From Myxococcus guangdongensis (lineage in GTDB: Bacteria; Myxococcota; Myxococcia; Myxococcales; Myxococcaceae), in the NCBI RefSeq assembly GCF_024198255.1, contig NZ_JAJVKW010000004.1, positions 558,001-622,000 of the forward strand: a stretch of DNA of 64,000 nucleotides. The letters run 5' to 3'. Positions 1-64,000 of this stretch are shown one piece after another (positions within the stretch are counted from its first letter, which is position 1; every line of letters begins with the position of its first letter). The translations under genes and the position numbers were made by a program. Below the pieces are notes generated by a model, which was given only the letters and a program-made list of their open reading frames with translations, searched no databases and was not told where the DNA came from.

Positions 1-102
1 GAGATTGCCGCCTCGCGCGTCACGGAGCGGGGCGCGAGCCGCGCGGACGACAAGTTCAGCGAGACGGCGATGGAAGACCGCAAGCGTGAGGGGTACTTCT
101 AG
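1..102 (+). CDS. cysD: Sulfate adenylyltransferase subunit 2 (CysD), C-terminal end only
   Basis: Only the last 33 residues are inside the window, read in frame from base 1 to a TAG stop. They end in DRKREGYF and contain ERGASRADDKF, which match the C-terminal tail I know from CysD, the small ATP-pyrophosphatase subunit of ATP sulfurylase. CysD works with CysN to make adenosine 5'-phosphosulfate from ATP and sulfate in the cytoplasm. The stop codon overlaps the GTG start of cysN by one base (TAGTG), so the two subunits are probably translationally coupled. The gene is cut by the window edge, not broken. Confidence 0.9.
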   Translation, partial: EIAASRVTERGASRADDKFSETAMEDRKREGYF

Positions 103-1358
103 TGGAACTGCTACGCTTCGCGACCGCGGGCTCCGTCGACGACGGCAAGAGCACCCTCATCGGCAGGCTGCTCCACGACACGCGTTCGATTCTGGAAGAC
201 CAGCTGGCCGCCGTGGAGCGCACCAGCCGCGCGCGCGGGGACGAGTACGTCAACCTGGCGCTGCTCCTGGACGGGCTCAAGGCCGAGCGCGAGCAGGGCA
301 TCACCATCGACGTGGCGTACCGCTACTTCGCCACCGCGAGCCGCAAGTTCATCATCGCCGACACGCCCGGGCACCTGCAGTACACGCGCAACATGGTGAC
401 GGGGGCGTCCACGGCGGACCTGGCGCTCATCCTGGTGGACGCGCGCAAGGGAGTGCTGGAGCAGACGCGGCGCCACGCGTTCCTCGCGTCGCTCCTGCGC
501 GTGCCGCACCTGGTGCTGTGCGTGAACAAGATGGACCTGGTGGGCTTCGACGCCGCCGTCTTCGAGGCCATCCGCGAGGAGTTCCGCCAGTTCTCCATGA
601 AGCTGGACGTGACGGACCTGACGTTCATCCCCATCTCCGCGCTGGGCGGGGACAACGTGGTGACGCGCTCGGAGAAGATGCCCTGGTATCAGGGGCCGAC
701 GCTGCTGCACCACCTGGAGAACGTGCACATCGCGTCGGACCGCAACCTCATCCACGTGCGCTTCCCCGTTCAGACGGTCCTGCGGCCCATGTCTTCGAAG
801 TTCCCGGACTACCGCGCGTACGCGGGGCAGGTGCTGGGCGGCGTGCTCAAGCCGGGTGACGAGCTGATGGCGCTGCCGTCCGGCTTCACCACGCGCATCC
901 GCTCGCTGGACCTGGCGGGGCGTCAGGTCGCGCAGGCGTTCCCGCCCATGTCCGTGAATGTCTCGCTGGCGGACGAGCTGGACATCAGCCGGGGCGACCT
1001 GCTGTGCCGCCCGGGCAACCCGCCGCACGTGGGGCAGGATCTGGACGCGATGGTGTGCTGGCTGTCGGAGGGCGTGCCGTTGCAGACGGGCTCGCGGCTG
1101 GCGCTCAAGCACACCACGCGCTCGGTGCGCGCGCAGGTGAAGCAGCTGCACTACCGGCTGGACATCAACACGCTCAGCCGTGACGAGCAGAGCCCCAGGC
1201 TGGCGCTCAACGAGATTGGCCGGGTGACGTTGCGCACCACGGCGCCGTTGTTCTTCGACGCGTACCGCGACAACCGGCACACAGGCAGCTTCATCCTCAT
1301 CGACGAAGCGACGAACGCGACGGTGGGGGCCGGGATGATCAACGGCCCCGCCGTGTGA
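102..1358 (+). CDS. cysN: Sulfate adenylyltransferase subunit 1 (CysN), GTPase
   Basis: CysN is the elongation-factor-like GTPase subunit that drives APS synthesis by CysD. The 418-residue product shows the GTPase signatures in order: GSVDDGKST near residue 10 (P-loop), DTPGH near 88 (G3) and NKMD near 143 (G4), followed by EF-Tu-like beta-barrel domains. I chose the GTG start because GAGGGGT lies a suitable distance upstream and it overlaps the cysD stop. The protein is somewhat shorter than CysN from enterobacteria, which is about 470 residues. It is not fused to APS kinase; that activity is in the next gene, 7 bp downstream. The cysD-cysN-cysC order is a classical sulfate-activation operon. 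Confidence 0.95.
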   Translation: MELLRFATAGSVDDGKSTLIGRLLHDTRSILEDQLAAVERTSRARGDEYVNLALLLDGLKAEREQGITIDVAYRYFATASRKFIIADTPGHLQYTRNMVTGASTADLALILVDARKGVLEQTRRHAFLASLLRVPHLVLCVNKMDLVGFDAAVFEAIREEFRQFSMKLDVTDLTFIPISALGGDNVVTRSEKMPWYQGPTLLHHLENVHIASDRNLIHVRFPVQTVLRPMSSKFPDYRAYAGQVLGGVLKPGDELMALPSGFTTRIRSLDLAGRQVAQAFPPMSVNVSLADELDISRGDLLCRPGNPPHVGQDLDAMVCWLSEGVPLQTGSRLALKHTTRSVRAQVKQLHYRLDINTLSRDEQSPRLALNEIGRVTLRTTAPLFFDAYRDNRHTGSFILIDEATNATVGAGMINGPAV

Positions 1359-1365
1359 GGTGCGC

Positions 1366-1917
1366 ATGAACCGGCAGGGCTTCATCCTCTGGCTGACGGG
1401 CATGTCGGGCGCGGGCAAGAGCACGCTCTCGCGGGCGCTCCGGGAGCGGCTGGCCCCCGAGCGCGCCGTGGAGGTGCTGGACGGTGACGAGGTGCGCACG
1501 TGGCTCACGCGCGGCTTGGGCTTCTCGCGCGAGGACCGCGAGGAGAACGCGCGGCGCATCGGCCATGTGGCGCGGCTGCTCGCCCGGCACGGCGTGGGCG
1601 TCATCGTCGCGGCCATCTCTCCGTACCAAGGCTCTCGCGCGGAGGTGCGCGCGCTGGCGGCCCAGGTGCAGGTGGACTTCGTGGAGGTCTACATCGAGGC
1701 GCCCCTGGACGCGCTCATCTCCCGCGACGTGAAGGGGCTCTACAAGAAGGCGCTGGCGGGGGAGCTGCCGCACTTCACCGGCGTCTCGGACCCCTACGAG
1801 GCCCCGGAGTCGCCGGACGTCACGGTCCGCTCGGCGACGGAGCCGGTGGAGGCGGGCGTGGAGCGCGTGCTGGACGCGCTCCGGGCGCGGGGCCACCTGT
1901 CGCCCCGCGCCGCGTGA
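1366..1917 (+). CDS. cysC: Adenylylsulfate kinase (APS kinase)
   Basis: APS kinase phosphorylates APS at the 3' position to PAPS, the activated sulfate used for assimilation and sulfation. The product is 183 residues, near the usual 180-200. It shows the P-loop GMSGAGKST at residues 12-20, a DGDEVR segment, and the LFARGHG-like APS-binding region in family-typical form (FSREDREEN, then ISPYQGSR). An in-frame GTG exists at 1360, but the Shine-Dalgarno-like GAGGTG lies just before the ATG at 1366, so I prefer the ATG. It is the last gene of the cys operon and converges with the CmlA-like gene, leaving only 7 bp between stops and no room for a conventional terminator. Confidence 0.93.
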   Translation: MNRQGFILWLTGMSGAGKSTLSRALRERLAPERAVEVLDGDEVRTWLTRGLGFSREDREENARRIGHVARLLARHGVGVIVAAISPYQGSRAEVRALAAQVQVDFVEVYIEAPLDALISRDVKGLYKKALAGELPHFTGVSDPYEAPESPDVTVRSATEPVEAGVERVLDALRARGHLSPRAA

Positions 1918-1924
1918 GCCTCCG

Positions 1925-3511
1925 CTAGAGCACGCGCTCCATGCGCACGTACGGGCGCTCGGCCTGGATGCCCTTGGCGCGGCAGTGCTCCAGGTACTTG
2001 TTGGACTCGATGAGCTGGGGCGCCGTCTCGTCGTAGACGAGGATCATCACGTGGCGCAGCCAGGGCTCCTGACCCATGGCGTAGACGTAGACCTCCTTGG
2101 GCGTCAGGTAGTTGGAGATCTCCGCCGCGCGGGCGCAGTCGGAGCCGTTGAGGCGCCGGGCCTGGTCCATCTTCCGGGGCAGGGGGTTGGTGAGCAGCGG
2201 GCCGTACATCCAGCTCATCGGGCCGCCCTCGCACTCCATGCCGAGGAAGAGGATGTCGATGGGTCCGATGATGTCGCGCAGGTGCTGGTACATCCGAGGC
2301 TCGAGCGCGTTGGAGTCCGCCGCCATCAGGATGGACTTGCCGCCCAGCCGCACCAGGTGCGCCGTCTTCGCCTGGATGGCCAGGTCGCTGTGCTCGCCGA
2401 TGAAGGGCAGGCCGGTGATGGAGCCGCCGGGGATTTGAATCTCCTGCAGGTCGTCGATCTCCACCACGTTCTTGAAGCCCGTGGCCTGGAGCATCAGCCG
2501 CAGTGAGGGGTCCGCCAGCGAGTTGCCGTTGTTGCGCGGGACGATGATGGTGCCCACGCGGTGACGCAGCTGGATGAGCGTCTCCATCATCAGGTGGTCG
2601 GCGTGGCCGTGGGTGATGACCACGTAGTCCACGTGCTCGGGCAGGTCCGCGTGGGTGTAGCGCGGCAGGTCCGTGGGGAACTCGTAGCTGATGACGGGGT
2701 CGGTGAGGATGCTCACCTCCTTGGTCTCCAGCAGCACGCACGCGTGGCCGAAGTAGCGCACGCGCACGCCCTCGCCGTCATAGCGGGCGGCCTTGCGCGG
2801 CACGACGTCGGTGAAGAGGTCGGCGAACGCGGCGGCGGCCTTGGACGGCACGCCGAGCATCTCCGCCACCTGGCCCGGGGAGCCCGGCGTGTGGCGCATG
2901 CGGAACAGCGCGTCCAGGCCCTCGTGGCGGAAGGGCACGTTGAGCCAGATGGGCGTGTCCTCCTCCAGGCGCGGCGTGCTGAAGATGTACGGGCGCCAGT
3001 CGCCGTCCACCTGCGTCAGCGTCACGCTCTGCGAGGACTCCTGGTAGAAGCGGCTCTTGTAGAGCAGAGGCTCGATGAACCGGGCGCTGGCGCGGTTGCT
3101 CAAGTCGTACGTGAGCTCCACGTAGCCGCGCAGCAGGTCGGGCACCTTGGAATAGAGCGCCTCCAGAGAGCCGCCGTTGTTGGGCGCGAGCAGCTGCTCC
3201 AGCTCACCCACCGCCTTGGTGTAGGCGAGCATGTGGGCCTGCTCCTTCTGCGTGCGCTCCAGGAGCTCCTTCACGCGCGGGGCCTTGGCCGTGGGGTGGT
3301 TGATGAAGGGCCCGCCCATCAACATGGGGTTCTTCAGCGCGGCCACGTGCACGTCCGGGTTCGCGACGAACGACTGCATCAGCTTCTGGTGCAGGTTCGT
3401 GACGAACAGGGGCGCGGTGGCTGGCGAGAGCAGGTACCACCACGCGTACCACTGGTTGTACAGCGGCTCGATCGCCACGTTGGGCTTGAGGTACATCGGT
3501 CGGTCCAGCAT
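1925..3511 (-). CDS. CmlA-type non-haem diiron beta-hydroxylase homologue (metallo-beta-lactamase fold)
   Basis: The 528-residue length and layout match the CmlA family, diiron monooxygenases that beta-hydroxylate amino acids tethered to an NRPS carrier protein. Residues 1-240 form the family-type N-terminal domain, with WYAWWYLLSPAT at 21-32 and MGGPF at 65-69. Residues 250-528 are a metallo-beta-lactamase fold with THGHADH giving candidate ligands H301, H303, D305 and H306. Next come E373 in GEHSD and D399 in AADS. Glu in place of the usual beta-lactamase His is the hallmark that separates CmlA from zinc hydrolases, and the spacing follows the CmlA ligand set as I remember it. The ATG at 3511 follows GGAG; upstream in-frame codons lack a ribosome site. 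A plain hydrolase is the alternative. Its substrate may be the Asn or Ser/Thr module of the nearby cluster, which is an inference. Confidence 0.75.
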   Translation of the reverse strand: MLDRPMYLKPNVAIEPLYNQWYAWWYLLSPATAPLFVTNLHQKLMQSFVANPDVHVAALKNPMLMGGPFINHPTAKAPRVKELLERTQKEQAHMLAYTKAVGELEQLLAPNNGGSLEALYSKVPDLLRGYVELTYDLSNRASARFIEPLLYKSRFYQESSQSVTLTQVDGDWRPYIFSTPRLEEDTPIWLNVPFRHEGLDALFRMRHTPGSPGQVAEMLGVPSKAAAAFADLFTDVVPRKAARYDGEGVRVRYFGHACVLLETKEVSILTDPVISYEFPTDLPRYTHADLPEHVDYVVITHGHADHLMMETLIQLRHRVGTIIVPRNNGNSLADPSLRLMLQATGFKNVVEIDDLQEIQIPGGSITGLPFIGEHSDLAIQAKTAHLVRLGGKSILMAADSNALEPRMYQHLRDIIGPIDILFLGMECEGGPMSWMYGPLLTNPLPRKMDQARRLNGSDCARAAEISNYLTPKEVYVYAMGQEPWLRHVMILVYDETAPQLIESNKYLEHCRAKGIQAERPYVRMERVL

Positions 3512-3727
3512 CGGTTCTCCAGGCGAGCTTCGATTATCGAGGAGGGCTCGGAGACTGGGAAGCCCCAGGTGACGGCTGGTCGCCCGCCGAGCGCGTGTAG
3601 GGCTCTGGGTCCACACGGGGTGCGTCTTCCTGGAGCGGCTTCCTGTTCGCTCGGCTTTCCCGTGCGCTACGATTGCGTCGGAGTTTCAAGAGTGCGCAGG
3701 TTTTGCGCGTCATCGGGTGGAGACATC
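3512..3727. promoter_or_regulatory. Divergent intergenic region between CmlA-like and aminotransferase genes
   Basis: These 216 bp separate two divergently transcribed genes, so both promoters must lie here or inside the neighbouring genes. I see no convincing sigma-70 hexamer pair or perfect palindrome. The only clear elements are the ribosome sites at the two ends: GGAG before the minus-strand ATG and GGTGGAG before the plus-strand GTG. Confidence 0.35.
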
Positions 3728-4930
3728 GTGAAAGCTCCGTCGAGCGTGGGCGAGTTGCCGTTGGCGTCGTGGGCGCGGGGGCTGGGGCCGTCCGCCATCC
3801 AGGACATGTTGCAGAAGATCACGCGGCCGGGGGTGTACTCGCTGGCCCTGGGGTTGCCAGCGGCGGAGCTGTTCCCGACGGAGGGGATGGCGGAGGCGGC
3901 GGCGCGGGTGCTGGCGGAGGAGGGGCAGGCGTTGCAGTACTCGGCGACGCTGGAGCCCTTGCGCGAGCAGGTGGTGGCGCTGATGGCGAAGCGGGGCGTG
4001 CGGTGCTCGCCGGAGCAGGTGTTCCTGACGACGGGGGCGCAGCAGGGGATGAACCTGCTGGCGCGGCTCTTGTTGGAGCCGGGGCGGAGCGTGTTGTTGG
4101 AGGACCGGGTGTACTCGGGGTTCCAGCAGGTGCTCGCGCCCTACGACGTGCGTCGGGTTCCGGTGCGGAGGGATGCGCGCACGGGGTTGGACCTGGACGG
4201 GATGCAGGCGCTGCTCGCTGCGGGCGAGCGGCCGGCGCTGTTCTACACGATGAGCGACGGGCACAACCCGCTGGGGACCAGCCTCGCGCTGTCGGCGCGG
4301 GAGCGGCTCGCGGGCCTGGCGCGCGAGTACCGGATGCCCATCATCGAGGATGATGCGTACGGGTTCCTGCACTACGAGGAGGGCGGGGCGATTGCGCCGG
4401 TGAAGGCGCTGGAGTCGGAGTGGGTGTTCTACGTCGGCTCGTTCTCGAAGATTCTCGCGCCGGCGCTGCGGGTGGGCTGGGTGGTGGTGCCGGAGTGGAT
4501 GGTGTCCCGGCTGGCGACGGTGAAGGAGGCGAGCGACATCGACACGACGACCTTCCCGCAGCGGATGGTGCTGGCGTTCCTCCAGTCGGGACGGTTGGAG
4601 GGGCATCTGGAGACGCTGCGGCGCGAGTACCGGCTGCGGCGGGACACGTTGCTGAAGGCGCTGGAGACGCAGCTGCCGGCGGGCGCGACGTGGACGACGC
4701 CCACGAGCGGGATGTTCGTCTGGGTGGAGCTGCCCGAGGGGATGGACAGCACGGGGTTGCTGTCACGCGCGCTGGAGACGCAGCAGGTGGCGTACCTGCC
4801 GGGGCAGGCCTTCGCGGTGAAGGGTGGGCGCTCGGCGTCGCATGGCCTGCGGCTGAACTTCTCCGCCTGCTCGCCGGAGCGGATCACCGAGGCGGTGCGC
4901 AGGTTGGGTGAGGTCTTGCGGGCCCGGTGA
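3728..4930 (+). CDS. PLP-dependent aminotransferase, fold type I (class I/II, 2-aminoadipate/MocR-like)
   Basis: The 400-residue product is a fold-type-I aminotransferase that moves an amino group between an amino acid and a 2-oxo acid using pyridoxal phosphate. The Schiff-base lysine is K241 in SFSKILAP, and the cofactor pair D208/Y211 lies in IIEDDAYG. A DGHNPLG segment replaces the more common NPxG with Q/H variation, and a C-terminal R lies in LRLNFSA for the substrate carboxylate. This pattern resembles LysN/2-aminoadipate and aromatic aminotransferases, but I cannot name the substrate. The GTG start follows GGTGGAG; the reading frame is open far upstream, antisense to the CmlA-like gene, and that extension is not coding. 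It could supply an amino acid for the cluster or be housekeeping. Confidence 0.85.
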   Translation: MKAPSSVGELPLASWARGLGPSAIQDMLQKITRPGVYSLALGLPAAELFPTEGMAEAAARVLAEEGQALQYSATLEPLREQVVALMAKRGVRCSPEQVFLTTGAQQGMNLLARLLLEPGRSVLLEDRVYSGFQQVLAPYDVRRVPVRRDARTGLDLDGMQALLAAGERPALFYTMSDGHNPLGTSLALSARERLAGLAREYRMPIIEDDAYGFLHYEEGGAIAPVKALESEWVFYVGSFSKILAPALRVGWVVVPEWMVSRLATVKEASDIDTTTFPQRMVLAFLQSGRLEGHLETLRREYRLRRDTLLKALETQLPAGATWTTPTSGMFVWVELPEGMDSTGLLSRALETQQVAYLPGQAFAVKGGRSASHGLRLNFSACSPERITEAVRRLGEVLRAR

Positions 4931-5052
4931 ATCGGGTGGCTGGCTCTTGGTTGAAGGGCCATCTTGGCGCGACCCAGGGCGAGGTGACTGTTTCGAGAGC
5001 GTGTCCCTGGTGCCGCGTGCACGATTGATGTCTTGTGATAGGGGCGTTCCAA

Positions 5053-5433
5053 ATGGGCATTCTTGTGGACGTGAAGTGCTCGTCGTTCATCCTTCCCGAA
5101 AGTGTCCTCGACCCGGCGCTCGCCGCCTTGAAGGCGCTGGCCGAAGATCGTCCCGGTGAGTTCCACGAACCGGACGGCGTGCTCGAAGCAACCGACTTGC
5201 TTGGCGCGGTCAATGCCGATGGTTGGGAAGTCGAACGTGACGCCAACGGATTGACGCGTCTTTGGTACGGCGGCGACAAAGCCCCCCACGACAGCGATGA
5301 AGAGTGGCCACGGTCGATCTTCGAGACGCTCGCACCATTCGCGACGGCAGGCGCAGTCGAGGTCTTCTTCGACGGTGAGCGCGCCTGGGCACTTCGTCTT
5401 GCTGACGGGGAGTTGACGGTCGAAAGCGACTGA
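5053..5433 (+). CDS. Small hypothetical protein
   Basis: I do not recognise this 126-residue protein. It is acidic, soluble-looking, has no signal peptide or membrane segment, and is rich in Asp/Glu and Trp/Phe (for example FETLAPF and VEVFFDGERAW). The ATG was chosen because AGGGG precedes it; an in-frame GTG at 5035 is the alternative. It lies about 120 bp downstream of the aminotransferase and converges with the lipase gene. Its codon use is slightly less GC-extreme than its neighbours (GAT, CGT, TTG appear more often), which may reflect a recent arrival. Coding status rests on the clean frame, start context and GC bias. Confidence 0.6.
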   Translation: MGILVDVKCSSFILPESVLDPALAALKALAEDRPGEFHEPDGVLEATDLLGAVNADGWEVERDANGLTRLWYGGDKAPHDSDEEWPRSIFETLAPFATAGAVEVFFDGERAWALRLADGELTVESD

Positions 5434-5540
5434 AGCGGGCCGCGGAGCATCCGCCCTATGCCTGGGCCCAATTCAGGCACGCACGCTTCGATGCGGGGCG
5501 TCACGCATGTGACCGCGTCGTGCCAACCCGACGGTTGTCG

Positions 5541-6500
5541 TCAGTGCGCGGCGGCGCTCGGTGGGATGTGTGCCTCCACCCAGCTCACGATGTCTGCGAC
5601 GACCTTGGCCGCGTCGGGTTCGTGCGCGAGGTCGTGGCGTTGGCCTTCGTAGATGATGAGGCGCTTGTCGGTGCTCGTGGCCTGGGCCACCAGGGCGCGG
5701 CTGCCATCGATGGAGGTGATGACGTCCTCGCCCCCGTGCACCACCAGCAGTGGGAGCTTGAGGTCCTGGAATTTCCCCTCGAGCGCTTCGATGGAGGCGA
5801 TGAGCGCCTTGGCGGAGCCCGCGGGCAGCCGCTCGTGGGTGATGAGGGGATCCGCGAGGAACCGTTCCTTCTCCGGGCCGTCGTGCAGGAACATCTCGCT
5901 GTCCAGGTCCTGCGCGGGCAGGCCGGGGAGGAGTGTGCCGAAGATCTTCGCCAGGCGCGTGTCGAAGCCGGATACGCCGGGAGGGAGCACGATGCCCGCG
6001 CCGCTCAGGATGAGCCCTGACACGCCGGGGCCGTGCTGGAGCACGTAGTGCGTGGCGATGAGTCCGCCCATGCTGTGGCCGAACACCACCACCGGCACGT
6101 CCGGGTGTCTGGCGCGGGCATCCTGGACGACGCCGCCCACGTCATCCACCAACTGCTGCATCGACTCCATGCGCTGGCGGTCCCCACCGGAATGTCCGTG
6201 GCCCCGGTGGTCCTGCGCGACGACGGCGAACCCCTGGGCTTGGAGCGCCTCCGCGAGCCGGCCGTAGCGGTCGGAGTAGTCCCGCAGGCCGTGGATGAGG
6301 ACCACCACGCCGCGCACGGGCGGGCGGGCGGGCTCCCACCGGACGCTGCTCAGGCACAGGCCGTCGGAGGCGGTCCGTTCAAAGCCGGGGGACGTGGCGG
6401 GACGCGTGCGGCACGCGGTGGAGGCCGCCGCGCAGCCCTGCAGCAGGGCCAGCGCGGCCAGGGCGGTGAAGAACAGGACGACGGCGAAGGGCTTGTTCAT
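5541..6500 (-). CDS. Alpha/beta-hydrolase lipoprotein, monoacylglycerol lipase/lysophospholipase type
   Basis: The 319-residue product has an N-terminal hydrophobic stretch ending in LQGC (C23), a lipobox that predicts a lipid-anchored envelope protein. The rest is an alpha/beta-hydrolase with oxyanion-side HGLRDYS at about 70-76, nucleophile S143 in GHSMGG, acid D259 in HGGEDV and histidine H289 in GQRHD. DHRGHGHS near 98 is typical of monoacylglycerol lipases and PldB-type lysophospholipases. The ATG at 6500 begins MNKPFAV and gives a proper signal sequence, so longer in-frame starts were rejected. It is downstream of and co-directional with the HD-GYP/LuxR gene and may be on the same transcript. 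A role in the cluster is not apparent. Confidence 0.88.
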   Translation of the reverse strand: MNKPFAVVLFFTALAALALLQGCAAASTACRTRPATSPGFERTASDGLCLSSVRWEPARPPVRGVVVLIHGLRDYSDRYGRLAEALQAQGFAVVAQDHRGHGHSGGDRQRMESMQQLVDDVGGVVQDARARHPDVPVVVFGHSMGGLIATHYVLQHGPGVSGLILSGAGIVLPPGVSGFDTRLAKIFGTLLPGLPAQDLDSEMFLHDGPEKERFLADPLITHERLPAGSAKALIASIEALEGKFQDLKLPLLVVHGGEDVITSIDGSRALVAQATSTDKRLIIYEGQRHDLAHEPDAAKVVADIVSWVEAHIPPSAAAH

Positions 6501-6551
6501 GGGGCTCAATGCACCATGAGGTGTTCCTGCCCACATCGGCCAGATGGCGGA

Positions 6552-8060
6552 TCACACGATGCCCGTGCGCGCGGCCACCAGCGAGGCGCCTGCGCGGGTG
6601 CTCACACCCAGCTTTTCGTAGATGTGGATGGTGTGGTGCTGCACCGTGCGGTCCGACACCCCGAGCCTCTCCGCGATCTCCTTGTTCGTCGCTCCTCCCG
6701 CCAGCAGGCGCAGCACGTCCACCTCTCGGGGCGTCAGCGCGGACGTGGGACCAGGGCCCGGCGCGCGCCGGACGTGCTTCGTCCCGGCCACCACCGCGAC
6801 GCAGTCCGCGTCCAGCCGGCCCGCCTTCACCTCGGCATCCAGGGCCTGCCTGGCCAGGGGCGCGGTCCGCGCGGGACGATGGGGACGCTCCTCCTGAAGC
6901 GCGACCCAGACGTCGGCCACCGCGAGCAGTCGCGCGGCCCGGGACAGGGCGGCGGGCGCGAGGCCCCGGGGATAGCCTCCGCCATCCAGTCGCTCGTGAT
7001 GCGCGCCCGCGAGCTTCGCCGCGTCTCTCAGCATGGGCGTGGCGGTGAGCAGCTGCTCGGTGGCGTGGGCATGGCTCCGGGACAGCTCCCGGTCCGAGGG
7101 GCTCCACTCGGGGCGCAGCCACATGCCGGTGGGCAGGGTCACGTGTCCCAGGTCGTGCAGATACGCCGCGAGTTGGAGCGTGGCCTGCTCCGCCACGTCC
7201 AGGCCCAGGCGGGGCGCGGCGGATGCGCACGCTTCCGCCACGCGCCGGGAGTGACCGCGGGTGAAGGGGCTCTGCAGGTCCGCGAAGTCCCCGAAGGTCG
7301 TTGCCAGCGCGGTGGCGTCGATGGTGGGCGGTGATTCGAGCAGGCACGCTTCCGCCGCCTCGATGCGCGCATCCGACAACGTCTGGAGCGCGGCGGTCTG
7401 GGCCAGGGCTCGCTTCGCCCACGTCGGGTCCAGCGTCGTCCCGGATTGCAGCGCCAGGGCCTCCTGCGCGACGGCGGTGCCCGAGCCGACGAAGAAGACG
7501 ACCGCCACATGCGCCGCCTGCGCGACGCGCCCGACTTCACACAGGTTCGTGCCGCCCAGGCGGCGCGGCCCTCCCGTGCCATCCCAGCGCTCGTAGGCCT
7601 CATCCAGCCCTTGGAGGACCCGCGTGTCCAGCCCCAGGCCGGAGGCGAGCAGCCGCGCCGCGCCGCATGCCTCCGCGAACCATTCCGAGCGCAGCCGCCG
7701 CGATGACGTCAGCAGTCGCGCCAGTCCGACGGCGCGGCGAGGCAGACTGGGGTTGGCCTCCAGGACGGAACGCACGACATGCTCGGGGCGGCCCGTGTCC
7801 CCGCGCAGCAGGTTGCGGCGCAGGTGGACGTCATTTCCCAGTCGGGACTCCTCGGCCGCGTAGGCGGTGCAGCCCAGGTGGCGCAGCAGGCCCACATAGA
7901 AGGCGGCCCGGGCGTCGTCCTGGGACAGGCCGCCGTCCAGCGCCAACTCCAGCGCGAACAGACCGGTCAGCAGGCTCTTCTCCCCCTCCAGTCCATTGGC
8001 GAGGTCGAGCACGGAGGACAGCGCGGAGAGCGAAGCCACCGGATCCTGGCGCAGGTTCAT
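6552..8060 (-). CDS. HD-GYP domain regulator with C-terminal LuxR-type HTH
   Basis: The 502-residue product combines a phosphodiesterase-type domain with a DNA-binding domain. Residues 255-390 contain an HD-GYP signature: GHSRRVAEA at 269-277, HD at 302-303, HHERLDGGGYP at 354-364. Residues 440-502 are a LuxR/FixJ helix-turn-helix (LTPREVDVLRLL, then NKEIAERLGVSDRTVQHH). The N-terminal half looks like a degenerate copy, with RHLGC near 60 and ERWDGTGGP near 157-164 in the HD and GYP positions. HD-GYP domains hydrolyse cyclic di-GMP or related nucleotides, so the protein may couple nucleotide level or breakdown to transcription. It lies directly after the proline-activation genes on the same strand, which makes it a candidate regulator of the cluster (inference). 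The ATG at 8060 starts MNLRQDP; its ribosome site is weak. Confidence 0.85.
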   Translation of the reverse strand: MNLRQDPVASLSALSSVLDLANGLEGEKSLLTGLFALELALDGGLSQDDARAAFYVGLLRHLGCTAYAAEESRLGNDVHLRRNLLRGDTGRPEHVVRSVLEANPSLPRRAVGLARLLTSSRRLRSEWFAEACGAARLLASGLGLDTRVLQGLDEAYERWDGTGGPRRLGGTNLCEVGRVAQAAHVAVVFFVGSGTAVAQEALALQSGTTLDPTWAKRALAQTAALQTLSDARIEAAEACLLESPPTIDATALATTFGDFADLQSPFTRGHSRRVAEACASAAPRLGLDVAEQATLQLAAYLHDLGHVTLPTGMWLRPEWSPSDRELSRSHAHATEQLLTATPMLRDAAKLAGAHHERLDGGGYPRGLAPAALSRAARLLAVADVWVALQEERPHRPARTAPLARQALDAEVKAGRLDADCVAVVAGTKHVRRAPGPGPTSALTPREVDVLRLLAGGATNKEIAERLGVSDRTVQHHTIHIYEKLGVSTRAGASLVAARTGIV

Positions 8061-8201
8061 CACGGCAAGAGCTTGGCACGGAGCACGTGCCCAGAGCACA
8101 GCGGTTGCTGCTTGCCGATGGCGGACTCGCCCGGTCCTCGCCCATCGCCTGGGACTGTTCTCGGGTGGAGCGAATCGTGGAGGCGGAGGGAGCACGTCCC
8201 T

Positions 8202-9707
8202 TCAGGTGCGTCGCGGCGCCAGGTCGCGGAGCGCTCGCCGGTCGAGCTTGCCGTTCTGGGTCCTCGGCAGCTCCGGCAGCACGCGGAGCTCGTCGATGAT
8301 CATGTACCGGGGCAGTCGCTCCGCGCAGTGCTTCTTGAGCTGGAGGAGGGTGGGCTTCGTGCCGTCGGCGGCCACGACGAAGGCCACCAGTCGCGCGTCC
8401 AGGCCCGACGCGGTGGTGACGACGCCCACCTCACGGACCGCCGGATGGGACAGCAGCGCCGTCTCGATTTCGCCCGGCTCGATGCGTCGGCCCCGCACCT
8501 TCAGCATGTTGTCGCGGCGTCCGAGGTACTCGAATCCGCCATCCGGGAGCTGGCGGCAGAGATCTCCCGTCGCATAGGGCCGTGAGCCTTGGGGCGGCTG
8601 CCCCCAGTAGCCCAGCATCACCGTGGGTCCCTCCACCATGAGCTCCCCGACGCCCGGCTGCGTCGCTTCGTCCTCGGTTGAGCGGGCCAGCCAGACGCGG
8701 TCACCACAGCTCGCATGTCCGATGGGCACCGGCTCGGTGCGCTCGGGGGAGATGTCGCCCACCTCGTAGGCGGTGCAGACGTTCGTCTCCGTGGGGCCAT
8801 ACAGGTTGAAGAACCGCGCGGCGGCGAGGCGCTCTCTCAGCGGACGCAGGTGGCGGATGGGGAAGGGCTCTCCCGCGAACAGCACCGTCCGGAACGGGAG
8901 GTCCTCGTGCTCCAGCAGCCCGCCCTCCGACATCATCAGGATGAGCGCGGAGGGCACTGAGTACCAGATGGTGAACCGCTCGCGCAGCACCAGCTCCACC
9001 AGCTTCTTCGGCGTGAAGGCCAGCGTCTCCGGGATGAGCGTGACGGAGGCTCCCCCGAGGAACGCCGCATAGAGGTCCAGCACCGAGAGGTCGAAGAAGA
9101 ACGGCGCGTGGTTGCTGAAGCGGTCCTCCGGCGTGGTGCCCAGCAGCGCATGGCTCCACTCGATGAAGGCCAGGGCGTTGCGCTGGCTGATGCACACGCC
9201 CTTGGGCGTGCCGGTGGAGCCGGAGGTGTAGAGGATGTAGGCCAGCGCGTGGTCATCCACGCCATGTCCAGGCAGTGGCTCCGGGGAGACGCCGCCCAGG
9301 CTCGTCCATGCGCGCCCAGGGCCCGTGTCATCCACCAGCAGGAAGCGCAGCCGCTCCATGCCTCCATTGCGCAGCTCGGCCGCGCGCGCGGCGCTGGTCA
9401 CCACCACGTCGATGCGGCAGTCGTCGAGGATGAGTCGCGTCCGCGTGGCTGGGTTCAGTGGATCCAATGGGACATAGGCGGCGCCCAGCCGCGCGATGCC
9501 CTGCATGGCGGCCACCGCTCGCGCCGACTTCTCCGTCCACAGTCCCACCCGGTCGCCGTGCTGGACGCCCAGCTCCCGGAGGACCCGCGCCACCTGGTTG
9601 GCGAGCGCGTCGAGTTGTCCGTACGTGAGGACTTCATCGGGCCCGCGCACGGCGATGGCCCCGGGGTTCCGCGCCGCGGCGCGCATGACAATCTGGTCGA
9701 GCGTCAT
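8202..9707 (-). CDS. Stand-alone L-proline adenylation enzyme (L-prolyl-carrier protein ligase)
   Basis: The 501-residue product is a free NRPS adenylation domain with no condensation or carrier domain. Motifs in order are LAYILYTSGSTGTPKG (A3), NLYGPTET (A5), YATGDL (A7), GRRDNMLKVRGRRIEPGEIE (A8) and the A10 lysine in TQNGKLDR. Reading the GrsA pocket positions gives DLLYLALVCK, which I recognise as the proline code of PltF- and RedM-type enzymes. It would load proline on a dedicated carrier protein, probably the one at 57831-58109. Its ATG overlaps the stop of the dehydrogenase gene by 4 bp (ATGA), so the pair is translationally coupled and likely acts in sequence to make pyrrolyl-2-carboxyl-S-PCP. 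Confidence 0.92.
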   Translation of the reverse strand: MTLDQIVMRAAARNPGAIAVRGPDEVLTYGQLDALANQVARVLRELGVQHGDRVGLWTEKSARAVAAMQGIARLGAAYVPLDPLNPATRTRLILDDCRIDVVVTSAARAAELRNGGMERLRFLLVDDTGPGRAWTSLGGVSPEPLPGHGVDDHALAYILYTSGSTGTPKGVCISQRNALAFIEWSHALLGTTPEDRFSNHAPFFFDLSVLDLYAAFLGGASVTLIPETLAFTPKKLVELVLRERFTIWYSVPSALILMMSEGGLLEHEDLPFRTVLFAGEPFPIRHLRPLRERLAAARFFNLYGPTETNVCTAYEVGDISPERTEPVPIGHASCGDRVWLARSTEDEATQPGVGELMVEGPTVMLGYWGQPPQGSRPYATGDLCRQLPDGGFEYLGRRDNMLKVRGRRIEPGEIETALLSHPAVREVGVVTTASGLDARLVAFVVAADGTKPTLLQLKKHCAERLPRYMIIDELRVLPELPRTQNGKLDRRALRDLAPRRT

Positions 9708-10843
9708 AGGCCCAGGTGACTGGCGATGATGTCGCGTTGCATCTCCGAGGTGCCGGAGAAGAGGGCGCTGGGAATGGCATCGCGCAGCACGCGCTCGATG
9801 CCCACCTCGGCCACGTAGCCCAGGCCCCCGTGGATCTGGATGGCGTCCAGGCCGCACTGGATCGCCGCCTCGCTGATGGCCAGCTTGGCGAGCGACACCT
9901 CCATCGCCGCCTCCTGTCCGCGGTCCATCAGCCAGCAGGCCCGGTACAGGAGCAGCCGCGCGGCCTCGAGCCGCTGCTTCATGTCCGCCGTCCGATGGGA
10001 GATGGCCTGGTTCTTCCCAATGGCCCGCTTGAACTGCTTGCGCTGTCGGGCGAAGTCCACCGTCTGCTCCAGCACCCGCTCCATCAACCCCACATAGGCG
10101 CCGAACAGGCACGCCCGCTCCCACTGCATGGAGCGCTTGAAGAGCGGCGCGCCCTCGCCCTCATCCCCGAGTCGCGCGGAGGCGGGCACCCGACACCCCT
10201 CCAGATAGAGCGGAGCGATGGGGGAGGTGGACAAGCCCATCTTCTGGAAGGGCCGTCCCACCGACAGCCCCGGCGTGTCCTTCTCGATGAGGAAGGCGCT
10301 CAGGCCCATGTACCCATGCGTGGGGTTGGTGACGGCGTACACCAGGAAGACGTCGGCCACCGGCCCGTTGGTGACGTAGCTCTTGCTCCCGTCGAGCACG
10401 TAGTCGTCGCCGTCGCGCACCGCCCGCGTCCTGAGCGCGAAGACGTCCGAGCCTGCCTCCGGCTCGGAGATGGCGTTGGCGCCCACCCACTCTCCCGCGC
10501 ACAGCCGGGGGAGGTAGCGGTGCTTCTGCGCATCGTCGCCTCGCTCCAGCACCGGGAGCACGCACGCGAACAGATGCGCCCCCACGGAGAAGACCAGCCC
10601 CGTGTCCGTGCATCCCCGTCCCAGCGCCTCCATCACTCGCGCCGTCGTCAACGTGTCCAGCCCGAGCCCTCCGTGGCGCTCGGGAACCGGCAGGCCCAGG
10701 AAGCCGAACTCGCCGCATCGCCGCCACAAGCCTCGCGGGAAGCCCTCCACATGGGCGTTGGCCTCCGCGTTCAACTCCGACTTCGCGAACGACAGAGCGC
10801 TGTCGTACAGCTCCACCTGTTCACTCGAAAAGCTGAAGTCCAT
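9704..10843 (-). CDS. Acyl-CoA-dehydrogenase-like L-prolyl-PCP dehydrogenase (PltE/RedW type)
   Basis: The 379-residue flavoenzyme has the acyl-CoA dehydrogenase plan: N-terminal helices, SEPEAGSD near 126-133 for FAD, and a C-terminal IQIHGGLGY with SGTSEM. The position that carries catalytic Glu in medium-chain enzymes is Ser here, while E242 in QWERACLF sits where isovaleryl-CoA dehydrogenase and prolyl-PCP dehydrogenases keep their base. Coupling to a proline-specific adenylation gene supports oxidation of PCP-bound proline to pyrrole-2-carboxylate by two dehydrogenations. It is the first gene of the minus-strand unit divergent from the main operon. It also needs a free carrier protein, which is found only at the far end of the cluster. 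Confidence 0.88.
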   Translation of the reverse strand: MDFSFSSEQVELYDSALSFAKSELNAEANAHVEGFPRGLWRRCGEFGFLGLPVPERHGGLGLDTLTTARVMEALGRGCTDTGLVFSVGAHLFACVLPVLERGDDAQKHRYLPRLCAGEWVGANAISEPEAGSDVFALRTRAVRDGDDYVLDGSKSYVTNGPVADVFLVYAVTNPTHGYMGLSAFLIEKDTPGLSVGRPFQKMGLSTSPIAPLYLEGCRVPASARLGDEGEGAPLFKRSMQWERACLFGAYVGLMERVLEQTVDFARQRKQFKRAIGKNQAISHRTADMKQRLEAARLLLYRACWLMDRGQEAAMEVSLAKLAISEAAIQCGLDAIQIHGGLGYVAEVGIERVLRDAIPSALFSGTSEMQRDIIASHLGL

Positions 10844-11051
10844 GCGGTCCTGAGCCGTCAGGGGTGATGGGCCAGCCGCGCCATGAGACCCGTGGGCGTC
10901 TGAAGACTCTCACTCCCGCCTGTGTCAGTCGTCAAGAATCTCTCGGGTTGTCATGGTTTGTATGTGTCCTGGGTTGGGTCTGTTTGGATTGTCTGGTATG
11001 TGATTCGCGGTGTTTGACCGCGGCGTTGTGCGTGCGTTAAGGGTTTGTGCA
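10844..11051. promoter_or_regulatory. Divergent promoter region of the biosynthetic cluster
   Basis: This 208-bp region separates the starter-unit genes from the 46.8 kb operon and is visibly more AT/T-rich than the flanking genes. On the plus strand, TTGGGT at 10974-10979 and TATGTG at 10997-11002 are 17 bp apart, a partial match to sigma-70 hexamers. A perfect inverted repeat at 11006-11022 lies just downstream. TAAGGG about 8 bp before the ATG at 11052 is the ribosome site. No equally good hexamer pair is seen for the minus strand. Confidence 0.35.
11006..11022. repeat. Perfect inverted repeat CGCGGT-N5-ACCGCG near the operon promoter
   Basis: Two 6-bp arms flank a 5-nt spacer, CGCGGT at 11006-11011 and ACCGCG at 11017-11022, directly after the proposed -10 hexamer and 30 bp before the first PKS start. 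The position suits an operator or 5'-leader hairpin. Short GC-rich palindromes are common in this genome type, so function is only a suggestion. Confidence 0.3.
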
Positions 11052-13253
11052 ATGCGACACGAGGCAATCGCTGTCGTGGGCATCGGACTCCGCTTTCCTG
11101 GAGCCGAGTGCCCGCGGACGCTGTGGAGGCTTCTGTGCGAGGGATTGGATGCGACCCGAGAGATTCCGGCCTCCCGCTGGGAGAAGGGCTGGCTCCATGA
11201 GCCCACCCCGGACGCTCCGGGAAAGGTGCGCCACTGGCGCGCTGGGCTGCTGGAGGACGTGGCGTCGGCGGACCCCCAGGCCTTCCGTCTGTCCAAGCGA
11301 GAGCTGAGGCAGATGGACCCCCAGCACCGCGTGTTGTTCGAGTGCGCGTGGCGCGCGCTCGAGGACGCGGGCATCCCCCTGGATTCCCTCCGGGGCAGCC
11401 GCACCGGGGTCTTCGTGGGGGTCAACTTCAATGACTTCCAGCGCATGCTCGCGCGGGACTGGGCGGCGCTGGATGGGTATTCGCTGCTGGGCACGACGCC
11501 GTCCTTCGCGGCCAATCGCATCTCCCATGCGTTCGACCTCCGGGGACCCAGCACCTGCTCTAGCGTGGGCTGTGCCTCGTCGACGACGGCCGTACACGAG
11601 GCCTGTAGAAGTCTGGTGTTGGGAGAAATCGACTGCGCGCTCGCCGGTGGGGTGGAGCTGATGCTCTCCCCGGACAGCAGCATCATGCTCTCCCAGGCCG
11701 GAGTGCTGTCGGCGCGCGGAGCGTGCCGGACCCTGGATGCCGGAGCAGATGGCTACATCCGAGGCGAGGGCGCCGGGCTGGTCGTGCTCAAGCCCCTATC
11801 CCGGGTGGACCCGAGTGATCGCGTGTACGCGGTGATTCGCGGCAGCGCCGTCAACCACAACGGCCGGAACGAGTGGATCATGGCGCCCAGCATCGAGGCG
11901 CAGACGGACGTCATTCGTCAGGCCTGCTCACGGGGCGGCGTGGAGGCCGCCAGCCTGGACTACGTGGAGCTGCACGGCTCGGCCTTCCTCAAGGGCGACG
12001 CGGCCGAGGCCCTCGCCATCGGCGCGACGCTCGAGGGCACCCGCTCAGGTCCCTGCCGCCTGGGCGCGGTCAGCAACAACCTGGGCTACCTGGGGGCGGC
12101 GGCCGGCATCGCGCAGCTCATCAAGGTCTGTCTGTCGTTGTACCACCGCACCTTGCCGCCGACGATTCATGTGGATTCCCCTAATCCCACCATCGCTTTC
12201 GGCGAGCTGGGACTTCAAATCCAGTCAGGTCTGGAGGCCTGGCCAGACCGCGGGGCAGGGATGCCCGCACGCGCTGGCGTCGTGTCTACCTCCCTGGGTG
12301 GGTCCAATGCCTTTGTCGTCCTGGAGTCCGCTCCGGAATCCCCTCTCATGCAAGGGCTTGCAGCTGCTTCGTCGAGCCACCTCCTGGTGCTCTCCGCGCT
12401 GACCTCGGAGGCGCTCGTGCGACAGTCCCAGCAGGTTCTGGATTTCCTTGAGGAGAACGCAGACTCTGCGGGCCGGCTCGGGGATGTCTGCTTTACCGCG
12501 ATGTTCAAGCGGCAGCACCATCGCCATCGTGCCGCGATGCTCGCCGGGGGGCGGGAAGGATTGATGCGAATGCTGAAGGCATTCATCGGTTCTCCGGAGC
12601 AGACCCTCTGGGTGGAGGAGGAGCATCCGATTCCATGGGTCGAGGCGGCCCGGACCTATCTCGAGGATGGCAGGGTTTGTCGTGAGGCCTTCCCGGGGCG
12701 CGACGGGAGATGTGTGAGTCTTCCGGTCTATCCCTTTCAGAGACAGCGATTGTGGCCGGAGTGGCTGTCTCCCGAGGTGGTCTCTCGCGCTCCCTCCCCG
12801 TCGAGGCAGGAGATGGCCGAGACGCCTGTGCCGAAGGCGGCCACGGGGATGGACTTCCGGGAGGGGACCCCGCAAGCGCGCGAGGCGCGGCTGCTGGAGC
12901 TCCTCCAGGGGCAGGTGGCGGCGGTGATGGAAGTGGAGCCCGCGGCGCTGGACTGGCGAGGACGGACGCTGTTCGAGCTGGGGTTGAGCTCGGTGGCACT
13001 GGTGATGCTCGCGGGGCGCCTCGTGAGGGCGCTGGGCATCGCGGTGCCGACGACCTTCCTCTTCGAGCATCCACGGTTGGACGCGTTGGCGGCAGGGCTG
13101 CGGGGGCTCCTGGATTCACGGGCGGGCGTCGCTCGGGCGGCGGATGACGATGCGGGGCTGGTGGAGCGGATCGCTGGGTTGTCGGAGACGCAGGCCCGCG
13201 AGATGATTGCCCGGAAGCTCGCGGAGCTCGACCACGAGGAGGTGGGGGGATGA
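11052..13253 (+). CDS. Type I PKS protein: KS (second catalytic His lost) - no AT - ACP
   Basis: The 733-residue protein has a KS at residues 1-425 and an ACP at about 610-690 with attachment Ser647 in GLSSVAL. C174 is retained (VGCASS in place of TACSSS) and H308 in ELHG is present. The third catalytic motif, normally KTNIGH, reads SNNLGY, so Lys and His are replaced by S341 and Y346. Loss of this His is expected to block decarboxylative condensation. After the KS a short linker runs straight into LPVYPFQRQRLW at 557-568, the conserved post-AT segment, so the AT core seems excised. It may act as a transacylase or gatekeeper for the pyrrolyl starter. The ATG at 11052 follows TAAGGG. The end overlaps the next gene by ATGA. 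The last 25 residues (LSETQAREMIARKLAELD) look like a docking helix. Confidence 0.88.
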   Translation: MRHEAIAVVGIGLRFPGAECPRTLWRLLCEGLDATREIPASRWEKGWLHEPTPDAPGKVRHWRAGLLEDVASADPQAFRLSKRELRQMDPQHRVLFECAWRALEDAGIPLDSLRGSRTGVFVGVNFNDFQRMLARDWAALDGYSLLGTTPSFAANRISHAFDLRGPSTCSSVGCASSTTAVHEACRSLVLGEIDCALAGGVELMLSPDSSIMLSQAGVLSARGACRTLDAGADGYIRGEGAGLVVLKPLSRVDPSDRVYAVIRGSAVNHNGRNEWIMAPSIEAQTDVIRQACSRGGVEAASLDYVELHGSAFLKGDAAEALAIGATLEGTRSGPCRLGAVSNNLGYLGAAAGIAQLIKVCLSLYHRTLPPTIHVDSPNPTIAFGELGLQIQSGLEAWPDRGAGMPARAGVVSTSLGGSNAFVVLESAPESPLMQGLAAASSSHLLVLSALTSEALVRQSQQVLDFLEENADSAGRLGDVCFTAMFKRQHHRHRAAMLAGGREGLMRMLKAFIGSPEQTLWVEEEHPIPWVEAARTYLEDGRVCREAFPGRDGRCVSLPVYPFQRQRLWPEWLSPEVVSRAPSPSRQEMAETPVPKAATGMDFREGTPQAREARLLELLQGQVAAVMEVEPAALDWRGRTLFELGLSSVALVMLAGRLVRALGIAVPTTFLFEHPRLDALAAGLRGLLDSRAGVARAADDDAGLVERIAGLSETQAREMIARKLAELDHEEVGG

Positions 13254-16200
13254 GCCGCGAGGACGGCGCGAGCGTGGAGTTGACGCCGCTCCAGCAGGCC
13301 CTGCTGACCATCGAGAAGCTCCAGCGGAAGCTCGGGGCTGGTGTGCGTGCTGACGACGGTGCCATCGCCATCATCGGGATGGGCTGTCGGTTCCCGGGCG
13401 GCGCTTCGAGCCCCGAGCGTTTCCGTGAGCTGCTCTGGAGCGCCGGCGACGCGGTGACGGACGTCCCCGCGGATCGTCGGGCGCTGCGAGGCGCTCATGA
13501 CGCCGAGCCCTCCACGCCAGGCAAGACGACGATGCGCCGGGCGGCGTTCGTGGAAGGGGTCGACCGGTTCGACGCGGAGTTCTTCCGCATCTCCCGACGG
13601 GAGGCGGAGGGGATGGACCCCCAGCAGCGCTTCTTCCTGGAGGTGAGCTGGGAGGCGCTCGAGGACGCGGGGCTCTCGCCGCATCGGCTCGCGGGGACGA
13701 GGACGGGTGTGTTCGCTGGCATCCACGCTCGGGACTACGCGCTGGTCGCGGAGGGAGGGCTGGAGCGCGTTGGCGCGCATTACTCCACGGGCGTGGACGC
13801 GAGCTATGTCGCCGGTCGCCTCTCGTACCTGCTGGGTCTGGAGGGTCCCTGCATGGCCGTGGACACGGCCTGCTCCTCCTCGCTGGTCGCGGTGCATCTG
13901 GCCTGTCAGAGCCTTCGCGTGGGTGAGTCGACGGTGGCCATCGCGGGGGGCGTGAAGCTCCTCCTGGCCCCGCACCTGAGTGTGTTTCTGTCCAAGGCGG
14001 GGGCGCTCTCGCCGAGTCAGGTTTGCCGCGCGTTCGACCGCGACGCGGACGGGATGGTGCAAGGGGAGGGATGTGGCGTGGTCATCCTGAAGCGGCAGCG
14101 GGATGCCGTTCGGGATGGAGATCGAATCCTCGCGACGATTCGGGCCACGGCGATGAACCATGACGGCGCGAGCGGTGGGCTGACGGTGCCCAACGTCCGG
14201 GCGCAGGAGTCGCTGTACCGACTCGCGCTCGAACGCGCGGGCCTCGAGGCGGGACAGGTGGACTACCTGGAGGCCCACGGGACGGGGACCCGGTTGGGGG
14301 ACCCCATCGAGTTGGAGGGGATATCGAGGGTCTACGGGCGGGCACGGGGTTCGGCGCGCCCGTTGTGGGTCGGCTCCGTCAAGCCGAACATCGGCCACAC
14401 CGAGGCGGCGGCGGGCATCGCGGGGCTCATCAAGGCCGTGGCGATTCTCCAGTCGGGAGAGGTGCCGCCTGCTCTGCACTTCGAGCATCCGACGCCCGAG
14501 TTCGCCTGGGAGGGCTCCGGCCTCGCCGTGGCGCGGGAGCGCATGTCTCTTCCGGAGCTGGGGCGCCCGCATCGGGTGGCGGTGAGTTCGTTCGGGATGA
14601 GTGGAGTGAATGCCCACGCGCTGCTCGAAGCGCATCGGGAGGCGGTGGAGGCCGCTCCGGATGTCGGGCCCTACTTGCTGCCGCTCTCGGCGCGCGGTGA
14701 GGCCGCGCTGAGGGAGCTGGCCGGGGTTTGGTCGCGTCAGCTCCCGGGGATGAATCTCAGGGATGCGTGCTTCACGGCGGGAGCGGGACGCGCGCACCAC
14801 GACCAGCGGCTCGCCTGCGTCGCCCACACGCGCGAGGAGTTGCAGGCGCTGCTGCGCCGCGCCTCGGAAGGGCAGGAGGGCGAGGGGGCCTTCCAGGGAC
14901 GCCTCAAGGGCTCGGGCGGACGTGGCGTGGTCTTCGTGTTGGGAGATGACGCCTCCTTGGCCCGAGGGCTCATGCGTGCGGAGCGGGGCCTGGAGCCCTC
15001 GTTCCTTCGTCACGTCGAGCCTCTCGACGGTGTTTTCCGGCAGCTGATGGGCACGTCGGTGTTCGCGCGTGAGGCCGCGCCCCTTCGCTCCGTCGAGAAA
15101 CGCGATGGCGTCGTCGATGGTATGGCGGGCGAGTCGGTGTCCGCGCGGGCCCGCGGGCGTGAAGGTGATGCCGCGCTCCTCCTCATCTGTCAGCTCGCGC
15201 TGGCGGAGCTGTGGCGCTCCTTCGGCGTCGAGCCGTCCGCTGTCGCCGGCCATGGCACGGGTGCGCTTTCCGCCGCCGTGATTGCGGGCCTGCTCACCGT
15301 GGAGGAGGCGCTCCAGATTGTCCTCGGTCTCCCTCCGCCTCAGTCGCTTCCCGCTCGGCCGGCGAAGTGCCCCTTCCTGTCCTTTCGAGAGGAGACGTGG
15401 GTCGACGCGGGGGCAGAAGGAGCCGTTGGTGACCTGGCGAGTCGGGACGTTCCCGACGTTGACCTGTCCGCCGAGCACCTGATGGAGCGGAACGCCTCCG
15501 TCTACCTGTCGCTGGCCTGTGAGACCTCGCTTGGAGAGGCCGTGGAGGCGGCGGCCCAGCGTCGGGGCAGGGACGTGCTGCACGGTGCTTCCGCCGTCGG
15601 TCTTGATGCCCGTCACCCACTGCTGACCCTCGCCGCGAAGCTCTATTGCGCTGGAGTCCCTCTCCGCTTCGAGCACCTCTTCCCCGAAGCGAAGAAGGTC
15701 GTCGCGCCGACCTATCCCTGGCAGCGAGAGCGCTTCTGGTGGGATGGGGAACGCGAGCCCGCGAAGGCCGCGCCCGTGGCGGTCGAGGATGCTGCCGCGA
15801 GTGAGGAGCTGTTCCACGAAATCTCGTGGAGCCCTCGCGAGTCGGAGCGCACACAGGCCCGGCTGGATGGCACCTGGCTCATCGTCTCCGAGGAACCGGA
15901 GGCCACACAGGCGATCCGGGATGCACTGACCGATGCGGGAGGCGAAGTGGTGCTGGCGCGTCCAGGCGCTGCCTATGAGCGCGTGTCCGCTCGTGACCAC
16001 CGTCTCGACTTCACCCAGGCTGCCTCCTTCTCCCTGTTGCTGCGCGAGCTGTGCTCGGCGGACCCGGAGCTTCGCGGTGTCCTCTTCCTGGCGCGTGCCG
16101 AAAACCCCGAGGCTCCCGAGTCCCTGCCCCGTGACGTCCGGGTCCAGGCCGTCGCCGTGACCTCGCTCGTGCAGGCCCTGGCTCGCGCGACGCTGGAGAG

Positions 16201-17635
16201 GCCTCCGCGTCTGTGCCTCATCACCCGAGGCTCGCAGGCCGTGGGCGGAGCCCCGGAATCGGTGTCCCTGCTGGGCGCATCCCTCTGGGGGCTCGGACGG
16301 GTCATCGCCTACGAGCACCCCGAGCTGAGGTGCTTGCGAATCGACGTCGACTCCGTGTCAGCCGTGGAGTCGTCGCGATTGCTCGTCGATGAACTCCGTC
16401 GCGCATCTGCTCCCCCCGCGGAGGACGACGAGGTCACGCTGCGCGGAGACAGACGGTGGGTCCCGACGCTCACGCAGGGGCGTCGTACTCCCACGCCCGC
16501 GAAGCCGTTCCGTCCACGAGCGGACCGCACGTACCTCATCACGGGTGGGCTCGGCGGCATCGGGCTCCGATTGGCCTCCTGGCTGGTGTCCCATGGCGCG
16601 CGTCACCTCGCGCTGTGCGGTCGGACGGGGGAGACGCCAGAGGCGCGTCGGGTCCTGGCTCCCCTGCGCGCCACGAGAGCGCAGGTGGACGTCTTCTCCG
16701 TCGATGTGAGCCAGACGGAGTCGGTCGCGGCCCTGCTTCGCTCGGTGCGGAGTGGAGGACCTCCTCTTGGCGGACTCTTCCATTGCGCGGGCGTGCTGGC
16801 CGACGGCTCGCTGCTCCAACTGGAGCCCCGGAGCTTCGACAGCGTCATGGGCCCCAAGGTGGACGGCGCCTGGAACCTCCACACGCTCGCCACGGAGGCC
16901 ACGGTGGAGCAGTTCGTCCTGTTCTCATCGACCGCGTCATTGCTGGGCGCTCCGGGGCAGGGCAACTACGCCGCGGCGAACGCCTTCCTCGACGCGCTGG
17001 CCCACCTCCGTCGCGCACGTGGACTGCCCGCCATCAGCCTCCAGTGGGGAAGCTGGGCGGAGATCGGCATGGCCGCCGCGGACGCCCGGCGCGGTGCGCG
17101 ACTCGCCGAGCACGGCATGGAGCCCATGTCCGTCGACGCCGCCCTATCCGCCATGGCCCTCACGCTCGCCGAGGCGCCCGTGGTCCGCGCCATCGCCCGC
17201 TTCGATGTGCAGCGCTGGACACGCAGCCACCCGTCCGTGGCCCGCTCGTCCCTGTTCCGTCCCCAGGTCCACGCGCCCCGCTCGGAGGGCGAGCCGCGCA
17301 AGCTCCGCGAGGCGCTGCTCTCCCTGGAGGGCCCCGCGCGCTCCCACCTGATGGAAGCCCGACTCAAGGACATGGTGGCCCACGTCTGTCGACTGTCCCC
17401 AGAGCGACTCCACGCGACGGACTCGTTCGAGTCGCTGGGCCTCGATTCCATCATGGCGCTGGAGCTGCGCGACCTGGTCCTGGGAGAGCTCGACGTGGGG
17501 CTGCCCCTCAAGCGCTTCGTGGATGACGGCTCCATCGGGCAGGTGGCCGCGGAGCTGCTGGAGAAGCTCGCCGTCGCCAGCGTGATGGGCGGAGTGTCCT
17601 CGGCGCGCGCCGACACCAAGCGGGTCCTCTTATGA
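13250..17635 (+). CDS. Type I PKS: KS - AT (Ser lost, shortened) - KR - ACP
   Basis: The 1461-residue protein has a docking helix (ELTPLQQALLTIEKL), a complete KS at about 35-460 (C208, H343, H383), an AT remnant at about 555-830, KR at about 1095-1290 and ACP at about 1360-1435 (Ser1400). The AT nucleophile motif GHSxG reads GHGTG, with Gly669 for Ser, and the segment after it is contracted and lacks a HAFH/YASH motif, so the AT cannot form an acyl enzyme. The KR keeps GGLGGIG at 1099-1105 and Tyr1240. There is no DH. The KR fingerprint is LAD rather than LDD, still compatible with B-type. Extension would need an AT supplied in trans. The start codon overlaps the upstream stop by 4 bp and follows GGAGG. 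Confidence 0.93.
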   Translation: MSREDGASVELTPLQQALLTIEKLQRKLGAGVRADDGAIAIIGMGCRFPGGASSPERFRELLWSAGDAVTDVPADRRALRGAHDAEPSTPGKTTMRRAAFVEGVDRFDAEFFRISRREAEGMDPQQRFFLEVSWEALEDAGLSPHRLAGTRTGVFAGIHARDYALVAEGGLERVGAHYSTGVDASYVAGRLSYLLGLEGPCMAVDTACSSSLVAVHLACQSLRVGESTVAIAGGVKLLLAPHLSVFLSKAGALSPSQVCRAFDRDADGMVQGEGCGVVILKRQRDAVRDGDRILATIRATAMNHDGASGGLTVPNVRAQESLYRLALERAGLEAGQVDYLEAHGTGTRLGDPIELEGISRVYGRARGSARPLWVGSVKPNIGHTEAAAGIAGLIKAVAILQSGEVPPALHFEHPTPEFAWEGSGLAVARERMSLPELGRPHRVAVSSFGMSGVNAHALLEAHREAVEAAPDVGPYLLPLSARGEAALRELAGVWSRQLPGMNLRDACFTAGAGRAHHDQRLACVAHTREELQALLRRASEGQEGEGAFQGRLKGSGGRGVVFVLGDDASLARGLMRAERGLEPSFLRHVEPLDGVFRQLMGTSVFAREAAPLRSVEKRDGVVDGMAGESVSARARGREGDAALLLICQLALAELWRSFGVEPSAVAGHGTGALSAAVIAGLLTVEEALQIVLGLPPPQSLPARPAKCPFLSFREETWVDAGAEGAVGDLASRDVPDVDLSAEHLMERNASVYLSLACETSLGEAVEAAAQRRGRDVLHGASAVGLDARHPLLTLAAKLYCAGVPLRFEHLFPEAKKVVAPTYPWQRERFWWDGEREPAKAAPVAVEDAAASEELFHEISWSPRESERTQARLDGTWLIVSEEPEATQAIRDALTDAGGEVVLARPGAAYERVSARDHRLDFTQAASFSLLLRELCSADPELRGVLFLARAENPEAPESLPRDVRVQAVAVTSLVQALARATLERPPRLCLITRGSQAVGGAPESVSLLGASLWGLGRVIAYEHPELRCLRIDVDSVSAVESSRLLVDELRRASAPPAEDDEVTLRGDRRWVPTLTQGRRTPTPAKPFRPRADRTYLITGGLGGIGLRLASWLVSHGARHLALCGRTGETPEARRVLAPLRATRAQVDVFSVDVSQTESVAALLRSVRSGGPPLGGLFHCAGVLADGSLLQLEPRSFDSVMGPKVDGAWNLHTLATEATVEQFVLFSSTASLLGAPGQGNYAAANAFLDALAHLRRARGLPAISLQWGSWAEIGMAAADARRGARLAEHGMEPMSVDAALSAMALTLAEAPVVRAIARFDVQRWTRSHPSVARSSLFRPQVHAPRSEGEPRKLREALLSLEGPARSHLMEARLKDMVAHVCRLSPERLHATDSFESLGLDSIMALELRDLVLGELDVGLPLKRFVDDGSIGQVAAELLEKLAVASVMGGVSSARADTKRVLL

Positions 17636-20600
17636 CGCTGGCGGAGCTCCTCCAGTCGCTGTCCGCTCACGGCATCAAGCTGAGCGTGGATGGCGAGCAC
17701 CTGGCCGTCGATGCGCCGAACGGGGCGCTTCCCACGCGGCTGCGCGAACAGCTCGTGGAGCACAAGGCGGCGCTCCGGGCCCTCCTGTCCGAGCGCGACG
17801 AGTCCGTGTCGGGAAGCCCCGTGGAGGTGGTGCCCCGGCCCGAGGAGCGCCATCTGCCGTTCCCGATGACCGAGCTCCAGCAGGCCTACAGCGTGGGTCG
17901 ACAGGCCGAGCTGGAGATGAACGCGTCGATGCACGCATACAACGAGCTCGACTGCCCCGCGCTCGACCTCGCGCGTTTCGAAGAGGCGTGGAACCAGGTC
18001 GTGGCCCGCCACGAGATGCTGCGCGCCGTGGAGGCCCCGGGCTTCCAGCAGCAGATCCTCCCCTCCGTCCCGCGCTACCTCCTGCCCGTCGAGGACCTGC
18101 GTGGGCGTGGCCAGGAGGAGGTCGAAGCGCGGCTCGGCGCCATCCGTGGGCGGCTGTCCCAACAGGTGCTCCCGCTCGACCAGTGGCCCTTGTTCGAGCT
18201 GCGTGCGTGCCTGCTCGACGGCGACCGCGTGCGCCTCTTCATGAGCATCGATGGGACCTTCATCGATGGGTACAGCTTCCAGATCCTCTACCGAGAGCTG
18301 GTGCGCTTCTATCGGCACCCCGAGGCCACCGCCGCGCCCCTCTCGCTGTCGTATCGGGACTATTCGCTCGCCGTGCACCACGCCCGAGGTGCCCGCTACG
18401 CGCGCTCGCTCGAATACTGGCGCGCGCGTCTCCCGAACCTGCCGCCCGCGCCGGACCTGCCGCTGGAGAAGGACCCCCGCACGCTCCGGCGTCCCCGCTT
18501 CGGCCGCTGGTTCGCTCGCGTGGACGCGGAGGTGTGGCAGCGACTCAAGCAGCGGGCCCGCGCACGCCGGCTGACCGAGCCCGAGCTGCTGCTGGCCGCG
18601 TACGCGGAGGTCATCGCCCGTTGGAGCCGCAGCCCGCGCTTCACGCTCAACGTCCCGCACTTCAACCGACTGCCCGTCCATCCGCAGGTCAACGACATCA
18701 TCGGGACCTTCGCCAGCTTCACGCTGGTCGAGGTGGACCACCATCCGGAGCGCAGCTTCACGGAGCGGGCGCTGGCGATTCGTGAGCAGCTCCTCCTCGC
18801 GCTCGAGCATCGCGAGGTGAGCGGCGTCGAGCTGCTGCGCGAGCTGTTCCGGGCCCAGGGGCGCATCTCCGGCGCCATCATGCCCGTGGTGATGACGAGC
18901 TTCGCCTCCCACTCCAGGAGCGGGGACTCGCATTGGGTGGACTTCCTGGCGGAGTCGTTCGGTGGGCTCGTCGAGGCCCTCACGCAGACGCCGCAGGTGT
19001 GGATCGACCTCCAGATCGTCTACCAGCGGGGCGGCGTCTTCCTGAACTGGGACGTGGCGGAGGAGCTGTTCCCGCCCGGCATGTTGGAGGACATGTTCAA
19101 CAGCTTCCACGCGCTGCTCCTCCGGTTGGCGGAGGACGACGCGGCTTGGGAGCGAGCGGACCTGGACCTGCTGCCCGTGCGCCAGCGCGAGCTCATCGCC
19201 AGCGTGAACGACACGGCCCGCCCGCTGAGCGGCGAGCTGCTCCACACGGGCTTCTTCCGGAACGCCGCCGCGCGTCCCGACGCGCTCGCCCTGGTCTCCG
19301 AGGGGAGCACGCTGAGCTATGGCGAACTCGCCCGGCGCGCCAACCGCCTGGGACATGTCCTCCGCGAGCGAGGCGCCGCGCCCAATCGCGTGGTCGCGGT
19401 GGTGATGGAGAAGGGCTGGGAGCAGGTCGTCGCGGTGCTGGGTGTCCTGGCCTCGGGCGCCGCGTACCTGCCCATCGACGCGGGCCTGCCGCTGGAGCGG
19501 CGCTCGTTCATGATGCGCAACGGCGGCGTCGAGCAGGTGGTGACCCAGCCCAAGTTCGCGCGGGACTCGTGGCCCGAGTCCGTCCAGGTGCGGGTCCTCA
19601 CACCAGAAGCCTTCGGTGAGTACCCCGACGCGCCGTTGTCGACCGCGCAGCGGCCCGAGGACCTCGCGCACATCCTCTACACGTCCGGCTCCACGGGGCA
19701 GCCCAACGGGGCGATGCTCACGCACGCGGGGATGGTCAACGCCATCGAGTGGACGAACCGGAAGTTCGGTGTCGGGCCGGACGACCGACTCATCGCCCTG
19801 AGCGCGCTCCACCACGACTTCTCCGTCTACGACCTCTTCGGAACGCTGAGCGCGGGGGGCACGGTGGTGATGCCCGATGCCTCCCGGCGTCGGGACCCCT
19901 CGCATTGGGTCGAGCTGATGGCCCGTCACGGCGTCACGCTCTGGAGCACCGTGCCGGCGATGATGGAGATGCTGCTGACGTACCTCGAGGGAGGCAACGT
20001 CCGGCTCTCGTGCCCGCTGCGGCTCGTGATGTTGGGCGGCGACTGGATTGCCGTCACGCTCCCCGGACGCCTGCGTGCGCGCTTCGGCGGCGTGAAGGTG
20101 GTGAGCGTCGGCGGTCCGACCGAGACGTCGCTGTGGAACATCACCCATCCCGTCGAAGAGGCGGACGAGCGTCGCCGAAGCATCCCCTACGGCAAGCCCA
20201 TCGCCAACACGCGGTACTACGTGCTGGACGAGCGATTGGAAGAGAGGCCCGTCTGGGTGCCCGGCGAGCTGTGCTGCGCGGGCATCGGCGTGGCCCAGGG
20301 CTACATCGGCGCGGGGGCGGGCTCGCGGAAGTTCACCGTCCATCCGCGCACGGGTGAGCGCATCTATCGCACGGGAGATCTCGGCCGTTATCTGCCCGAT
20401 GGAACCATCGAGTTCCTCGGCCGCGTCGACTTCCAGCTCTCCATCCGCGGACAGCGCATCGAGCCCGGAGAAATCGAAGCGGCCCTGCTGCGGGTGCCGG
20501 GCATCCGAGCCGGCGTGGTGGGGGCCGTCGGTGAGCACCACGAGAAGCGGCTCGTCGCGTATGTCGTCCTCGCCGACGGGGCGGGGGCGTTCGACACGCG

Positions 20601-23600
20601 GCGCGTCCGCGAGCTCCTCTCGCGTGAGCTCCCCGAGCACATGGTGCCCGCGACGTATGTCGTGCTGGACGCCCTGCCGTTGACCCGCAACGCCAAGGTG
20701 GACCGCCGGGCCTTGCCTCACCCGGATGAGGCCTCCCAGGCAAAGCGGGACGTCGCGGCGCGGCCACCACCGGCCTCCGTGGGTGAAGGCACGCGAGCGC
20801 TCCAGGACGCGTTGTCGAAGGCCGTCGGGGCCGTGCTGGGGATTCCGGCCGTCCATCCGGACACCAACTTCTTCGAACTCGGCGCCAACTCCGTGCATCT
20901 CATCCAGCTGCACCTGCGCATCAAGCAGGCGCTGGCGCTGACCATCCCCGTCGTCGAGCTGTTCGGGAACCCGACGGTCCGCTCACTCGCGGCGCGACTC
21001 GGCGGTCCGGGGACGGCGGCGCGACCCACGCCCATCGTCGAGGCACCGCCGAAGCAGGAGGACCGGGACATCGCCATCATCGGGATGAGCGGCCGCTTCC
21101 CAGGAGCAGCGACGCTCGACACGTTCTGGCGCAACCTGGTGGAGGGCGTCGAGTCCGTCGGCACCTTCACCGATGACGAGCTGCGCGCCGCGGGCGTGAG
21201 TGAGTCGGCGTTCAGGGACGCGCGCTATGTCCGCGCCTCGGCGGTGATGGAGGACTTCGACGCGTTCGACGCCGACTTCTTCTCGCTCACGCCCCGCGAG
21301 GCGCGCTCCCTGGACCCTCAGCAGCGCGTGTTCCTGGAGTGCTCGTGGGAGGCGCTCGAACACGCGGGCTATCCGCCTGGCGCGGGAGACGCCGTCGTCG
21401 GCGTCTACGCCGGCAAGAGCGTCAGCCACTACCGCTATCCCTATCCGGACCTGACGCGGCCGCTCAGTTTCTTCCAGGACCTCGTGTCCCAGGACAAGGA
21501 CTTCCTGGCGACGCAGACCTCGTACAAGCTCGACCTGCGCGGTCCGAGCCTGAATCTACAGACGGCCTGCTCGACGTCGCTCGTCGCCGTGTCGACGGCC
21601 TGCGACGCGCTGCTCGACGGACGCTGCGACATGGCGCTCGCGGGCGGGGTGGCCATCAAGGTCCCGCACAAGGTCGGCTACCTCTACGAGGAGGGCAGCA
21701 TCTTCTCGAAGGATGGCCACTGCCGGCCGTTCGATGCCCGGGCCAGCGGCACGCTCCCCGGAAGCGGAGCCGGCGTCGTCGTCCTCAAGCGCCTGAGTCG
21801 AGCGCTCGCCGATGGGGATCGCGTCCTCGCGGTCATCAAGGGCTCGGCCATCAACAACGACGGGCACCAGAAGGTCGGCTTCATGGCGCCCGGTGTCGAA
21901 GGGCAGTCGGATGTCGTCCGACGCGCGCACCACCGCGCCGGTGTCGACCCTCGGAGCATCTCCTACGTCGAGGCGCACGGGACGGGGACCGCCATGGGCG
22001 ACCCCATCGAGGTCGCCGCGCTGACCCGCGCCTTCGGTGAGCAGGCGGAGTCCCGGTCCTGCGCGCTGGGTTCGGTGAAGAGCAACATCGGACACCTGGA
22101 CAGCGCGGCGGGCATCGCCGGGCTCATCAAGGTCGTGCTGTCCCTCCAGCACCGAACCCTGGCGCCCTCGCTCCACTTCGAGGCGCCGAACCCGCGCATC
22201 GACTTCGAGCACAGCCCCTTCTACGTGGTCGACAAGGCCATGCCCTGGAGCGTGGCGGGCGGCCCGCTCCGCGCGGGCGTCAGCTCCTTCGGCATCGGCG
22301 GCACCAACGTCCACGTGGTGGTGGAAGAAGCCCCCGCTACACGGGCGCCCGAGACCTCCGGGCCGGACCGCTCCCGCCATGTCCTGACGCTCTCCGCGCG
22401 CAGCGACACGGCGCTGCGGCTGCTCGCGGGCCAGTACCAGGCGCTGCTGGAGGGAACCGACGCGGCGCTCGCGGACGTGTGCTTCTCCGCGAACACGGGT
22501 CGGGTCGCCTTCGAGCACCGGCTCGCCGTGGTGGCCTCGGAGCGCGGCGCCATGGCCGCATCGCTCGGCGCCGCGGCGAAGGGCGAGGAGCGTCCGGGGC
22601 GGGTGCATGGGGTTCTCGACGCGAGGTCATCGCCGAAGGTCGCGTTCCTCTTCTCGGGGCAGGGCTCGCAGTACGTCGGCGCTGCTCGCGAGCTCTATCC
22701 GACGCACCCGGGGTTCCGCCGCCGCATCGATGCGTTCGATGTGCTGCTGCGAGGCGCCTGGGGACGTTCGCTCCACTCGGTGCTCTATCCGGAGCCAGGA
22801 CACAGCTCGCCCATCGACCAGTTCGACTACGCGCAGCCGGTGCTCTTCGCGCTCGAGTACGCGCTGGCCGAGTTGTGGATGTCCTGGGGCGTCCAGCCGG
22901 ATGTCCTGCTCGGGCACAGCACCGGAGAGCTGGCGGCGGCGTGCCTCGCGGGGGTGTTCAGCATCGAGGACGGCCTGAAGCTGGCGATTCATCGCGGCCG
23001 GCTGATGCACCAGCTCCCCGAGGGCGGAAACCTCGCGGTCTCGACAGGTGAGGCGGAGGTCCGCGAGGTCCTGGCGCGAGGCGGGTGGAGTTGCTCCATC
23101 GCCGCGCTCAACGGCCCCGACAACGTGGTCGTCTCCGGTCCTCCTGGCGAGCTGGGTGAGGTGGCCTCGGCCCTGGAGTCGCGGGGCCTCAAGGTGCGCC
23201 GCCTGAACATTCCGCGCGCGGCCCACTCGGTCATGGTCGAGGCCCTCCTCCCGGAGTTCAGGGCCGTCGCCGCCACGCTCACCTATTCGCGGCCCGGAAT
23301 CCCCATGGTCTCCGGGATGACCGGCGAGCCCATCACGGACGCCATCACCACGCCCGACTACTGGTGCCGCCAGCTCCGAGAGCCGGTGCGCTTCGCACAG
23401 GGCGTGGAGCACCTGTACCGCGACGGGGTGCGGGTGTTCGTCGAGATGGGGCCCAAGGCCACGCTGCTCGGCATGGCGGCGCGGTGTGTCCCGGAAGGGG
23501 AGTGCGCGTGGCTGCCGAGCCTGCGGCCCGAGGACGGCGGCTGGCAGCAGATGTTGGAGAGTCTGTCGGCCCTGTATGTGCGAGGCGTCCGCGTGGACTG

Positions 23601-26517
23601 GACGGCCTTCGAGGCGGGCTTCACCCGACGCAAGGTGGCGCTCCCCACGTATCCCTTCCAGCGTCAGCGTTACTGGGAGGAGGGGGCGGGGCTGCAGCGG
23701 CTTCAGGGGACGAGCGTCGCGCGTGAAGAACACCCCCTGCTCGGCGCGCGCTTGCCGTTGGTCGTGCTCGGCGCGGACGCGTTGCTGTTCGAGTCGACGC
23801 TGGGTCCTTCGTCGCAGGCGTTCCTGGCACAGCACCGCGTCTTCAGCACTCCGACGTTGCCCGCGACCGCCTATGTCGAGATGGCGCTGGCCGCGGGCGC
23901 GCGACTGCTCGGCACGAAGGCTCCGCGGCTGGAGAACCTGTCCCTGCTCGCGGCGATGACGTTCCCGGGGGACGCAAGCCGCAAGGTGCAGTGCTCGGTG
24001 AGCAAGGCCGAGGGCGGCACCGCGACGGCGCGCATCTTCAGCCGCGCCACGGAGGGCGAGTGGATCCTCCATGCGACCGCGACGCTGCTCGCTCCGCGCG
24101 AGGACGAGACTTCCGAGGCGTCGGGCTACGACGCGGTGCTCGCGATGCAGCGGTCCGCGCCGATCATCCAGGACCCCTATCGAAGGGCACGGGAGTCCGG
24201 GGTCGACTTCGGCGCGGAGTTCCAGGGCATCACCGAGTTGCGCCGGCACGCGGATGAGGTCCTGGCCCGAATCGAGAGGCCCGCCGTGCTCGGGGACAAC
24301 GACGCGTTCTTCGCGCACCCGGCGCTGTTGGACGCGTGTCTCCAGGTGGTGGGGGGCGCGTATCCAGAGCCGAGCGGCTCCGAGCTCTATGTGCCGAGGA
24401 GCCTCGAGAGCCTCGAGTTGTTCGGAGGACTCGAAGCGCGGATGTGGAGTCACGCGGTGGTGCTCCCCCTGGACGCGACGTGGAAGCGGCTTCGCGCCGA
24501 TGTCCACGTCTTCGGCAGTGATGGGAGGCTGTGCGCGCGAGCCCTCGGGCTGGAGCTTCAGCGGACACGTCGGGAAGCCCTGAGCCCGACGACCCAGGCG
24601 CCGTTGGACGGACGGCTCTACGAGCGCCGATGGGAGCCGCTCGCGTTGGATGCGGTGGGCACAGCTCCGGCAGCGACAGAGCGCGGTCCGTGCCTGATTC
24701 TCGCGGACGAGCGCGGACTGGGACTTCAGCTCGCGCGCGCACTCGAGCGTGATGGACGGACCTGTCTCCTCGCGTTCCGCGGACAGACGTTCCGCGCGCT
24801 CGATGCCTCGCGCTTCGAACTGCCGGAGGGCCCCGAGGCGCTCGCGGATGCGCTGCGGACCCTGCCGCTCCCGGCCTCGCTGTCGGACGTCATCCTGCTG
24901 TGGGGGCTCGACGGCGCGGATTCGGAGGACTTGGACCCGGCGCGTCTCGATGCGGACTCCGTGCGCGGCTGCGGAAGCGGTCTCGGGCTGCTGCGCTTCC
25001 TGATCGAACGTGGATACTCCCAGGCCGTGTGGTTGGTGACGCGGGGCGCGCAGGCCGTCGTCTCCGGGCAACCGCTCTCCGGCATTGCGCAGTCGCTGCT
25101 CTGGGGCCTGGCGCGACCGGTCGCCATCGAGTCCTCCGAGCTGGATGTCCGGTGCGTCGACCTCGATCCACACAGCGAGCCGGGTGCGCAGGTGGAGGCG
25201 CTCTCGCGGGAGCTCCGTGCACGAGCGGAAGTGGCCGACAACCAGGTCGCCTTCCGAGGGGGGCGCTGGGTCGCGCGGCTGCGCGGGGTCCCGTCTCGAG
25301 AGGTGCTGACCGCGTCTCCTCGGTGGGTGGGGACCGACGCTGTCCGGGAGGATCGCAGCTACCTCGTGGTGGGTGGGCTCGGAAGGCTGGGGTTGCTGAC
25401 GGCGGAGTTGCTGGCGAAGCGAGGCGCGCGGAGCCTGGTGCTGACGGGGCGCGGCGTCGTGGGACCGGAGGCGGCCGAGCGGCTGGAGCAACTGCGTGAG
25501 CTCGGGGTGAGCGTCGAGTACCGACAGGTGGACGTCGCGGACGAGGACGCGCTCGCGGCGTTGCTCCGAGAGGTCGCGGACGAACTCCCGCCGCTGGGCG
25601 GCGTGTTCCACTCGGCGGGCGTGCTCGATGACGGTGTGCTGCGCCAGCAGCGCTGGGCCCGGTTCGAGAACGTGCTGAGGCCCAAGGTGAGGGGCGCCTG
25701 GAACCTGCACCGACTGACCTCGGGACTCGCGCTCGACCACTTCGTGTTGTTCTCGTCGGTGGCCTCCCTGGTCGGCTCCGCCGGACAGTCGAACCACTGC
25801 GCGGCGACGGCGTTCGAGGACGCGTTGGCGCACCATCGCCGCGCCCTCGGACTGCCGGGGCTCAGCATCAACTGGGGCGTGTGGGCGGGAGACGCCGGAG
25901 CCCGCGTGGACGTCGGCGAGCGCTCTCACACTCCGGGCTGGGGGAGTCTCCCCGTGCGAGACGGACTCGCGGCGCTCGAGGCGCTGCTCATGAGCCCTGT
26001 CGCCCAGGTGGGCGTCGCGGAGATCGACTGGGCGGTGTTCGGCGGTGGCCGCTCCGCGCCCTACGACGCCGAGCTGCGCGACGCGGCCCGGGGACGGACC
26101 GTGGAGCGCGCTCGCTTCCTGGAGACGCTCTCTCGCTCGCCCGTCATGAATCGCCGGAAGCTGCTGCTCGAGTACCTGCGTGAGCAGGTGGCGTGGATTC
26201 GCGGCGCGGCCTCGGGTGCATCGGTCGACCCATCACAGGGCTTCAGCGAGATGGGCATCGACTCCCTGGCGGCGCTGCAGCTCAAGAACCGGCTCCAGAG
26301 CGGCTTCGGGCTCTCGCTGCCCGCCACCCTCGTCTTCAACTACCCCACCACCGAGAAGCTCGCGGAGCAGCTCGCCACCACGTTCCTTCCCCTGGAGTTC
26401 GCCTCGCCCACCAGCGCCGCTCCCGAAGCTCCGGAGCAGGGCACCTCCGCACTGGAGAACCTGTCCGAAGCGCATCTGGCCCACCTGCTCGAAGAGCAGC
26501 TCTCGAAGATGAACTAG
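17632..26517 (+). CDS. Hybrid NRPS-PKS: TubC-type docking - Cy - A - PCP - KS - AT - DH - KR - ACP
   Basis: At 2961 residues this is the largest protein here. Residues 1-55 resemble a TubC N-terminal docking domain. Cy is at about 80-500 with D207, D212 and S215 forming DxxxxDxxS, so it cyclises Ser, Thr or Cys to an azoline. A is at about 530-1040; the pocket reads DFYSMGVLWK, which does not settle the residue, and A3 has Asn for the usual Lys (TSGSTGQPNG). PCP Ser1087 is followed by KS (C1313), AT (Ser1763 in GHSTG, with RAAH at 1862-1865 instead of HAFH), DH (H2068, D2234; Gly to Ser inside HxxxGxxxxP), KR (GGLGRLG at 2581-2587 but His2722 at the Tyr position) and ACP (Ser2878). No oxidase domain exists, so oxidation to an azole must occur elsewhere. 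It overlaps the upstream gene by ATGA. Confidence 0.93.
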   Translation: MTLAELLQSLSAHGIKLSVDGEHLAVDAPNGALPTRLREQLVEHKAALRALLSERDESVSGSPVEVVPRPEERHLPFPMTELQQAYSVGRQAELEMNASMHAYNELDCPALDLARFEEAWNQVVARHEMLRAVEAPGFQQQILPSVPRYLLPVEDLRGRGQEEVEARLGAIRGRLSQQVLPLDQWPLFELRACLLDGDRVRLFMSIDGTFIDGYSFQILYRELVRFYRHPEATAAPLSLSYRDYSLAVHHARGARYARSLEYWRARLPNLPPAPDLPLEKDPRTLRRPRFGRWFARVDAEVWQRLKQRARARRLTEPELLLAAYAEVIARWSRSPRFTLNVPHFNRLPVHPQVNDIIGTFASFTLVEVDHHPERSFTERALAIREQLLLALEHREVSGVELLRELFRAQGRISGAIMPVVMTSFASHSRSGDSHWVDFLAESFGGLVEALTQTPQVWIDLQIVYQRGGVFLNWDVAEELFPPGMLEDMFNSFHALLLRLAEDDAAWERADLDLLPVRQRELIASVNDTARPLSGELLHTGFFRNAAARPDALALVSEGSTLSYGELARRANRLGHVLRERGAAPNRVVAVVMEKGWEQVVAVLGVLASGAAYLPIDAGLPLERRSFMMRNGGVEQVVTQPKFARDSWPESVQVRVLTPEAFGEYPDAPLSTAQRPEDLAHILYTSGSTGQPNGAMLTHAGMVNAIEWTNRKFGVGPDDRLIALSALHHDFSVYDLFGTLSAGGTVVMPDASRRRDPSHWVELMARHGVTLWSTVPAMMEMLLTYLEGGNVRLSCPLRLVMLGGDWIAVTLPGRLRARFGGVKVVSVGGPTETSLWNITHPVEEADERRRSIPYGKPIANTRYYVLDERLEERPVWVPGELCCAGIGVAQGYIGAGAGSRKFTVHPRTGERIYRTGDLGRYLPDGTIEFLGRVDFQLSIRGQRIEPGEIEAALLRVPGIRAGVVGAVGEHHEKRLVAYVVLADGAGAFDTRRVRELLSRELPEHMVPATYVVLDALPLTRNAKVDRRALPHPDEASQAKRDVAARPPPASVGEGTRALQDALSKAVGAVLGIPAVHPDTNFFELGANSVHLIQLHLRIKQALALTIPVVELFGNPTVRSLAARLGGPGTAARPTPIVEAPPKQEDRDIAIIGMSGRFPGAATLDTFWRNLVEGVESVGTFTDDELRAAGVSESAFRDARYVRASAVMEDFDAFDADFFSLTPREARSLDPQQRVFLECSWEALEHAGYPPGAGDAVVGVYAGKSVSHYRYPYPDLTRPLSFFQDLVSQDKDFLATQTSYKLDLRGPSLNLQTACSTSLVAVSTACDALLDGRCDMALAGGVAIKVPHKVGYLYEEGSIFSKDGHCRPFDARASGTLPGSGAGVVVLKRLSRALADGDRVLAVIKGSAINNDGHQKVGFMAPGVEGQSDVVRRAHHRAGVDPRSISYVEAHGTGTAMGDPIEVAALTRAFGEQAESRSCALGSVKSNIGHLDSAAGIAGLIKVVLSLQHRTLAPSLHFEAPNPRIDFEHSPFYVVDKAMPWSVAGGPLRAGVSSFGIGGTNVHVVVEEAPATRAPETSGPDRSRHVLTLSARSDTALRLLAGQYQALLEGTDAALADVCFSANTGRVAFEHRLAVVASERGAMAASLGAAAKGEERPGRVHGVLDARSSPKVAFLFSGQGSQYVGAARELYPTHPGFRRRIDAFDVLLRGAWGRSLHSVLYPEPGHSSPIDQFDYAQPVLFALEYALAELWMSWGVQPDVLLGHSTGELAAACLAGVFSIEDGLKLAIHRGRLMHQLPEGGNLAVSTGEAEVREVLARGGWSCSIAALNGPDNVVVSGPPGELGEVASALESRGLKVRRLNIPRAAHSVMVEALLPEFRAVAATLTYSRPGIPMVSGMTGEPITDAITTPDYWCRQLREPVRFAQGVEHLYRDGVRVFVEMGPKATLLGMAARCVPEGECAWLPSLRPEDGGWQQMLESLSALYVRGVRVDWTAFEAGFTRRKVALPTYPFQRQRYWEEGAGLQRLQGTSVAREEHPLLGARLPLVVLGADALLFESTLGPSSQAFLAQHRVFSTPTLPATAYVEMALAAGARLLGTKAPRLENLSLLAAMTFPGDASRKVQCSVSKAEGGTATARIFSRATEGEWILHATATLLAPREDETSEASGYDAVLAMQRSAPIIQDPYRRARESGVDFGAEFQGITELRRHADEVLARIERPAVLGDNDAFFAHPALLDACLQVVGGAYPEPSGSELYVPRSLESLELFGGLEARMWSHAVVLPLDATWKRLRADVHVFGSDGRLCARALGLELQRTRREALSPTTQAPLDGRLYERRWEPLALDAVGTAPAATERGPCLILADERGLGLQLARALERDGRTCLLAFRGQTFRALDASRFELPEGPEALADALRTLPLPASLSDVILLWGLDGADSEDLDPARLDADSVRGCGSGLGLLRFLIERGYSQAVWLVTRGAQAVVSGQPLSGIAQSLLWGLARPVAIESSELDVRCVDLDPHSEPGAQVEALSRELRARAEVADNQVAFRGGRWVARLRGVPSREVLTASPRWVGTDAVREDRSYLVVGGLGRLGLLTAELLAKRGARSLVLTGRGVVGPEAAERLEQLRELGVSVEYRQVDVADEDALAALLREVADELPPLGGVFHSAGVLDDGVLRQQRWARFENVLRPKVRGAWNLHRLTSGLALDHFVLFSSVASLVGSAGQSNHCAATAFEDALAHHRRALGLPGLSINWGVWAGDAGARVDVGERSHTPGWGSLPVRDGLAALEALLMSPVAQVGVAEIDWAVFGGGRSAPYDAELRDAARGRTVERARFLETLSRSPVMNRRKLLLEYLREQVAWIRGAASGASVDPSQGFSEMGIDSLAALQLKNRLQSGFGLSLPATLVFNYPTTEKLAEQLATTFLPLEFASPTSAAPEAPEQGTSALENLSEAHLAHLLEEQLSKMN

Positions 26518-26526
26518 GAGCCCGCC

Positions 26527-29500
26527 TTGTCCGCCCAGGCAGACCATGGGGAGTTGATGAAGCGCGCGCTCCTGAAGCTCCAGGAGGCGCAGGCACAGCT
26601 CGACGCCCACGCGCGCGAGCGGCACGAGGGCCTGGCCATCGTCGGCATGGGCTGCAGGTTCCCGGGTGGTGCCTCGACTCCCGGCCGCTACTGGCGGCTG
26701 CTCCTCGATGGCGTCGACACCGTCACCGAGGTCCCCAAGGAGCGATGGGACGCGGAGGCGTTCTACCACCCCGAGCCCGATCAGCCCGGGAAGGTCTACT
26801 GCCGCCACGGCGCCTTCCTGGAGGACATCGACCAGTTCGAGCCCAGGTTCTTCGGCATCTCCCCGCGCGAGGCGGCGCGGATGGACCCTCAGCACCGGCT
26901 GCTACTGGAGGTCGCCTGGGAGGCCCTGGAGAGCGCCGGGCGTGACCCGAGCTCCCTGCGCGGAACCCGGACGGGCGTGTTCGTCGGGATGATGGGGCAG
27001 GACTACACGCAGCTCGCCACCCAGTCTCCCGACCTCATCGATGCTCACACGGGCTCCGGCAACGGCGCGAGCGTCGCGTCGGGCAGGCTGTCGTACACGT
27101 TCGACCTCCAGGGGCCGAGCCTCACGGTCGACACCGCGTGCTCATCGTCGCTGGTCGCCGTCCACCTCGCGCTCCGGTCGCTGCGCCAGCGCGAGGTCGA
27201 CTTCGCGCTGGTGGGCGGGGTGAACCTGGTGCTGTCGCCCGTGGCGACGTTGATCGAATCGCGCGCGCACATGCTCGCCGCGGATGGGCGCTGCAAGGCC
27301 TTCGATGCGGCGGCCAATGGGATGGGAAGAGGAGAGGGCTGTGGTGTCCTCGTCCTGCGGCGGCTCTCGGATGCCATCGCGGACAAGGACCCCATCGTCG
27401 CGGTGATTCGCGGTTCGGCGGTCAACCAGGATGGCCGGACCAGCGGGTTGACGGTCCCGAACGGGCTCGCGCAGCGGCAGGTGCTCTCGGATGCACTGAA
27501 GGACGCGCGCGTCGATGCGTCGCGCGTGGGCTACGTCGAGGCACATGGGACCGGGACGGCGCTCGGTGACCCCATCGAGTTGGAGGCGCTCGGCGCGGTC
27601 TACGGAGACAGGACGACGCGCGAGCAGCCCCTGATGGTGGGCTCGGTGAAGACGAACCTGGGTCACCTCGAGGGCGCGGCGGGCATCGCGGGGTTGATGA
27701 AGGCGGCCCTGTGTCTGGCGAACGAGGCGATTCCTCCCCACCTCCACCTGCGGACCCCCACGCCGCACGTCGACTGGAGCCGGCTGTTCGTCGAGGTGCC
27801 CACCGCGCGGCGCGACTGGCGAACCGAGCAGCCGCGCTTCGCGGCCGTGAGCTCATTTGGTTTCTCGGGCACGAACGCGCACGTCATCCTCGAGTCCGCG
27901 CCGCGCTCGGAACAAACGGCCGTGCGGAGTTCCGCGCGCCTCCAGCACCTCTTGACGCTCTCGGCCCGCACGGGCGGCAGCCTGCGCCGGTTGGCGGAGT
28001 CGTTCGCGGACGAACTCGCGGGGCCCCGCAAGGACGCGCTCGAGGAGGTCTGCCACACGGCGAGGGTCGGCCGAAGTTCGCTGGAGGAGCGCGTGGCCTT
28101 CGTGGGCTCGACCTCCGAGGACCTGTCCGCCGCCCTGCGCGACTTCAGCCGGGGCGAGTCCCAGTCCACGAGCGCGTGGGTGGAAGGACAGCGAGGCACG
28201 GAGACGCCGCGCGTCGCGTGGCTCTTCACGGGGCAGGGCGCCCAGTACGTGGGCATGGGGCGTGAGCTGTTCGAGACGGAGCCAGGCTTCCGTCGCGACC
28301 TGCTCCGTTTCGAGGAGATCCTCCGGCCTCACCTCGACCGTCCGCTGACCGAGGTGCTGTTCCAGGACGACACTAGCGCGCTGGACGAGACGCGGTACAC
28401 GCAGCCTGCCATCGTGGCGCTCGAGCTGGCGGTGACCGGTCTGCTGCGCTCATGGGGTCTTCACGCCGACGCGGTCCTGGGGCACAGCGTCGGTGAGTAT
28501 GCCGCCGCCATCTTCGCCGGTGCCCTGACTCCGGATGTGGGGCTCCCACTGGTGGCCGCGCGCGCGCGGCTGATGCAAGCGCTGCCCGAGCGCGGCGCGA
28601 TGCTGGCCCTCTTCACCGACGAGGCGCGGGTCCTCCGAGCCCTGGCGGGGCATGACCGGGTCTCGCTGGCGGCCCTCAACGGACCGCGAAACACGGTCAT
28701 CTCCGGAGCGCGGGAGTCGATCGACGCCATCGCACGAGAGTTGGCCGCCGAGGGCATCGAGAGCCAGCGCTTGAAGGTCTCTCATGCGTTCCACTCGCCA
28801 TTGATGCAGCCGATGTTGGAGTCGTTCGCGCGGGTCGTCAGGGACGTGCGACTCCAGGCACCACGGGTGTCCCTCATCTCGAACCTCGACGGCACCGAGG
28901 CAGGGGAGGGCTTCACGCGTCCGGACTACTGGGTCCGGCAGGCCCGCGAGCCGGTCCGCTTCGCGGAGGGACTCCGCACGCTCCTCCAACGTGGGGTGCG
29001 CGTCTTCCTCGAGGTGGGCCCGAAGCCTGTCCTGTCCAATCTCGCGCGCGACATCGCGGCTCCCGAATCCGCCTTGTGGTTGGAGACCCTGCACCCGCGT
29101 CGCGCGGACCGGCTGGGACTGCTGCGCGCCCTGTCGGAGCTCTACGTCCGTGGCGTTCCGGTGGACCTGGCGCGCCTCGACGGCGGACGCGGGCGCATCG
29201 CGCTTCCCACCTATCCGTTCGAACGGCAGCGGCACTGGCTGGACGTGCCCGCGCCGTGGTCACGTCCCACGAAGCCCACGGTGCATCCGCTGCTCGGTGA
29301 CCGTTGGGACTCCTTGGCGCTGCGAGAGGGCACCACCGTCTTCTCGCGAGAGCTGGAGGCGCGGGCCCTTCCACTCCTGGAGGACCACCGCGTGTACGGC
29401 AAGGCGGTGGTCCCCGTCGCGGCCTTCGTGGAGATGGTGGTCTCGGCGGTGGCGCAGGTGTCGGGCTCGGAGTCCATGACGCTGGAGGCGGTGACGCTCC

Positions 29501-32007
29501 ACCAGCCGCTCGTCCTGCCGGAGTCACGCACTCGCGTCGTCCAGACGCTCCTCGAGGAACAGGGCACCGCGGGCTTCACGTGCACCGTGATGAGCAGGGA
29601 GGATGGAGGGAGGGGCGAGCGGTCCTCCTGGAGCACCCACCTGACCTGTCGTGTTCGTGCGCCGGGCGCGACGCAGCCGCCTCGGGTGGAGCTCGAAGCA
29701 CGGCGCCAGAGCTGCCCCAGCCCCGTCGACATCGAAGCCTTCTCCGAGGCGATTCGTCAGCGCGGGCTCGACTATGGCCCCTCGCTGCGAGTCCTGTCGT
29801 CGCTCCATCGGGGACCTCACACCGCGTGCTCCTCCAGCGAGGTGGAGGCGCATGGTGTGAATTACCGCGTCCATCCGGCCCTGCTCGATGCGAGCCTCCG
29901 GACCGCGGCCGCCGTCACGCCACTGTCTTCAGACGACGCGCTGCTGCTCCCGGTCGCCATCCACCGCCTCGAACTCTACCAGCGCCTGCCCGCGCGCCTC
30001 TGGACGTTCGCCACGCAGCGCGCCGACCCCGGCTCGACGGAGCTCCCGACCACGGACATGACCCTGTGCGCCGAGGACGGCAGCGTGGTCGCGTCCCTCA
30101 TGGGGCTCTCCGTTCGCAAGGCCGAGCGGGAAGTGTTGCTGCGCGGCCTCGACGTGGACTGGCAGGACTGGCTGTACCGCGTCACCTGGCGTCCGTGTCC
30201 CTCTCAGGGCGAGCTGCGCCCAGCGGGCCAGCACTGGGTCGTCTTCATCGGGGATGGGGGGGGCGGGGACACGTTGGCCGAGCTTCTCGAACAGCGTGGC
30301 GCCCGAGTCACCCGCGTGCGCAAGGGCCCGGCGCTCGGCCACGGCGCCGAGGGCCTCATCGTGGACCCCTCGATGCCTGACCACTTCGACCGGCTGTTCT
30401 CGGAGTGGGACGGCGTGCCTCCACACGGCGTCGTGTATCTGTGGGGCGACGAGGCGCTGTCGGGCTGCGTGGGCGCGCTGCACCTGGTGCAGGCCCTGTC
30501 GCGAGCTTCGTGGGCGCCCCGATTGATTGTCGTCACCCGAGGCACGCGAGCGCTGTCCGCTGATGCCCAGGAGCCGCGCATCGCGCAGGCGCCGCTGTGG
30601 GGCTTCGGGCAGGCGGTGTCGACGGAGCTGCCAGAGCTGCGCTGCCTCCGGGTCGACCTCCCCAGTGAGCCGACACAGGATGAGGCCGAGGCGTGCCTGC
30701 GTGCGTTCGCGCTCGCCGAATCGGAGCAACAAGTCGCCGTACGCGCGGAGGGCCTGTACCTCGCTCGACTGGAGCGCGTCCGAACTCGCGCGGTGTCGCG
30801 GCAACTGGAGCTCTCCGCGGAGGCGTCCTACCTCATCGCGGGTGGACTGGGAGGGCTCGGACTCCGACTCGCGGGATGGCTGGCGGACCGGGGCGCGCGA
30901 CACCTCCTCCTGTTGGGACGACATGGCCCTTCGGTGGAGGCCCAGCGGCAGCTCGATGCGCTGGCGACGCGAGGCGTGCATGTCCGCGTGGCCCTGGCGG
31001 ACCTGGCTTCTCACGACGAAGTGGCGGCGGCCCTGGTCGAGCCGATCGGCGCTCCCCCGCTGCGAGGTCTCTTCCACGTCGCGGGAGTCCTGGGTGACGG
31101 CACGCTGGCCCATCAGACGGCGGAGCGCTTCCGCGAGGTGCTGGCACCCAAGGTCCAGGGCGCGTGGAACCTGCACGTGCTCACCGCCGGGATGACGCTG
31201 GACTTCTTCGTCTGCTTCTCCTCGGCGGCCTCGCTCCTGGGGACGCCGGGGCAGGCCAACTACGTCGCCGCGAACGCCTTCCTGGATGCACTGGCCCAGC
31301 TCCGGCATGCGCAGGGACGGCCCGCGCTGACCCTCAACTGGGGCTCCTGGGCGCAGACGGGCATGGCCGCGCGAATGGGGCCGGTGTCCACGAGGTCGGC
31401 CGCGGCCCTGGGCTTCGGGTCGATTCCCGTGGAGCGCGGGCTGGAGGTCCTCGAACGCCTCATGGGCGGAGCGAGCACCTCGCTCGGGGTCTTCCCTGTC
31501 GACTGGACACGGCTCGCGGAGCAGTGGCCGGGACTGGCCCGTCAGGCCTTCTTCGAGGGACTGCTCGGTGGCTCGCCGCCCGAGCCTCGCGCTCCTGCCT
31601 TCCGCGCGCGATTGGACGCGGCCGCGCCGAACCGGAGGGTGGAGCTGCTGCGTCAGCACGTGGCGGAGCAGGTCGCGCGCACGCTGGGGCTGGCGGAGTC
31701 GGAGCGGCTCTCCGGTGGCGAGCGGCTGTTCGACCTGGGCTTCGATTCACTGCTGGCGGTGGAGCTGAAGAACCGGCTCTCCAGCAGCCTCGGCAAGAGC
31801 CTGCGCTCCACGCTGGTCTTCGACTTCCCCTCGCTGGCCGGGCTCGTCGCGCACCTCGTGGGAGAGCTGGGGCTGGGCGAGCCCACGCAGCGGCAGGTGG
31901 AGGGCCCGACGCGAGAGGACGCGTTGACCGCGGAGATACAGGCGCTGTCGGAGCAGGAGCTCACCTCCCTCATCGACCAGGAGCTGGTGAGCGCGCTCAC
32001 CCGCTGA
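26527..32007 (+). CDS. Type I PKS module: KS - AT - DH - KR - ACP
   Basis: The 1826-residue protein is a complete reducing module: N-terminal docking helix, KS (C205, EAHGTGT, KTNLGH), AT (Ser654 in GHSVG; HAFH at 753-756 indicates malonyl-CoA), DH (H954 in HxxxGxxxxP, D1121), KR (GGLGGLG at 1439-1445, Tyr1579) and ACP (Ser1741 in GFDS). It should add one C2 unit and form a double bond. The start is TTG at 26527, supported by AGGAG from the end of the previous gene; no better start fits the conserved N-terminus. The C-terminal tail LSEQELTSLIDQEL looks like an ACP-side docking helix. Confidence 0.94.
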   Translation: MSAQADHGELMKRALLKLQEAQAQLDAHARERHEGLAIVGMGCRFPGGASTPGRYWRLLLDGVDTVTEVPKERWDAEAFYHPEPDQPGKVYCRHGAFLEDIDQFEPRFFGISPREAARMDPQHRLLLEVAWEALESAGRDPSSLRGTRTGVFVGMMGQDYTQLATQSPDLIDAHTGSGNGASVASGRLSYTFDLQGPSLTVDTACSSSLVAVHLALRSLRQREVDFALVGGVNLVLSPVATLIESRAHMLAADGRCKAFDAAANGMGRGEGCGVLVLRRLSDAIADKDPIVAVIRGSAVNQDGRTSGLTVPNGLAQRQVLSDALKDARVDASRVGYVEAHGTGTALGDPIELEALGAVYGDRTTREQPLMVGSVKTNLGHLEGAAGIAGLMKAALCLANEAIPPHLHLRTPTPHVDWSRLFVEVPTARRDWRTEQPRFAAVSSFGFSGTNAHVILESAPRSEQTAVRSSARLQHLLTLSARTGGSLRRLAESFADELAGPRKDALEEVCHTARVGRSSLEERVAFVGSTSEDLSAALRDFSRGESQSTSAWVEGQRGTETPRVAWLFTGQGAQYVGMGRELFETEPGFRRDLLRFEEILRPHLDRPLTEVLFQDDTSALDETRYTQPAIVALELAVTGLLRSWGLHADAVLGHSVGEYAAAIFAGALTPDVGLPLVAARARLMQALPERGAMLALFTDEARVLRALAGHDRVSLAALNGPRNTVISGARESIDAIARELAAEGIESQRLKVSHAFHSPLMQPMLESFARVVRDVRLQAPRVSLISNLDGTEAGEGFTRPDYWVRQAREPVRFAEGLRTLLQRGVRVFLEVGPKPVLSNLARDIAAPESALWLETLHPRRADRLGLLRALSELYVRGVPVDLARLDGGRGRIALPTYPFERQRHWLDVPAPWSRPTKPTVHPLLGDRWDSLALREGTTVFSRELEARALPLLEDHRVYGKAVVPVAAFVEMVVSAVAQVSGSESMTLEAVTLHQPLVLPESRTRVVQTLLEEQGTAGFTCTVMSREDGGRGERSSWSTHLTCRVRAPGATQPPRVELEARRQSCPSPVDIEAFSEAIRQRGLDYGPSLRVLSSLHRGPHTACSSSEVEAHGVNYRVHPALLDASLRTAAAVTPLSSDDALLLPVAIHRLELYQRLPARLWTFATQRADPGSTELPTTDMTLCAEDGSVVASLMGLSVRKAEREVLLRGLDVDWQDWLYRVTWRPCPSQGELRPAGQHWVVFIGDGGGGDTLAELLEQRGARVTRVRKGPALGHGAEGLIVDPSMPDHFDRLFSEWDGVPPHGVVYLWGDEALSGCVGALHLVQALSRASWAPRLIVVTRGTRALSADAQEPRIAQAPLWGFGQAVSTELPELRCLRVDLPSEPTQDEAEACLRAFALAESEQQVAVRAEGLYLARLERVRTRAVSRQLELSAEASYLIAGGLGGLGLRLAGWLADRGARHLLLLGRHGPSVEAQRQLDALATRGVHVRVALADLASHDEVAAALVEPIGAPPLRGLFHVAGVLGDGTLAHQTAERFREVLAPKVQGAWNLHVLTAGMTLDFFVCFSSAASLLGTPGQANYVAANAFLDALAQLRHAQGRPALTLNWGSWAQTGMAARMGPVSTRSAAALGFGSIPVERGLEVLERLMGGASTSLGVFPVDWTRLAEQWPGLARQAFFEGLLGGSPPEPRAPAFRARLDAAAPNRRVELLRQHVAEQVARTLGLAESERLSGGERLFDLGFDSLLAVELKNRLSSSLGKSLRSTLVFDFPSLAGLVAHLVGELGLGEPTQRQVEGPTREDALTAEIQALSEQELTSLIDQELVSALTR

Positions 32008-32014
32008 GGACCGG

Positions 32015-35000
32015 ATGGCGAAACTACCGACACGCATCTCCGAGCTGCCGGCCGTCAAGCTCGCCTATCTCGCGAGCCAGCTCCGCGCGAAGAAGGACCT
32101 CCTGGCCGCGGAGCCCATCGCCGTCGTCGGCATGTCCTGCCGCTTCCCCGGCGGAGGCGAGCTGCCGGAGACGTTCTGGCAGTTCCTCCGCGAGGGAGGT
32201 GACGCGACCCGCGAGGTGCCACCCGAGCGCTGGAACATCGACGAGCTCTACGACCCCACGCCGGGCGCGAAGGGGAAGGTGTACACGCGCCGCGGCGCCT
32301 TCATCGAGAACGTCGACCTGTTCGAGCCCGCGTTCTTCGGCATCCCGCCGCGCGACGCGAAGGACATGGACCCGCAGCAGCGCATGTTGCTCGAGGAGTG
32401 CTGGCGCTCACTCGAGCGCGCGGGCATCCCTCCGGCGGGACTGAGCGGCAGCCGCACCGGCGTCTTCGTGGGGCTGATGCACAACGACTACAACGTGCTC
32501 GGCATCACCGCGGGCGTGGAGATGCACTCCGCGTCGCTCAACTACCCCTCCATGGCCGCGGGGCGCATCGCGCACACGCTGGGCCTCCAGGGGCCCGCGC
32601 TCACGGTGGACACTGCGTGCTCGTCCTCCGCGGTCGCCGTCCACCTGGCGTGCCAGAGCTTGCGCAACGACGAGAGCGACCTGGCCCTCGCGGGCGGCGT
32701 CAGCCTGAGCCTGTCACCGCTCACCATGATCTTCGAATGCCAGAACCGCATGCTGGCGGTCGATGGTCGCTGCAAGACCTTCGATGCCTCGGCGGATGGC
32801 TTCTCGCGCGGTGAAGGGTGCGGCGTCGTCGTGCTCAAGCGCCTGTCGGACGCGCTGGCACAGGGCGACTCCATCCTCGGTGTCATCCGGGGCTCGGCGC
32901 TCAACCACGACGGACGCAGCAGCGGATTGATGGTGCCGAACGGGCGCGCGCAGGAGCGCGTCATCCGCATGGCGCTGGAGGGCTGCGGCGTGGAGCCCGA
33001 GCAGGTGAGCTACGTCGAGGCCCATGGCACGGGGACGTCGCTCGGCGACCCCATCGAGATGGAGGCGCTGCGCTCGGTCTTCGGCCGCGCGCCCGCGCGA
33101 GGCTCGCCGCTGTGGGTGGGCTCGGTGAAGACGAACATCGGACACCTGGAGGCCGCCGCCGGAATCGCGGGGCTCATCAAGGTGCTGCTGGCGCTGCGGC
33201 ACGAGGCCATCCCCGCGCACCTCCACCTCTCGCGGCCGAACCCGAACATCCGCTGGGATGACCTGCCGGTGGTCATCCCCACCGCGCTGCAACCCTGGCC
33301 GCGAGGGGAGCAGCGGCGGATCGCCGGCCTCAGCAGCTTCGGCTTCTCCGGCACCAACGTGCACCTCGTGGTGGAGGAGGCGCCGCTCCAGTCGCGGCCA
33401 CCGGTGGCGCGGGAGCGCCCCGTCCACCTGTTGACCCTGTCGGCCAAGACCGAGGCCGCGCTCGAGGCGCTGGTGGAGGTGCATGCGTCCTCGCTGCCCG
33501 ACGAGGGCGAGGTGCTCGGGGACTGGTGCTACACGGCCAACGTCGGTCGGTCCCACTTCGAGCACCGCGCGGCCATCTCGGGTGCGAACGCCGCCGAGCT
33601 CCGGGCCGGTCTGTCGCGTCTGCGCATGGAAAGGTCACCTCCGCGACGTGAGCCTCGCCGGGGGACGGAGAGCCCGAGGCCGGTCTTCCTGTTCACGGGA
33701 CAGGGCTCGCTGCGTCCCGGGGTGGGGCGCGAGCTCGCCGAGACCTGGCCCGTGTTCCACGCGGCGGTGCAGCGGTGCTCGGCCGCCTTGATGGGACTGC
33801 TCGAGCCGAGGCTCGGGGACATCCTGTATGGCGAGCAGTCCCTCTCCCTGCTCGCGGACACACGCCACGCCCAGCCCGCGCTCGTGGCGCTCGAATACGC
33901 GCTCTCCGAGCTGTGGGCCTCGTGGGGCATCGTCCCAGGCGCGGTGGCCGGTCACAGCCTGGGCGAGTACGCGGCGGCGGTGGTCGCCGGGGTCCTGTCC
34001 ATCGAGGACGCGCTGAGCCTGGTCGTCGCGCGCTCGCGACTCATCCACGAGGCCCCGGGCGAAGGCGCGATGCTGGCCGTCAACGCCACGCTGGAGGTGC
34101 TGGCGCCGACGCTCGCACCGGTCTCCCACCTCATCTCGCTCGCGGCGGTCAACGGTCCCCAGGACCTGGTCATCTCCGGAGACCGCGCGACGCTCTCCGA
34201 GGTCGCGGGGCGTCTCGCGCGGGAGGGCATCGCCTGCAGGCCGCTGTCGGTCACCCACGCCTTCCACTCGCCGCTCATGGAGCCGGTGGTGGCGGCCTTC
34301 GAGGCGTGCTTCGAAGGGGTGGCGCTCTCGACGCCGCGCCTCTCCTTCGTGTCGACGCTCGAGGGCGGGCTCGTCTCCGAGGCGCTGACCCGGCCCGCGT
34401 ACTGGTGTCGCCACCTGCGCGAGCCCGTCCGCTTCGCCGAGGCGCTGGAGACGCTGCGCGAGCAGAAGCACCGCACGTTCCTGGAGGTGGGGCCCACGCC
34501 GGTCCTCACGGGCGTCGGCCTGCGCGTCTACCCGGGCGAGGAGGAGCTGAGCTGGCTTCCGAGTCTGCGTCCCGCATCCGGTGAGGCCGCGCAGATGCTC
34601 ACCGCCCTGGGTGCGCTCTACGAGCGTGGCTTCGAGGTGGACTGGAGCGCGTTCGACGCGCCCTTTGAGCGGAGGTCCGTCACGCTCCCGACGTATCCCT
34701 TCCGTCGCGAGCGCTATTGGATCGACTCGCCGACGGAGGGCTCGATGGCGGAGCGGAGGGCGGCACGCGCCAGCGGCCCTCTGCTCACGGGCGTACCGTT
34801 GTCGCTCGCGGGGACGAAGGGTTCGCGATTCTCGGCGCGCCTGAGCACCCGGGAGCCTTCGTTCCTCGCCGAGCACCGTGTCTTCGGTGCGACGGTGTTG
34901 CCAGCGGCTTGCTACGTCGAGATGGCGCTGGGGGCCGCGCACTTCGCGGCGCCGCCGGAGGCCACGTTCGAGCTGCTCTCGTTCGAGCTGGAGCGACCGC

Positions 35001-37510
35001 TCGTGCTCGGCGAAGGGGAGGGCCGTGAGGTCCAGACGGTGCTGACGCCGGAGGAAGGGCGCACGCACTTCGAGATCTACGGCCAGGGGACAACGGGCGC
35101 CGAGCGGGACTGGGCGCGCCTCGCCCATGGGTACCTCGTGGAGCACCGCGATTCCGCGCGACACGTCGACCTGGAGGCCGGGCTGTTCGAGCGCTTCTCC
35201 CCGCCACGACCCGTCGGACCGTTCTACGAGCTGATGGCCAGGCACGGCATCGAGTACGGCCCCTCGTTCCAGGCCATCGACGCACTGAGGTTCGGGAAGA
35301 ACGCCTGCCTCGCCCATGTCCGGTTGCCCGACAATCAGGTCGTCGGGATGGGCGAGTACCGACTGCACCCCCTCATCCTCGATGCCTGTTTCCAGACCGT
35401 CGCCGCCCTGTTCATGGAGGAGGCCAGCGAGGCGCCGGACCACCGGCAACGGATGCCCGTCGCCATCCAGCGCCTGCGCTGGTTCAAGAAGCCCGGGAGC
35501 AGCGCCTGGGTGCATGCGCGCCACGACGAGCGCGTCTCCGCCTCCGATGAACTCTTGAGCATCGACCTGCGCATCCTCGGGGAGGCGGGGGAGGTCATCG
35601 CGGAGGTCGAGGGGCTGCTGCTGAAGCGCATCGACCGGCGCGCGCTCACGACCTCGTTCTCCGACTCCACGCGGGAGCTGCTCCTCGAGCTGGCGTGGCG
35701 CGAGCTGGACGCCCCTCGGTCACGGGCTCCGGTTCCTCTCCAGTCCCATCGCTGGTTGTTGCTCGCGGACTCGGGCGGCGTCGCGGAGGCGCTGAAGGCG
35801 CAGGTCCAGCGTCACGGTGGAGCGTGTGTGGTGGCGACACCGGACCCGAGCAACGACGCGGACCACGTCCGCGTCGATCCGAAGCACCCGGAGACCTTCG
35901 TTCGACTCCTCCAATCGCTGTCCGAGGAGGGCGCGGCGCCGACGACGGTCGTCTGCCTCTGGGGGCTCGACGAGCCAGGGGGCGAAGCGCTCTCACCAGA
36001 GGCGTTGGTGCGTGCCACCACGCGGAGCGCGACCGGCGTGCTCCACCTGGTGCAGGCCATGGCCCGTGCGAGCTGGGCCCAGCGGCCCGCGCTGTGGTTG
36101 GTGACTCGCGGCGCCGTCGCGGCCGCGCCGGGGGACACCGTGAACGGCCTCGTGCAGTCGATGCTCTGGGGGCTCGGTCGCGCGGCCACCATCGAACACC
36201 CGGAGTTGGGGTGCCGGCTGGTGGACCTGGACGACGGAGAGGACGCGGCCTCGCGGTTGTTCGAGCAGATGACCCGCGCGACAGGGGAGAACCTGCTGGC
36301 GCTGCGAGGCTCGCGGCTCCTCGGAGCTCGGCTCACGCGACCCGGCGCGCCGTCGAACAGCGCCAACCCGATGGGGATCCACGCGGATGGCGCGTATCTC
36401 ATCACCGGAGGACTGGGCGCCCTCGGGCTCGCGACCGCCGCGTGGCTGGTGGAGGCCGGCGCCCGCCAGCTGGTCCTGGTCAGCCGAAGCGCACCGGGAG
36501 ACGCGACGAAGCTCCAACTCGACGAGTTGGGGGCGCGTGGCTGCGACGTCACGGTGGCTCGCGCGGATGTCTCGCGCCCGGACGACGTGCGGCGCGTCCT
36601 GGAGGAACTCTCCGCGAGAGGCACACGCCTGCGAGGCGTCTTCCACGCGGCGGGCGTGCTGGACGATGGCGTGTTCCTGCGGCAGGACCCGGAGCGTCTG
36701 GCGCGCGTGCTCGCGCCCAAGGTGATGGGTGCGTGGAACCTGCATCTCGCGACGGCCGGGCTCCCGCTCGACCTCTTCGTCATGTACTCGTCCGCGGCGT
36801 CGCTCGTCGGAGTCGCCGGGCAGGCCAACTACATGGCCGCCAACACCTTCCTCGACGCGCTGGCGCACCATCGCCGCGCGAAAGGGCTGCCCGCGCTCAG
36901 CGTCAACTGGGGACAGTGGGCCGGCGGAGGAATGGCGCGGAAGGCGAGGGCGCGCGTGTCGACCGCGGACACCCCGGGGCTTCCACCCCAGCGCGCGCTG
37001 CGCATCCTCGAGGAGCTGTTGGGCCGGGACGTCGCGCAGATGGGCGTGGTGCCCGTCGACCCCTCCGCGCTGGAGTCCTCGCTCTCCTCGAGCCATGGCC
37101 CCCTGTTCTCCGAGCTGGCGCTGCGTGAGAAGGAGCCCTCCGCCGGCACGGGGCGGATGGTGGAGCTGCTGGAGGAGTTCACGCGCTCGGATGGCGCGCG
37201 TCGGCGCGGGCTCCTGACGCACTACGTACGAGGCCGGCTGGCGCCCCTGCTGGGGTTCCCGCCGGAGCACGAGGTGCTCCAGAAGAAGATCTCCCTCAAC
37301 GAGATGGGGCTCGATTCGCTGCGCGCCGTCGAGCTGAAGAACCGCATGGGCCGTGAGCTGGGCGTGGACCTGCCCATGGCGCGCTTCATCGACGGAACCG
37401 GTGTCGCCGGAATCGTGGAAGCGGTGCACGAGCAGCTCGAGCTCAGTGAGCTGCTCGCGCGAGCCCCCGTCACCGCCGCGCAGTCCGAGGTCGAGGAGCT
37501 GACGCTATGA
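32015..37510 (+). CDS. Type I PKS module: KS - AT - DH - KR - ACP
   Basis: The 1831-residue protein is a second intact malonate-using, dehydrating module: KS (C202), AT (Ser648 in GHSLG, HAFH), DH (H954 in HRVFGATVLP, D1123), KR (Tyr1606; LDD motif of B-type KRs) and ACP (Ser1768 in GLDS). No enoylreductase lies between DH and KR, so it should make a conjugated double bond. The N-terminus (ISELPAVKLAYLASQL) resembles that of the KS-AT protein at 54992, which suggests shared ancestry or competing docking. It overlaps the terminal NRPS gene by 4 bp, consistent with handing the finished chain to that protein. Confidence 0.94.
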   Translation: MAKLPTRISELPAVKLAYLASQLRAKKDLLAAEPIAVVGMSCRFPGGGELPETFWQFLREGGDATREVPPERWNIDELYDPTPGAKGKVYTRRGAFIENVDLFEPAFFGIPPRDAKDMDPQQRMLLEECWRSLERAGIPPAGLSGSRTGVFVGLMHNDYNVLGITAGVEMHSASLNYPSMAAGRIAHTLGLQGPALTVDTACSSSAVAVHLACQSLRNDESDLALAGGVSLSLSPLTMIFECQNRMLAVDGRCKTFDASADGFSRGEGCGVVVLKRLSDALAQGDSILGVIRGSALNHDGRSSGLMVPNGRAQERVIRMALEGCGVEPEQVSYVEAHGTGTSLGDPIEMEALRSVFGRAPARGSPLWVGSVKTNIGHLEAAAGIAGLIKVLLALRHEAIPAHLHLSRPNPNIRWDDLPVVIPTALQPWPRGEQRRIAGLSSFGFSGTNVHLVVEEAPLQSRPPVARERPVHLLTLSAKTEAALEALVEVHASSLPDEGEVLGDWCYTANVGRSHFEHRAAISGANAAELRAGLSRLRMERSPPRREPRRGTESPRPVFLFTGQGSLRPGVGRELAETWPVFHAAVQRCSAALMGLLEPRLGDILYGEQSLSLLADTRHAQPALVALEYALSELWASWGIVPGAVAGHSLGEYAAAVVAGVLSIEDALSLVVARSRLIHEAPGEGAMLAVNATLEVLAPTLAPVSHLISLAAVNGPQDLVISGDRATLSEVAGRLAREGIACRPLSVTHAFHSPLMEPVVAAFEACFEGVALSTPRLSFVSTLEGGLVSEALTRPAYWCRHLREPVRFAEALETLREQKHRTFLEVGPTPVLTGVGLRVYPGEEELSWLPSLRPASGEAAQMLTALGALYERGFEVDWSAFDAPFERRSVTLPTYPFRRERYWIDSPTEGSMAERRAARASGPLLTGVPLSLAGTKGSRFSARLSTREPSFLAEHRVFGATVLPAACYVEMALGAAHFAAPPEATFELLSFELERPLVLGEGEGREVQTVLTPEEGRTHFEIYGQGTTGAERDWARLAHGYLVEHRDSARHVDLEAGLFERFSPPRPVGPFYELMARHGIEYGPSFQAIDALRFGKNACLAHVRLPDNQVVGMGEYRLHPLILDACFQTVAALFMEEASEAPDHRQRMPVAIQRLRWFKKPGSSAWVHARHDERVSASDELLSIDLRILGEAGEVIAEVEGLLLKRIDRRALTTSFSDSTRELLLELAWRELDAPRSRAPVPLQSHRWLLLADSGGVAEALKAQVQRHGGACVVATPDPSNDADHVRVDPKHPETFVRLLQSLSEEGAAPTTVVCLWGLDEPGGEALSPEALVRATTRSATGVLHLVQAMARASWAQRPALWLVTRGAVAAAPGDTVNGLVQSMLWGLGRAATIEHPELGCRLVDLDDGEDAASRLFEQMTRATGENLLALRGSRLLGARLTRPGAPSNSANPMGIHADGAYLITGGLGALGLATAAWLVEAGARQLVLVSRSAPGDATKLQLDELGARGCDVTVARADVSRPDDVRRVLEELSARGTRLRGVFHAAGVLDDGVFLRQDPERLARVLAPKVMGAWNLHLATAGLPLDLFVMYSSAASLVGVAGQANYMAANTFLDALAHHRRAKGLPALSVNWGQWAGGGMARKARARVSTADTPGLPPQRALRILEELLGRDVAQMGVVPVDPSALESSLSSSHGPLFSELALREKEPSAGTGRMVELLEEFTRSDGARRRGLLTHYVRGRLAPLLGFPPEHEVLQKKISLNEMGLDSLRAVELKNRMGRELGVDLPMARFIDGTGVAGIVEAVHEQLELSELLARAPVTAAQSEVEELTL

Positions 37511-40500
37511 AGATGGGTGAGCTGCTCGCCGAGCTGAATCGGCGGGGCCTCGAGGTCCGTGCGGAGGGCGAGCACCTGAAGCTGCGTGGCCCGAAGGGGG
37601 CCGCGGGCGAAGAGCTCCTCAAGCTGCTCGCCGAGCACAAGCAGGAGCTGCTCGCGTTGCTGCGGGAGCGCCAGCGGGTGGACGAGGAGCGCCCCATCAC
37701 CCCCGTCGCGCGCACGGGACCGGCGCCGCTGTCCTTCGGGCAGCAGCGACTGTGGTTCCTCGACCGGCTGGAACCCGGCGGCTCCACCTACAACCTGGTC
37801 ATGCCCATGCAGGTCGAGGGGCATCTCGACGTGGTGCTCCTGGAGCGCTGCTTCGTCGAAATCCTCCGGCGCCACGAGGTCCTTCGCACGCGCTACGCCG
37901 AGCAGCAGGGCGTCCCGGTGCAGCTCGTCGACCCCGAGCCGCGGCTCGAGTTCGAGGTGATGGACGAGACGGAGGTGTTCGCCTACGAGCCCGGAGGCAC
38001 GGAGGCGTTCCTGCGCCGCGAAGGGGAGCGGCCCTTCGATTTGTCCGAGGGGCCGCTGACCCGCGTGCTCGTCGTCGAACGGGGGGCTCGGGGCCAGTAC
38101 GTCCAGGTCTGCCTGCATCACATCTCGGCGGATGTCTGGGCGCGGGGGCTCATCATCCGCGAGCTGATGGTCCTCTACACGGCCTTCGCCCAGGGGCAGC
38201 CCTCGCCCCTGCCGCCCCTGTCGTTGCAGTACTCCGACTTCGCCATCTGGCAGCGCGGTCATCTGCAGGGCGAGGTCCGCCGAGGACTGGTGGACGCGTG
38301 GAAGCGGCGACTGGCGGGGATGCCTCCGCTGCTGGAGTTGCCCACGGACCGCCCGCGTCCCCGGGTGCAGACCTACACGGGAGGAGAGGTCCGCTTCGAC
38401 GTGGGGCCGGTGCTCACCGAGGCCCTGAAGACCCTGAGCCATGCGGCCAACGCCACGCCCTTCATGGGCATGCTGGGCGCCTTCTTCGTCCTTCTGCACC
38501 GGCTCACCGGACGCGACGACCTGGTCGTCGGCGCCAACTCCATCAACCGGACCCGCACCGAGCTGGAGCCCCTGGTGGGCTTCTTCGTCGACAACCTGGT
38601 GATGCGGGTGGACCTGGGAGGGCGCCCGGGCTTCTCCACCGTGGTGGAGCGCGTCCGGGAGGTGGTGCTCGACGCCTTCGCGCATCAGGACCTGCCCTTC
38701 GACCTCCTCGTCGAGGAGCTGAAGCCCCCGCGCAACCCTGGCTACAACCCGCTGTTCCAGACCGTGTTCTCGTGGACGCGGGCGATGGAGGGCACCCCGG
38801 CGCCGAGCGGGATGAAGATCCTCCCGCTCGAGTTCGAGACCACCACCTCGCGCTTCGACGTCAACCTCTTCGTCGAGGACCACGGCGACCGGCTGACGGT
38901 GCGCTTCGTGTTCAACCGGGGCCTCTTCGACCAGGGCACCTTCCAGCACTACGCCGACTGCTTCCAGCAACTGCTCCAGGGGCTGCTCACCGAGCCCCAG
39001 CGGCCGGTGGGCGAGCTCCCGTTGCTTCCCGCGGAGGCGCGCGAGCGAATCCTCCGGCAGTGGAACGACACGCGAGGGGAGGGCGCCGACGGGCCGTGCC
39101 TGCACGCGCTGTTCGAGGCCCGCGCGGCGGGGACCCCGGATGCCTGCGCGCTCGTCATGGGGGACTGGGAGCTGACCTATGGCGAGTTGGATCAGCGCGC
39201 GGACCGACTCGCGGTGGCGCTGCAGTCGATGGGGGTGGGGCCCGAGACGCGGGTGGGCATCTGCATGGAGCGCTCGCCCCGGTTGATCGTGAGCCTGCTC
39301 GCGGTGCTCAAGGCGGGCGGCGTGTTCCTCGCGCTCGACCCCGACGAGCCGCTCGCGCGACTGCGGCGCATCCTCGACGACGCCCGTCCCGCGGTGCTGC
39401 TCACCTCGGGGACGCACCCGGAGCCGCAGGCCGGCATGAAGGTCCTCCACGTGGACGCGGCGGCGGAGCGACTCCCGGACGCCACCGGTGCGCGCCTGCG
39501 CCACGACGTCACGCCGGACCACCTGGCCTACATCCTCTACACCTCCGGTTCGACGGGCCAGCCGAAGGGCACGGAGGTGACGCACCGGAGCATCGTCAAC
39601 TACCTGAAGTGGAGCGTGCGGACGTACCGGCTCGACGAGGGCACGGGGAGCCCGGTGCTCGGGTCCATCAGCTTCGACGGCACCCTGACCAGCCTCTTCG
39701 CGCCGCTCATCTCCGGGCGCGCGCTCTTCCTTCTTCCACGAGGCCAGGAGCTGGACCTGCTGTCCTCCAGGGACTACCTCGAGCAGGGCTTCAGCTTCAT
39801 CAAGCTGACGCCCTCGCACCTGCGGGCGTTCGACGGGCTGGGGCGGCTGCGCGAGGTGCTCGAGCGCACGAAGGCGCTCGTCCTCGGTGGCGAGGGCCTC
39901 CACGGCGGAGACCTGGAGACGTGGCGCGCCTGGCGCCTCCCCACGCGCGTCATCAACGAGTACGGACCGACGGAGGCCGCCGTCGCGTGCTGCTTCCATG
40001 AGGTGGCCACGGATGGAGCGCCGCTCCCCGAGCGCATCCCCATCGGCAAGCCCATCGGCAACACGGAGCTGTACGTCCTGGACCGCTGGGGACACCCGGT
40101 GCCCGTCGGTGTGTCGGGCGAGCTGTACATCGGCGGTGTGGGACTGGCGCGGGGCTACCTGGGGCGGCCGGACCTGACGGCCGAGCGCTTCGTCCCCAAC
40201 CCCTTCGAGGCGGGAGCGCGGCTGTATCGCACCGGAGACTTGGCCCGGTACCTGCCGGACGGCACCCTCGAGTTCCTCGGGAGACTGGACGACCAGCTCA
40301 AGATTCGGGGTCACCGCGTCGAGTCCGGAGAGGTGGAGGCCGCCCTCGCGCGGCACCCGAAGGTCACCCACGCCGCCGTGGTCTTGCAGCGCTCCGCTCC
40401 GGGACAGGAGCCGCGCCTCGTCGCCTACGTCCAACCCTCGGAGCCGCGACTCCCGGGTGAGGCGCTGGAGAACGTGCTGCGCAAGTTCCTCCAGGAGGAG

Positions 40501-41805
40501 CTCCCCGAGTACATGCGGCCATCGGTCCTCCTCATCCTCGATGCGCTGCCGCTCACGTCCAGCGGCAAGGTCGACCGCAAGGCGCTCCCCGCCCCGCACG
40601 CGGGACCACGGGAGAGGGGGCTCTCGGTGCGCGAGACAGGTGTGCTGACCGACACGGAGCAGAAGCTCCAAGCCCTCTTCCGCGAGCTGCTGGGACTCGA
40701 CGCCGTGGCTCCCGGCGACAGCTTCTTCGACCTGGGCGGGCACTCGCTGCTCGCCGTCACCCTCATCGCTCGCATCCGGAGCGTGCTGGACGTGGAGGTC
40801 CCCCTCAACGAACTCTTCGAGCGCCCCTCGGTGGAAGGACTCGCCCGGTGGGTCGACGCACAGGCCGGAGTGCTCGCCCCGCGCTTGCCTGATGGGGTGG
40901 TGGCGCTGAGGCCGAAGGGGCGCAAACCGCCGCTGTTCGTCGCGCCTCCCTCCGCGGGCAACCCGGCCGTCTATGTCTCGCTCACCCGACACCTGAGCCC
41001 CGAGCAACCTGTCTTCGGCTTCCAGATGCCGGGGCTGCTGGACGACAGCGCCCCCAGGGCCACCATCGAAGAAGCGGCGACGCACTACGTGGACGTCATG
41101 CGGCGGATGCAGCCCCATGGGCCCTATCGCCTCGCGGGGTGGTCCTTCGGCGGCATCGTCGTGTGCGAGATGGCGCGCCAGCTCGAGGCTCAGGGAGAGC
41201 AGGTCGCGCTGCTCGGCCTGATTGATGGCGCCTCGCTCGACCGCAAGGCCGCGCAGGACAGCCAGGACCTCCGACAAGCGGTCTCCACGGGCTCGCAGCT
41301 CGTGAAGGTGCTCACGCAGACGCCGCTGCCGCGTGACTACGAGAACTTCCGGCTCGTGGGTGAGTGGATGGGCATCAGCCTCCCCGAGGCGCCCAAGGAC
41401 CTCTGGCGCAAGGACTCGGGCGGTCGGCGCACGTACCTGCGCAGGTTCCTGAAGGACGTGGCGCGAACGGCGCGGAACATGTTGGTCACCCTGCGGGCGG
41501 AGCGCTCCTACACCTTCACCGCGTATGGGGGCCGCGCCACGCTCTTCCGGGCCGAGCCCCCCAGCGAAGGGCGGGATTCGCTGGTCGACAGCGTGCGCAG
41601 GTTCGCGCCCAATGGCTTGCAAGTCATCGTGGTCCCCGGCAATCACATGACACTCGTCATGGATGAGAAGAACGCCGCGGTGCTGGCCTCACGGCTCCAG
41701 CAATGCCTGGACGCGGTCGCGCCCGGAATGCCCGCTCAAGAACCCCCTCGGGCGCTCCTGCCCGCGAATGGGTGGAATGCGCAGTTCTCGAAGGAGGTCG
41801 CGTGA
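37507..41805 (+). CDS. Terminal NRPS: TubC-type docking - C - A (Asn-like code) - PCP - thioesterase
   Basis: The 1432-residue protein condenses one amino acid to the polyketide and releases the product. Residues 1-55 form a TubC-type docking domain. C is at about 75-500 with H204, H205 and D209 (HHxxxD intact; the following Gly is Val). A is at about 520-1020 with TSGSTGQPKG at 679 and pocket code DGTKVGEVAK, close to the asparagine code DLTKLGEVGK. PCP Ser1080 lies in LGGHS. A type I thioesterase at about 1125-1400 has Ser1213 in GWSFGG and H1380 in GNHM. All catalytic residues seen are intact. Release as free acid or amide cannot be told from sequence. AAGGAGG just before the stop is the ribosome site of the patatin gene. 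Confidence 0.93.
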   Translation: MKMGELLAELNRRGLEVRAEGEHLKLRGPKGAAGEELLKLLAEHKQELLALLRERQRVDEERPITPVARTGPAPLSFGQQRLWFLDRLEPGGSTYNLVMPMQVEGHLDVVLLERCFVEILRRHEVLRTRYAEQQGVPVQLVDPEPRLEFEVMDETEVFAYEPGGTEAFLRREGERPFDLSEGPLTRVLVVERGARGQYVQVCLHHISADVWARGLIIRELMVLYTAFAQGQPSPLPPLSLQYSDFAIWQRGHLQGEVRRGLVDAWKRRLAGMPPLLELPTDRPRPRVQTYTGGEVRFDVGPVLTEALKTLSHAANATPFMGMLGAFFVLLHRLTGRDDLVVGANSINRTRTELEPLVGFFVDNLVMRVDLGGRPGFSTVVERVREVVLDAFAHQDLPFDLLVEELKPPRNPGYNPLFQTVFSWTRAMEGTPAPSGMKILPLEFETTTSRFDVNLFVEDHGDRLTVRFVFNRGLFDQGTFQHYADCFQQLLQGLLTEPQRPVGELPLLPAEARERILRQWNDTRGEGADGPCLHALFEARAAGTPDACALVMGDWELTYGELDQRADRLAVALQSMGVGPETRVGICMERSPRLIVSLLAVLKAGGVFLALDPDEPLARLRRILDDARPAVLLTSGTHPEPQAGMKVLHVDAAAERLPDATGARLRHDVTPDHLAYILYTSGSTGQPKGTEVTHRSIVNYLKWSVRTYRLDEGTGSPVLGSISFDGTLTSLFAPLISGRALFLLPRGQELDLLSSRDYLEQGFSFIKLTPSHLRAFDGLGRLREVLERTKALVLGGEGLHGGDLETWRAWRLPTRVINEYGPTEAAVACCFHEVATDGAPLPERIPIGKPIGNTELYVLDRWGHPVPVGVSGELYIGGVGLARGYLGRPDLTAERFVPNPFEAGARLYRTGDLARYLPDGTLEFLGRLDDQLKIRGHRVESGEVEAALARHPKVTHAAVVLQRSAPGQEPRLVAYVQPSEPRLPGEALENVLRKFLQEELPEYMRPSVLLILDALPLTSSGKVDRKALPAPHAGPRERGLSVRETGVLTDTEQKLQALFRELLGLDAVAPGDSFFDLGGHSLLAVTLIARIRSVLDVEVPLNELFERPSVEGLARWVDAQAGVLAPRLPDGVVALRPKGRKPPLFVAPPSAGNPAVYVSLTRHLSPEQPVFGFQMPGLLDDSAPRATIEEAATHYVDVMRRMQPHGPYRLAGWSFGGIVVCEMARQLEAQGEQVALLGLIDGASLDRKAAQDSQDLRQAVSTGSQLVKVLTQTPLPRDYENFRLVGEWMGISLPEAPKDLWRKDSGGRRTYLRRFLKDVARTARNMLVTLRAERSYTFTAYGGRATLFRAEPPSEGRDSLVDSVRRFAPNGLQVIVVPGNHMTLVMDEKNAAVLASRLQQCLDAVAPGMPAQEPPRALLPANGWNAQFSKEVA

Positions 41806-42905
41806 TGCCGCACCGAATCCTGTCAATGGATGGTTCCTCCATCTCTGGAGGGGAGGGCTATGTCACCACGGGCATGCTCGGAGCGCTCCGACAGACGCTC
41901 GACGCGGGAGGAGACCGGCGGGCCCTGCTCGGTCAGGTGGACCTCTTCGTGGGCACGTCCGCGGGCTCGTTCAACGCGGCCTTCTTCGCCAGCGCGGCGG
42001 ACCCGGACACCGCCTACGACCTGAGCCTCCAGTTCTGGGGTGAGGCCGTCGCCATGAACAAGAAGGGCGTGTCCCTGGGACGCACCCTGCTGGCGCTGAC
42101 GGGCGCCAGCTCGTTCCTCGACTCGAACTACATGCGCGACTTCCTGGGCGGCTACTTCGGGATGACGACGCGGCTGGGGGACCTGAAGCGCAAGGTCGTC
42201 ATCCCGAGCTTCCAGCTCGATGGACAGCGCAAGGGCGTGCGGACGTGGAAGTCGAAGATCTTCCACAACACCGGCCCGGAGAACGACCCGGACCTGAACG
42301 AGCTGCTCATCGATGTCCTGATGCGCAGCGGCTCGCCTCCGCTCTCCTATCCCATCTACCAGGGGTTCAAGGAGCGGGGCAGCGGCTACGTGGATGGTGG
42401 GCTCTTCGCCAACAACCCCGCGCTCGTGGGGCTGGCGCAGGCCATCAACAACAGCTCCCGCAAGAACAAGCACGAGCAGGTGGACACGCTGGCGACCGAG
42501 CCGCCCAGCCTGGACTCCATCCTGGTGCTGTCCATGGGCAACGGCATCATGTCCTCCTATCTCTCGCCCACCTTCCGAAGCGGAGAGTCCAACTGGGGCT
42601 TCGCCCGGTGGCTGTTGGACACGCGAGATCCGATGGTGCTGGTGAAGATGTTGCTGGAGGCTGGCTCGGACGCAGTGAACTACCAGTGCCGGATGATCCT
42701 CCGGAAGAAGTACCTCCGGTTGGATCCCATCGTGGAGCAGCGCATCTCCGCCTACGACGCGCGACAGGTCGAGGCGGCGCTGGTCCAGCTGCTGAGCCAG
42801 CAGTCCACCATGGACCAGCTCCAGCGCACGCGGCACTGGCTCGAGAAATCCGGCTGGCTGGGAGACTCGCTGCAGGACACGCAGCCCTCACAGGTGGGGA
42901 CCTGA
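41805..42905 (+). CDS. Patatin-like phospholipase/acyl hydrolase
   Basis: The 366-residue protein has the patatin Ser-Asp dyad: S52 in GTSAG (50-54) and D197 in the VDGG motif, with the substrate-side FANNPA following. Patatins are lipid acyl hydrolases. The usual Gly-rich oxyanion motif at the N-terminus is modified to DGSSISGGEGY. The ATG shares its first base with the NRPS stop (TGATG) and has AAGGAGG upstream, so it is coupled to the thioesterase-containing gene. No signal peptide is visible. A hydrolase here might edit stalled chains, trim or acylate the product, or act on membrane lipid, but none of this is shown by sequence. It forms a coupled cassette with the next two genes. Confidence 0.88.
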   Translation: MPHRILSMDGSSISGGEGYVTTGMLGALRQTLDAGGDRRALLGQVDLFVGTSAGSFNAAFFASAADPDTAYDLSLQFWGEAVAMNKKGVSLGRTLLALTGASSFLDSNYMRDFLGGYFGMTTRLGDLKRKVVIPSFQLDGQRKGVRTWKSKIFHNTGPENDPDLNELLIDVLMRSGSPPLSYPIYQGFKERGSGYVDGGLFANNPALVGLAQAINNSSRKNKHEQVDTLATEPPSLDSILVLSMGNGIMSSYLSPTFRSGESNWGFARWLLDTRDPMVLVKMLLEAGSDAVNYQCRMILRKKYLRLDPIVEQRISAYDARQVEAALVQLLSQQSTMDQLQRTRHWLEKSGWLGDSLQDTQPSQVGT

Positions 42906-44035
42906 TGACGCGGCTCCTCCTGGTCGCGGGAAGCGGCGGCGCGGGCCGGACGACGGTGGCGGCGGCGACAGGCCTGGCGGCCTCGCGTCGGGGCCAGCGC
43001 ACGTTGGTCCTCTCCGTCGACGCCTCCCGAGACCTGAGCGGTGTCCTGGGCCAGGTGCCGCCGACGCTCCCGGAGGGCCGGGGGCTGCCGGTTCGCATCG
43101 AGGACCACCTGCACCTCCAAGAGCTCGACATCGCGTCGGAGCTGAAGCGCCGCTGGAGCGAGGGCCGTGGCGAGGTGGCCGCGCTGCTCGGCGGTGGCTT
43201 GGAGGGCGTGACGGCGGAGGAGGTGGCGCTCACGCCGGGGTTGGAGGTGTTGCTGGCGCTCCTCCTGCTCGGCGAGTACAGCCGCGCGCGGACGTACGAC
43301 CTCATCGTCATCGATGCGGGGGACGCGCTGCGCTTCGTCGGTGGCGCGGATGCCGTGGGCTGGTATGCGCGCAGGTCGAGGGCGCCGAAGCAGAGCGCTC
43401 GGCGGGTGAGGCCGTCGCGCGCGAACCCGGAGGTCCTCCACGGGGTCAGTGACAAGCTGATGGACGTGGGCGCGCTGCTGAGAGCGCCCACGGTGACGAG
43501 CGTGCGGTGGGTGACCACGCATGACCACCGGACCGAGCAGAGCCTCCGGAGGGCGCGCGCGACGTTCGGCCTGCAAGGCGTTGCCCTGGACGGAGTCATC
43601 CTCAATCGCCTCGCGCTGGTCGGGGAGGACGCGGCCCTCGCCCGGCACCCCTCGGTGGAGAACCTGCAACACCTCGTCGGCTCCATCCCGGTGACAGGGG
43701 TTGCGCTCCAGGGGCGAGACATCGTCGGGGAGGAGGCGCTCGAGGCCTTCGCGACGCTGCTGTACCGAGGTGAAGACCCGGCGCGGCTCGGGAGCACGCA
43801 TCCCAGCCTGGGCGTCGGCAAGCAGGCCGTGGATGTGTACACGCTGGAGGTCCAGCTCCCCTTCGTGCGCAAGGAGGAGGTCTCGCTCTCCCGGCGCGAG
43901 GCGGAGCTCGTCATCCAGGCAGGTGCCTTCCGGCGCAACGTCCTGCTCCCCAGGATGGTCGCGCCACTCGCCACCACAGGGGCGAGCCTGGAGGGCGACA
44001 GACTCGTCGTCGAGTTCAAGAAAGAGAGGGTTTGA
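42905..44035 (+). CDS. ArsA/Get3 (TRC40)-family ATPase-like protein with altered P-loop and C-terminal HSP20-like domain
   Basis: The 376-residue protein has the ArsA/Get3 SIMIBI NTPase layout. The P-loop, canonically GKGGVGKTT, reads GSGGAGRTT at residues 9-17, so both the signature Lys (S10) and the catalytic Walker Lys (R15) are lost. The switch-like DLIVIDAGDALRF and VSVDASRDL keep the fold. The last 65 residues (YTLEVQLPFV..., VVEFKK) match the HSP20-like domain found at the C-terminus of bacterial ArsA-like ATPases. Bacterial Get3-type proteins are thought to chaperone hydrophobic clients. ATP hydrolysis is doubtful without the Lys. It overlaps the patatin stop (TGATG) and ends 2 bp before the next gene, so all three are co-expressed. 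A role for a hydrophobic polyene or the megasynthase is speculation. Confidence 0.8.
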   Translation: MTRLLLVAGSGGAGRTTVAAATGLAASRRGQRTLVLSVDASRDLSGVLGQVPPTLPEGRGLPVRIEDHLHLQELDIASELKRRWSEGRGEVAALLGGGLEGVTAEEVALTPGLEVLLALLLLGEYSRARTYDLIVIDAGDALRFVGGADAVGWYARRSRAPKQSARRVRPSRANPEVLHGVSDKLMDVGALLRAPTVTSVRWVTTHDHRTEQSLRRARATFGLQGVALDGVILNRLALVGEDAALARHPSVENLQHLVGSIPVTGVALQGRDIVGEEALEAFATLLYRGEDPARLGSTHPSLGVGKQAVDVYTLEVQLPFVRKEEVSLSRREAELVIQAGAFRRNVLLPRMVAPLATTGASLEGDRLVVEFKKERV

Positions 44036-44037
44036 AC

Positions 44038-44520
44038 ATGGTCTGGCAGAAGAGGCGTTTGCCGAAGGACTTCTTCCGGTTGGAGACGCAGCCCGAGGAA
44101 GGGGCCCGGGTCGCGGAGGTCGTCGACGCCGTGATTCCAGGAGGGAAGGGCTTCATCCAGCAGCTCTTCCGCGCGAAGAAGGACGTGCTGCAGGCTGTCT
44201 CGCATCTGCTCCAGGCGCAGATCCACGAGCTGGAGCACATCGACTCGGCCATCCGGGGCGAGTACCGGCCGGGCGCCGCCGGGACAGGTGCTTCGTGCAC
44301 GGAGCCGCCGCTCAGCCCGCGCATGATGACCATCAAGCAGATGATGGAGGAGGCCAGCGCGAAGCTCCGTGGGGAGAAGGTCGTCCATCCCCACGCGCCG
44401 GGCGCCGCGTGTCCTCCGGTCCAGCCCACGCATGGCGCGGTGGAGAGCCCCAGGAGCACGGAAGGTGAGCCGGGCAGCCGCCCCGGCGCCACGGGTCCGG
44501 AGAAGATCACGCTCACCTGA
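44038..44520 (+). CDS. Small protein of unknown function, helical N-terminus and Pro/Gly-rich tail
   Basis: I do not recognise this 160-residue protein. Residues 1-75 look helical and mixed-charge (PGGKGFIQQLFRAKKDVL, then QIHELEHIDSAI), and residues 93-110 form another possible helix starting MMTIKQMMEE. The C-terminal third is Pro/Gly/Ser-rich and probably disordered. There is no signal peptide, membrane helix or cysteine motif. The ATG was chosen over an in-frame TTG six bases upstream because GAGAGGG sits about 7 bp before it. It follows the Get3-like gene after only 2 bp, which suggests a partner or client of that protein. It does not look like a RiPP precursor, although a radical SAM gene lies 3 kb downstream. 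Confidence 0.7.
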   Translation: MVWQKRRLPKDFFRLETQPEEGARVAEVVDAVIPGGKGFIQQLFRAKKDVLQAVSHLLQAQIHELEHIDSAIRGEYRPGAAGTGASCTEPPLSPRMMTIKQMMEEASAKLRGEKVVHPHAPGAACPPVQPTHGAVESPRSTEGEPGSRPGATGPEKITLT

Positions 44521-44566
44521 GTCCAGGTCGTCCGCGTCGTGCATCCACGGTCTTCCTCGTCACGTC

Positions 44567-44584
44567 GGTGGGCACGGACCCACC
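44567..44584. repeat. Hairpin GGTGGG-N6-CCCACC in a 95-bp gap inside the operon
   Basis: A perfect 6-bp stem (44567-44572 with 44579-44584) and a 6-nt loop lie in the only gap of note inside the operon, between the small unknown gene and the MT-KR-ACP gene. There is no T-run, so it is not a standard terminator. It could mark an RNA processing or stability site separating expression of the two operon halves. Confidence 0.25.
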
Positions 44585-44615
44585 GCGTGCGAGGTGTCGT
44601 CGAGGAGGCGGTCTC

Positions 44616-47417
44616 ATGGGACAAGAGGGACAGGGACGTATCCTCGCGGAGCGACTCGCCGCGCTTTCGCCCGAGCGCAGGGCGTTGCTGGAGCTGGCGC
44701 TGAAGAGGACTCCGGCACCTCGTGTGTCGGGTCCTCGTCCTGGCCTGGACGTGTTGCTCCAGGAGGGGACGGAGGACTTCGCGACGTTGGCGCCGTTCCC
44801 GGAGGTCGCCGCGTCGTTCTCCTGGGTGCTCGCGGCGCGGGGGCCGCGGACGGATGAGCAGGCCCGGCTCCTGGAGGACGCGCACCGCGAGCTGCGCGGG
44901 GCGCTGTTCAGGGCGGTGGACCTCACCGCGTGTGAGCGAGTCCTCGGCTTCGGGGGCGGTGACGGCCGCGAGTGGGTGTCGCTGGCCCGAAGGCCTGGGA
45001 CGTTCCGAATCATCGGCCATGCGTCCTCACCCCGGGACGTGGAGGCGGCCCGCGAGCGCGTGCGCACCCATGCGCTGGAGGACCGTCTCCAGGTCATGAC
45101 GGGTGGGCTGGACTCCGATGCCCTGGAGGCGGGCTTCGATGTCGCCTTCGGACTGGAGGCCCTCGGCCCTCCGGAGGAGCGGGGCGCTCTCTTCACCGCC
45201 TTGGGAAAGAAGGTCCGGGAGGGTGGGCGACTGGTCCTCGGGGACGTGTTCCTGAAGTCGGGGCTCGCACCGCCGCACGTCGAGCGACTGTCGCTGCCGC
45301 TCATCGAGGAGCTGGGGACCTGGCTCACGACGAATGGCTTCCTCGTCGTGGACTGCGTGGACGCGGCCCGCGAGATGGGGAACTTCCTCCACGAGCCCGC
45401 GATGGACGCGCGCCTGTCGCAGCTCGGCTGGGGGGGCGAGGACGCGCGTGCGCAGGTGGCGCGGGCGTACGAGGTGATGGGGGGGCTGCTCCGCGGAGGC
45501 GCGGCGGCCTATCTGCTGCTGACCGCCGAGAAGCGCGGTGGGCTGGAGCCTCGACAACTGGAGGCGCTGAACCGCGAGCGACTGACGCAGGCGACTCCGT
45601 ACGCCGAGCTTCCGCACGCGTGGCTGTATGCGCCCAGGTGGCGGCCCGTCGCGAGTCCTTCGCGTGTGCATGAGTCCACCTCGTCGCCCGGGCACTGTCT
45701 GGTCTTCGCCGACAAGGGCGGGCTGGGCGAGGCGCTCTCGCGGCGCGTGGGCGAGGCGGGAGGACGCTGCACCTTCGTCCACCGGGGCGAGGTGTTCCGA
45801 CAGCGTGAGGACGGCGGTTACGAGGTGCCCACGCGGAACCCGGAGTCGTTCCTCCGGTTGATGGAGTCGCTGTCCGCCGCGGAGCTCGTGCCTTCCCACG
45901 TCGTCTATCTATGGAGCCTCGATGTGCCTGAGCCGGAGGGCCTGTCGGTCGCCCAGCTCCAGGACGAGACGCTCGATGCGTGCGGTGGCCTGCTGTATCT
46001 CGCCCAGGCCCTGCTCACGGCGGGCGCGAGCCATCCGGCCTCGCCTTCACTCTGGATGGCCACGCGGGGCGCTCAGCGCGCCGATGACACGGGGGGGCTC
46101 CCGGGCCTGTTGGGGGCTCCGCTCTGGGGACTGGGGAAGGCCATCGCCTATGAGCACCCGGAGCTCGACTGCCGCCGGGTGGACCTGGATCCTCAGCGCG
46201 ACCTCGAGGACGGTGCGCAGGCGCTGTGGACGGAGCTGCGCTCTCGCGACGAAGAGGACCAGGTCCTGTTGCGCGAGGGACGTCGTCACGTGCTGCGGTT
46301 GTCCCGGCATCGGCAGTGGGACTGGGAAGGCGCGGGACGCCTCCAGTTCAAGGCGGACGCCACCTACCTGGTGACAGGAGGGCTGGGCGGACTGGGCCTC
46401 CAGGTGGCGCGGTGGATGGTGGAGCGGGGCGCACGCAACCTGGTGCTCCTGGGGCGCAAGCGGGCCAGTGACGTGTCCGCCGAGGAGGTGAAGGAGATGC
46501 GCGCCCGGGGCGCGGCCATCATCTCGCTCGCGGGTGTGTCGGTGGACTCGGACCTCGACTTCGTGATGGCGGGCATCTCGAAGCGGATGCCGCCGCTGCG
46601 GGGCATCATCCACGCGGCGACGGAGGTGGACGACGGCATCCTCGTGCACCAGACGCGCGAGCGCCTGGGCCGGGTGTTCGCGGCGAAGGTCTCCGGCGCC
46701 TGGAATCTGCACCGGTGGCTCGCGGGCACACCGTTGGATTTCTTCTTCTCGCTGTCCTCCTCCACGTCGTTGATGGGCGCCTCGGGGCAGGGCAACCACC
46801 TGGCGGCGACGGCCTTCCTGGACGGGCTCGCCGAGTACCGCCGCTCCCAGGGACTGCCCGGGCAGAGCTCGAGCTGGGGCGCCTGGACGCAGCCTGGTGA
46901 CGAGACGCAGGCGGCGCTGGACGCGCGCATGCGCAAGCGAGGCGTGGGCCTGGTGCCGACGCAGCAGGCGTTCGCCATCCTGGAGCAGGTGTTCGGCCCG
47001 ATGCCGGCGGTGGTCGGGGTGATGCCCATCCATTGGCCCACCTTCCTCGGCGGCCTTCCCGGTGACGGCCCTCCGCCGTTGTTCGCGGACTTCGGCGGGG
47101 AGGCGGGCGCGGGCCACGCGGGCGCAGAGCTGAGGCGCGAGCTGCTGCGTCGCGTGCGCCAGGGTTCCGCGGAGGACGGGCGGAGCGCGGTGCTCGAGTG
47201 GTTCCGCGCGCGCGTGGCGAAGGTGTTGGAGCTGGGCGCCACCCAGCTCCCGGAGCCCGAGCAGTCCCTGCACGAGCTCGGGCTCGACTCCCTGATGGGC
47301 GTGGAGCTCAAGAAGCTGCTGCACGCGGAGCTGCAGGTGGAGTTCCCCCTCCAGGAGTTGTTGGGGGGCAAGAGCATCGGCGAGCTGTCGGGTTCTCTCT
47401 ACGAAGCCCTGCGTTGA
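44616..47417 (+). CDS. Type I PKS fragment: C-methyltransferase - KR - ACP (no KS or AT)
   Basis: The 933-residue protein starts with a docking-like helix (LAERLAALSPERRALLELAL). Residues about 60-330 form a SAM-dependent methyltransferase with motif I degenerate to VLGFGGGDGRE near 108-118. A KR with GGLGGLG near 589-595 follows, but His728 sits at the catalytic Tyr position in GQGNHLAAT. The ACP has Ser892 in GLDS. Without KS and AT it cannot extend a chain alone. The docking helix suits the C-terminus of the KS-AT protein at 54992-57826 (LEQLTDEQVQALL), so the two may form one split methylating module. The ATG at 44616 follows GAGGAGG; earlier in-frame starts lack a ribosome site. If MT and KR are inactive it may act only as an ACP. 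Confidence 0.87.
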   Translation: MGQEGQGRILAERLAALSPERRALLELALKRTPAPRVSGPRPGLDVLLQEGTEDFATLAPFPEVAASFSWVLAARGPRTDEQARLLEDAHRELRGALFRAVDLTACERVLGFGGGDGREWVSLARRPGTFRIIGHASSPRDVEAARERVRTHALEDRLQVMTGGLDSDALEAGFDVAFGLEALGPPEERGALFTALGKKVREGGRLVLGDVFLKSGLAPPHVERLSLPLIEELGTWLTTNGFLVVDCVDAAREMGNFLHEPAMDARLSQLGWGGEDARAQVARAYEVMGGLLRGGAAAYLLLTAEKRGGLEPRQLEALNRERLTQATPYAELPHAWLYAPRWRPVASPSRVHESTSSPGHCLVFADKGGLGEALSRRVGEAGGRCTFVHRGEVFRQREDGGYEVPTRNPESFLRLMESLSAAELVPSHVVYLWSLDVPEPEGLSVAQLQDETLDACGGLLYLAQALLTAGASHPASPSLWMATRGAQRADDTGGLPGLLGAPLWGLGKAIAYEHPELDCRRVDLDPQRDLEDGAQALWTELRSRDEEDQVLLREGRRHVLRLSRHRQWDWEGAGRLQFKADATYLVTGGLGGLGLQVARWMVERGARNLVLLGRKRASDVSAEEVKEMRARGAAIISLAGVSVDSDLDFVMAGISKRMPPLRGIIHAATEVDDGILVHQTRERLGRVFAAKVSGAWNLHRWLAGTPLDFFFSLSSSTSLMGASGQGNHLAATAFLDGLAEYRRSQGLPGQSSSWGAWTQPGDETQAALDARMRKRGVGLVPTQQAFAILEQVFGPMPAVVGVMPIHWPTFLGGLPGDGPPPLFADFGGEAGAGHAGAELRRELLRRVRQGSAEDGRSAVLEWFRARVAKVLELGATQLPEPEQSLHELGLDSLMGVELKKLLHAELQVEFPLQELLGGKSIGELSGSLYEALR

Positions 47418-47437
47418 GATTCGCAAAGGAGTGGAAC

Positions 47438-49462
47438 GTGTCTGGTGATTCCGTTCAGGTCCGCTTCGTCGTCGCTCCCTTCCTCCCCGAACACCAGCCC
47501 GCGCTGGGCGTGAGCACGCTGATAGGGGTGCTCGGGAGGAGCGGCATCCAGGCGGATGTCCGCTACCTCAACGTCCAGTTCATGCGACAGATTGGGTGGG
47601 AGCTCTACTACTACCTCTCCTACGCCACGCCCCCGGAGATCCTCGCGGGGGAGATGGCCTTCCTCCCGGCCTCGCCGGACTTGTTGTTGGGGGAGATGGT
47701 CTTCGCTCCGGCGCTGTGGGGAGACGCGGCCTCGAACTGGGAGGAGTACGCGGACCGCCTGACCCCGCTGCTGGAGGTGAAGCAGCACACGGAGGGCGCC
47801 ACCTCGGGAGGCGCGCGGCGTGAGCAGGCGTTGCATTGGGGACGCGCCCGCGAGCTCATTCGCGCCCTGCGTGAGGACAGCCCTCGTATCGTCAGGCAGT
47901 GGGCGCAGGACATCCTCGCGGACAAGCCGCGTGTCATCGGCTTCACCTCGACGTTCCAGCAGAGCGTCGCCTCGCTCGCGTTGGCGAAGGAGCTGCGCCG
48001 GCTGCTCCCGCGCGAGGAGCTGACGCTCATCATGGGGGGCGCCAACTGCGAGGCCGACATGGGCAAGGCGCTCTCGGACAACTTCCCCTTCATGGACCAC
48101 GTGGTCTCGGGGGAGGGCGAGGGCGTCATCGTCGACCTGGTCAAGGGCGTGCTGGATCGTCGGAGCGGACGCCCGCAGCCTCGCTACGTGGCCGCGCCGC
48201 CATTCGAAGCCATGGACACGCTGCCGATGCCGGACTTCGACCACTACTTCGACGCCATCAAGGACATGCCGATGGCCAAGCGCGCCAACCTGACGGCGGA
48301 GTCGTCGCGGGGCTGCTGGTGGGGAGCCAAGTCGCACTGCACCTTCTGCGGCCTCAACGGCTCCGGCATGGCGTACCGGAGCAAGGACCCGGGGCGCTTC
48401 GTCCAGGAGCTGCGCACGCTGGCGGGGCGCTACGGCTTCAACTTCTTCATGATGGCCGACAACATCCTGGACCTGAAATACATCAAGTCGGTGTTCCCCG
48501 CGCTCATCGAGCAGGGGGATGAAATCACCATGTTCTATGAGACGAAGAGCAACCTCCGGAAGGATCAGCTCGAGCTCATGGTCGCCGGTGGTGTCACCGA
48601 GTTGCAGCCGGGCATCGAGAGCCTCAGCACGCCCATCCTCGAGCTGATGGACAAGGGCACCACGCGCCTGCAGAACATCCAGCTCATCAAGTGGTGCGAG
48701 GAGTTCGACATCAACGTGAACTGGAACATCCTCTTCGGCTTCCCGGGCGAGGCACCCGAGGAGTACGCGGAGATGGCCCGGCTGATGCCCTCGCTGGTCC
48801 ATCTGCCGCCGCCTGGGGGATGCGGGCGCATCCGCATGGACCGGTTCGCGCCGTATTGGAAGACGCCGGAGAAGTACAACCTCAAGAACGTCCGCCAGAA
48901 GTGGGCGTATGACTATGTCTACGCCGCGCTGCCCGCTGAGGAGCGCCGGCGCATCGCCTACTACTTCGACTACGACCTCGAGGGCGACATCGACCCGACG
49001 GTCTATCTCCAGGACACGCTGAAGCGGACCGAGGAGTGGCGCGACGGGTACAGCCGCGGTGTGACGCTCGAGCTGAAGACGCGCGATGGCGTGTCCCATG
49101 TGCTGGACACGCGGGGCGGGACATCACTGGAGACGGCGGTGACGGTGGACGGTGTCCGGCTGTTGAAGGCGATGGACTCCATCCAGAGTGCTCGCGTCGG
49201 GCTCGAGAAGGTGAACGAGTCGCGAGAGGGAGGCCCGATGTCCGCGGCGGACTTCGACGCGATGCTCGCGCGGTTCCTGGAGTGGGGTTGGGTCATCCGC
49301 GAGGGCGCGAAGCACCTGAGCCTCGTGCTCGACCGCACGGAGCGCCAGCGCATCATCGACCTGAAGATGGCCGCGCAGCTGGGCACCATCGACTGGGCCC
49401 GTCTGGGGGCCAGGCCCGCCGTGAGCCCTGGCCCCGCGCAGCTCGTCGCCTCTTCGACCTAG
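47438..49462 (+). CDS. B12-binding radical SAM enzyme, RiPP-maturation C-methyltransferase-like family
   Basis: The 674-residue protein has an N-terminal cobalamin-binding-like Rossmann region (about 1-260, with VIGFTSTFQQS and MGGANCEA) and a radical SAM domain. The [4Fe-4S] cysteines are C293, C301 and C304, spaced CX7CX2C within RGCWWGAKSHCTFCGLNG. That spacing and the WWG signature are typical of the radical SAM family annotated as RiPP maturation radical SAM protein 1. The start is GTG at 47438 with AAAGGAG seven bases upstream; the frame is open further up but that part overlaps the PKS gene. It sits inside the operon between two PKS genes, with no precursor peptide visible. It may C-methylate or otherwise modify the polyketide or an amino-acid unit at an unactivated carbon. 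Confidence 0.85.
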   Translation: MSGDSVQVRFVVAPFLPEHQPALGVSTLIGVLGRSGIQADVRYLNVQFMRQIGWELYYYLSYATPPEILAGEMAFLPASPDLLLGEMVFAPALWGDAASNWEEYADRLTPLLEVKQHTEGATSGGARREQALHWGRARELIRALREDSPRIVRQWAQDILADKPRVIGFTSTFQQSVASLALAKELRRLLPREELTLIMGGANCEADMGKALSDNFPFMDHVVSGEGEGVIVDLVKGVLDRRSGRPQPRYVAAPPFEAMDTLPMPDFDHYFDAIKDMPMAKRANLTAESSRGCWWGAKSHCTFCGLNGSGMAYRSKDPGRFVQELRTLAGRYGFNFFMMADNILDLKYIKSVFPALIEQGDEITMFYETKSNLRKDQLELMVAGGVTELQPGIESLSTPILELMDKGTTRLQNIQLIKWCEEFDINVNWNILFGFPGEAPEEYAEMARLMPSLVHLPPPGGCGRIRMDRFAPYWKTPEKYNLKNVRQKWAYDYVYAALPAEERRRIAYYFDYDLEGDIDPTVYLQDTLKRTEEWRDGYSRGVTLELKTRDGVSHVLDTRGGTSLETAVTVDGVRLLKAMDSIQSARVGLEKVNESREGGPMSAADFDAMLARFLEWGWVIREGAKHLSLVLDRTERQRIIDLKMAAQLGTIDWARLGARPAVSPGPAQLVASST

Positions 49463-49471
49463 GCCCACGCG

Positions 49472-52400
49472 ATGCCCGACGACTCGACGTCCTCCGCCAC
49501 GGAGGAGCTGACGCCCCTGCAGCGGGCGGCCCTGGCCATCAAGACCCTCCGGGCGAAGGTGGAGGGACTGGAGCATGCGCGCTCGGAGCCCATCGCCATC
49601 ATCGGAATGGGGTGCCGTTTCCCTGGAGGCGCGGACACTCCGGAGCGGTATTGGGAGCTGCTGCGCGCGGGCGTCGACGCGGTGGGGCCGGTGCCCGCGG
49701 ACCGCTGGGACGCGGGGGCCTACTACGCCGAGGACCCCGACGCCGCGTGGAAGATGGTCGTGCGCGAGGGAGGCTTCCTCTCGCAGCCCATCGCCGCGTT
49801 CGACTGCGAGTTCTTCGGGCTGTCGCCCCGTGAGGCGAGCTACGTCGACCCCCAGCAGCGCTTGATGTTGGAGGTCGCGTGGGAGTCGCTGGAGGACGCG
49901 GGGATTGTCCCGGGCTCGTTGGCCGGGAGCGACACGGGTGTATACGTCGGCTTCCTCAGCAGCGACTACGGGCGCGTTCCGTTCAACGCGCTGCCGACGC
50001 GGGACCTCCCCTACATGGGGACGGGGAACGAGCTGAGCTTCTCGGCGGGACGCGTCTCGTATGTGTTGGGACTGCAGGGCCCGTCCATGGTTGTCGCGAC
50101 GGCGTGCTCCTCGGCGCTCGTGTCGGTCCACCTCGCGTGCCAGGCCTTGCGTCAGGCGGAGTGCTCGCTGGCGCTCGCGGGCGGCGTGAATCTCATCCTC
50201 CATCCGGACAACAACATCGTCCTGTCGAAGATGCGAGCGCTGGCGCCGGATGGTCGCTCGAAGACCTTCGATGCGTCCGCCAACGGGTACGGGCGAGGCG
50301 AGGGGTGCGGCGTCCTGGTGCTCAAGCGGCTCTCGGATGCGCTGCGGGACAAGGACCGCATCCACGCCGTCGTGCGGGGCTCGGCGGTGAATCATGACGG
50401 GCCCAGTGGTGGACTGACGGTGCCCCACGGACCCGCGCAGGAGAAGCTGCTGCGCAGGGCGCTGAGGTCCGCGAGCCTCGCTCCCTCCGACGTGCGCTAC
50501 GTGGAGGCGCATGGGACGGGGACGCCGCTGGGAGACCCCATCGAGTTGCGGGCCCTGGACGCGGTGCTCGGCGAGGGGCGAGGCGCCGAGGCGCCGCTCC
50601 TGGTCGGCTCGGTGAAGACGAACCTGGGCCACCTGGAGTCGGCTGCAGGTGCCGCGGGCCTCATCAAGGTCGCGCTGTCGCTGCGCCATGGCGAGATTCC
50701 TCCTCACCTGCACCTGCGCAACCCCAACCCGGCCATCGACTGGGAGCAACTGCGGATTCGTGTGCCCACGCGGATGACGCCGTGGCCCGCGGGGCCTCGG
50801 GTCGCGGGTATCAGCGGGTTCGGGCTCAGTGGGGTCAACGCGCATGTCCTCGTTGGAGAGGCACCGCCCGAGCCTCCCAGGGCCCCGGAGGAGTTCCCGA
50901 GGCCCGTCCACCTCCTGGCGCTGTCTGCCCGGAGTCCGGACGCGCTGGCGGCGCTCGCGCAGCGTTACGAGGAAGCACTGGGTGGCGCCGAGCTGGCGGC
51001 CCAGCCCGTGGAGGACGTCTGCTTCACGGCGAACACGGGGCGCACGCATTTCCAGCACCGCCTCGCCGTCCTCGGGGACTCGCATGAGGGCCTGCGCGAG
51101 CAGCTCCGGACGTTCGGCGAGCGACGTGACGTGCAGCGCGTCCAAGGCGCGCCGCGCATCGCGTTCCTGTTCACGGGCCAGGGCTCGCAGTGGCTCGGGA
51201 TGGGCGAGGAGTTCTTCCGGACCGAGCCGCTCTTCCGTCAGACGCTGCAGCGCTGCGACGAGGTGCTGGCACCGTTGTTGGGTCAGTCACTCCTCGGGCT
51301 GCTGTACCCGTCCGAGCGAGACGAGTCCGCCCGCGCGCGACTGGACGCGACGGGCTTCACGCAGCCGGCGTTGTTCGCGCTGGAGTACGCGCTGGCGCGG
51401 GTGTGGATGGCGTGGGGCATCGTCCCGGACTTCGTGATGGGACACTCGGTGGGCGAGCTGGTGGCCGCGTGCGTGGCCGGCGTCTTCACGTTGGATGAAG
51501 GGCTCCAGCTCATCGCCGCGCGCGCCCGGCTGATGCAGTCGCTGCCTTCAGGGGGCGCGATGGCCACCGTGTCCGCGGACCCATTGATGGTGGAGGCGCT
51601 GCTGCCCCGGTATGCGGGACAGGTCTCCATCGCGGCGCTCAACGGACCGCGCAGCGTCGTCATCTCGGGCCGCGAGGGCGCGGTGCGAGACTGCCTCGGC
51701 GAGTTGGACAAGCACGGCAAGCGTGGCTCGCTCTTGCGCGTGTCCCACGCCTTCCATTCGGCGCTGATGGACCCCATCCTCGATGCGTTCGCGCGCGAGG
51801 TGGCCAAGGTCCACCTCCAGCCACCGGGTATCCCGCTCATCTCCAACGTGAGCGGTGAGGAGGCCAGTGGCGAGCTGCTGGAGCCCCGGTACTGGGTGGA
51901 GCAACTCCGTGGGCCCGTGCGGTTCGCGAGGAGCGTGGAGACGCTGAGCCGGGCAGGTGTTCAGGCCTTCGTGGAAGTAGGCCCCAAGCCGACGCTCACG
52001 GCGATGGGGCAGGCATGTGTCTCCGGAGAGGGGACGCTCTGGTTGTCGAGCCTCCGTCCGGAGCGCTCGGACTGGCGGCAGATGCTGGAGGGGCTCGCTT
52101 CGCTCTACGCGGCGGGCGCGACGGTGGACTGGCACGGACTGGATGCAGGCCGGGAGCGACGCAAGGTCTCGCTGCCGGGATACCCCTTTCAACGCAAGAG
52201 GCACTGGATGGAGCTGGCCGGAACGGGGTGGGATCGTCAGGGCGTGCGAGCCCGAAGCACCGCGGGCGTGCACCCGCTGCTGGGGAGCAGACAGGACTCG
52301 CCGGCGAGGACGCGACAGTTCGAATCGTCGCTGGGGTCGTCCACGCCCGCGTTCCTCCGAGACCACGCCGTGTACGGGCAGCTCGTCGTGCCAGGAGCGG

Positions 52401-54970
52401 CGTACGTGGAGATGGGGCTCGCCGCTGGCCTGTCGCTGTTCGGTGCGACGGGAGGCGTCGTCGACGAGCTCGGGTTCTCCCAGGCCCTCTTCCTCCCCGA
52501 CGAAGGGGAGCGCCGCGTGCAGTTGCTCTACACGCCGGAGGGAGACCGCGCGGGGAGGTTCGAGATCTTCAGCCAGGAATCGACAGGCGGTGACGCCGAG
52601 CCGTCATGGACGCTTCATGCCCACGGCAAGCTCCGCGCGGCGACGCGAGAGTCGGGAGGACGTGTCGACCTCCAGGCGTTGCGGGCGGCGCTCGACACCG
52701 AAGTGGCCGTGGGTGGCTACTACGAGAAGCTGGGCAAGGCGGGCCTCGCCTATGGCCCCAGCTTCCGCGCGATTCGAGGGCTGTGGCGCGGTGGGAGCGA
52801 GGTGCTGGGGCAGCTCGCTCTGTCTGGCGCGGCCGTGGTGGATGTGGAGCGCTACGTCCTCGCGCCCGCGCTCCTGGATGCCTGCTTCCAGATGGTGGGG
52901 GCCGTCCTGGAGGAAGAGGGGGATGCCGCCTATCTGCCTGTCGAAGTCGGAAGCGTCCAGGTGCGGATGGCGGGAGTCCGTGAGGTCTGGGCGCACGCGC
53001 GGATGTCGCGCGACGAGGACTCGAAGGCGCCTGGCTACACGTGTGACCTGGAGCTGTTCACCGCGGACGGCGAGCCCGTGGCCGTGGTGGAGCGACTGCG
53101 TCTACAGCGCGTCGGTCGCGACGGATTCCTGGGGGTGAGGAGCAAACGCTTGCAGAGCTGGCTCTATGAGCTGGAGTGGCGAGACGCTCCGTTGGTGGAG
53201 TCGACCCCATCGGCAGCGCAGGAGGTCGTGCCCTTCGGCCTCATCCTCGAGGATGGGGCGGGGGTAGGGCGCCGCCTCGCGGAGTGTCTCCAGGGACGTG
53301 GCTGGCGTGTGGAGACCGTTACGAGAGAGCGGGCCTTCGACCGCGAGCGCGCCGAGGCGCTCCTCGCGATGCGTGAAGGCACGGCGCCGGTGCACATCGT
53401 CGACCTCTGGAGTCTGGATGTCGCGGAGCCCGATGTTCCCGGGGCGGCCCTGGCGCATGGCGCGCGAGCGTTGGAGCTGGCACAGGCCCTCGTGCGTTCC
53501 CCAAAGGGGGCGACGTCGCTGTGGCTGGTGACGCGCGGTGCACAGGCCGCTGTCGAAGGAGAGCCACTCTCGGGCCCGACGGGCTCGGTCCTGTGGGGGC
53601 TCGGCAAGGCGATTGTCCGCGAGCATCCGGAGCTCCAGTGCCGTCGAGTGGACCTGGACACGAGTGCTCCTGAGCACGAAGTGGAGCAATTGCGAGACGA
53701 ACTGCTCGGAGGGGGCGATGAGGAGGTGGCCCTTCGAGGTCGAAGTCGCCGCGTTCCGCGACTGGTGCGCAGCCGTCGACTGAAGTTGTCGAGCGGGGAG
53801 CCCGCAGTCACGCTGCGTCCAGATGCGAGTTACCTCGTCACAGGTGGGCTCGGTGGACTGGGGCTCGCCGTGGCGGAGCGACTGGTGGAGCGTGGGGCGC
53901 GACATCTCGTCTTGATGGGGCGCAGGGCTCCGGACGTGGAAGCACGCGCGCGACTGGCGGTGCTGACGGAGCAGGGCGTGGAGGTCCGGACGCTCGCCTG
54001 TGACGTGTCCGTGGCTTCTGACCTCGAGCGAGCCATCGAGGGAATTCAGCCGCCCATCCGAGGCGTGGTGCATGCCGCGGGTGTCATCGACGACGGGCTG
54101 TTGATGCAGATGACGCCCGCGCGGTTCGCGAGTGTGTTCGCCGCCAAGGTCTCTGGCGGATGGAATCTGCACCGTGTGTTCCAAGGGGCGTCGATCGACT
54201 TCTTCGTCCTCTTCTCCTCGGCGGCCTCGATGATTGGCTCCGCCGGTCAGTCGAGTTACGTGGCCGCCAATGCGTTCCTGGACGCGCTGGCGCACCTGCG
54301 TCGGGCCGAGGGGCTGCCCGGCCTGAGCCTCGACTGGGGTGCCTGGTCCGAGGTGGGCGCCGCCGCGGAGCAGTCACTCCAGCGGCGCATGGAGCAGCAG
54401 GGCTTCGGCGTGATTCCTCCAGCGGATGGGCTGCGCATCTTCGAGCAGGCGCTGGGCCTGGGAGGCCAGCTCGGCATCCTGCCAGTGGACTGGGCCGTGC
54501 TCGGAAGGCGGGGCCGTTCCGTGTTGTACGAGGACTTCGTCGCGCAGCCGAGCGCGGCTGCAGGCGAAGACCTGCGAGCGAAGCTGGAGCGCCTGCCGCC
54601 CACCGAGCGCCGCGGCGAGCTGCGCGCGCACGTGGGGGGCCTGGTGAACGGTGTGTTGGGGCGGCCGCTGACGGAGTCGTTGGACCCGGGTCAGGGCTTC
54701 TTCGACTTGGGCATGGACTCGCTGATGTCCGTGGAGCTGCGCAACGTCCTCCAGCGAAGCCTGGGTGTCTCGTTGCCCGCGACGGTCGCCTTCGACAATC
54801 CCACGGTGAACGCGCTCGTGGACCATCTCGCGAGAGAGGTGCTGGGGCTGCAGGAGCAGGTGGCGCCCACGAGGCAGCTCGTCGAGGACGCGGACCTGGA
54901 GGCGCTCTTGTCCGACGTGGATGACCTGGCCGATGGGGACGTCCAGGACCTGCTGCGCCGCCGCCGCTGA
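49472..54970 (+). CDS. Type I PKS module: KS - AT - DH - KR - ACP
   Basis: The 1832-residue protein is a further complete dehydrating module. It has a docking coiled region (ELTPLQRAALAIKTLRAKV), KS (C212 in ATACSSA, EAHGTGT, KTNLGH), AT (Ser659 in GHSVG and HAFH, malonyl type), DH (H965 in HAVYGQLVVP, D1136), KR (Tyr1596 in GQSSYVAAN, IDD fingerprint) and ACP (Ser1750 in GMDS). No enoylreductase is present. It starts 9 bp after the radical SAM stop with a weak ribosome site. The acidic tail followed by LADGDVQDLLRRRR probably docks to the next protein. It should form one more conjugated double bond or act iteratively. Confidence 0.94.
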   Translation: MPDDSTSSATEELTPLQRAALAIKTLRAKVEGLEHARSEPIAIIGMGCRFPGGADTPERYWELLRAGVDAVGPVPADRWDAGAYYAEDPDAAWKMVVREGGFLSQPIAAFDCEFFGLSPREASYVDPQQRLMLEVAWESLEDAGIVPGSLAGSDTGVYVGFLSSDYGRVPFNALPTRDLPYMGTGNELSFSAGRVSYVLGLQGPSMVVATACSSALVSVHLACQALRQAECSLALAGGVNLILHPDNNIVLSKMRALAPDGRSKTFDASANGYGRGEGCGVLVLKRLSDALRDKDRIHAVVRGSAVNHDGPSGGLTVPHGPAQEKLLRRALRSASLAPSDVRYVEAHGTGTPLGDPIELRALDAVLGEGRGAEAPLLVGSVKTNLGHLESAAGAAGLIKVALSLRHGEIPPHLHLRNPNPAIDWEQLRIRVPTRMTPWPAGPRVAGISGFGLSGVNAHVLVGEAPPEPPRAPEEFPRPVHLLALSARSPDALAALAQRYEEALGGAELAAQPVEDVCFTANTGRTHFQHRLAVLGDSHEGLREQLRTFGERRDVQRVQGAPRIAFLFTGQGSQWLGMGEEFFRTEPLFRQTLQRCDEVLAPLLGQSLLGLLYPSERDESARARLDATGFTQPALFALEYALARVWMAWGIVPDFVMGHSVGELVAACVAGVFTLDEGLQLIAARARLMQSLPSGGAMATVSADPLMVEALLPRYAGQVSIAALNGPRSVVISGREGAVRDCLGELDKHGKRGSLLRVSHAFHSALMDPILDAFAREVAKVHLQPPGIPLISNVSGEEASGELLEPRYWVEQLRGPVRFARSVETLSRAGVQAFVEVGPKPTLTAMGQACVSGEGTLWLSSLRPERSDWRQMLEGLASLYAAGATVDWHGLDAGRERRKVSLPGYPFQRKRHWMELAGTGWDRQGVRARSTAGVHPLLGSRQDSPARTRQFESSLGSSTPAFLRDHAVYGQLVVPGAAYVEMGLAAGLSLFGATGGVVDELGFSQALFLPDEGERRVQLLYTPEGDRAGRFEIFSQESTGGDAEPSWTLHAHGKLRAATRESGGRVDLQALRAALDTEVAVGGYYEKLGKAGLAYGPSFRAIRGLWRGGSEVLGQLALSGAAVVDVERYVLAPALLDACFQMVGAVLEEEGDAAYLPVEVGSVQVRMAGVREVWAHARMSRDEDSKAPGYTCDLELFTADGEPVAVVERLRLQRVGRDGFLGVRSKRLQSWLYELEWRDAPLVESTPSAAQEVVPFGLILEDGAGVGRRLAECLQGRGWRVETVTRERAFDRERAEALLAMREGTAPVHIVDLWSLDVAEPDVPGAALAHGARALELAQALVRSPKGATSLWLVTRGAQAAVEGEPLSGPTGSVLWGLGKAIVREHPELQCRRVDLDTSAPEHEVEQLRDELLGGGDEEVALRGRSRRVPRLVRSRRLKLSSGEPAVTLRPDASYLVTGGLGGLGLAVAERLVERGARHLVLMGRRAPDVEARARLAVLTEQGVEVRTLACDVSVASDLERAIEGIQPPIRGVVHAAGVIDDGLLMQMTPARFASVFAAKVSGGWNLHRVFQGASIDFFVLFSSAASMIGSAGQSSYVAANAFLDALAHLRRAEGLPGLSLDWGAWSEVGAAAEQSLQRRMEQQGFGVIPPADGLRIFEQALGLGGQLGILPVDWAVLGRRGRSVLYEDFVAQPSAAAGEDLRAKLERLPPTERRGELRAHVGGLVNGVLGRPLTESLDPGQGFFDLGMDSLMSVELRNVLQRSLGVSLPATVAFDNPTVNALVDHLAREVLGLQEQVAPTRQLVEDADLEALLSDVDDLADGDVQDLLRRRR

Positions 54971-54991
54971 GTCGAGCTCCGTGAGGACATC

Positions 54992-57826
54992 ATGACGACG
55001 GATTCCACCACCCCCCGCCTCAGTGACCTGCCGCCGCTGAAGCTGGCGTTGCTGGCGCGCAAGGTCGAGTCGAAGCTGGCGATGGCGTTGAGCGAGCCCA
55101 TCGCCATCATTGGAATGGGCCTGCGGTTCCCAGGGGGCGCGGACACGCCGGAGTCCTTCTGGGAGTTGTTGAAGGAAGGGAGGGAGGCCATCGCCCCGAT
55201 TCCTTCATCGCGCTGGGATGTCGACGCGTACTACGACCCGACACCGGGGACGCCGGGGAAGATGTACACGCGTCACGGGGCCTTCATCCGAGGGGTGGAG
55301 GACTTCGACCCCCAGTTCTTTGGCATCTCTCCCCGAGAAGCGTCGCGGATGGACCCTCACCAGCGCCTGCTCCTGGAAGTGACCTGGGAGGCATTGGAGC
55401 GCGCGGGCCTGTCGGCGGCGGACCTCAAGGGCAGCTCGACGGGGGTGTTCGTCGGGATGATGAACGAGGACTTCTCGCACCTGATGACGGATGCGACGCA
55501 GATCGACCTGCACACCGCTTCGGGTTCGGGGTTGAGCGTCGCCGCGGGGAGGCTGGCCTACAGCCTGGGGCTGCAGGGGCCGACGATGGCCGTCGACGCG
55601 GCGTGCTCGTCGTCACTGGTCACCGTGCACCTCGCGTGTCAGAGCCTGCGGACCCGCGAGTGCGATTTGGCCCTGGCCGGCGGCATCAGCCTCATCCTGT
55701 CTCCGCTCACGTCCGTCGTGAACTGCGCGATGCGCATGCTCTCCGCGAAGGGGCGGTGCAGCACGTTCGACGCCTCGGCGGATGGCTTCGTGCGAGGTGA
55801 GGGCTGTGGGATGCTCGTGCTCAAGCGACTGTCGGACGCGGTCGCGGACAGGGACCCCATCCTTGCGTTGTTGCGAGGCTCCGCGACGAATCACAGCGGC
55901 CAGTCGAGCGGCCTGACAGTGCCCAATGGCAACGCGCTGGCGAAGGTGATGCGAGCGGCCCTGAAGTCCGGAGGGGTAGAGCCCGAGCAGGTGGGCTACC
56001 TGGAGGCCCATGGCACGGGAACGGCCATTGGGGACCCTATCGAGATGGAGGCGCTGGGCCGCGTCTTCGGGCCCGCGCATTCACGTGAGCATCCGATGGT
56101 CGTCGGCTCCGTGAAGACGAACATCGGCCATACCGAAGGCGCGGCGGGTGTGGCGGGAATCATCAAGGTCGTGCTCGCGCTGCAACACGAGGAGATCCCC
56201 GCGCACCTGAACCTGGAGACGCCGAATCCCAACATCCGCTGGGATGCGCTGCCCGTCGTCGTGCCGCGGAAGCGAATGAGCTGGGCGCGAGGGCCGAAGC
56301 GGCGAATCGCCGGAGTGACGGCGTTCGGCTTCAACGGAACGAACGCGCACGTGCTCATCGAAGAAGCACCTCTCGTCGAGGCCGCACCGGTGGAGGTCGC
56401 AACGTCCCCTCAGCTCCTGCTGCTGTCGGCCCGCTCCGCGCCCGCGCTCCAGGCCTTGGCGCGGCGCTATGTGGAGCACTTCGCGACGGAACATCGGCAT
56501 GCTTTTGGTGATGTCTGCTTCACGGCCAACACGGGCCGGGTTGCGTTCGCACATCGGGTCGCCGTCGTGGCGTCGAGTGCCAGCGAGGCCCGCCAGCGGC
56601 TCACGAGCTTCGTGCAGGGGGAACAGCTGCCGGGCGTGTGGACCGGTTCCGGACGGCAGCGGCCCCGACTGGCGTTCCTGTTCGCGGGGTGGGATCGGGA
56701 ATGGCAGGGGTGGGGACGGCGACTCGTCGAGTCCGAGCCTGTCTTCCGGGAGGCAGTCCTCCACTGTGAGGGCGCGCTGGGCCGTCCTCTCGTCGCAGGA
56801 CTCTTCCCCGAGCGAGGGGCGGCTCCACGGCCGCTGGGACCAGGGCTCGCGCTTCCGGGGATGTTCGCGGTGCAGTGTGGACTGGTGCAGCTGTGGAGGG
56901 CGTGGGGCATCGCGCCCACGGCGGTGTTGGGTGTCGGCGTGGGGGAGTACGCGGCGGCCTGTGCCGCGGGTGTGCTCACCTGGGCGGACGGCATGTCGCT
57001 CGTGGCGACGTTGGGCGAGCAACTCGAGCGCGCGGCTCCCGGTGCTGAGCTGACGGTCGAGCGACCCGAGCGTCTCGCGGATGTCCTCCCGAGGTTCCCG
57101 GACGTATGCCTGTTGGGGCTCGATGGAGAGGGGCGCGGCATTCTCTCCGGCACGAACGCGACCATCGAAGCGGTGCGGGCGGAGCTGCTTCAGCAAGGGA
57201 TTCGTGCCGACCCGCGCGACACACCGCATGCAGTCACCCTGACGACCTGGAGCGCGGCGCGTGATGCCGTGGCTGCTGCGGCACGCTCGAAGATCCACGA
57301 TCGACCTCGGGTCCCCTGGCTCTCGGCGCTCACGGGAAGGGTGATGGAGTCGCCCAACGCGGAGGCCTGGCGAGAGCGCTCGGGAGCTCCGGGGCAATGG
57401 CTCAGCGCGATGGATGCGTTGAGCGGGCACGGAGTGAGCGGATATCTGGACGTGGGCCCCGGCGCGGGCTGGATGGCCCTGGGGCAGCGAAGCCGTCCCG
57501 CGTCAGCGCAATCCTGGTTCCCCAGCTTGCGCGCACCGGACGACGACAGGACAGCGCTCCTCAAGAGCCTCGCGGGCCTGGTGGCCGCGGGGGCTGAAGT
57601 CGCGTGGTCGGAGCTCTATCGAGACAGCGCCCACGACAAGGTGGTGCTCCCGACGAGCTGTTTCCAGCGCAGTCGGTACTGGTTCGATCGCCCCGCGACG
57701 CCCGATGTGCCCTCAGCCGTGCCAGGAGGGGACCTCGAAGCGTTGGCGGGACAGCTCGACCTGCTCGAACAGCTCACGGACGAGCAGGTCCAGGCGTTGC
57801 TGGAAGGCCAGAAGCAAAGAGGCTGA
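54992..57826 (+). CDS. Type I PKS fragment: KS - AT (catalytic Ser and His lost), no ACP
   Basis: The 944-residue protein has an intact KS (C205 in DAACSSS, EAHGTGT, KTNIGH) and a full-length but degenerate AT. The nucleophile motif GHSxG reads GVGVG at 647-651, with Val648 for His and Gly649 for Ser. The entry motif (GQGSQ) is replaced by AGWDREW, and no HAFH/YASH motif follows. The AT should be inactive and merely structural. There is no ACP; the C-terminus LEQLTDEQVQALLEG resembles a docking helix that could pair with the MT-KR-ACP protein encoded 7.5 kb upstream. It is the last plus-strand gene of the operon and converges with the carrier-protein gene, leaving 4 bp between stops. Confidence 0.92.
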   Translation: MTTDSTTPRLSDLPPLKLALLARKVESKLAMALSEPIAIIGMGLRFPGGADTPESFWELLKEGREAIAPIPSSRWDVDAYYDPTPGTPGKMYTRHGAFIRGVEDFDPQFFGISPREASRMDPHQRLLLEVTWEALERAGLSAADLKGSSTGVFVGMMNEDFSHLMTDATQIDLHTASGSGLSVAAGRLAYSLGLQGPTMAVDAACSSSLVTVHLACQSLRTRECDLALAGGISLILSPLTSVVNCAMRMLSAKGRCSTFDASADGFVRGEGCGMLVLKRLSDAVADRDPILALLRGSATNHSGQSSGLTVPNGNALAKVMRAALKSGGVEPEQVGYLEAHGTGTAIGDPIEMEALGRVFGPAHSREHPMVVGSVKTNIGHTEGAAGVAGIIKVVLALQHEEIPAHLNLETPNPNIRWDALPVVVPRKRMSWARGPKRRIAGVTAFGFNGTNAHVLIEEAPLVEAAPVEVATSPQLLLLSARSAPALQALARRYVEHFATEHRHAFGDVCFTANTGRVAFAHRVAVVASSASEARQRLTSFVQGEQLPGVWTGSGRQRPRLAFLFAGWDREWQGWGRRLVESEPVFREAVLHCEGALGRPLVAGLFPERGAAPRPLGPGLALPGMFAVQCGLVQLWRAWGIAPTAVLGVGVGEYAAACAAGVLTWADGMSLVATLGEQLERAAPGAELTVERPERLADVLPRFPDVCLLGLDGEGRGILSGTNATIEAVRAELLQQGIRADPRDTPHAVTLTTWSAARDAVAAAARSKIHDRPRVPWLSALTGRVMESPNAEAWRERSGAPGQWLSAMDALSGHGVSGYLDVGPGAGWMALGQRSRPASAQSWFPSLRAPDDDRTALLKSLAGLVAAGAEVAWSELYRDSAHDKVVLPTSCFQRSRYWFDRPATPDVPSAVPGGDLEALAGQLDLLEQLTDEQVQALLEGQKQRG

Positions 57827-57830
57827 GCCG

Positions 57831-58109
57831 CTACCGCTGGGGGGGCTGCGCGCAGGCTTGGACCATGGCTGTGATTGCGGACAGCGTGGCGAGGTTCTCC
57901 ACGCGCATCGCGTCCGCGGGGATGGTGATGCCGTATTGCTTCTCGATGAAGCTCATCATCCGCGCTGTCTCCAGCGAGTTCAGGATGCCGAGTTCGAGCA
58001 AGGGAGTGGAGGGCAGGAGCTCCTCCGCCTCACCTTCGAGAATCTCTTCGGCGATGTACCGGGTCAAACTGGCGAGAAGCTGAGTCTGATTCACGGTGTC
58101 GACCCCCAT
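57831..58109 (-). CDS. Free-standing carrier protein (probable prolyl/pyrrolyl PCP)
   Basis: The 92-residue protein has the four-helix carrier shape with phosphopantetheine site S45 in LGILNSLETARM; the usual Asp before Ser is Asn44. The pattern after the Ser and the IEKQYGITIPADAM segment resemble the small carrier proteins that partner proline adenylation enzymes and prolyl dehydrogenases. It is the only free carrier in the cluster, so it is the natural partner of the genes at 8202-10843, although it lies 47 kb away. The ATG at 58109 lacks a clear ribosome site; the in-frame GTG five codons later, preceded by GGGGG, is an alternative start. A DH- or KS-dedicated ACP cannot be excluded. Confidence 0.85.
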   Translation of the reverse strand: MGVDTVNQTQLLASLTRYIAEEILEGEAEELLPSTPLLELGILNSLETARMMSFIEKQYGITIPADAMRVENLATLSAITAMVQACAQPPQR

Positions 58110-58305
58110 GAGGAGATTGGGCCGACGGGTCGGCCTCGAAGGTCATCCTATCGATGAACAAGGTTTTCAGGAATGCCCATGCTTTCGCTTCTTTGATCGC
58201 CACCTCGGATGGTCTCTCTTGATTCTCCCCACCATGCTCGCTTGAACGCGACTGTCAGGTGGGGTGTTGTCAGAGAATGTCTTGAGAGGGGTTGGGGCTC
58301 GCTGA

Positions 58306-58383
58306 AATGGCCCAATGCTCTCCGTTAATGGCCGTCTAGCAGGTGGCTTGCCAGTTGCAGCCGAGTCCTTCCGTTGGGCCATT
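58306..58383. repeat. Spaced inverted repeat AATGGCCCAA ... TTGGGCCATT
   Basis: Two perfect 10-bp arms lie at 58306-58315 and 58374-58383, separated by 58 bp. Related TGGCC elements occur between and after them (near 58328 and 58400). Widely spaced identical half-sites facing each other suit a looping or cooperative transcription-factor site better than a hairpin. They lie about 200 bp upstream of the carrier-protein start. Confidence 0.35.
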
Positions 58384-58591
58384 CTAGTGTTCCCCTGATG
58401 GCCCGGTTGGGGCTGACGAAGTGGCTAACGATAAAAGACGAGGTCTTGGTGCCCTGTGGCCCTCGATTCAGGGGGCTCTTGGTCTCCCGAGTCCCGAAAC
58501 CAGGATGCCGAGTCCGGCGGCCGGGACGCTCATTCTTGCCTGGGTGGATTCGCTCCCATGGGGTTCACTTCGTGTATGGATTCGGCATGCA

Positions 58592-58633
58592 CTGGGTTGG
58601 TTGTGGCGCAAATCATGTGAGCAACCAACCCAG
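58592..58633. repeat. 12-bp perfect inverted repeat with 18-nt loop
   Basis: CTGGGTTGGTTG at 58592-58603 pairs exactly with CAACCAACCCAG at 58622-58633. The stem is 12 bp and the loop 18 nt. It lies 94 bp before the PPIase start and has no following T-run. It could be a terminator-like hairpin for transcripts entering from either side, an operator, or a leader structure. Confidence 0.4.
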
Positions 58634-58726
58634 CGCGACCTTGAATTGACCCTGGCACCTGTCACAAGGTGCGCGTCCATTTGTCAGGTATCGAACTGCG
58701 ATGGGTCGACGGGGAGCTTTCCTGAA

Positions 58727-59617
58727 ATGACGAGATGGTGGAGGGGTGCGGCGCTTGTCGCATGGGCTCTTTGTTGTTCGTGCACGAAGCCTGCGGCAGA
58801 GCAGGGGGCGGGGACTGGCGGTCTGGTATCGGCCTCCCCCGCGGTGGGCCGCTTCGATGGTGGCGTGGTGACGCAGGCGGAACTGGCCGAGGAGTCGGCC
58901 CGACTGCCCTCCCCCTTGCGTGAGCAGTTCGAGCGCCCCGCCGGGCAGCGCGAGTTCGTGCGCTCGATGATCGACAAGCGCCTGTTGGCCCAGGAGGCCC
59001 GGGTCCGCGGCCTCCATCAGAAGCCGGAGATCCACAAGCAGGTGCAGGCCCTGGAGGAGCGCCTGGTCATCCAGGAGTTGCTCGCGGCCGAGGAGAAAGC
59101 CGCGGGCACGCCGGGTGAACAGGCCCTGCGCGAGTACTACCAGCAGCACCGCGACGAACTCGCCCAACCCGAGCGCCTGCGGCTCGCGCGGGTGCAGGTG
59201 GTGGTGCCGCCCGGTGCGACGGCGACGCAGCGCGCCCAGGCGAAGCAGAAGGCCGAGCGACTGGCACAGCGCCTGAAGTCGGGTGAGGCGCTGGAGAAGG
59301 TGGCGGCGGATGGGGATGGACGGGGCGGGGAGCTGGGCTGGGTGGCCCGGGGAGACCTGTCGGACCGCGAGCTGGAAAGCGCGGCGTTCAGCTTGAAGAA
59401 GGTGGGAGACACCAGCGCGGTGGTGGCGGAGGCGAAGGGGTACTCGGTGGTGCGACTGCTGGAGCGCCGGGAGGCGAGGGTGCCCGCGTTCGAGGAGGTG
59501 AGGGCGGAGGTGGAGGGGCGCGCGCTGCCGCAGTGGAAGCGAAAGGTTCTGGAAGGATTGCTGGCCCGGCTGCGTGAGGCGGGCTCGGTGAGCATCGACA
59601 TGCCAGTGGCGCCCTGA
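58727..59617 (+). CDS. Parvulin/SurA-type peptidyl-prolyl isomerase, probable lipoprotein
   Basis: The 296-residue protein has a short charged N-terminus, a hydrophobic core and a Cys-rich end (ALCCSC) that looks like a non-standard lipobox, so it is probably exported and anchored. Residues about 45-140 are the helical SurA/PpiC-like chaperone part (MIDKRLLAQEARVRGL) and residues about 150-250 are parvulin-like (LRLARVQVVVPP, then GGELGWVARGDL). Such proteins help fold or deliver outer-membrane and secreted proteins. The ATG at 58727 gives the signal sequence and follows GGGGAG; longer in-frame starts lack one. It lies 20 bp upstream of a second PPIase gene, forming an operon. Confidence 0.87.
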   Translation: MTRWWRGAALVAWALCCSCTKPAAEQGAGTGGLVSASPAVGRFDGGVVTQAELAEESARLPSPLREQFERPAGQREFVRSMIDKRLLAQEARVRGLHQKPEIHKQVQALEERLVIQELLAAEEKAAGTPGEQALREYYQQHRDELAQPERLRLARVQVVVPPGATATQRAQAKQKAERLAQRLKSGEALEKVAADGDGRGGELGWVARGDLSDRELESAAFSLKKVGDTSAVVAEAKGYSVVRLLERREARVPAFEEVRAEVEGRALPQWKRKVLEGLLARLREAGSVSIDMPVAP

Positions 59618-59637
59618 GGGCGTGGTCGGGAGCGTCT

Positions 59638-60537
59638 GTGTATTTCTGTGATTCGAATGGCGGTCTCGCGCGCTTCATTCCAGGGCTGATTGCGGCGGCC
59701 CTGACGCTCGCTGCCTGTCGTGATGAGAAGGTCATGGCCGAGGTTGGCAAGAGGGACGTGCTGGACGCGGATGTCACGGCCTACATCGCTTCGCGCAGCT
59801 CGAGGGACCGTCCGACGCCTGCGGAGGCACTCGATGCACTGGTGGGGCGCAGCCTCCTCGCGGAGGAGGCTCGGCGAGCCGGGCTCGACAAGGATCCGGA
59901 CCTCCAAGCGCGGCAGCGCGCGTCCGAGCGCGAGTTGCTTGCGCAGGCACTCTTGGAGAAGCGTCTGGCGGAGGCGAGCACGGAGTCGAAGCTTCGCGAG
60001 CGCTACGCGGCGACGCGAGAGCGGCTCGGCCGCCGCGAGGTCCATGTCCGCCAGCTGCTGATCCGCGTTCCACCGTCGGCGGATGAGCAGGCCCGAGCTC
60101 AGGCGCAGTCTCGGATGAATGGCCTGTTCGCTCGACTCGCGGGAGGAGCGCCTTTCGAGAAGGTCGCGCGCGAAAGCTCCGAGGACCCGAGCACCGCCGC
60201 ACGGGGCGGAGATCTGGGGCCCGTGCTGGAGGGACAGGTCGACGACGTGTTCTTCGAGGAGGCTGCGCGGCTCGCCAAGGGGGAGCGCTCCCGTCCGTTC
60301 GCGACGCCGTACGGTTTGTATCTCCTGGAGGCGGTGGAGCCTGTGAAGCAAGTGGTTCCGAGCTTCGATGAGGCGCGCGGGAAGTTGGAGGCAGAGGCTC
60401 GCCGCGAGGCGCAGGAACGGTTGCTGGAGGAACTCCGGGCGCGAATCCCCGTGAAGCTCTACCCGGAGCGGCTCAGCCAGGATGGAGCCCCCTCCAGTGG
60501 CGGCGGGGGGACGAGGGACGCGGGGCGTGGGCGATGA
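59638..60537 (+). CDS. Parvulin-type peptidyl-prolyl isomerase lipoprotein
   Basis: The 299-residue protein starts with GTG after GGGAG and carries a signal peptide ending in the lipobox LAAC (Cys27). A SurA-N-like helical part includes LDALVGRSLLAEEARRAGL. The parvulin domain has VHVRQLLIRVP, FEKVARESSEDPSTAARGGDLG and a hydrophobic FATPYGLYLLEAVE, a good match to PpiC rotamases. The tail is Gly/Asp-rich. The upstream neighbour is a paralogue with a less typical rotamase core, so this one is more likely to be the active isomerase. The giant Ig-like lipoprotein encoded next is a possible client. Confidence 0.9.
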   Translation: MYFCDSNGGLARFIPGLIAAALTLAACRDEKVMAEVGKRDVLDADVTAYIASRSSRDRPTPAEALDALVGRSLLAEEARRAGLDKDPDLQARQRASERELLAQALLEKRLAEASTESKLRERYAATRERLGRREVHVRQLLIRVPPSADEQARAQAQSRMNGLFARLAGGAPFEKVARESSEDPSTAARGGDLGPVLEGQVDDVFFEEAARLAKGERSRPFATPYGLYLLEAVEPVKQVVPSFDEARGKLEAEARREAQERLLEELRARIPVKLYPERLSQDGAPSSGGGGTRDAGRGR

Positions 60538-60634
60538 GGCGTCAGCGGCATGGCTTCAGGAAGTCTCTCATCCGGGATGGCGGACTCCCTGGGGGGATGG
60601 GCGTGTGCGAGTCGGGCAGGCGAGGAGAAAAGGG

Positions 60635-63600
60635 ATGAACCAGGGTGGCGTGGGAGTCTGGTCGAAGCGGGTGTTCGCGCTCCTGGTGGTCGCGGCCCTC
60701 GCGAGCTGTCGCACGAAGTCGGAGGGTCAGGAGCCACTCCCCAGTGAGCTCGGCCCGGCGCCAGGCGTGTCGCGTGCGACGCTCCCCGTGGAGTCGCTCG
60801 CTCCGGCGTGTGCGGGTGTTCTGCCCGAGACGGTGAATCCGAGCTGGCGACTGGGCGGGCTGTCGGTCCCCGGTGGAGAGGCTCGAACCGAGACCTTCGC
60901 TGCCTCGGACAACCTGGATGCCCTGGTGGTCCTTCAGAATGGAGATGGAAGAGGCACAGGGCGGGCACAGTCCGCGACCGTCTCTCTCAATGGTGTCGCG
61001 GTAGGGACGCTCTCCGCGGGCCAGGACTTGAAGGTCTTTCGTGTCACGCTCTCCGCGACCAACCAGCTCACGGTCGAGGCCCAGGGGGATGGTCGGGTCC
61101 GGGTCTCCGTCGCGACGCTGGGCACGCTTCCTTGCATGATGGCGGACACGGGATACCTGCAGCCGGGGCACGCGCCGTCTCCCGCCGTGGTCGACTTCGA
61201 GCCCAAGGGCGCGGGGACGCTCGGCGTGCTGGTGGTGGACATGTTGGGCGAGACCGTTGACGCCCAGGTTCGCTTGAATGGGGTGGAGGTCCTGGCGGGA
61301 GTGCCTCCCTCGCAACGCCGTGTCCATGCGACCGCCATCTCCTTGAACTCCACGAATCGGCTGGAGGTCCTGGTTCAGGGTGACTCCGATTCCAACGTGC
61401 GCGTCGCCATCTTCGATGCCGACACGCTCCCAACAGCACTGTCGTTCACCGAGCCCGAGGATGGCGCCTACGTCACCAGCTCGCCAGTCGTTGCCTCGGG
61501 TAGATATGGCAGCGATGGGAAGTCCTTGGTCGTCAATGGCACGCCAGCCTGGCTCGTGGGCTCGGATGGCTTCAGGTCGGACGTGCCGCTTGTGGAGGGC
61601 GTGAACTCCATCACGGCGGTCATGGCGGATTCCTGCGGGAACGTCTCCCGGGTGTGTCGAGCCGTGGTGCTCGATCAAAATGCTCCGGTCATCACCGTGC
61701 GAGGGGTGTCCGATGGCGACGTGACGCGCGGCCCCGTGACGGTGGAGTGGGAGGCGGTAAGCCCCTACGTGGTCAACACCTCGGCCACGCTCAATGGTGT
61801 CGCCATCGCGAACAACACGGAGGTGTCAGCGGATGGTGAGTACGAACTGCTCGTCACCGCTCAGGATCCCGAGGGCCGGGTGGCGATGAAGCGGGTTCGC
61901 TTCACGTTGTTGGTGCGGGTGCCGGTCATCACCGTGGCGGGTATCTCCGAAGGAGAGTTCGCCTCGCGGGTGGTGACTCCATCCATTCAGGTGGACAGCA
62001 ACTATCTCGAGGCGCTGATCATCACGTTGAACAGCGTGGGGCATCCCAACAACACCCCCATCCACGAGGATGGCACGTACTCGCTCTACGTCGTCGCGAA
62101 GGACCGCGCCGCCAATTACGGCATCGCCACGGTGAACTTCACCATCGACCGGACCTTCCCGCTCGTGGCGTTGTCGGGCGTGGCGGAGGGCGCCGTTCTC
62201 AATGGGCCTGTCGTGGTGAGCTATACCGCCAAGGACCTCAACATGGCGGCGGAAGGGGTCGAAGCCCTCCTGGATGGCCAGGAGTATCGCGGCGGCGACA
62301 CCATCTCCGCCGAGGGGCGGCATACGGTGAAGGTCACCGCCCGTGACAAGGCGGACAACCGAACGGTCTCCACCGTTTCATTCACCCTGGACTTCACGCC
62401 TCCACTCCTCGTGGTTGACGGAGTTCCAGAAGAAGGGCTCGTGGCGCGGGTCGTCACGCCCGTCTTCAGTGCCACGGATGCGAATCCTGGAAGCGTGAGC
62501 GCGACGCTGGGTGGCACGCCATTCGTTTCGGGGACGGCGGTGGGGGATGATGGGGCGTACCTGCTCGAGATTCGAGCCGAGGATCAAGCCGGAAACGTCA
62601 CGAGTACGGTCAGGAGTTTCGTCATCGACCGCACGCCCCCCGTCGTGACGGTGGAGGGGGTCGACGAGGGCGAGCTTCGCAGGACGCCAGCGACGATCTC
62701 CTGGACTGTGGCGGATGCTCATCCTGGCACTGTCAGCGCAACCCTCGATGGCGCGCCGTTGACGAGCGGGAGCACGGTCTCCGCCTCGGGAGCGCACGTG
62801 CTGGTCATCACTGCGACCGACCTCGTGGGGAATGTTCGCGAGGAGCGGAGGAATTTCGTCCTGGATGCCGTGCCTCCGGTCGTCACCATTCGCAAGCCGG
62901 TGAATGGCCTGGTGACGCGGGAGGCCCAGGTGGAGGTCGAAGTCGAGGTGGTGGACGAGAGCCTCGTCGAGAGCGTTCTGGTGGGCGGGGAGGAGTTGGT
63001 CCGGGGGCCCGATGGTCTCTGGCGGCGGACGCATTCGTTGCTCGAGGGGACCAACCTCCTCGTGGTCACGGTCATGGATGCCGCGGGGAACACCTCGACC
63101 CAGAGCGTGTCGGTCATCAGAAACTCCGAAGAACCAGGAGATGGTGGGGTGGGAGATGGCGGGACTCCAGACGGAGGTGCTGGGCAGGATGCGGGGACAC
63201 CGCCTCGGGATGCAGGGGTTCCGTCTCGAGATGCAGGCGCCATGGATGGCAGTGACGCTGGCTCGGTGGGGAACTCGGATGCCGGCGCTGGCGTGGAACC
63301 CGCTCCGGTCCTGGTGGTCGAGGCGCCGCAGGAGGGTGGGGTCTACGGGGGAGCCCACGTGGTCGTCCGTGGCCGGATCGAGGGGGGCACACTCCCGCTG
63401 ACGGTCACTGTGCAAGGTGTGGGCATGGCGGTGAACGGTCGTGAGTTCACGGGCGCCTTGTCGCTCGCGGACGGTGACTACTCGCTCCAGTTCCGGGTGA
63501 CGGATGCACGCGGCCGTTCGCAATCGCAGACACGGACCGTGGCTATCGACCGGCTTCCGCCTCAACTCTCGCTGACCCCTCCTTCTTCGGGGTGGGATCG

Positions 63601-64000
63601 CATCGCGCAATCGCCTTACTTGCTCATGGGGACGGTGGGAGACCGACACCTGTCGGAGGTGTTGGTGGATGGCGTTCCGGTGCGTGTCGTCGCGGGCGCG
63701 TTCAGCGCCTATGTGACGCTGCCACCGCAGGTTCCCACGCAGGTCAACGTGGTGGCTCGCGACGTCGCGGGCAACCGCACCCAGCAGATGGCCACGCTCA
63801 CGCTTCGTGGAAGTGCTCCACGGGTGGCCATCCTGGAACCATCGAATGGGTTCGAGGCGCCGAATTCGGAGGTGACGGTTCGTGTGCGTGTCACCAGCGC
63901 CGCACCGCTTCGAAGTCTGAGAATTGGCACGGAGTCCCTCGACGTGTCATCGGCGCGGGAGGAGTACACCACGACGGTGCGATTGAGCCTGGGGGAGAAC
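60635..64000 (+). CDS. Large lipoprotein with tandem Ig-like repeats, 3' end outside the window
   Basis: The frame is open from the ATG at 60635 (after GAGGAGAAAAGGG) to the window end, giving at least 1122 residues. The signal peptide ends in LASC (Cys25), a canonical lipobox. From about residue 260 there are successive 75-85-residue beta-sandwich repeats, recognisable by recurrent segments such as PPVVTVEGVDEG, IDRTPP and ATDLVGN, and by a repeated (A)xDxAGN turn, as in bacterial Ig-like or cadherin-like adhesins. An Asp/Gly/Ala-rich linker occurs at 836-886, after which the repeats resume. It is most likely a cell-surface adhesin or structural protein. It follows the two PPIase lipoproteins by 97 bp in the same direction. 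Confidence 0.85.
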   Translation, partial: MNQGGVGVWSKRVFALLVVAALASCRTKSEGQEPLPSELGPAPGVSRATLPVESLAPACAGVLPETVNPSWRLGGLSVPGGEARTETFAASDNLDALVVLQNGDGRGTGRAQSATVSLNGVAVGTLSAGQDLKVFRVTLSATNQLTVEAQGDGRVRVSVATLGTLPCMMADTGYLQPGHAPSPAVVDFEPKGAGTLGVLVVDMLGETVDAQVRLNGVEVLAGVPPSQRRVHATAISLNSTNRLEVLVQGDSDSNVRVAIFDADTLPTALSFTEPEDGAYVTSSPVVASGRYGSDGKSLVVNGTPAWLVGSDGFRSDVPLVEGVNSITAVMADSCGNVSRVCRAVVLDQNAPVITVRGVSDGDVTRGPVTVEWEAVSPYVVNTSATLNGVAIANNTEVSADGEYELLVTAQDPEGRVAMKRVRFTLLVRVPVITVAGISEGEFASRVVTPSIQVDSNYLEALIITLNSVGHPNNTPIHEDGTYSLYVVAKDRAANYGIATVNFTIDRTFPLVALSGVAEGAVLNGPVVVSYTAKDLNMAAEGVEALLDGQEYRGGDTISAEGRHTVKVTARDKADNRTVSTVSFTLDFTPPLLVVDGVPEEGLVARVVTPVFSATDANPGSVSATLGGTPFVSGTAVGDDGAYLLEIRAEDQAGNVTSTVRSFVIDRTPPVVTVEGVDEGELRRTPATISWTVADAHPGTVSATLDGAPLTSGSTVSASGAHVLVITATDLVGNVREERRNFVLDAVPPVVTIRKPVNGLVTREAQVEVEVEVVDESLVESVLVGGEELVRGPDGLWRRTHSLLEGTNLLVVTVMDAAGNTSTQSVSVIRNSEEPGDGGVGDGGTPDGGAGQDAGTPPRDAGVPSRDAGAMDGSDAGSVGNSDAGAGVEPAPVLVVEAPQEGGVYGGAHVVVRGRIEGGTLPLTVTVQGVGMAVNGREFTGALSLADGDYSLQFRVTDARGRSQSQTRTVAIDRLPPQLSLTPPSSGWDRIAQSPYLLMGTVGDRHLSEVLVDGVPVRVVAGAFSAYVTLPPQVPTQVNVVARDVAGNRTQQMATLTLRGSAPRVAILEPSNGFEAPNSEVTVRVRVTSAAPLRSLRIGTESLDVSSAREEYTTTVRLSLGEN
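63140..63292 (+). repeat. Asp-Gly-Gly / Asp-Ala-Gly low-complexity linker coding region
   Basis: Residues 836-886 of the large lipoprotein are built from imperfect DGG and DAG triplets separated by short variable spacers. The linker separates two blocks of Ig-like repeats. This kind of D(G/A)G linker is familiar in secreted proteins of the Myxococcus group and supports that taxonomic placement. Length polymorphism by slippage is possible. Confidence 0.7.

Follow-up and report, generated by a model that had tools for sequence, protein, structure and literature searches.

The window analysed here, a stretch of 64,000 nucleotides from Myxococcus guangdongensis, carries three genes that directly follow a thioesterase gene in a biosynthetic cluster; we refer to their products as PAT, GET and SML, and to all three as the trio.

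37507..41805, + strand: NRPS C-A-PCP module with terminal thioesterase (NRPS-TE), directly upstream of the trio (Pfam)
41805..42905, + strand: PAT, patatin-like acyl hydrolase, 366 aa (PF01734, 4.9e-20)
41958..41960, + strand: PAT nucleophile Ser52 (GTSAG; G[TS]SAG in 23/23 orthologues)
42393..42395, + strand: PAT catalytic Asp197 (VDGG, in 23/23 orthologues)
42905..44035, + strand: GET, Get3d-like ATPase fold with C-terminal alpha-crystallin domain, 376 aa (Pfam, AF2 model, structural alignment)
42929..42955, + strand: GET degenerate deviant Walker A, GSGGAGRTT, residues 9-17 (orthologue comparison, n=23)
43805..44020, + strand: GET alpha-crystallin (ArsA_HSP20) domain, residues ~301-372 (PF17886, 1.8e-17; strands in AF2 model)
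44038..44520, + strand: SML, small helical protein with low-confidence linker and C-terminal tail, 160 aa (AF2 single-sequence model)
44092..44253, + strand: SML conserved helices, residues 19-72 (mean pairwise identity 0.71 in 23 orthologues; helices 19-32 and 36-72 in model)
44500..44517, + strand: SML C-terminal IxI-like tail E-K-I-T-L-T, residues 155-160 (conserved in 23 orthologues)
49472..54970, + strand: KS-AT-DH-KR-ACP PKS of the same cluster (downstream of the trio in 23/23 clusters)

The earlier note had described this three-gene cassette behind the thioesterase gene, and its coordinates and junctions are exactly as claimed: TGATG at TE/PAT and again at PAT/GET, and TGA-AC-ATG (2 bp) at GET/SML. 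In Pfam scans, PAT scores 73 bits against PF01734 (cut-off 27.7), and GET scores 101.9 bits against PF02374 and 63.1 bits against PF17886 (ArsA_HSP20; cut-off 22.5), in agreement with the HSP20-like C-terminus noted earlier; its P-loop reads GSGGAGRTT, also as noted. For SML, neither Pfam (E 0.01) nor NCBIfam (E 1) gives a match.

Conservation of the trio and its host cluster

Among 96 family genomes, orthologues of NRPS-TE, PAT (at least 65% identity) and SML occur in the same 23, and the order PAT-GET-SML is kept in all 23 orthologous clusters, window included. This conservation is more than chance, and the view of the cassette as a unit shared by related clusters is borne out. The host cluster is almost certainly that of the DKxanthenes, which are yellow pigments: dkx of M. 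xanthus corresponds to MXAN_4289-4305, with the patatin MXAN_4295 inside this range, and the neighbouring gene content found by Pfam scan fits dkx, the evidence for this assignment, from the place of the patatin and from gene content, being strong but indirect. Two single-contig genomes (9.0 and 9.3 Mb) carry the cluster at 5.26 Mb, and a third, G017, carries it at 3.19 Mb. Part of one report states that it is present in all Myxococcus species (PMC13218925); in our genus-level set, which may be wider than Myxococcus, it is found in 17 of 27 genomes and missing in 10.

A neighbourhood search outside this cluster, the check suggested by the earlier note, recovered the trio as GET, a small protein and PAT beside another NRPS/PKS gene (L142), and also GET and PAT flanking two other NRPS/PKS stretches, one gene at each end (G082 and G072); in G072, GET and PAT are present and SML is not. 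In the 73 family genomes without the cluster, a full alpha-crystallin GET occurs in 4, all with a PAT relative, and a PAT relative occurs in 6 (Fisher 1.4e-5). An apparent PAT-GET fusion in L054 (a 753-aa frame) was rejected because of a TAG inside the match.

Fold and P-loop of the ATPase

The AF2 model of GET (pLDDT 80.5, pTM 0.82) aligns over residues 2..374 with NosGet3d (3igf; Z 31.3, rmsd 3.0, 320 aligned residues) and also with 8egk. The predicted fold is that of Get3d, and a new type of ATPase is not supported. This fold match is not unique to Get3d, since the archaeal TRC40 structure 3zq6 reaches Z 30.3, although its match is confined to residues 1-291. The best-scoring NCBIfam family is NF050088 (NosAFP), at 97.0 bits, below its 325-bit cut-off. 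We call GET Get3d-like rather than a Get3d equivalog because the signature Lys described as conserved in Get3d is absent.

This signature (intradimeric) Lys is lost in 21 of the 23 GET orthologues and is Ser in the window. The Walker Lys is replaced by Arg only in the window and in its 89% relative (G003), and is kept in the other 21 orthologues. Judged from the aligned orthologues, the double loss is a late and local decay; as a feature defining the cassette it was rejected on account of the retained Walker Lys, and the altered P-loop is not supported as the key feature that it had been taken for. In the window, where both lysines are gone, GET has quite likely lost its ATPase activity. Two actinobacterial GETs, those of L314 and L315, show a comparable double change (GPGGSGRT). 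As regards a possible hydrophobic chamber for tail-anchored clients, as in Get3d, the window GET has after W-Y a segment of 38 aa with 9 Arg/Lys, and residues 162-172 of the model have a pLDDT below 50. Where the GET of L142 carries a longer segment, that of the window is shorter and Arg-rich.

The small protein and its counterparts in other phyla

The linker of SML, which is probably disordered, has an identity of 0.27 in the 23 orthologues and is followed by the E-K-I columns of the tail at 1.00, 0.91 and 0.83. All 23 contain E[KR][IF]x[LIPV] and 20 the strict form [KR][IV]x[ILV], the window having I-T-L; the third motif position is Pro in three (RIKP, KFKP and KFKP). According to part of the small heat-shock protein literature, IxI tails bind the beta4/beta8 pockets of partner alpha-crystallin domains, and the IPV motifs of BAG3 do so in trans (PMC6119766). 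GET ends 4 residues past its alpha-crystallin domain and has no IxI tail of its own. By analogy with these tails, that of SML probably docks on the alpha-crystallin domain of GET.

Such tails are found well beyond the myxobacteria. A tail-bearing ORF directly follows an alpha-crystallin-bearing Get3 gene in 25 of 30 actinobacterial loci (the best-scoring of a longer list), 6 of 9 archaeal loci and 7 of 18 Acidobacteriota loci, the other 11 Acidobacteriota loci having no adjacent one under the strict pattern. The strict count is 38/57, against 0/59 for ArsA-type loci (Fisher 1e-16, the loci being phylogenetically non-independent), these controls being the weaker matches among those listed, presumed as a group to be without the alpha-crystallin domain. 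A candidate ORF of any kind is present in 36 of the 59 control loci. Left out of the 38/57 count were the seeds (L271 and L267) and two 157-aa, sHSP-sized frames (L342 and L344); near misses were scored negative (L289, L303, L309, L336, L337 and L340), and L294 positive. As a background, the tail pattern turns up within the final 8 residues of 1/249 and 2/452 ORFs that are at least 250 aa long. None of the 29 cyanobacterial loci (the phylum of Nostoc) has a tail-bearing ORF, while 15 have a candidate ORF of some kind, and 11 of the 20 named Get3 loci among the matches listed have no adjacent tail-bearing ORF. Many alpha-crystallin-bearing loci are thus without such a neighbour, and the domain therefore does not require one in cis. 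Loci L186-L265 are a sample among the matches listed, and near the named GET loci among them (L186-L206) tblastn at E 1e-3 found no PAT homologue.

The SML helix is possibly homologous to that of partners from other phyla, with HMM similarity at E 2.9e-5 and, in the reciprocal comparison, at 7e-5 for the best orthologue (Z=100), the window SML itself reaching only E 0.0043 against the partner HMM (Z=100) and an hhalign probability of 60%. SML seems to be one of a widespread and undescribed group of small proteins that end in a short tail of the type which normally plugs into heat-shock domains. Its earlier description as unrecognised holds for Pfam and NCBIfam, but the protein is no orphan, given the tail-bearing ORFs that follow alpha-crystallin-bearing Get3 genes in several phyla.

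Candidate roles of the trio and comparison with known systems

We tentatively propose, at a strength somewhat short of probable, that the trio is a DKxanthene accessory module for pigment handling, built on a Get3d-type chaperone with a decaying ATPase and with SML as its docking partner. SML would be a dedicated partner of GET, its tail, borne on a long linker, docking in trans into the beta4/beta8 pocket; this would tether to GET the helical segment of SML, a proposed binder of hydrophobic surfaces. The window GET, with its degenerate P-loop, would serve as an ATP-independent scaffold or holdase, and PAT, as an active acyl hydrolase, would attack acyl chains or lipid at this site. Jointly, the three proteins would keep dispersed a pigment that hardly dissolves in water, and would assist in its placement in the cell envelope.

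Taken by itself, the handling of the pigment by the trio is possible but rather doubtful. DKxanthenes are described in parts of the literature as essential for viable spores and as nearly insoluble in water, and part of one report places them in outer-membrane vesicles (PMC4158809). In excerpts of a study of the M. xanthus outer-membrane fraction, MXAN4295 is represented by 6 peptides and MXAN4293 by 4, and both are classed as beta-barrels (PMC3222651); their folds do not support this class, so contamination of the fraction is possible. MXAN_4294 is in neither of two tables of that study. By gene order only, MXAN_4293 is probably SML, and MXAN_4294 is equated with GET. An outer-membrane localisation fits pigment handling but is no proof of it, and no mutant phenotype was found in the literature searched.

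More broadly, we lean towards the view that bacterial and archaeal alpha-crystallin Get3 proteins use a dedicated, undescribed partner family whose IxI tail is plugged in trans, and that this pair, together with a patatin, was recruited into several myxobacterial polyketide clusters, in which the ATPase is free to decay but the contact between tail and domain is kept. The pair would amount to a small heat-shock protein that is split in two and joined to an ATPase of the tail-anchor type. Get3d work, centred on photosynthetic lineages, would have missed the partner because the cyanobacterial genes are without this neighbour. If true, the alpha-crystallin domain of Get3d would be a docking site, DUF5304 would receive its first hypothesis and candidate DKxanthene handling proteins would be named.

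A biosynthetic role is the less likely reading that PAT is an editing or trans-acting acyl hydrolase, or an acyltransferase, for the PKS line, with GET and SML as a scaffold docking it on the megasynthase. In its favour, PAT lies directly after the thioesterase gene, its relatives adjoin NRPS/PKS genes elsewhere, and the first KS-ACP protein is without an AT at E 1e-8, the second having only a fragmentary AT match; against it, PAT matches the patatin model and not an AT model, and tail-bearing ORFs follow alpha-crystallin-bearing Get3 genes in archaea and other phyla, where the genes listed around L203 are, by eye, not PKS-like. It is improbable that the tail of SML is a functional C-terminal motif received by an ordinary sHSP or another protein rather than by GET: the 38/57 against 0/59 count among the matches listed speaks for GET, even though a comparable tail, ending KAITIEVK, is carried by the two sHSP-sized proteins of L342 and L344, and sHSP-sized frames with low-scoring PF17886 matches are common in the phylum.

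We give still less credence to GET being a decaying remnant without current function, PAT and SML acting independently. Besides the loss of both P-loop lysines, 3 residues of switch II are deleted in the window and G003, the switch I Asp is replaced in four loci (L050, L051, L077 and L078), and the dN/dS of GET (0.31-0.47, against ~0.20 for PAT and NRPS-TE) is the highest of the four genes compared; this ratio is nevertheless below 1, the frame is open in 23/23 clusters, and among four regions of GET, mean pairwise identity in the 23 orthologues peaks in the alpha-crystallin domain (0.72). Measured against the nearest relative, the domain shows no stronger constraint (dN/dS 0.42) than do the other parts of GET (0.30). 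Finally, a defence island with PAT as a CapV-like immune phospholipase is very improbable and was rejected, since PAT, despite nearest solved structures of patatin/CapV type (1.3e-9) and a PADLOC effector match of 5.8e-27, scores 79.5 bits against NF041079 (CBASS_lipase; cut-off 200), GET and SML have no PADLOC match at E 0.001 and the scanned neighbours are mostly biosynthetic.

Returning to the accessory module, several known systems offer comparisons. The dkx cluster shares its patatin and gene content with that of the window, and varies among the 23: in 12, window included, the genes directly after the trio encode a PKS protein (MT-KR-ACP) and a radical SAM protein, and this pair is absent from that place in the remaining 11. 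PAT belongs to the patatin family, as do the CapV-type CBASS phospholipases; it exceeds the patatin cut-off with Ser-Asp dyad motifs intact in 23/23 orthologues, and its oxyanion stretch is DG[ST][SP][IV]SGG in the 23 orthologues, against DGGG in the PAT relatives of L142, L143 and L145. In L314, the partner encoded behind the GPGGSGRT-type GET matches the whole DUF5304 model (PF17230, 1.5e-70) and ends QRIDLD, and the partners in L286 and L288 score 3e-4, below cut-off, whereas SML, having no such match, is linked via intermediates. The term DUF5304 is absent from the literature searched. Rv2184c is a candidate lead.

GET resembles Get3d (NosGet3d/All4481, 3IGF/8EGK; AtGet3d, 8ELF) in its Get3 core and C-terminal alpha-crystallin domain, and excerpts of the Get3d report likewise give Arg in place of the Walker Lys of NosGet3d (PMC10248533). 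It differs in lacking the intradimeric Lys that the same excerpts call conserved, in its switch II deletion, in its myxobacterial host and in its small partner gene, none adjoining the 29 loci in the phylum of Nostoc. The role of the alpha-crystallin domain is called unclear in that part of the report, according to which any targeting partners would need to be novel (PMC10248533). Like the IxI/V tails of small heat-shock proteins and the IPV motifs of BAG3, as presented in part of PMC6119766, SML carries a short I-x-I/V-like element on an extension; in contrast to those tails, it is a separate small protein, encoded beside the Get3-type ATPase on which its tail would dock.

The trio and the probable DKxanthene cluster

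The three genes described in the earlier note as a coupled cassette of a patatin, a P-loop-altered Get3-like ATPase and a small protein, suggested to handle a hydrophobic product, were confirmed at their positions. The cassette genuinely exists and is conserved: it is present in 23 orthologous clusters, and it recurs beside another NRPS/PKS gene. In gene order the junctions are TGATG, TGATG and TGA-AC-ATG; an NRPS C-A-PCP-thioesterase gene (NRPS-TE) lies directly upstream, and PKS genes are found on both sides.

Features of the trio
41805-42905, + strand: PAT, patatin-like acyl hydrolase, 366 aa (patatin PF01734, 73 bits)
41829-41870, + strand: oxyanion stretch of PAT (residues about 9-22), reading DGSSISGGEG here, with comparable motifs in the 22 remaining orthologues
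42905-44035, + strand: GET, Get3d-like ATPase with a C-terminal alpha-crystallin domain, 376 aa (ArsA core, 101.9 bits; ArsA_HSP20 domain, 63.1 bits)
44038-44520, + strand: SML, putative small partner protein, 160 aa (no Pfam match at E 0.01, no NCBIfam match at E 1)

The trio follows the orthologous NRPS-TE in the same order in 16 other genomes of the genus; six genomes from three other genera show the same arrangement, and orthologues of NRPS-TE, SML and PAT co-occur in the same 23 of 96 family genomes (limits: at least 67% identity for NRPS-TE, the next matches listed reaching at most 47%; at least 65% for PAT). The cluster is very probably the DKxanthene cluster, and its gene content fits. 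Acyl-CoA dehydrogenase and AMP-ligase genes lie upstream on the minus strand, it contains KS-AT-DH-KR modules, and the specificity residues of its terminal A domain, read by eye, are D-G-T-K-V-G-E-V. These are close to the asparagine code of A domains (D-L-T-K-L-G-E-V); DKxanthenes end in an Asn-derived group. The DKxanthene genes of M. xanthus are given as MXAN_4289-4305 (PMC3986340), and MXAN_4295 is annotated as a patatin-like phospholipase (PMC6627406, PMC3222651); by gene order alone, GET would be MXAN_4294 and SML would be MXAN_4293, which is entered as 'hypothetical protein' (PMC3222651). DKxanthene and patatin were not found together in the literature searched. In 12 of the 23 clusters the trio is succeeded by a PKS protein with methyltransferase, KR and ACP domains and by a radical SAM protein (44568-49462); the other 11 (L046-L054, L077, L078) lack both in this position, which is probably a cause of differences in product. 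Two PPIC-type peptidyl-prolyl isomerase genes stand in tandem after the PKS genes of the cluster (58421-60537).

The Ser-Asp dyad motifs of PAT are kept in all 23 orthologues, and the oxyanion-hole stretch reads DG[ST][SP][IV]SGG in these and DGGG in PAT relatives at three other loci (L142, L143, L145). CapV-type patatins are the nearest solved structures (1.3e-9); PAT misses the cut-off of the CBASS model (79.5 versus 200 bits). Another patatin, at L140 (4537-5616, minus strand), has 60% identity to PAT and no GET, SML or PKS matches within 20 kb.

Outside the DKxanthene clusters, the order GET, 82-aa protein, PAT relative was found in G080, adjoining a different NRPS/PKS gene. PAT relatives and GET occupy opposite ends of NRPS/PKS-like stretches of ~50 and ~34 kb, broken by gaps of ~2 kb, in G082 and G072, and each lies near NRPS genes on separate contigs in G071. 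All four GET proteins have an intact GKGGVGKT; the small ORF after GET ends SIPIE (G080), SKITVD (G082) or TKVGIK (G071), and G072 has no small ORF there. Among the 73 family genomes without a DKxanthene-type cluster, these four are the ones with a full-length alpha-crystallin GET; all carry a PAT relative, which occurs without GET in G083 and G045 (Fisher 1.4e-5; 73 genomes). L185 holds the C-terminal half of a GET only (9772-10233, minus strand), adjoining two genes that resemble those downstream of the full GET in L184 (9606-10790, minus strand), and this half is probably a remnant.

Fold and decay of GET

The closest solved relative of GET by sequence is NosGet3d (All4481). In its predicted model (pLDDT 80.5, pTM 0.82), residues 2-374 align with 3igf (Z 31.3, rmsd 3.0, 320 aligned), 8egk (Z 31.1, rmsd 3.5, 326 aligned) and AtGet3d 8elf (Z 26.2, rmsd 4.4, 338 aligned), whereas the alignments with archaeal TRC40 3zq6 (Z 30.3) and yeast Get3 (Z ~27) end near residue 290; the modelled fold is thus that of Get3d, alpha-crystallin domain included.

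Judged from the sequences, catalytic decay is graded across the orthologues. The signature Lys is gone in 21 of 23 (retained in L079 and L080), and the switch I Asp is missing in L050, L051, L077 and L078. The loss of both P-loop lysines noted earlier holds for the window, but replacement of the Walker Lys by Arg is limited to it and its nearest relative (L039, G003, 89%), both of which also lack three switch II residues. In NosGet3d, too, Arg replaces the Walker Lys (PMC10248533). A second case in which both lysines are replaced was seen in two actinobacteria with genome sizes of 9.2 and 9.7 Mb (L314, L315; GPGGSGRT), where each GET is followed by a partner ending RIDLD. Of four GET regions compared across the 23 orthologues, the alpha-crystallin domain is the best conserved by mean pairwise identity (0.72 versus 0.52-0.62); in the closer of two dN/dS comparisons it is not more constrained (0.42) than the rest of GET (0.30). 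GET is relaxed yet still constrained, since its dN/dS is 0.31 and 0.47 in the two comparisons, against ~0.20 for PAT and NRPS-TE.

Proposed tail-bearing partners of Get3 proteins

SML ends in an IxI-like motif, as in small heat-shock proteins (sHSPs): E-[KR]-[IF]-x-[LIP] in 23 of 23 DKxanthene SMLs, and [KR]-[IV]-x-[ILV] in 20. The linker before this tail has a mean identity of 0.27, against 1.00, 0.91 and 0.83 for the E-K-I columns (23 orthologues). A single-sequence model, weak evidence because its mean pLDDT is 61.6, places helices at 19-32 and 36-72 (block pLDDT mostly 81-90) and, past about residue 79, mostly low-confidence chain save a short helix at 99-110.

A putative tail-bearing partner of alpha-crystallin Get3 proteins is widespread. 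A scan of named genomes gave, among the matches listed, 21 GET-type loci (L186-L206), 20 of them not cut by a contig end; a motif-bearing small ORF directly follows GET in nine (L186, L189, L190, L191, L192, L203, L204, L205, L206), including an Archaeoglobaceae archaeon, Aminicenantes and actinobacteria, and in 11, among those matches, there is none. About 10 (L204) and 15 (L206) residues come after the motif. One rule (a 40-260-aa ORF whose start lies between -60 and +130 relative to the GET stop, with [KRH][IV]x[IVL] within the last 8 residues) was applied to loci picked by PF17886 score only. The phylum to which Saccharopolyspora belongs (Actinomycetota) had 25 positives among its 30 best-scoring loci, the phylum with the Archaeoglobaceae archaeon (Halobacteriota) had 6 of 9, and the Aminicenantes phylum (Acidobacteriota) had 7 of 18. 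As controls, none of 59 ArsA-type loci (L207-L265, among the matches listed; candidate ORF in 36) and none of 29 from the phylum that includes Nostoc (candidate ORF in 15) were positive. The comparison of 38/57 with 0/59 (Fisher 1e-16) is to be read loosely, the loci being related. In ORFs of at least 250 aa the background of the tail pattern is 1/249 and 2/452; that of the looser [IV].[IVL] is 10/249 and 50/452. The DKxanthene SML HMM matches the L186 partner (E 2.9e-5), and the partner HMM matches the L078 SML (7e-5) and the window SML (0.0043; Z=100 throughout). One actinobacterial partner is DUF5304.

Lipid-related genes are among the neighbours chosen for scanning, a selection that gives no statistic. 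Pseudonocardia and Saccharopolyspora have AMP-binding, glycosyltransferase, acyltransferase and hydrolase genes there, and L190 has FabD/FabH/FabG-like genes nearby. In another myxobacterial family, GET, a small ORF ending HRIRISE and a PHB_acc_N (PHA accumulation regulator) gene follow in succession (L182, 8829-9600), suggesting a link to storage granules.

Possible pigment handling and a proposed split small heat-shock protein

The chaperone role put forward in the earlier note is plausible; it is the widespread, putative tail-bearing Get3 partner, and not the broken P-loop, that is surprising. A purified outer-membrane fraction of M. xanthus contained MXAN4295 (6 peptides) and MXAN4293 (4 peptides), the latter also placed there by an earlier study cited in the same source, whose beta-barrel label for the two proteins is at odds with both folds (PMC3222651). 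Outer-membrane vesicles are reported to contain DKxanthenes (PMC4158809), which are nearly insoluble in water (PMC13218925). Together these observations, which are correlative, fit a possible pigment-handling role at the envelope.

The GET model ends directly after the alpha-crystallin domain, so that GET brings no tail of its own. By analogy, the simplest reading is that GET and SML would form a split small heat-shock protein, with the alpha-crystallin domain on GET and the tail supplied by SML. In sHSPs, the beta4/beta8 pocket of one alpha-crystallin domain takes up the IxI/V tail of a partner, and the IPV motifs of BAG3 bind the alpha-crystallin pocket in trans (PMC6119766).
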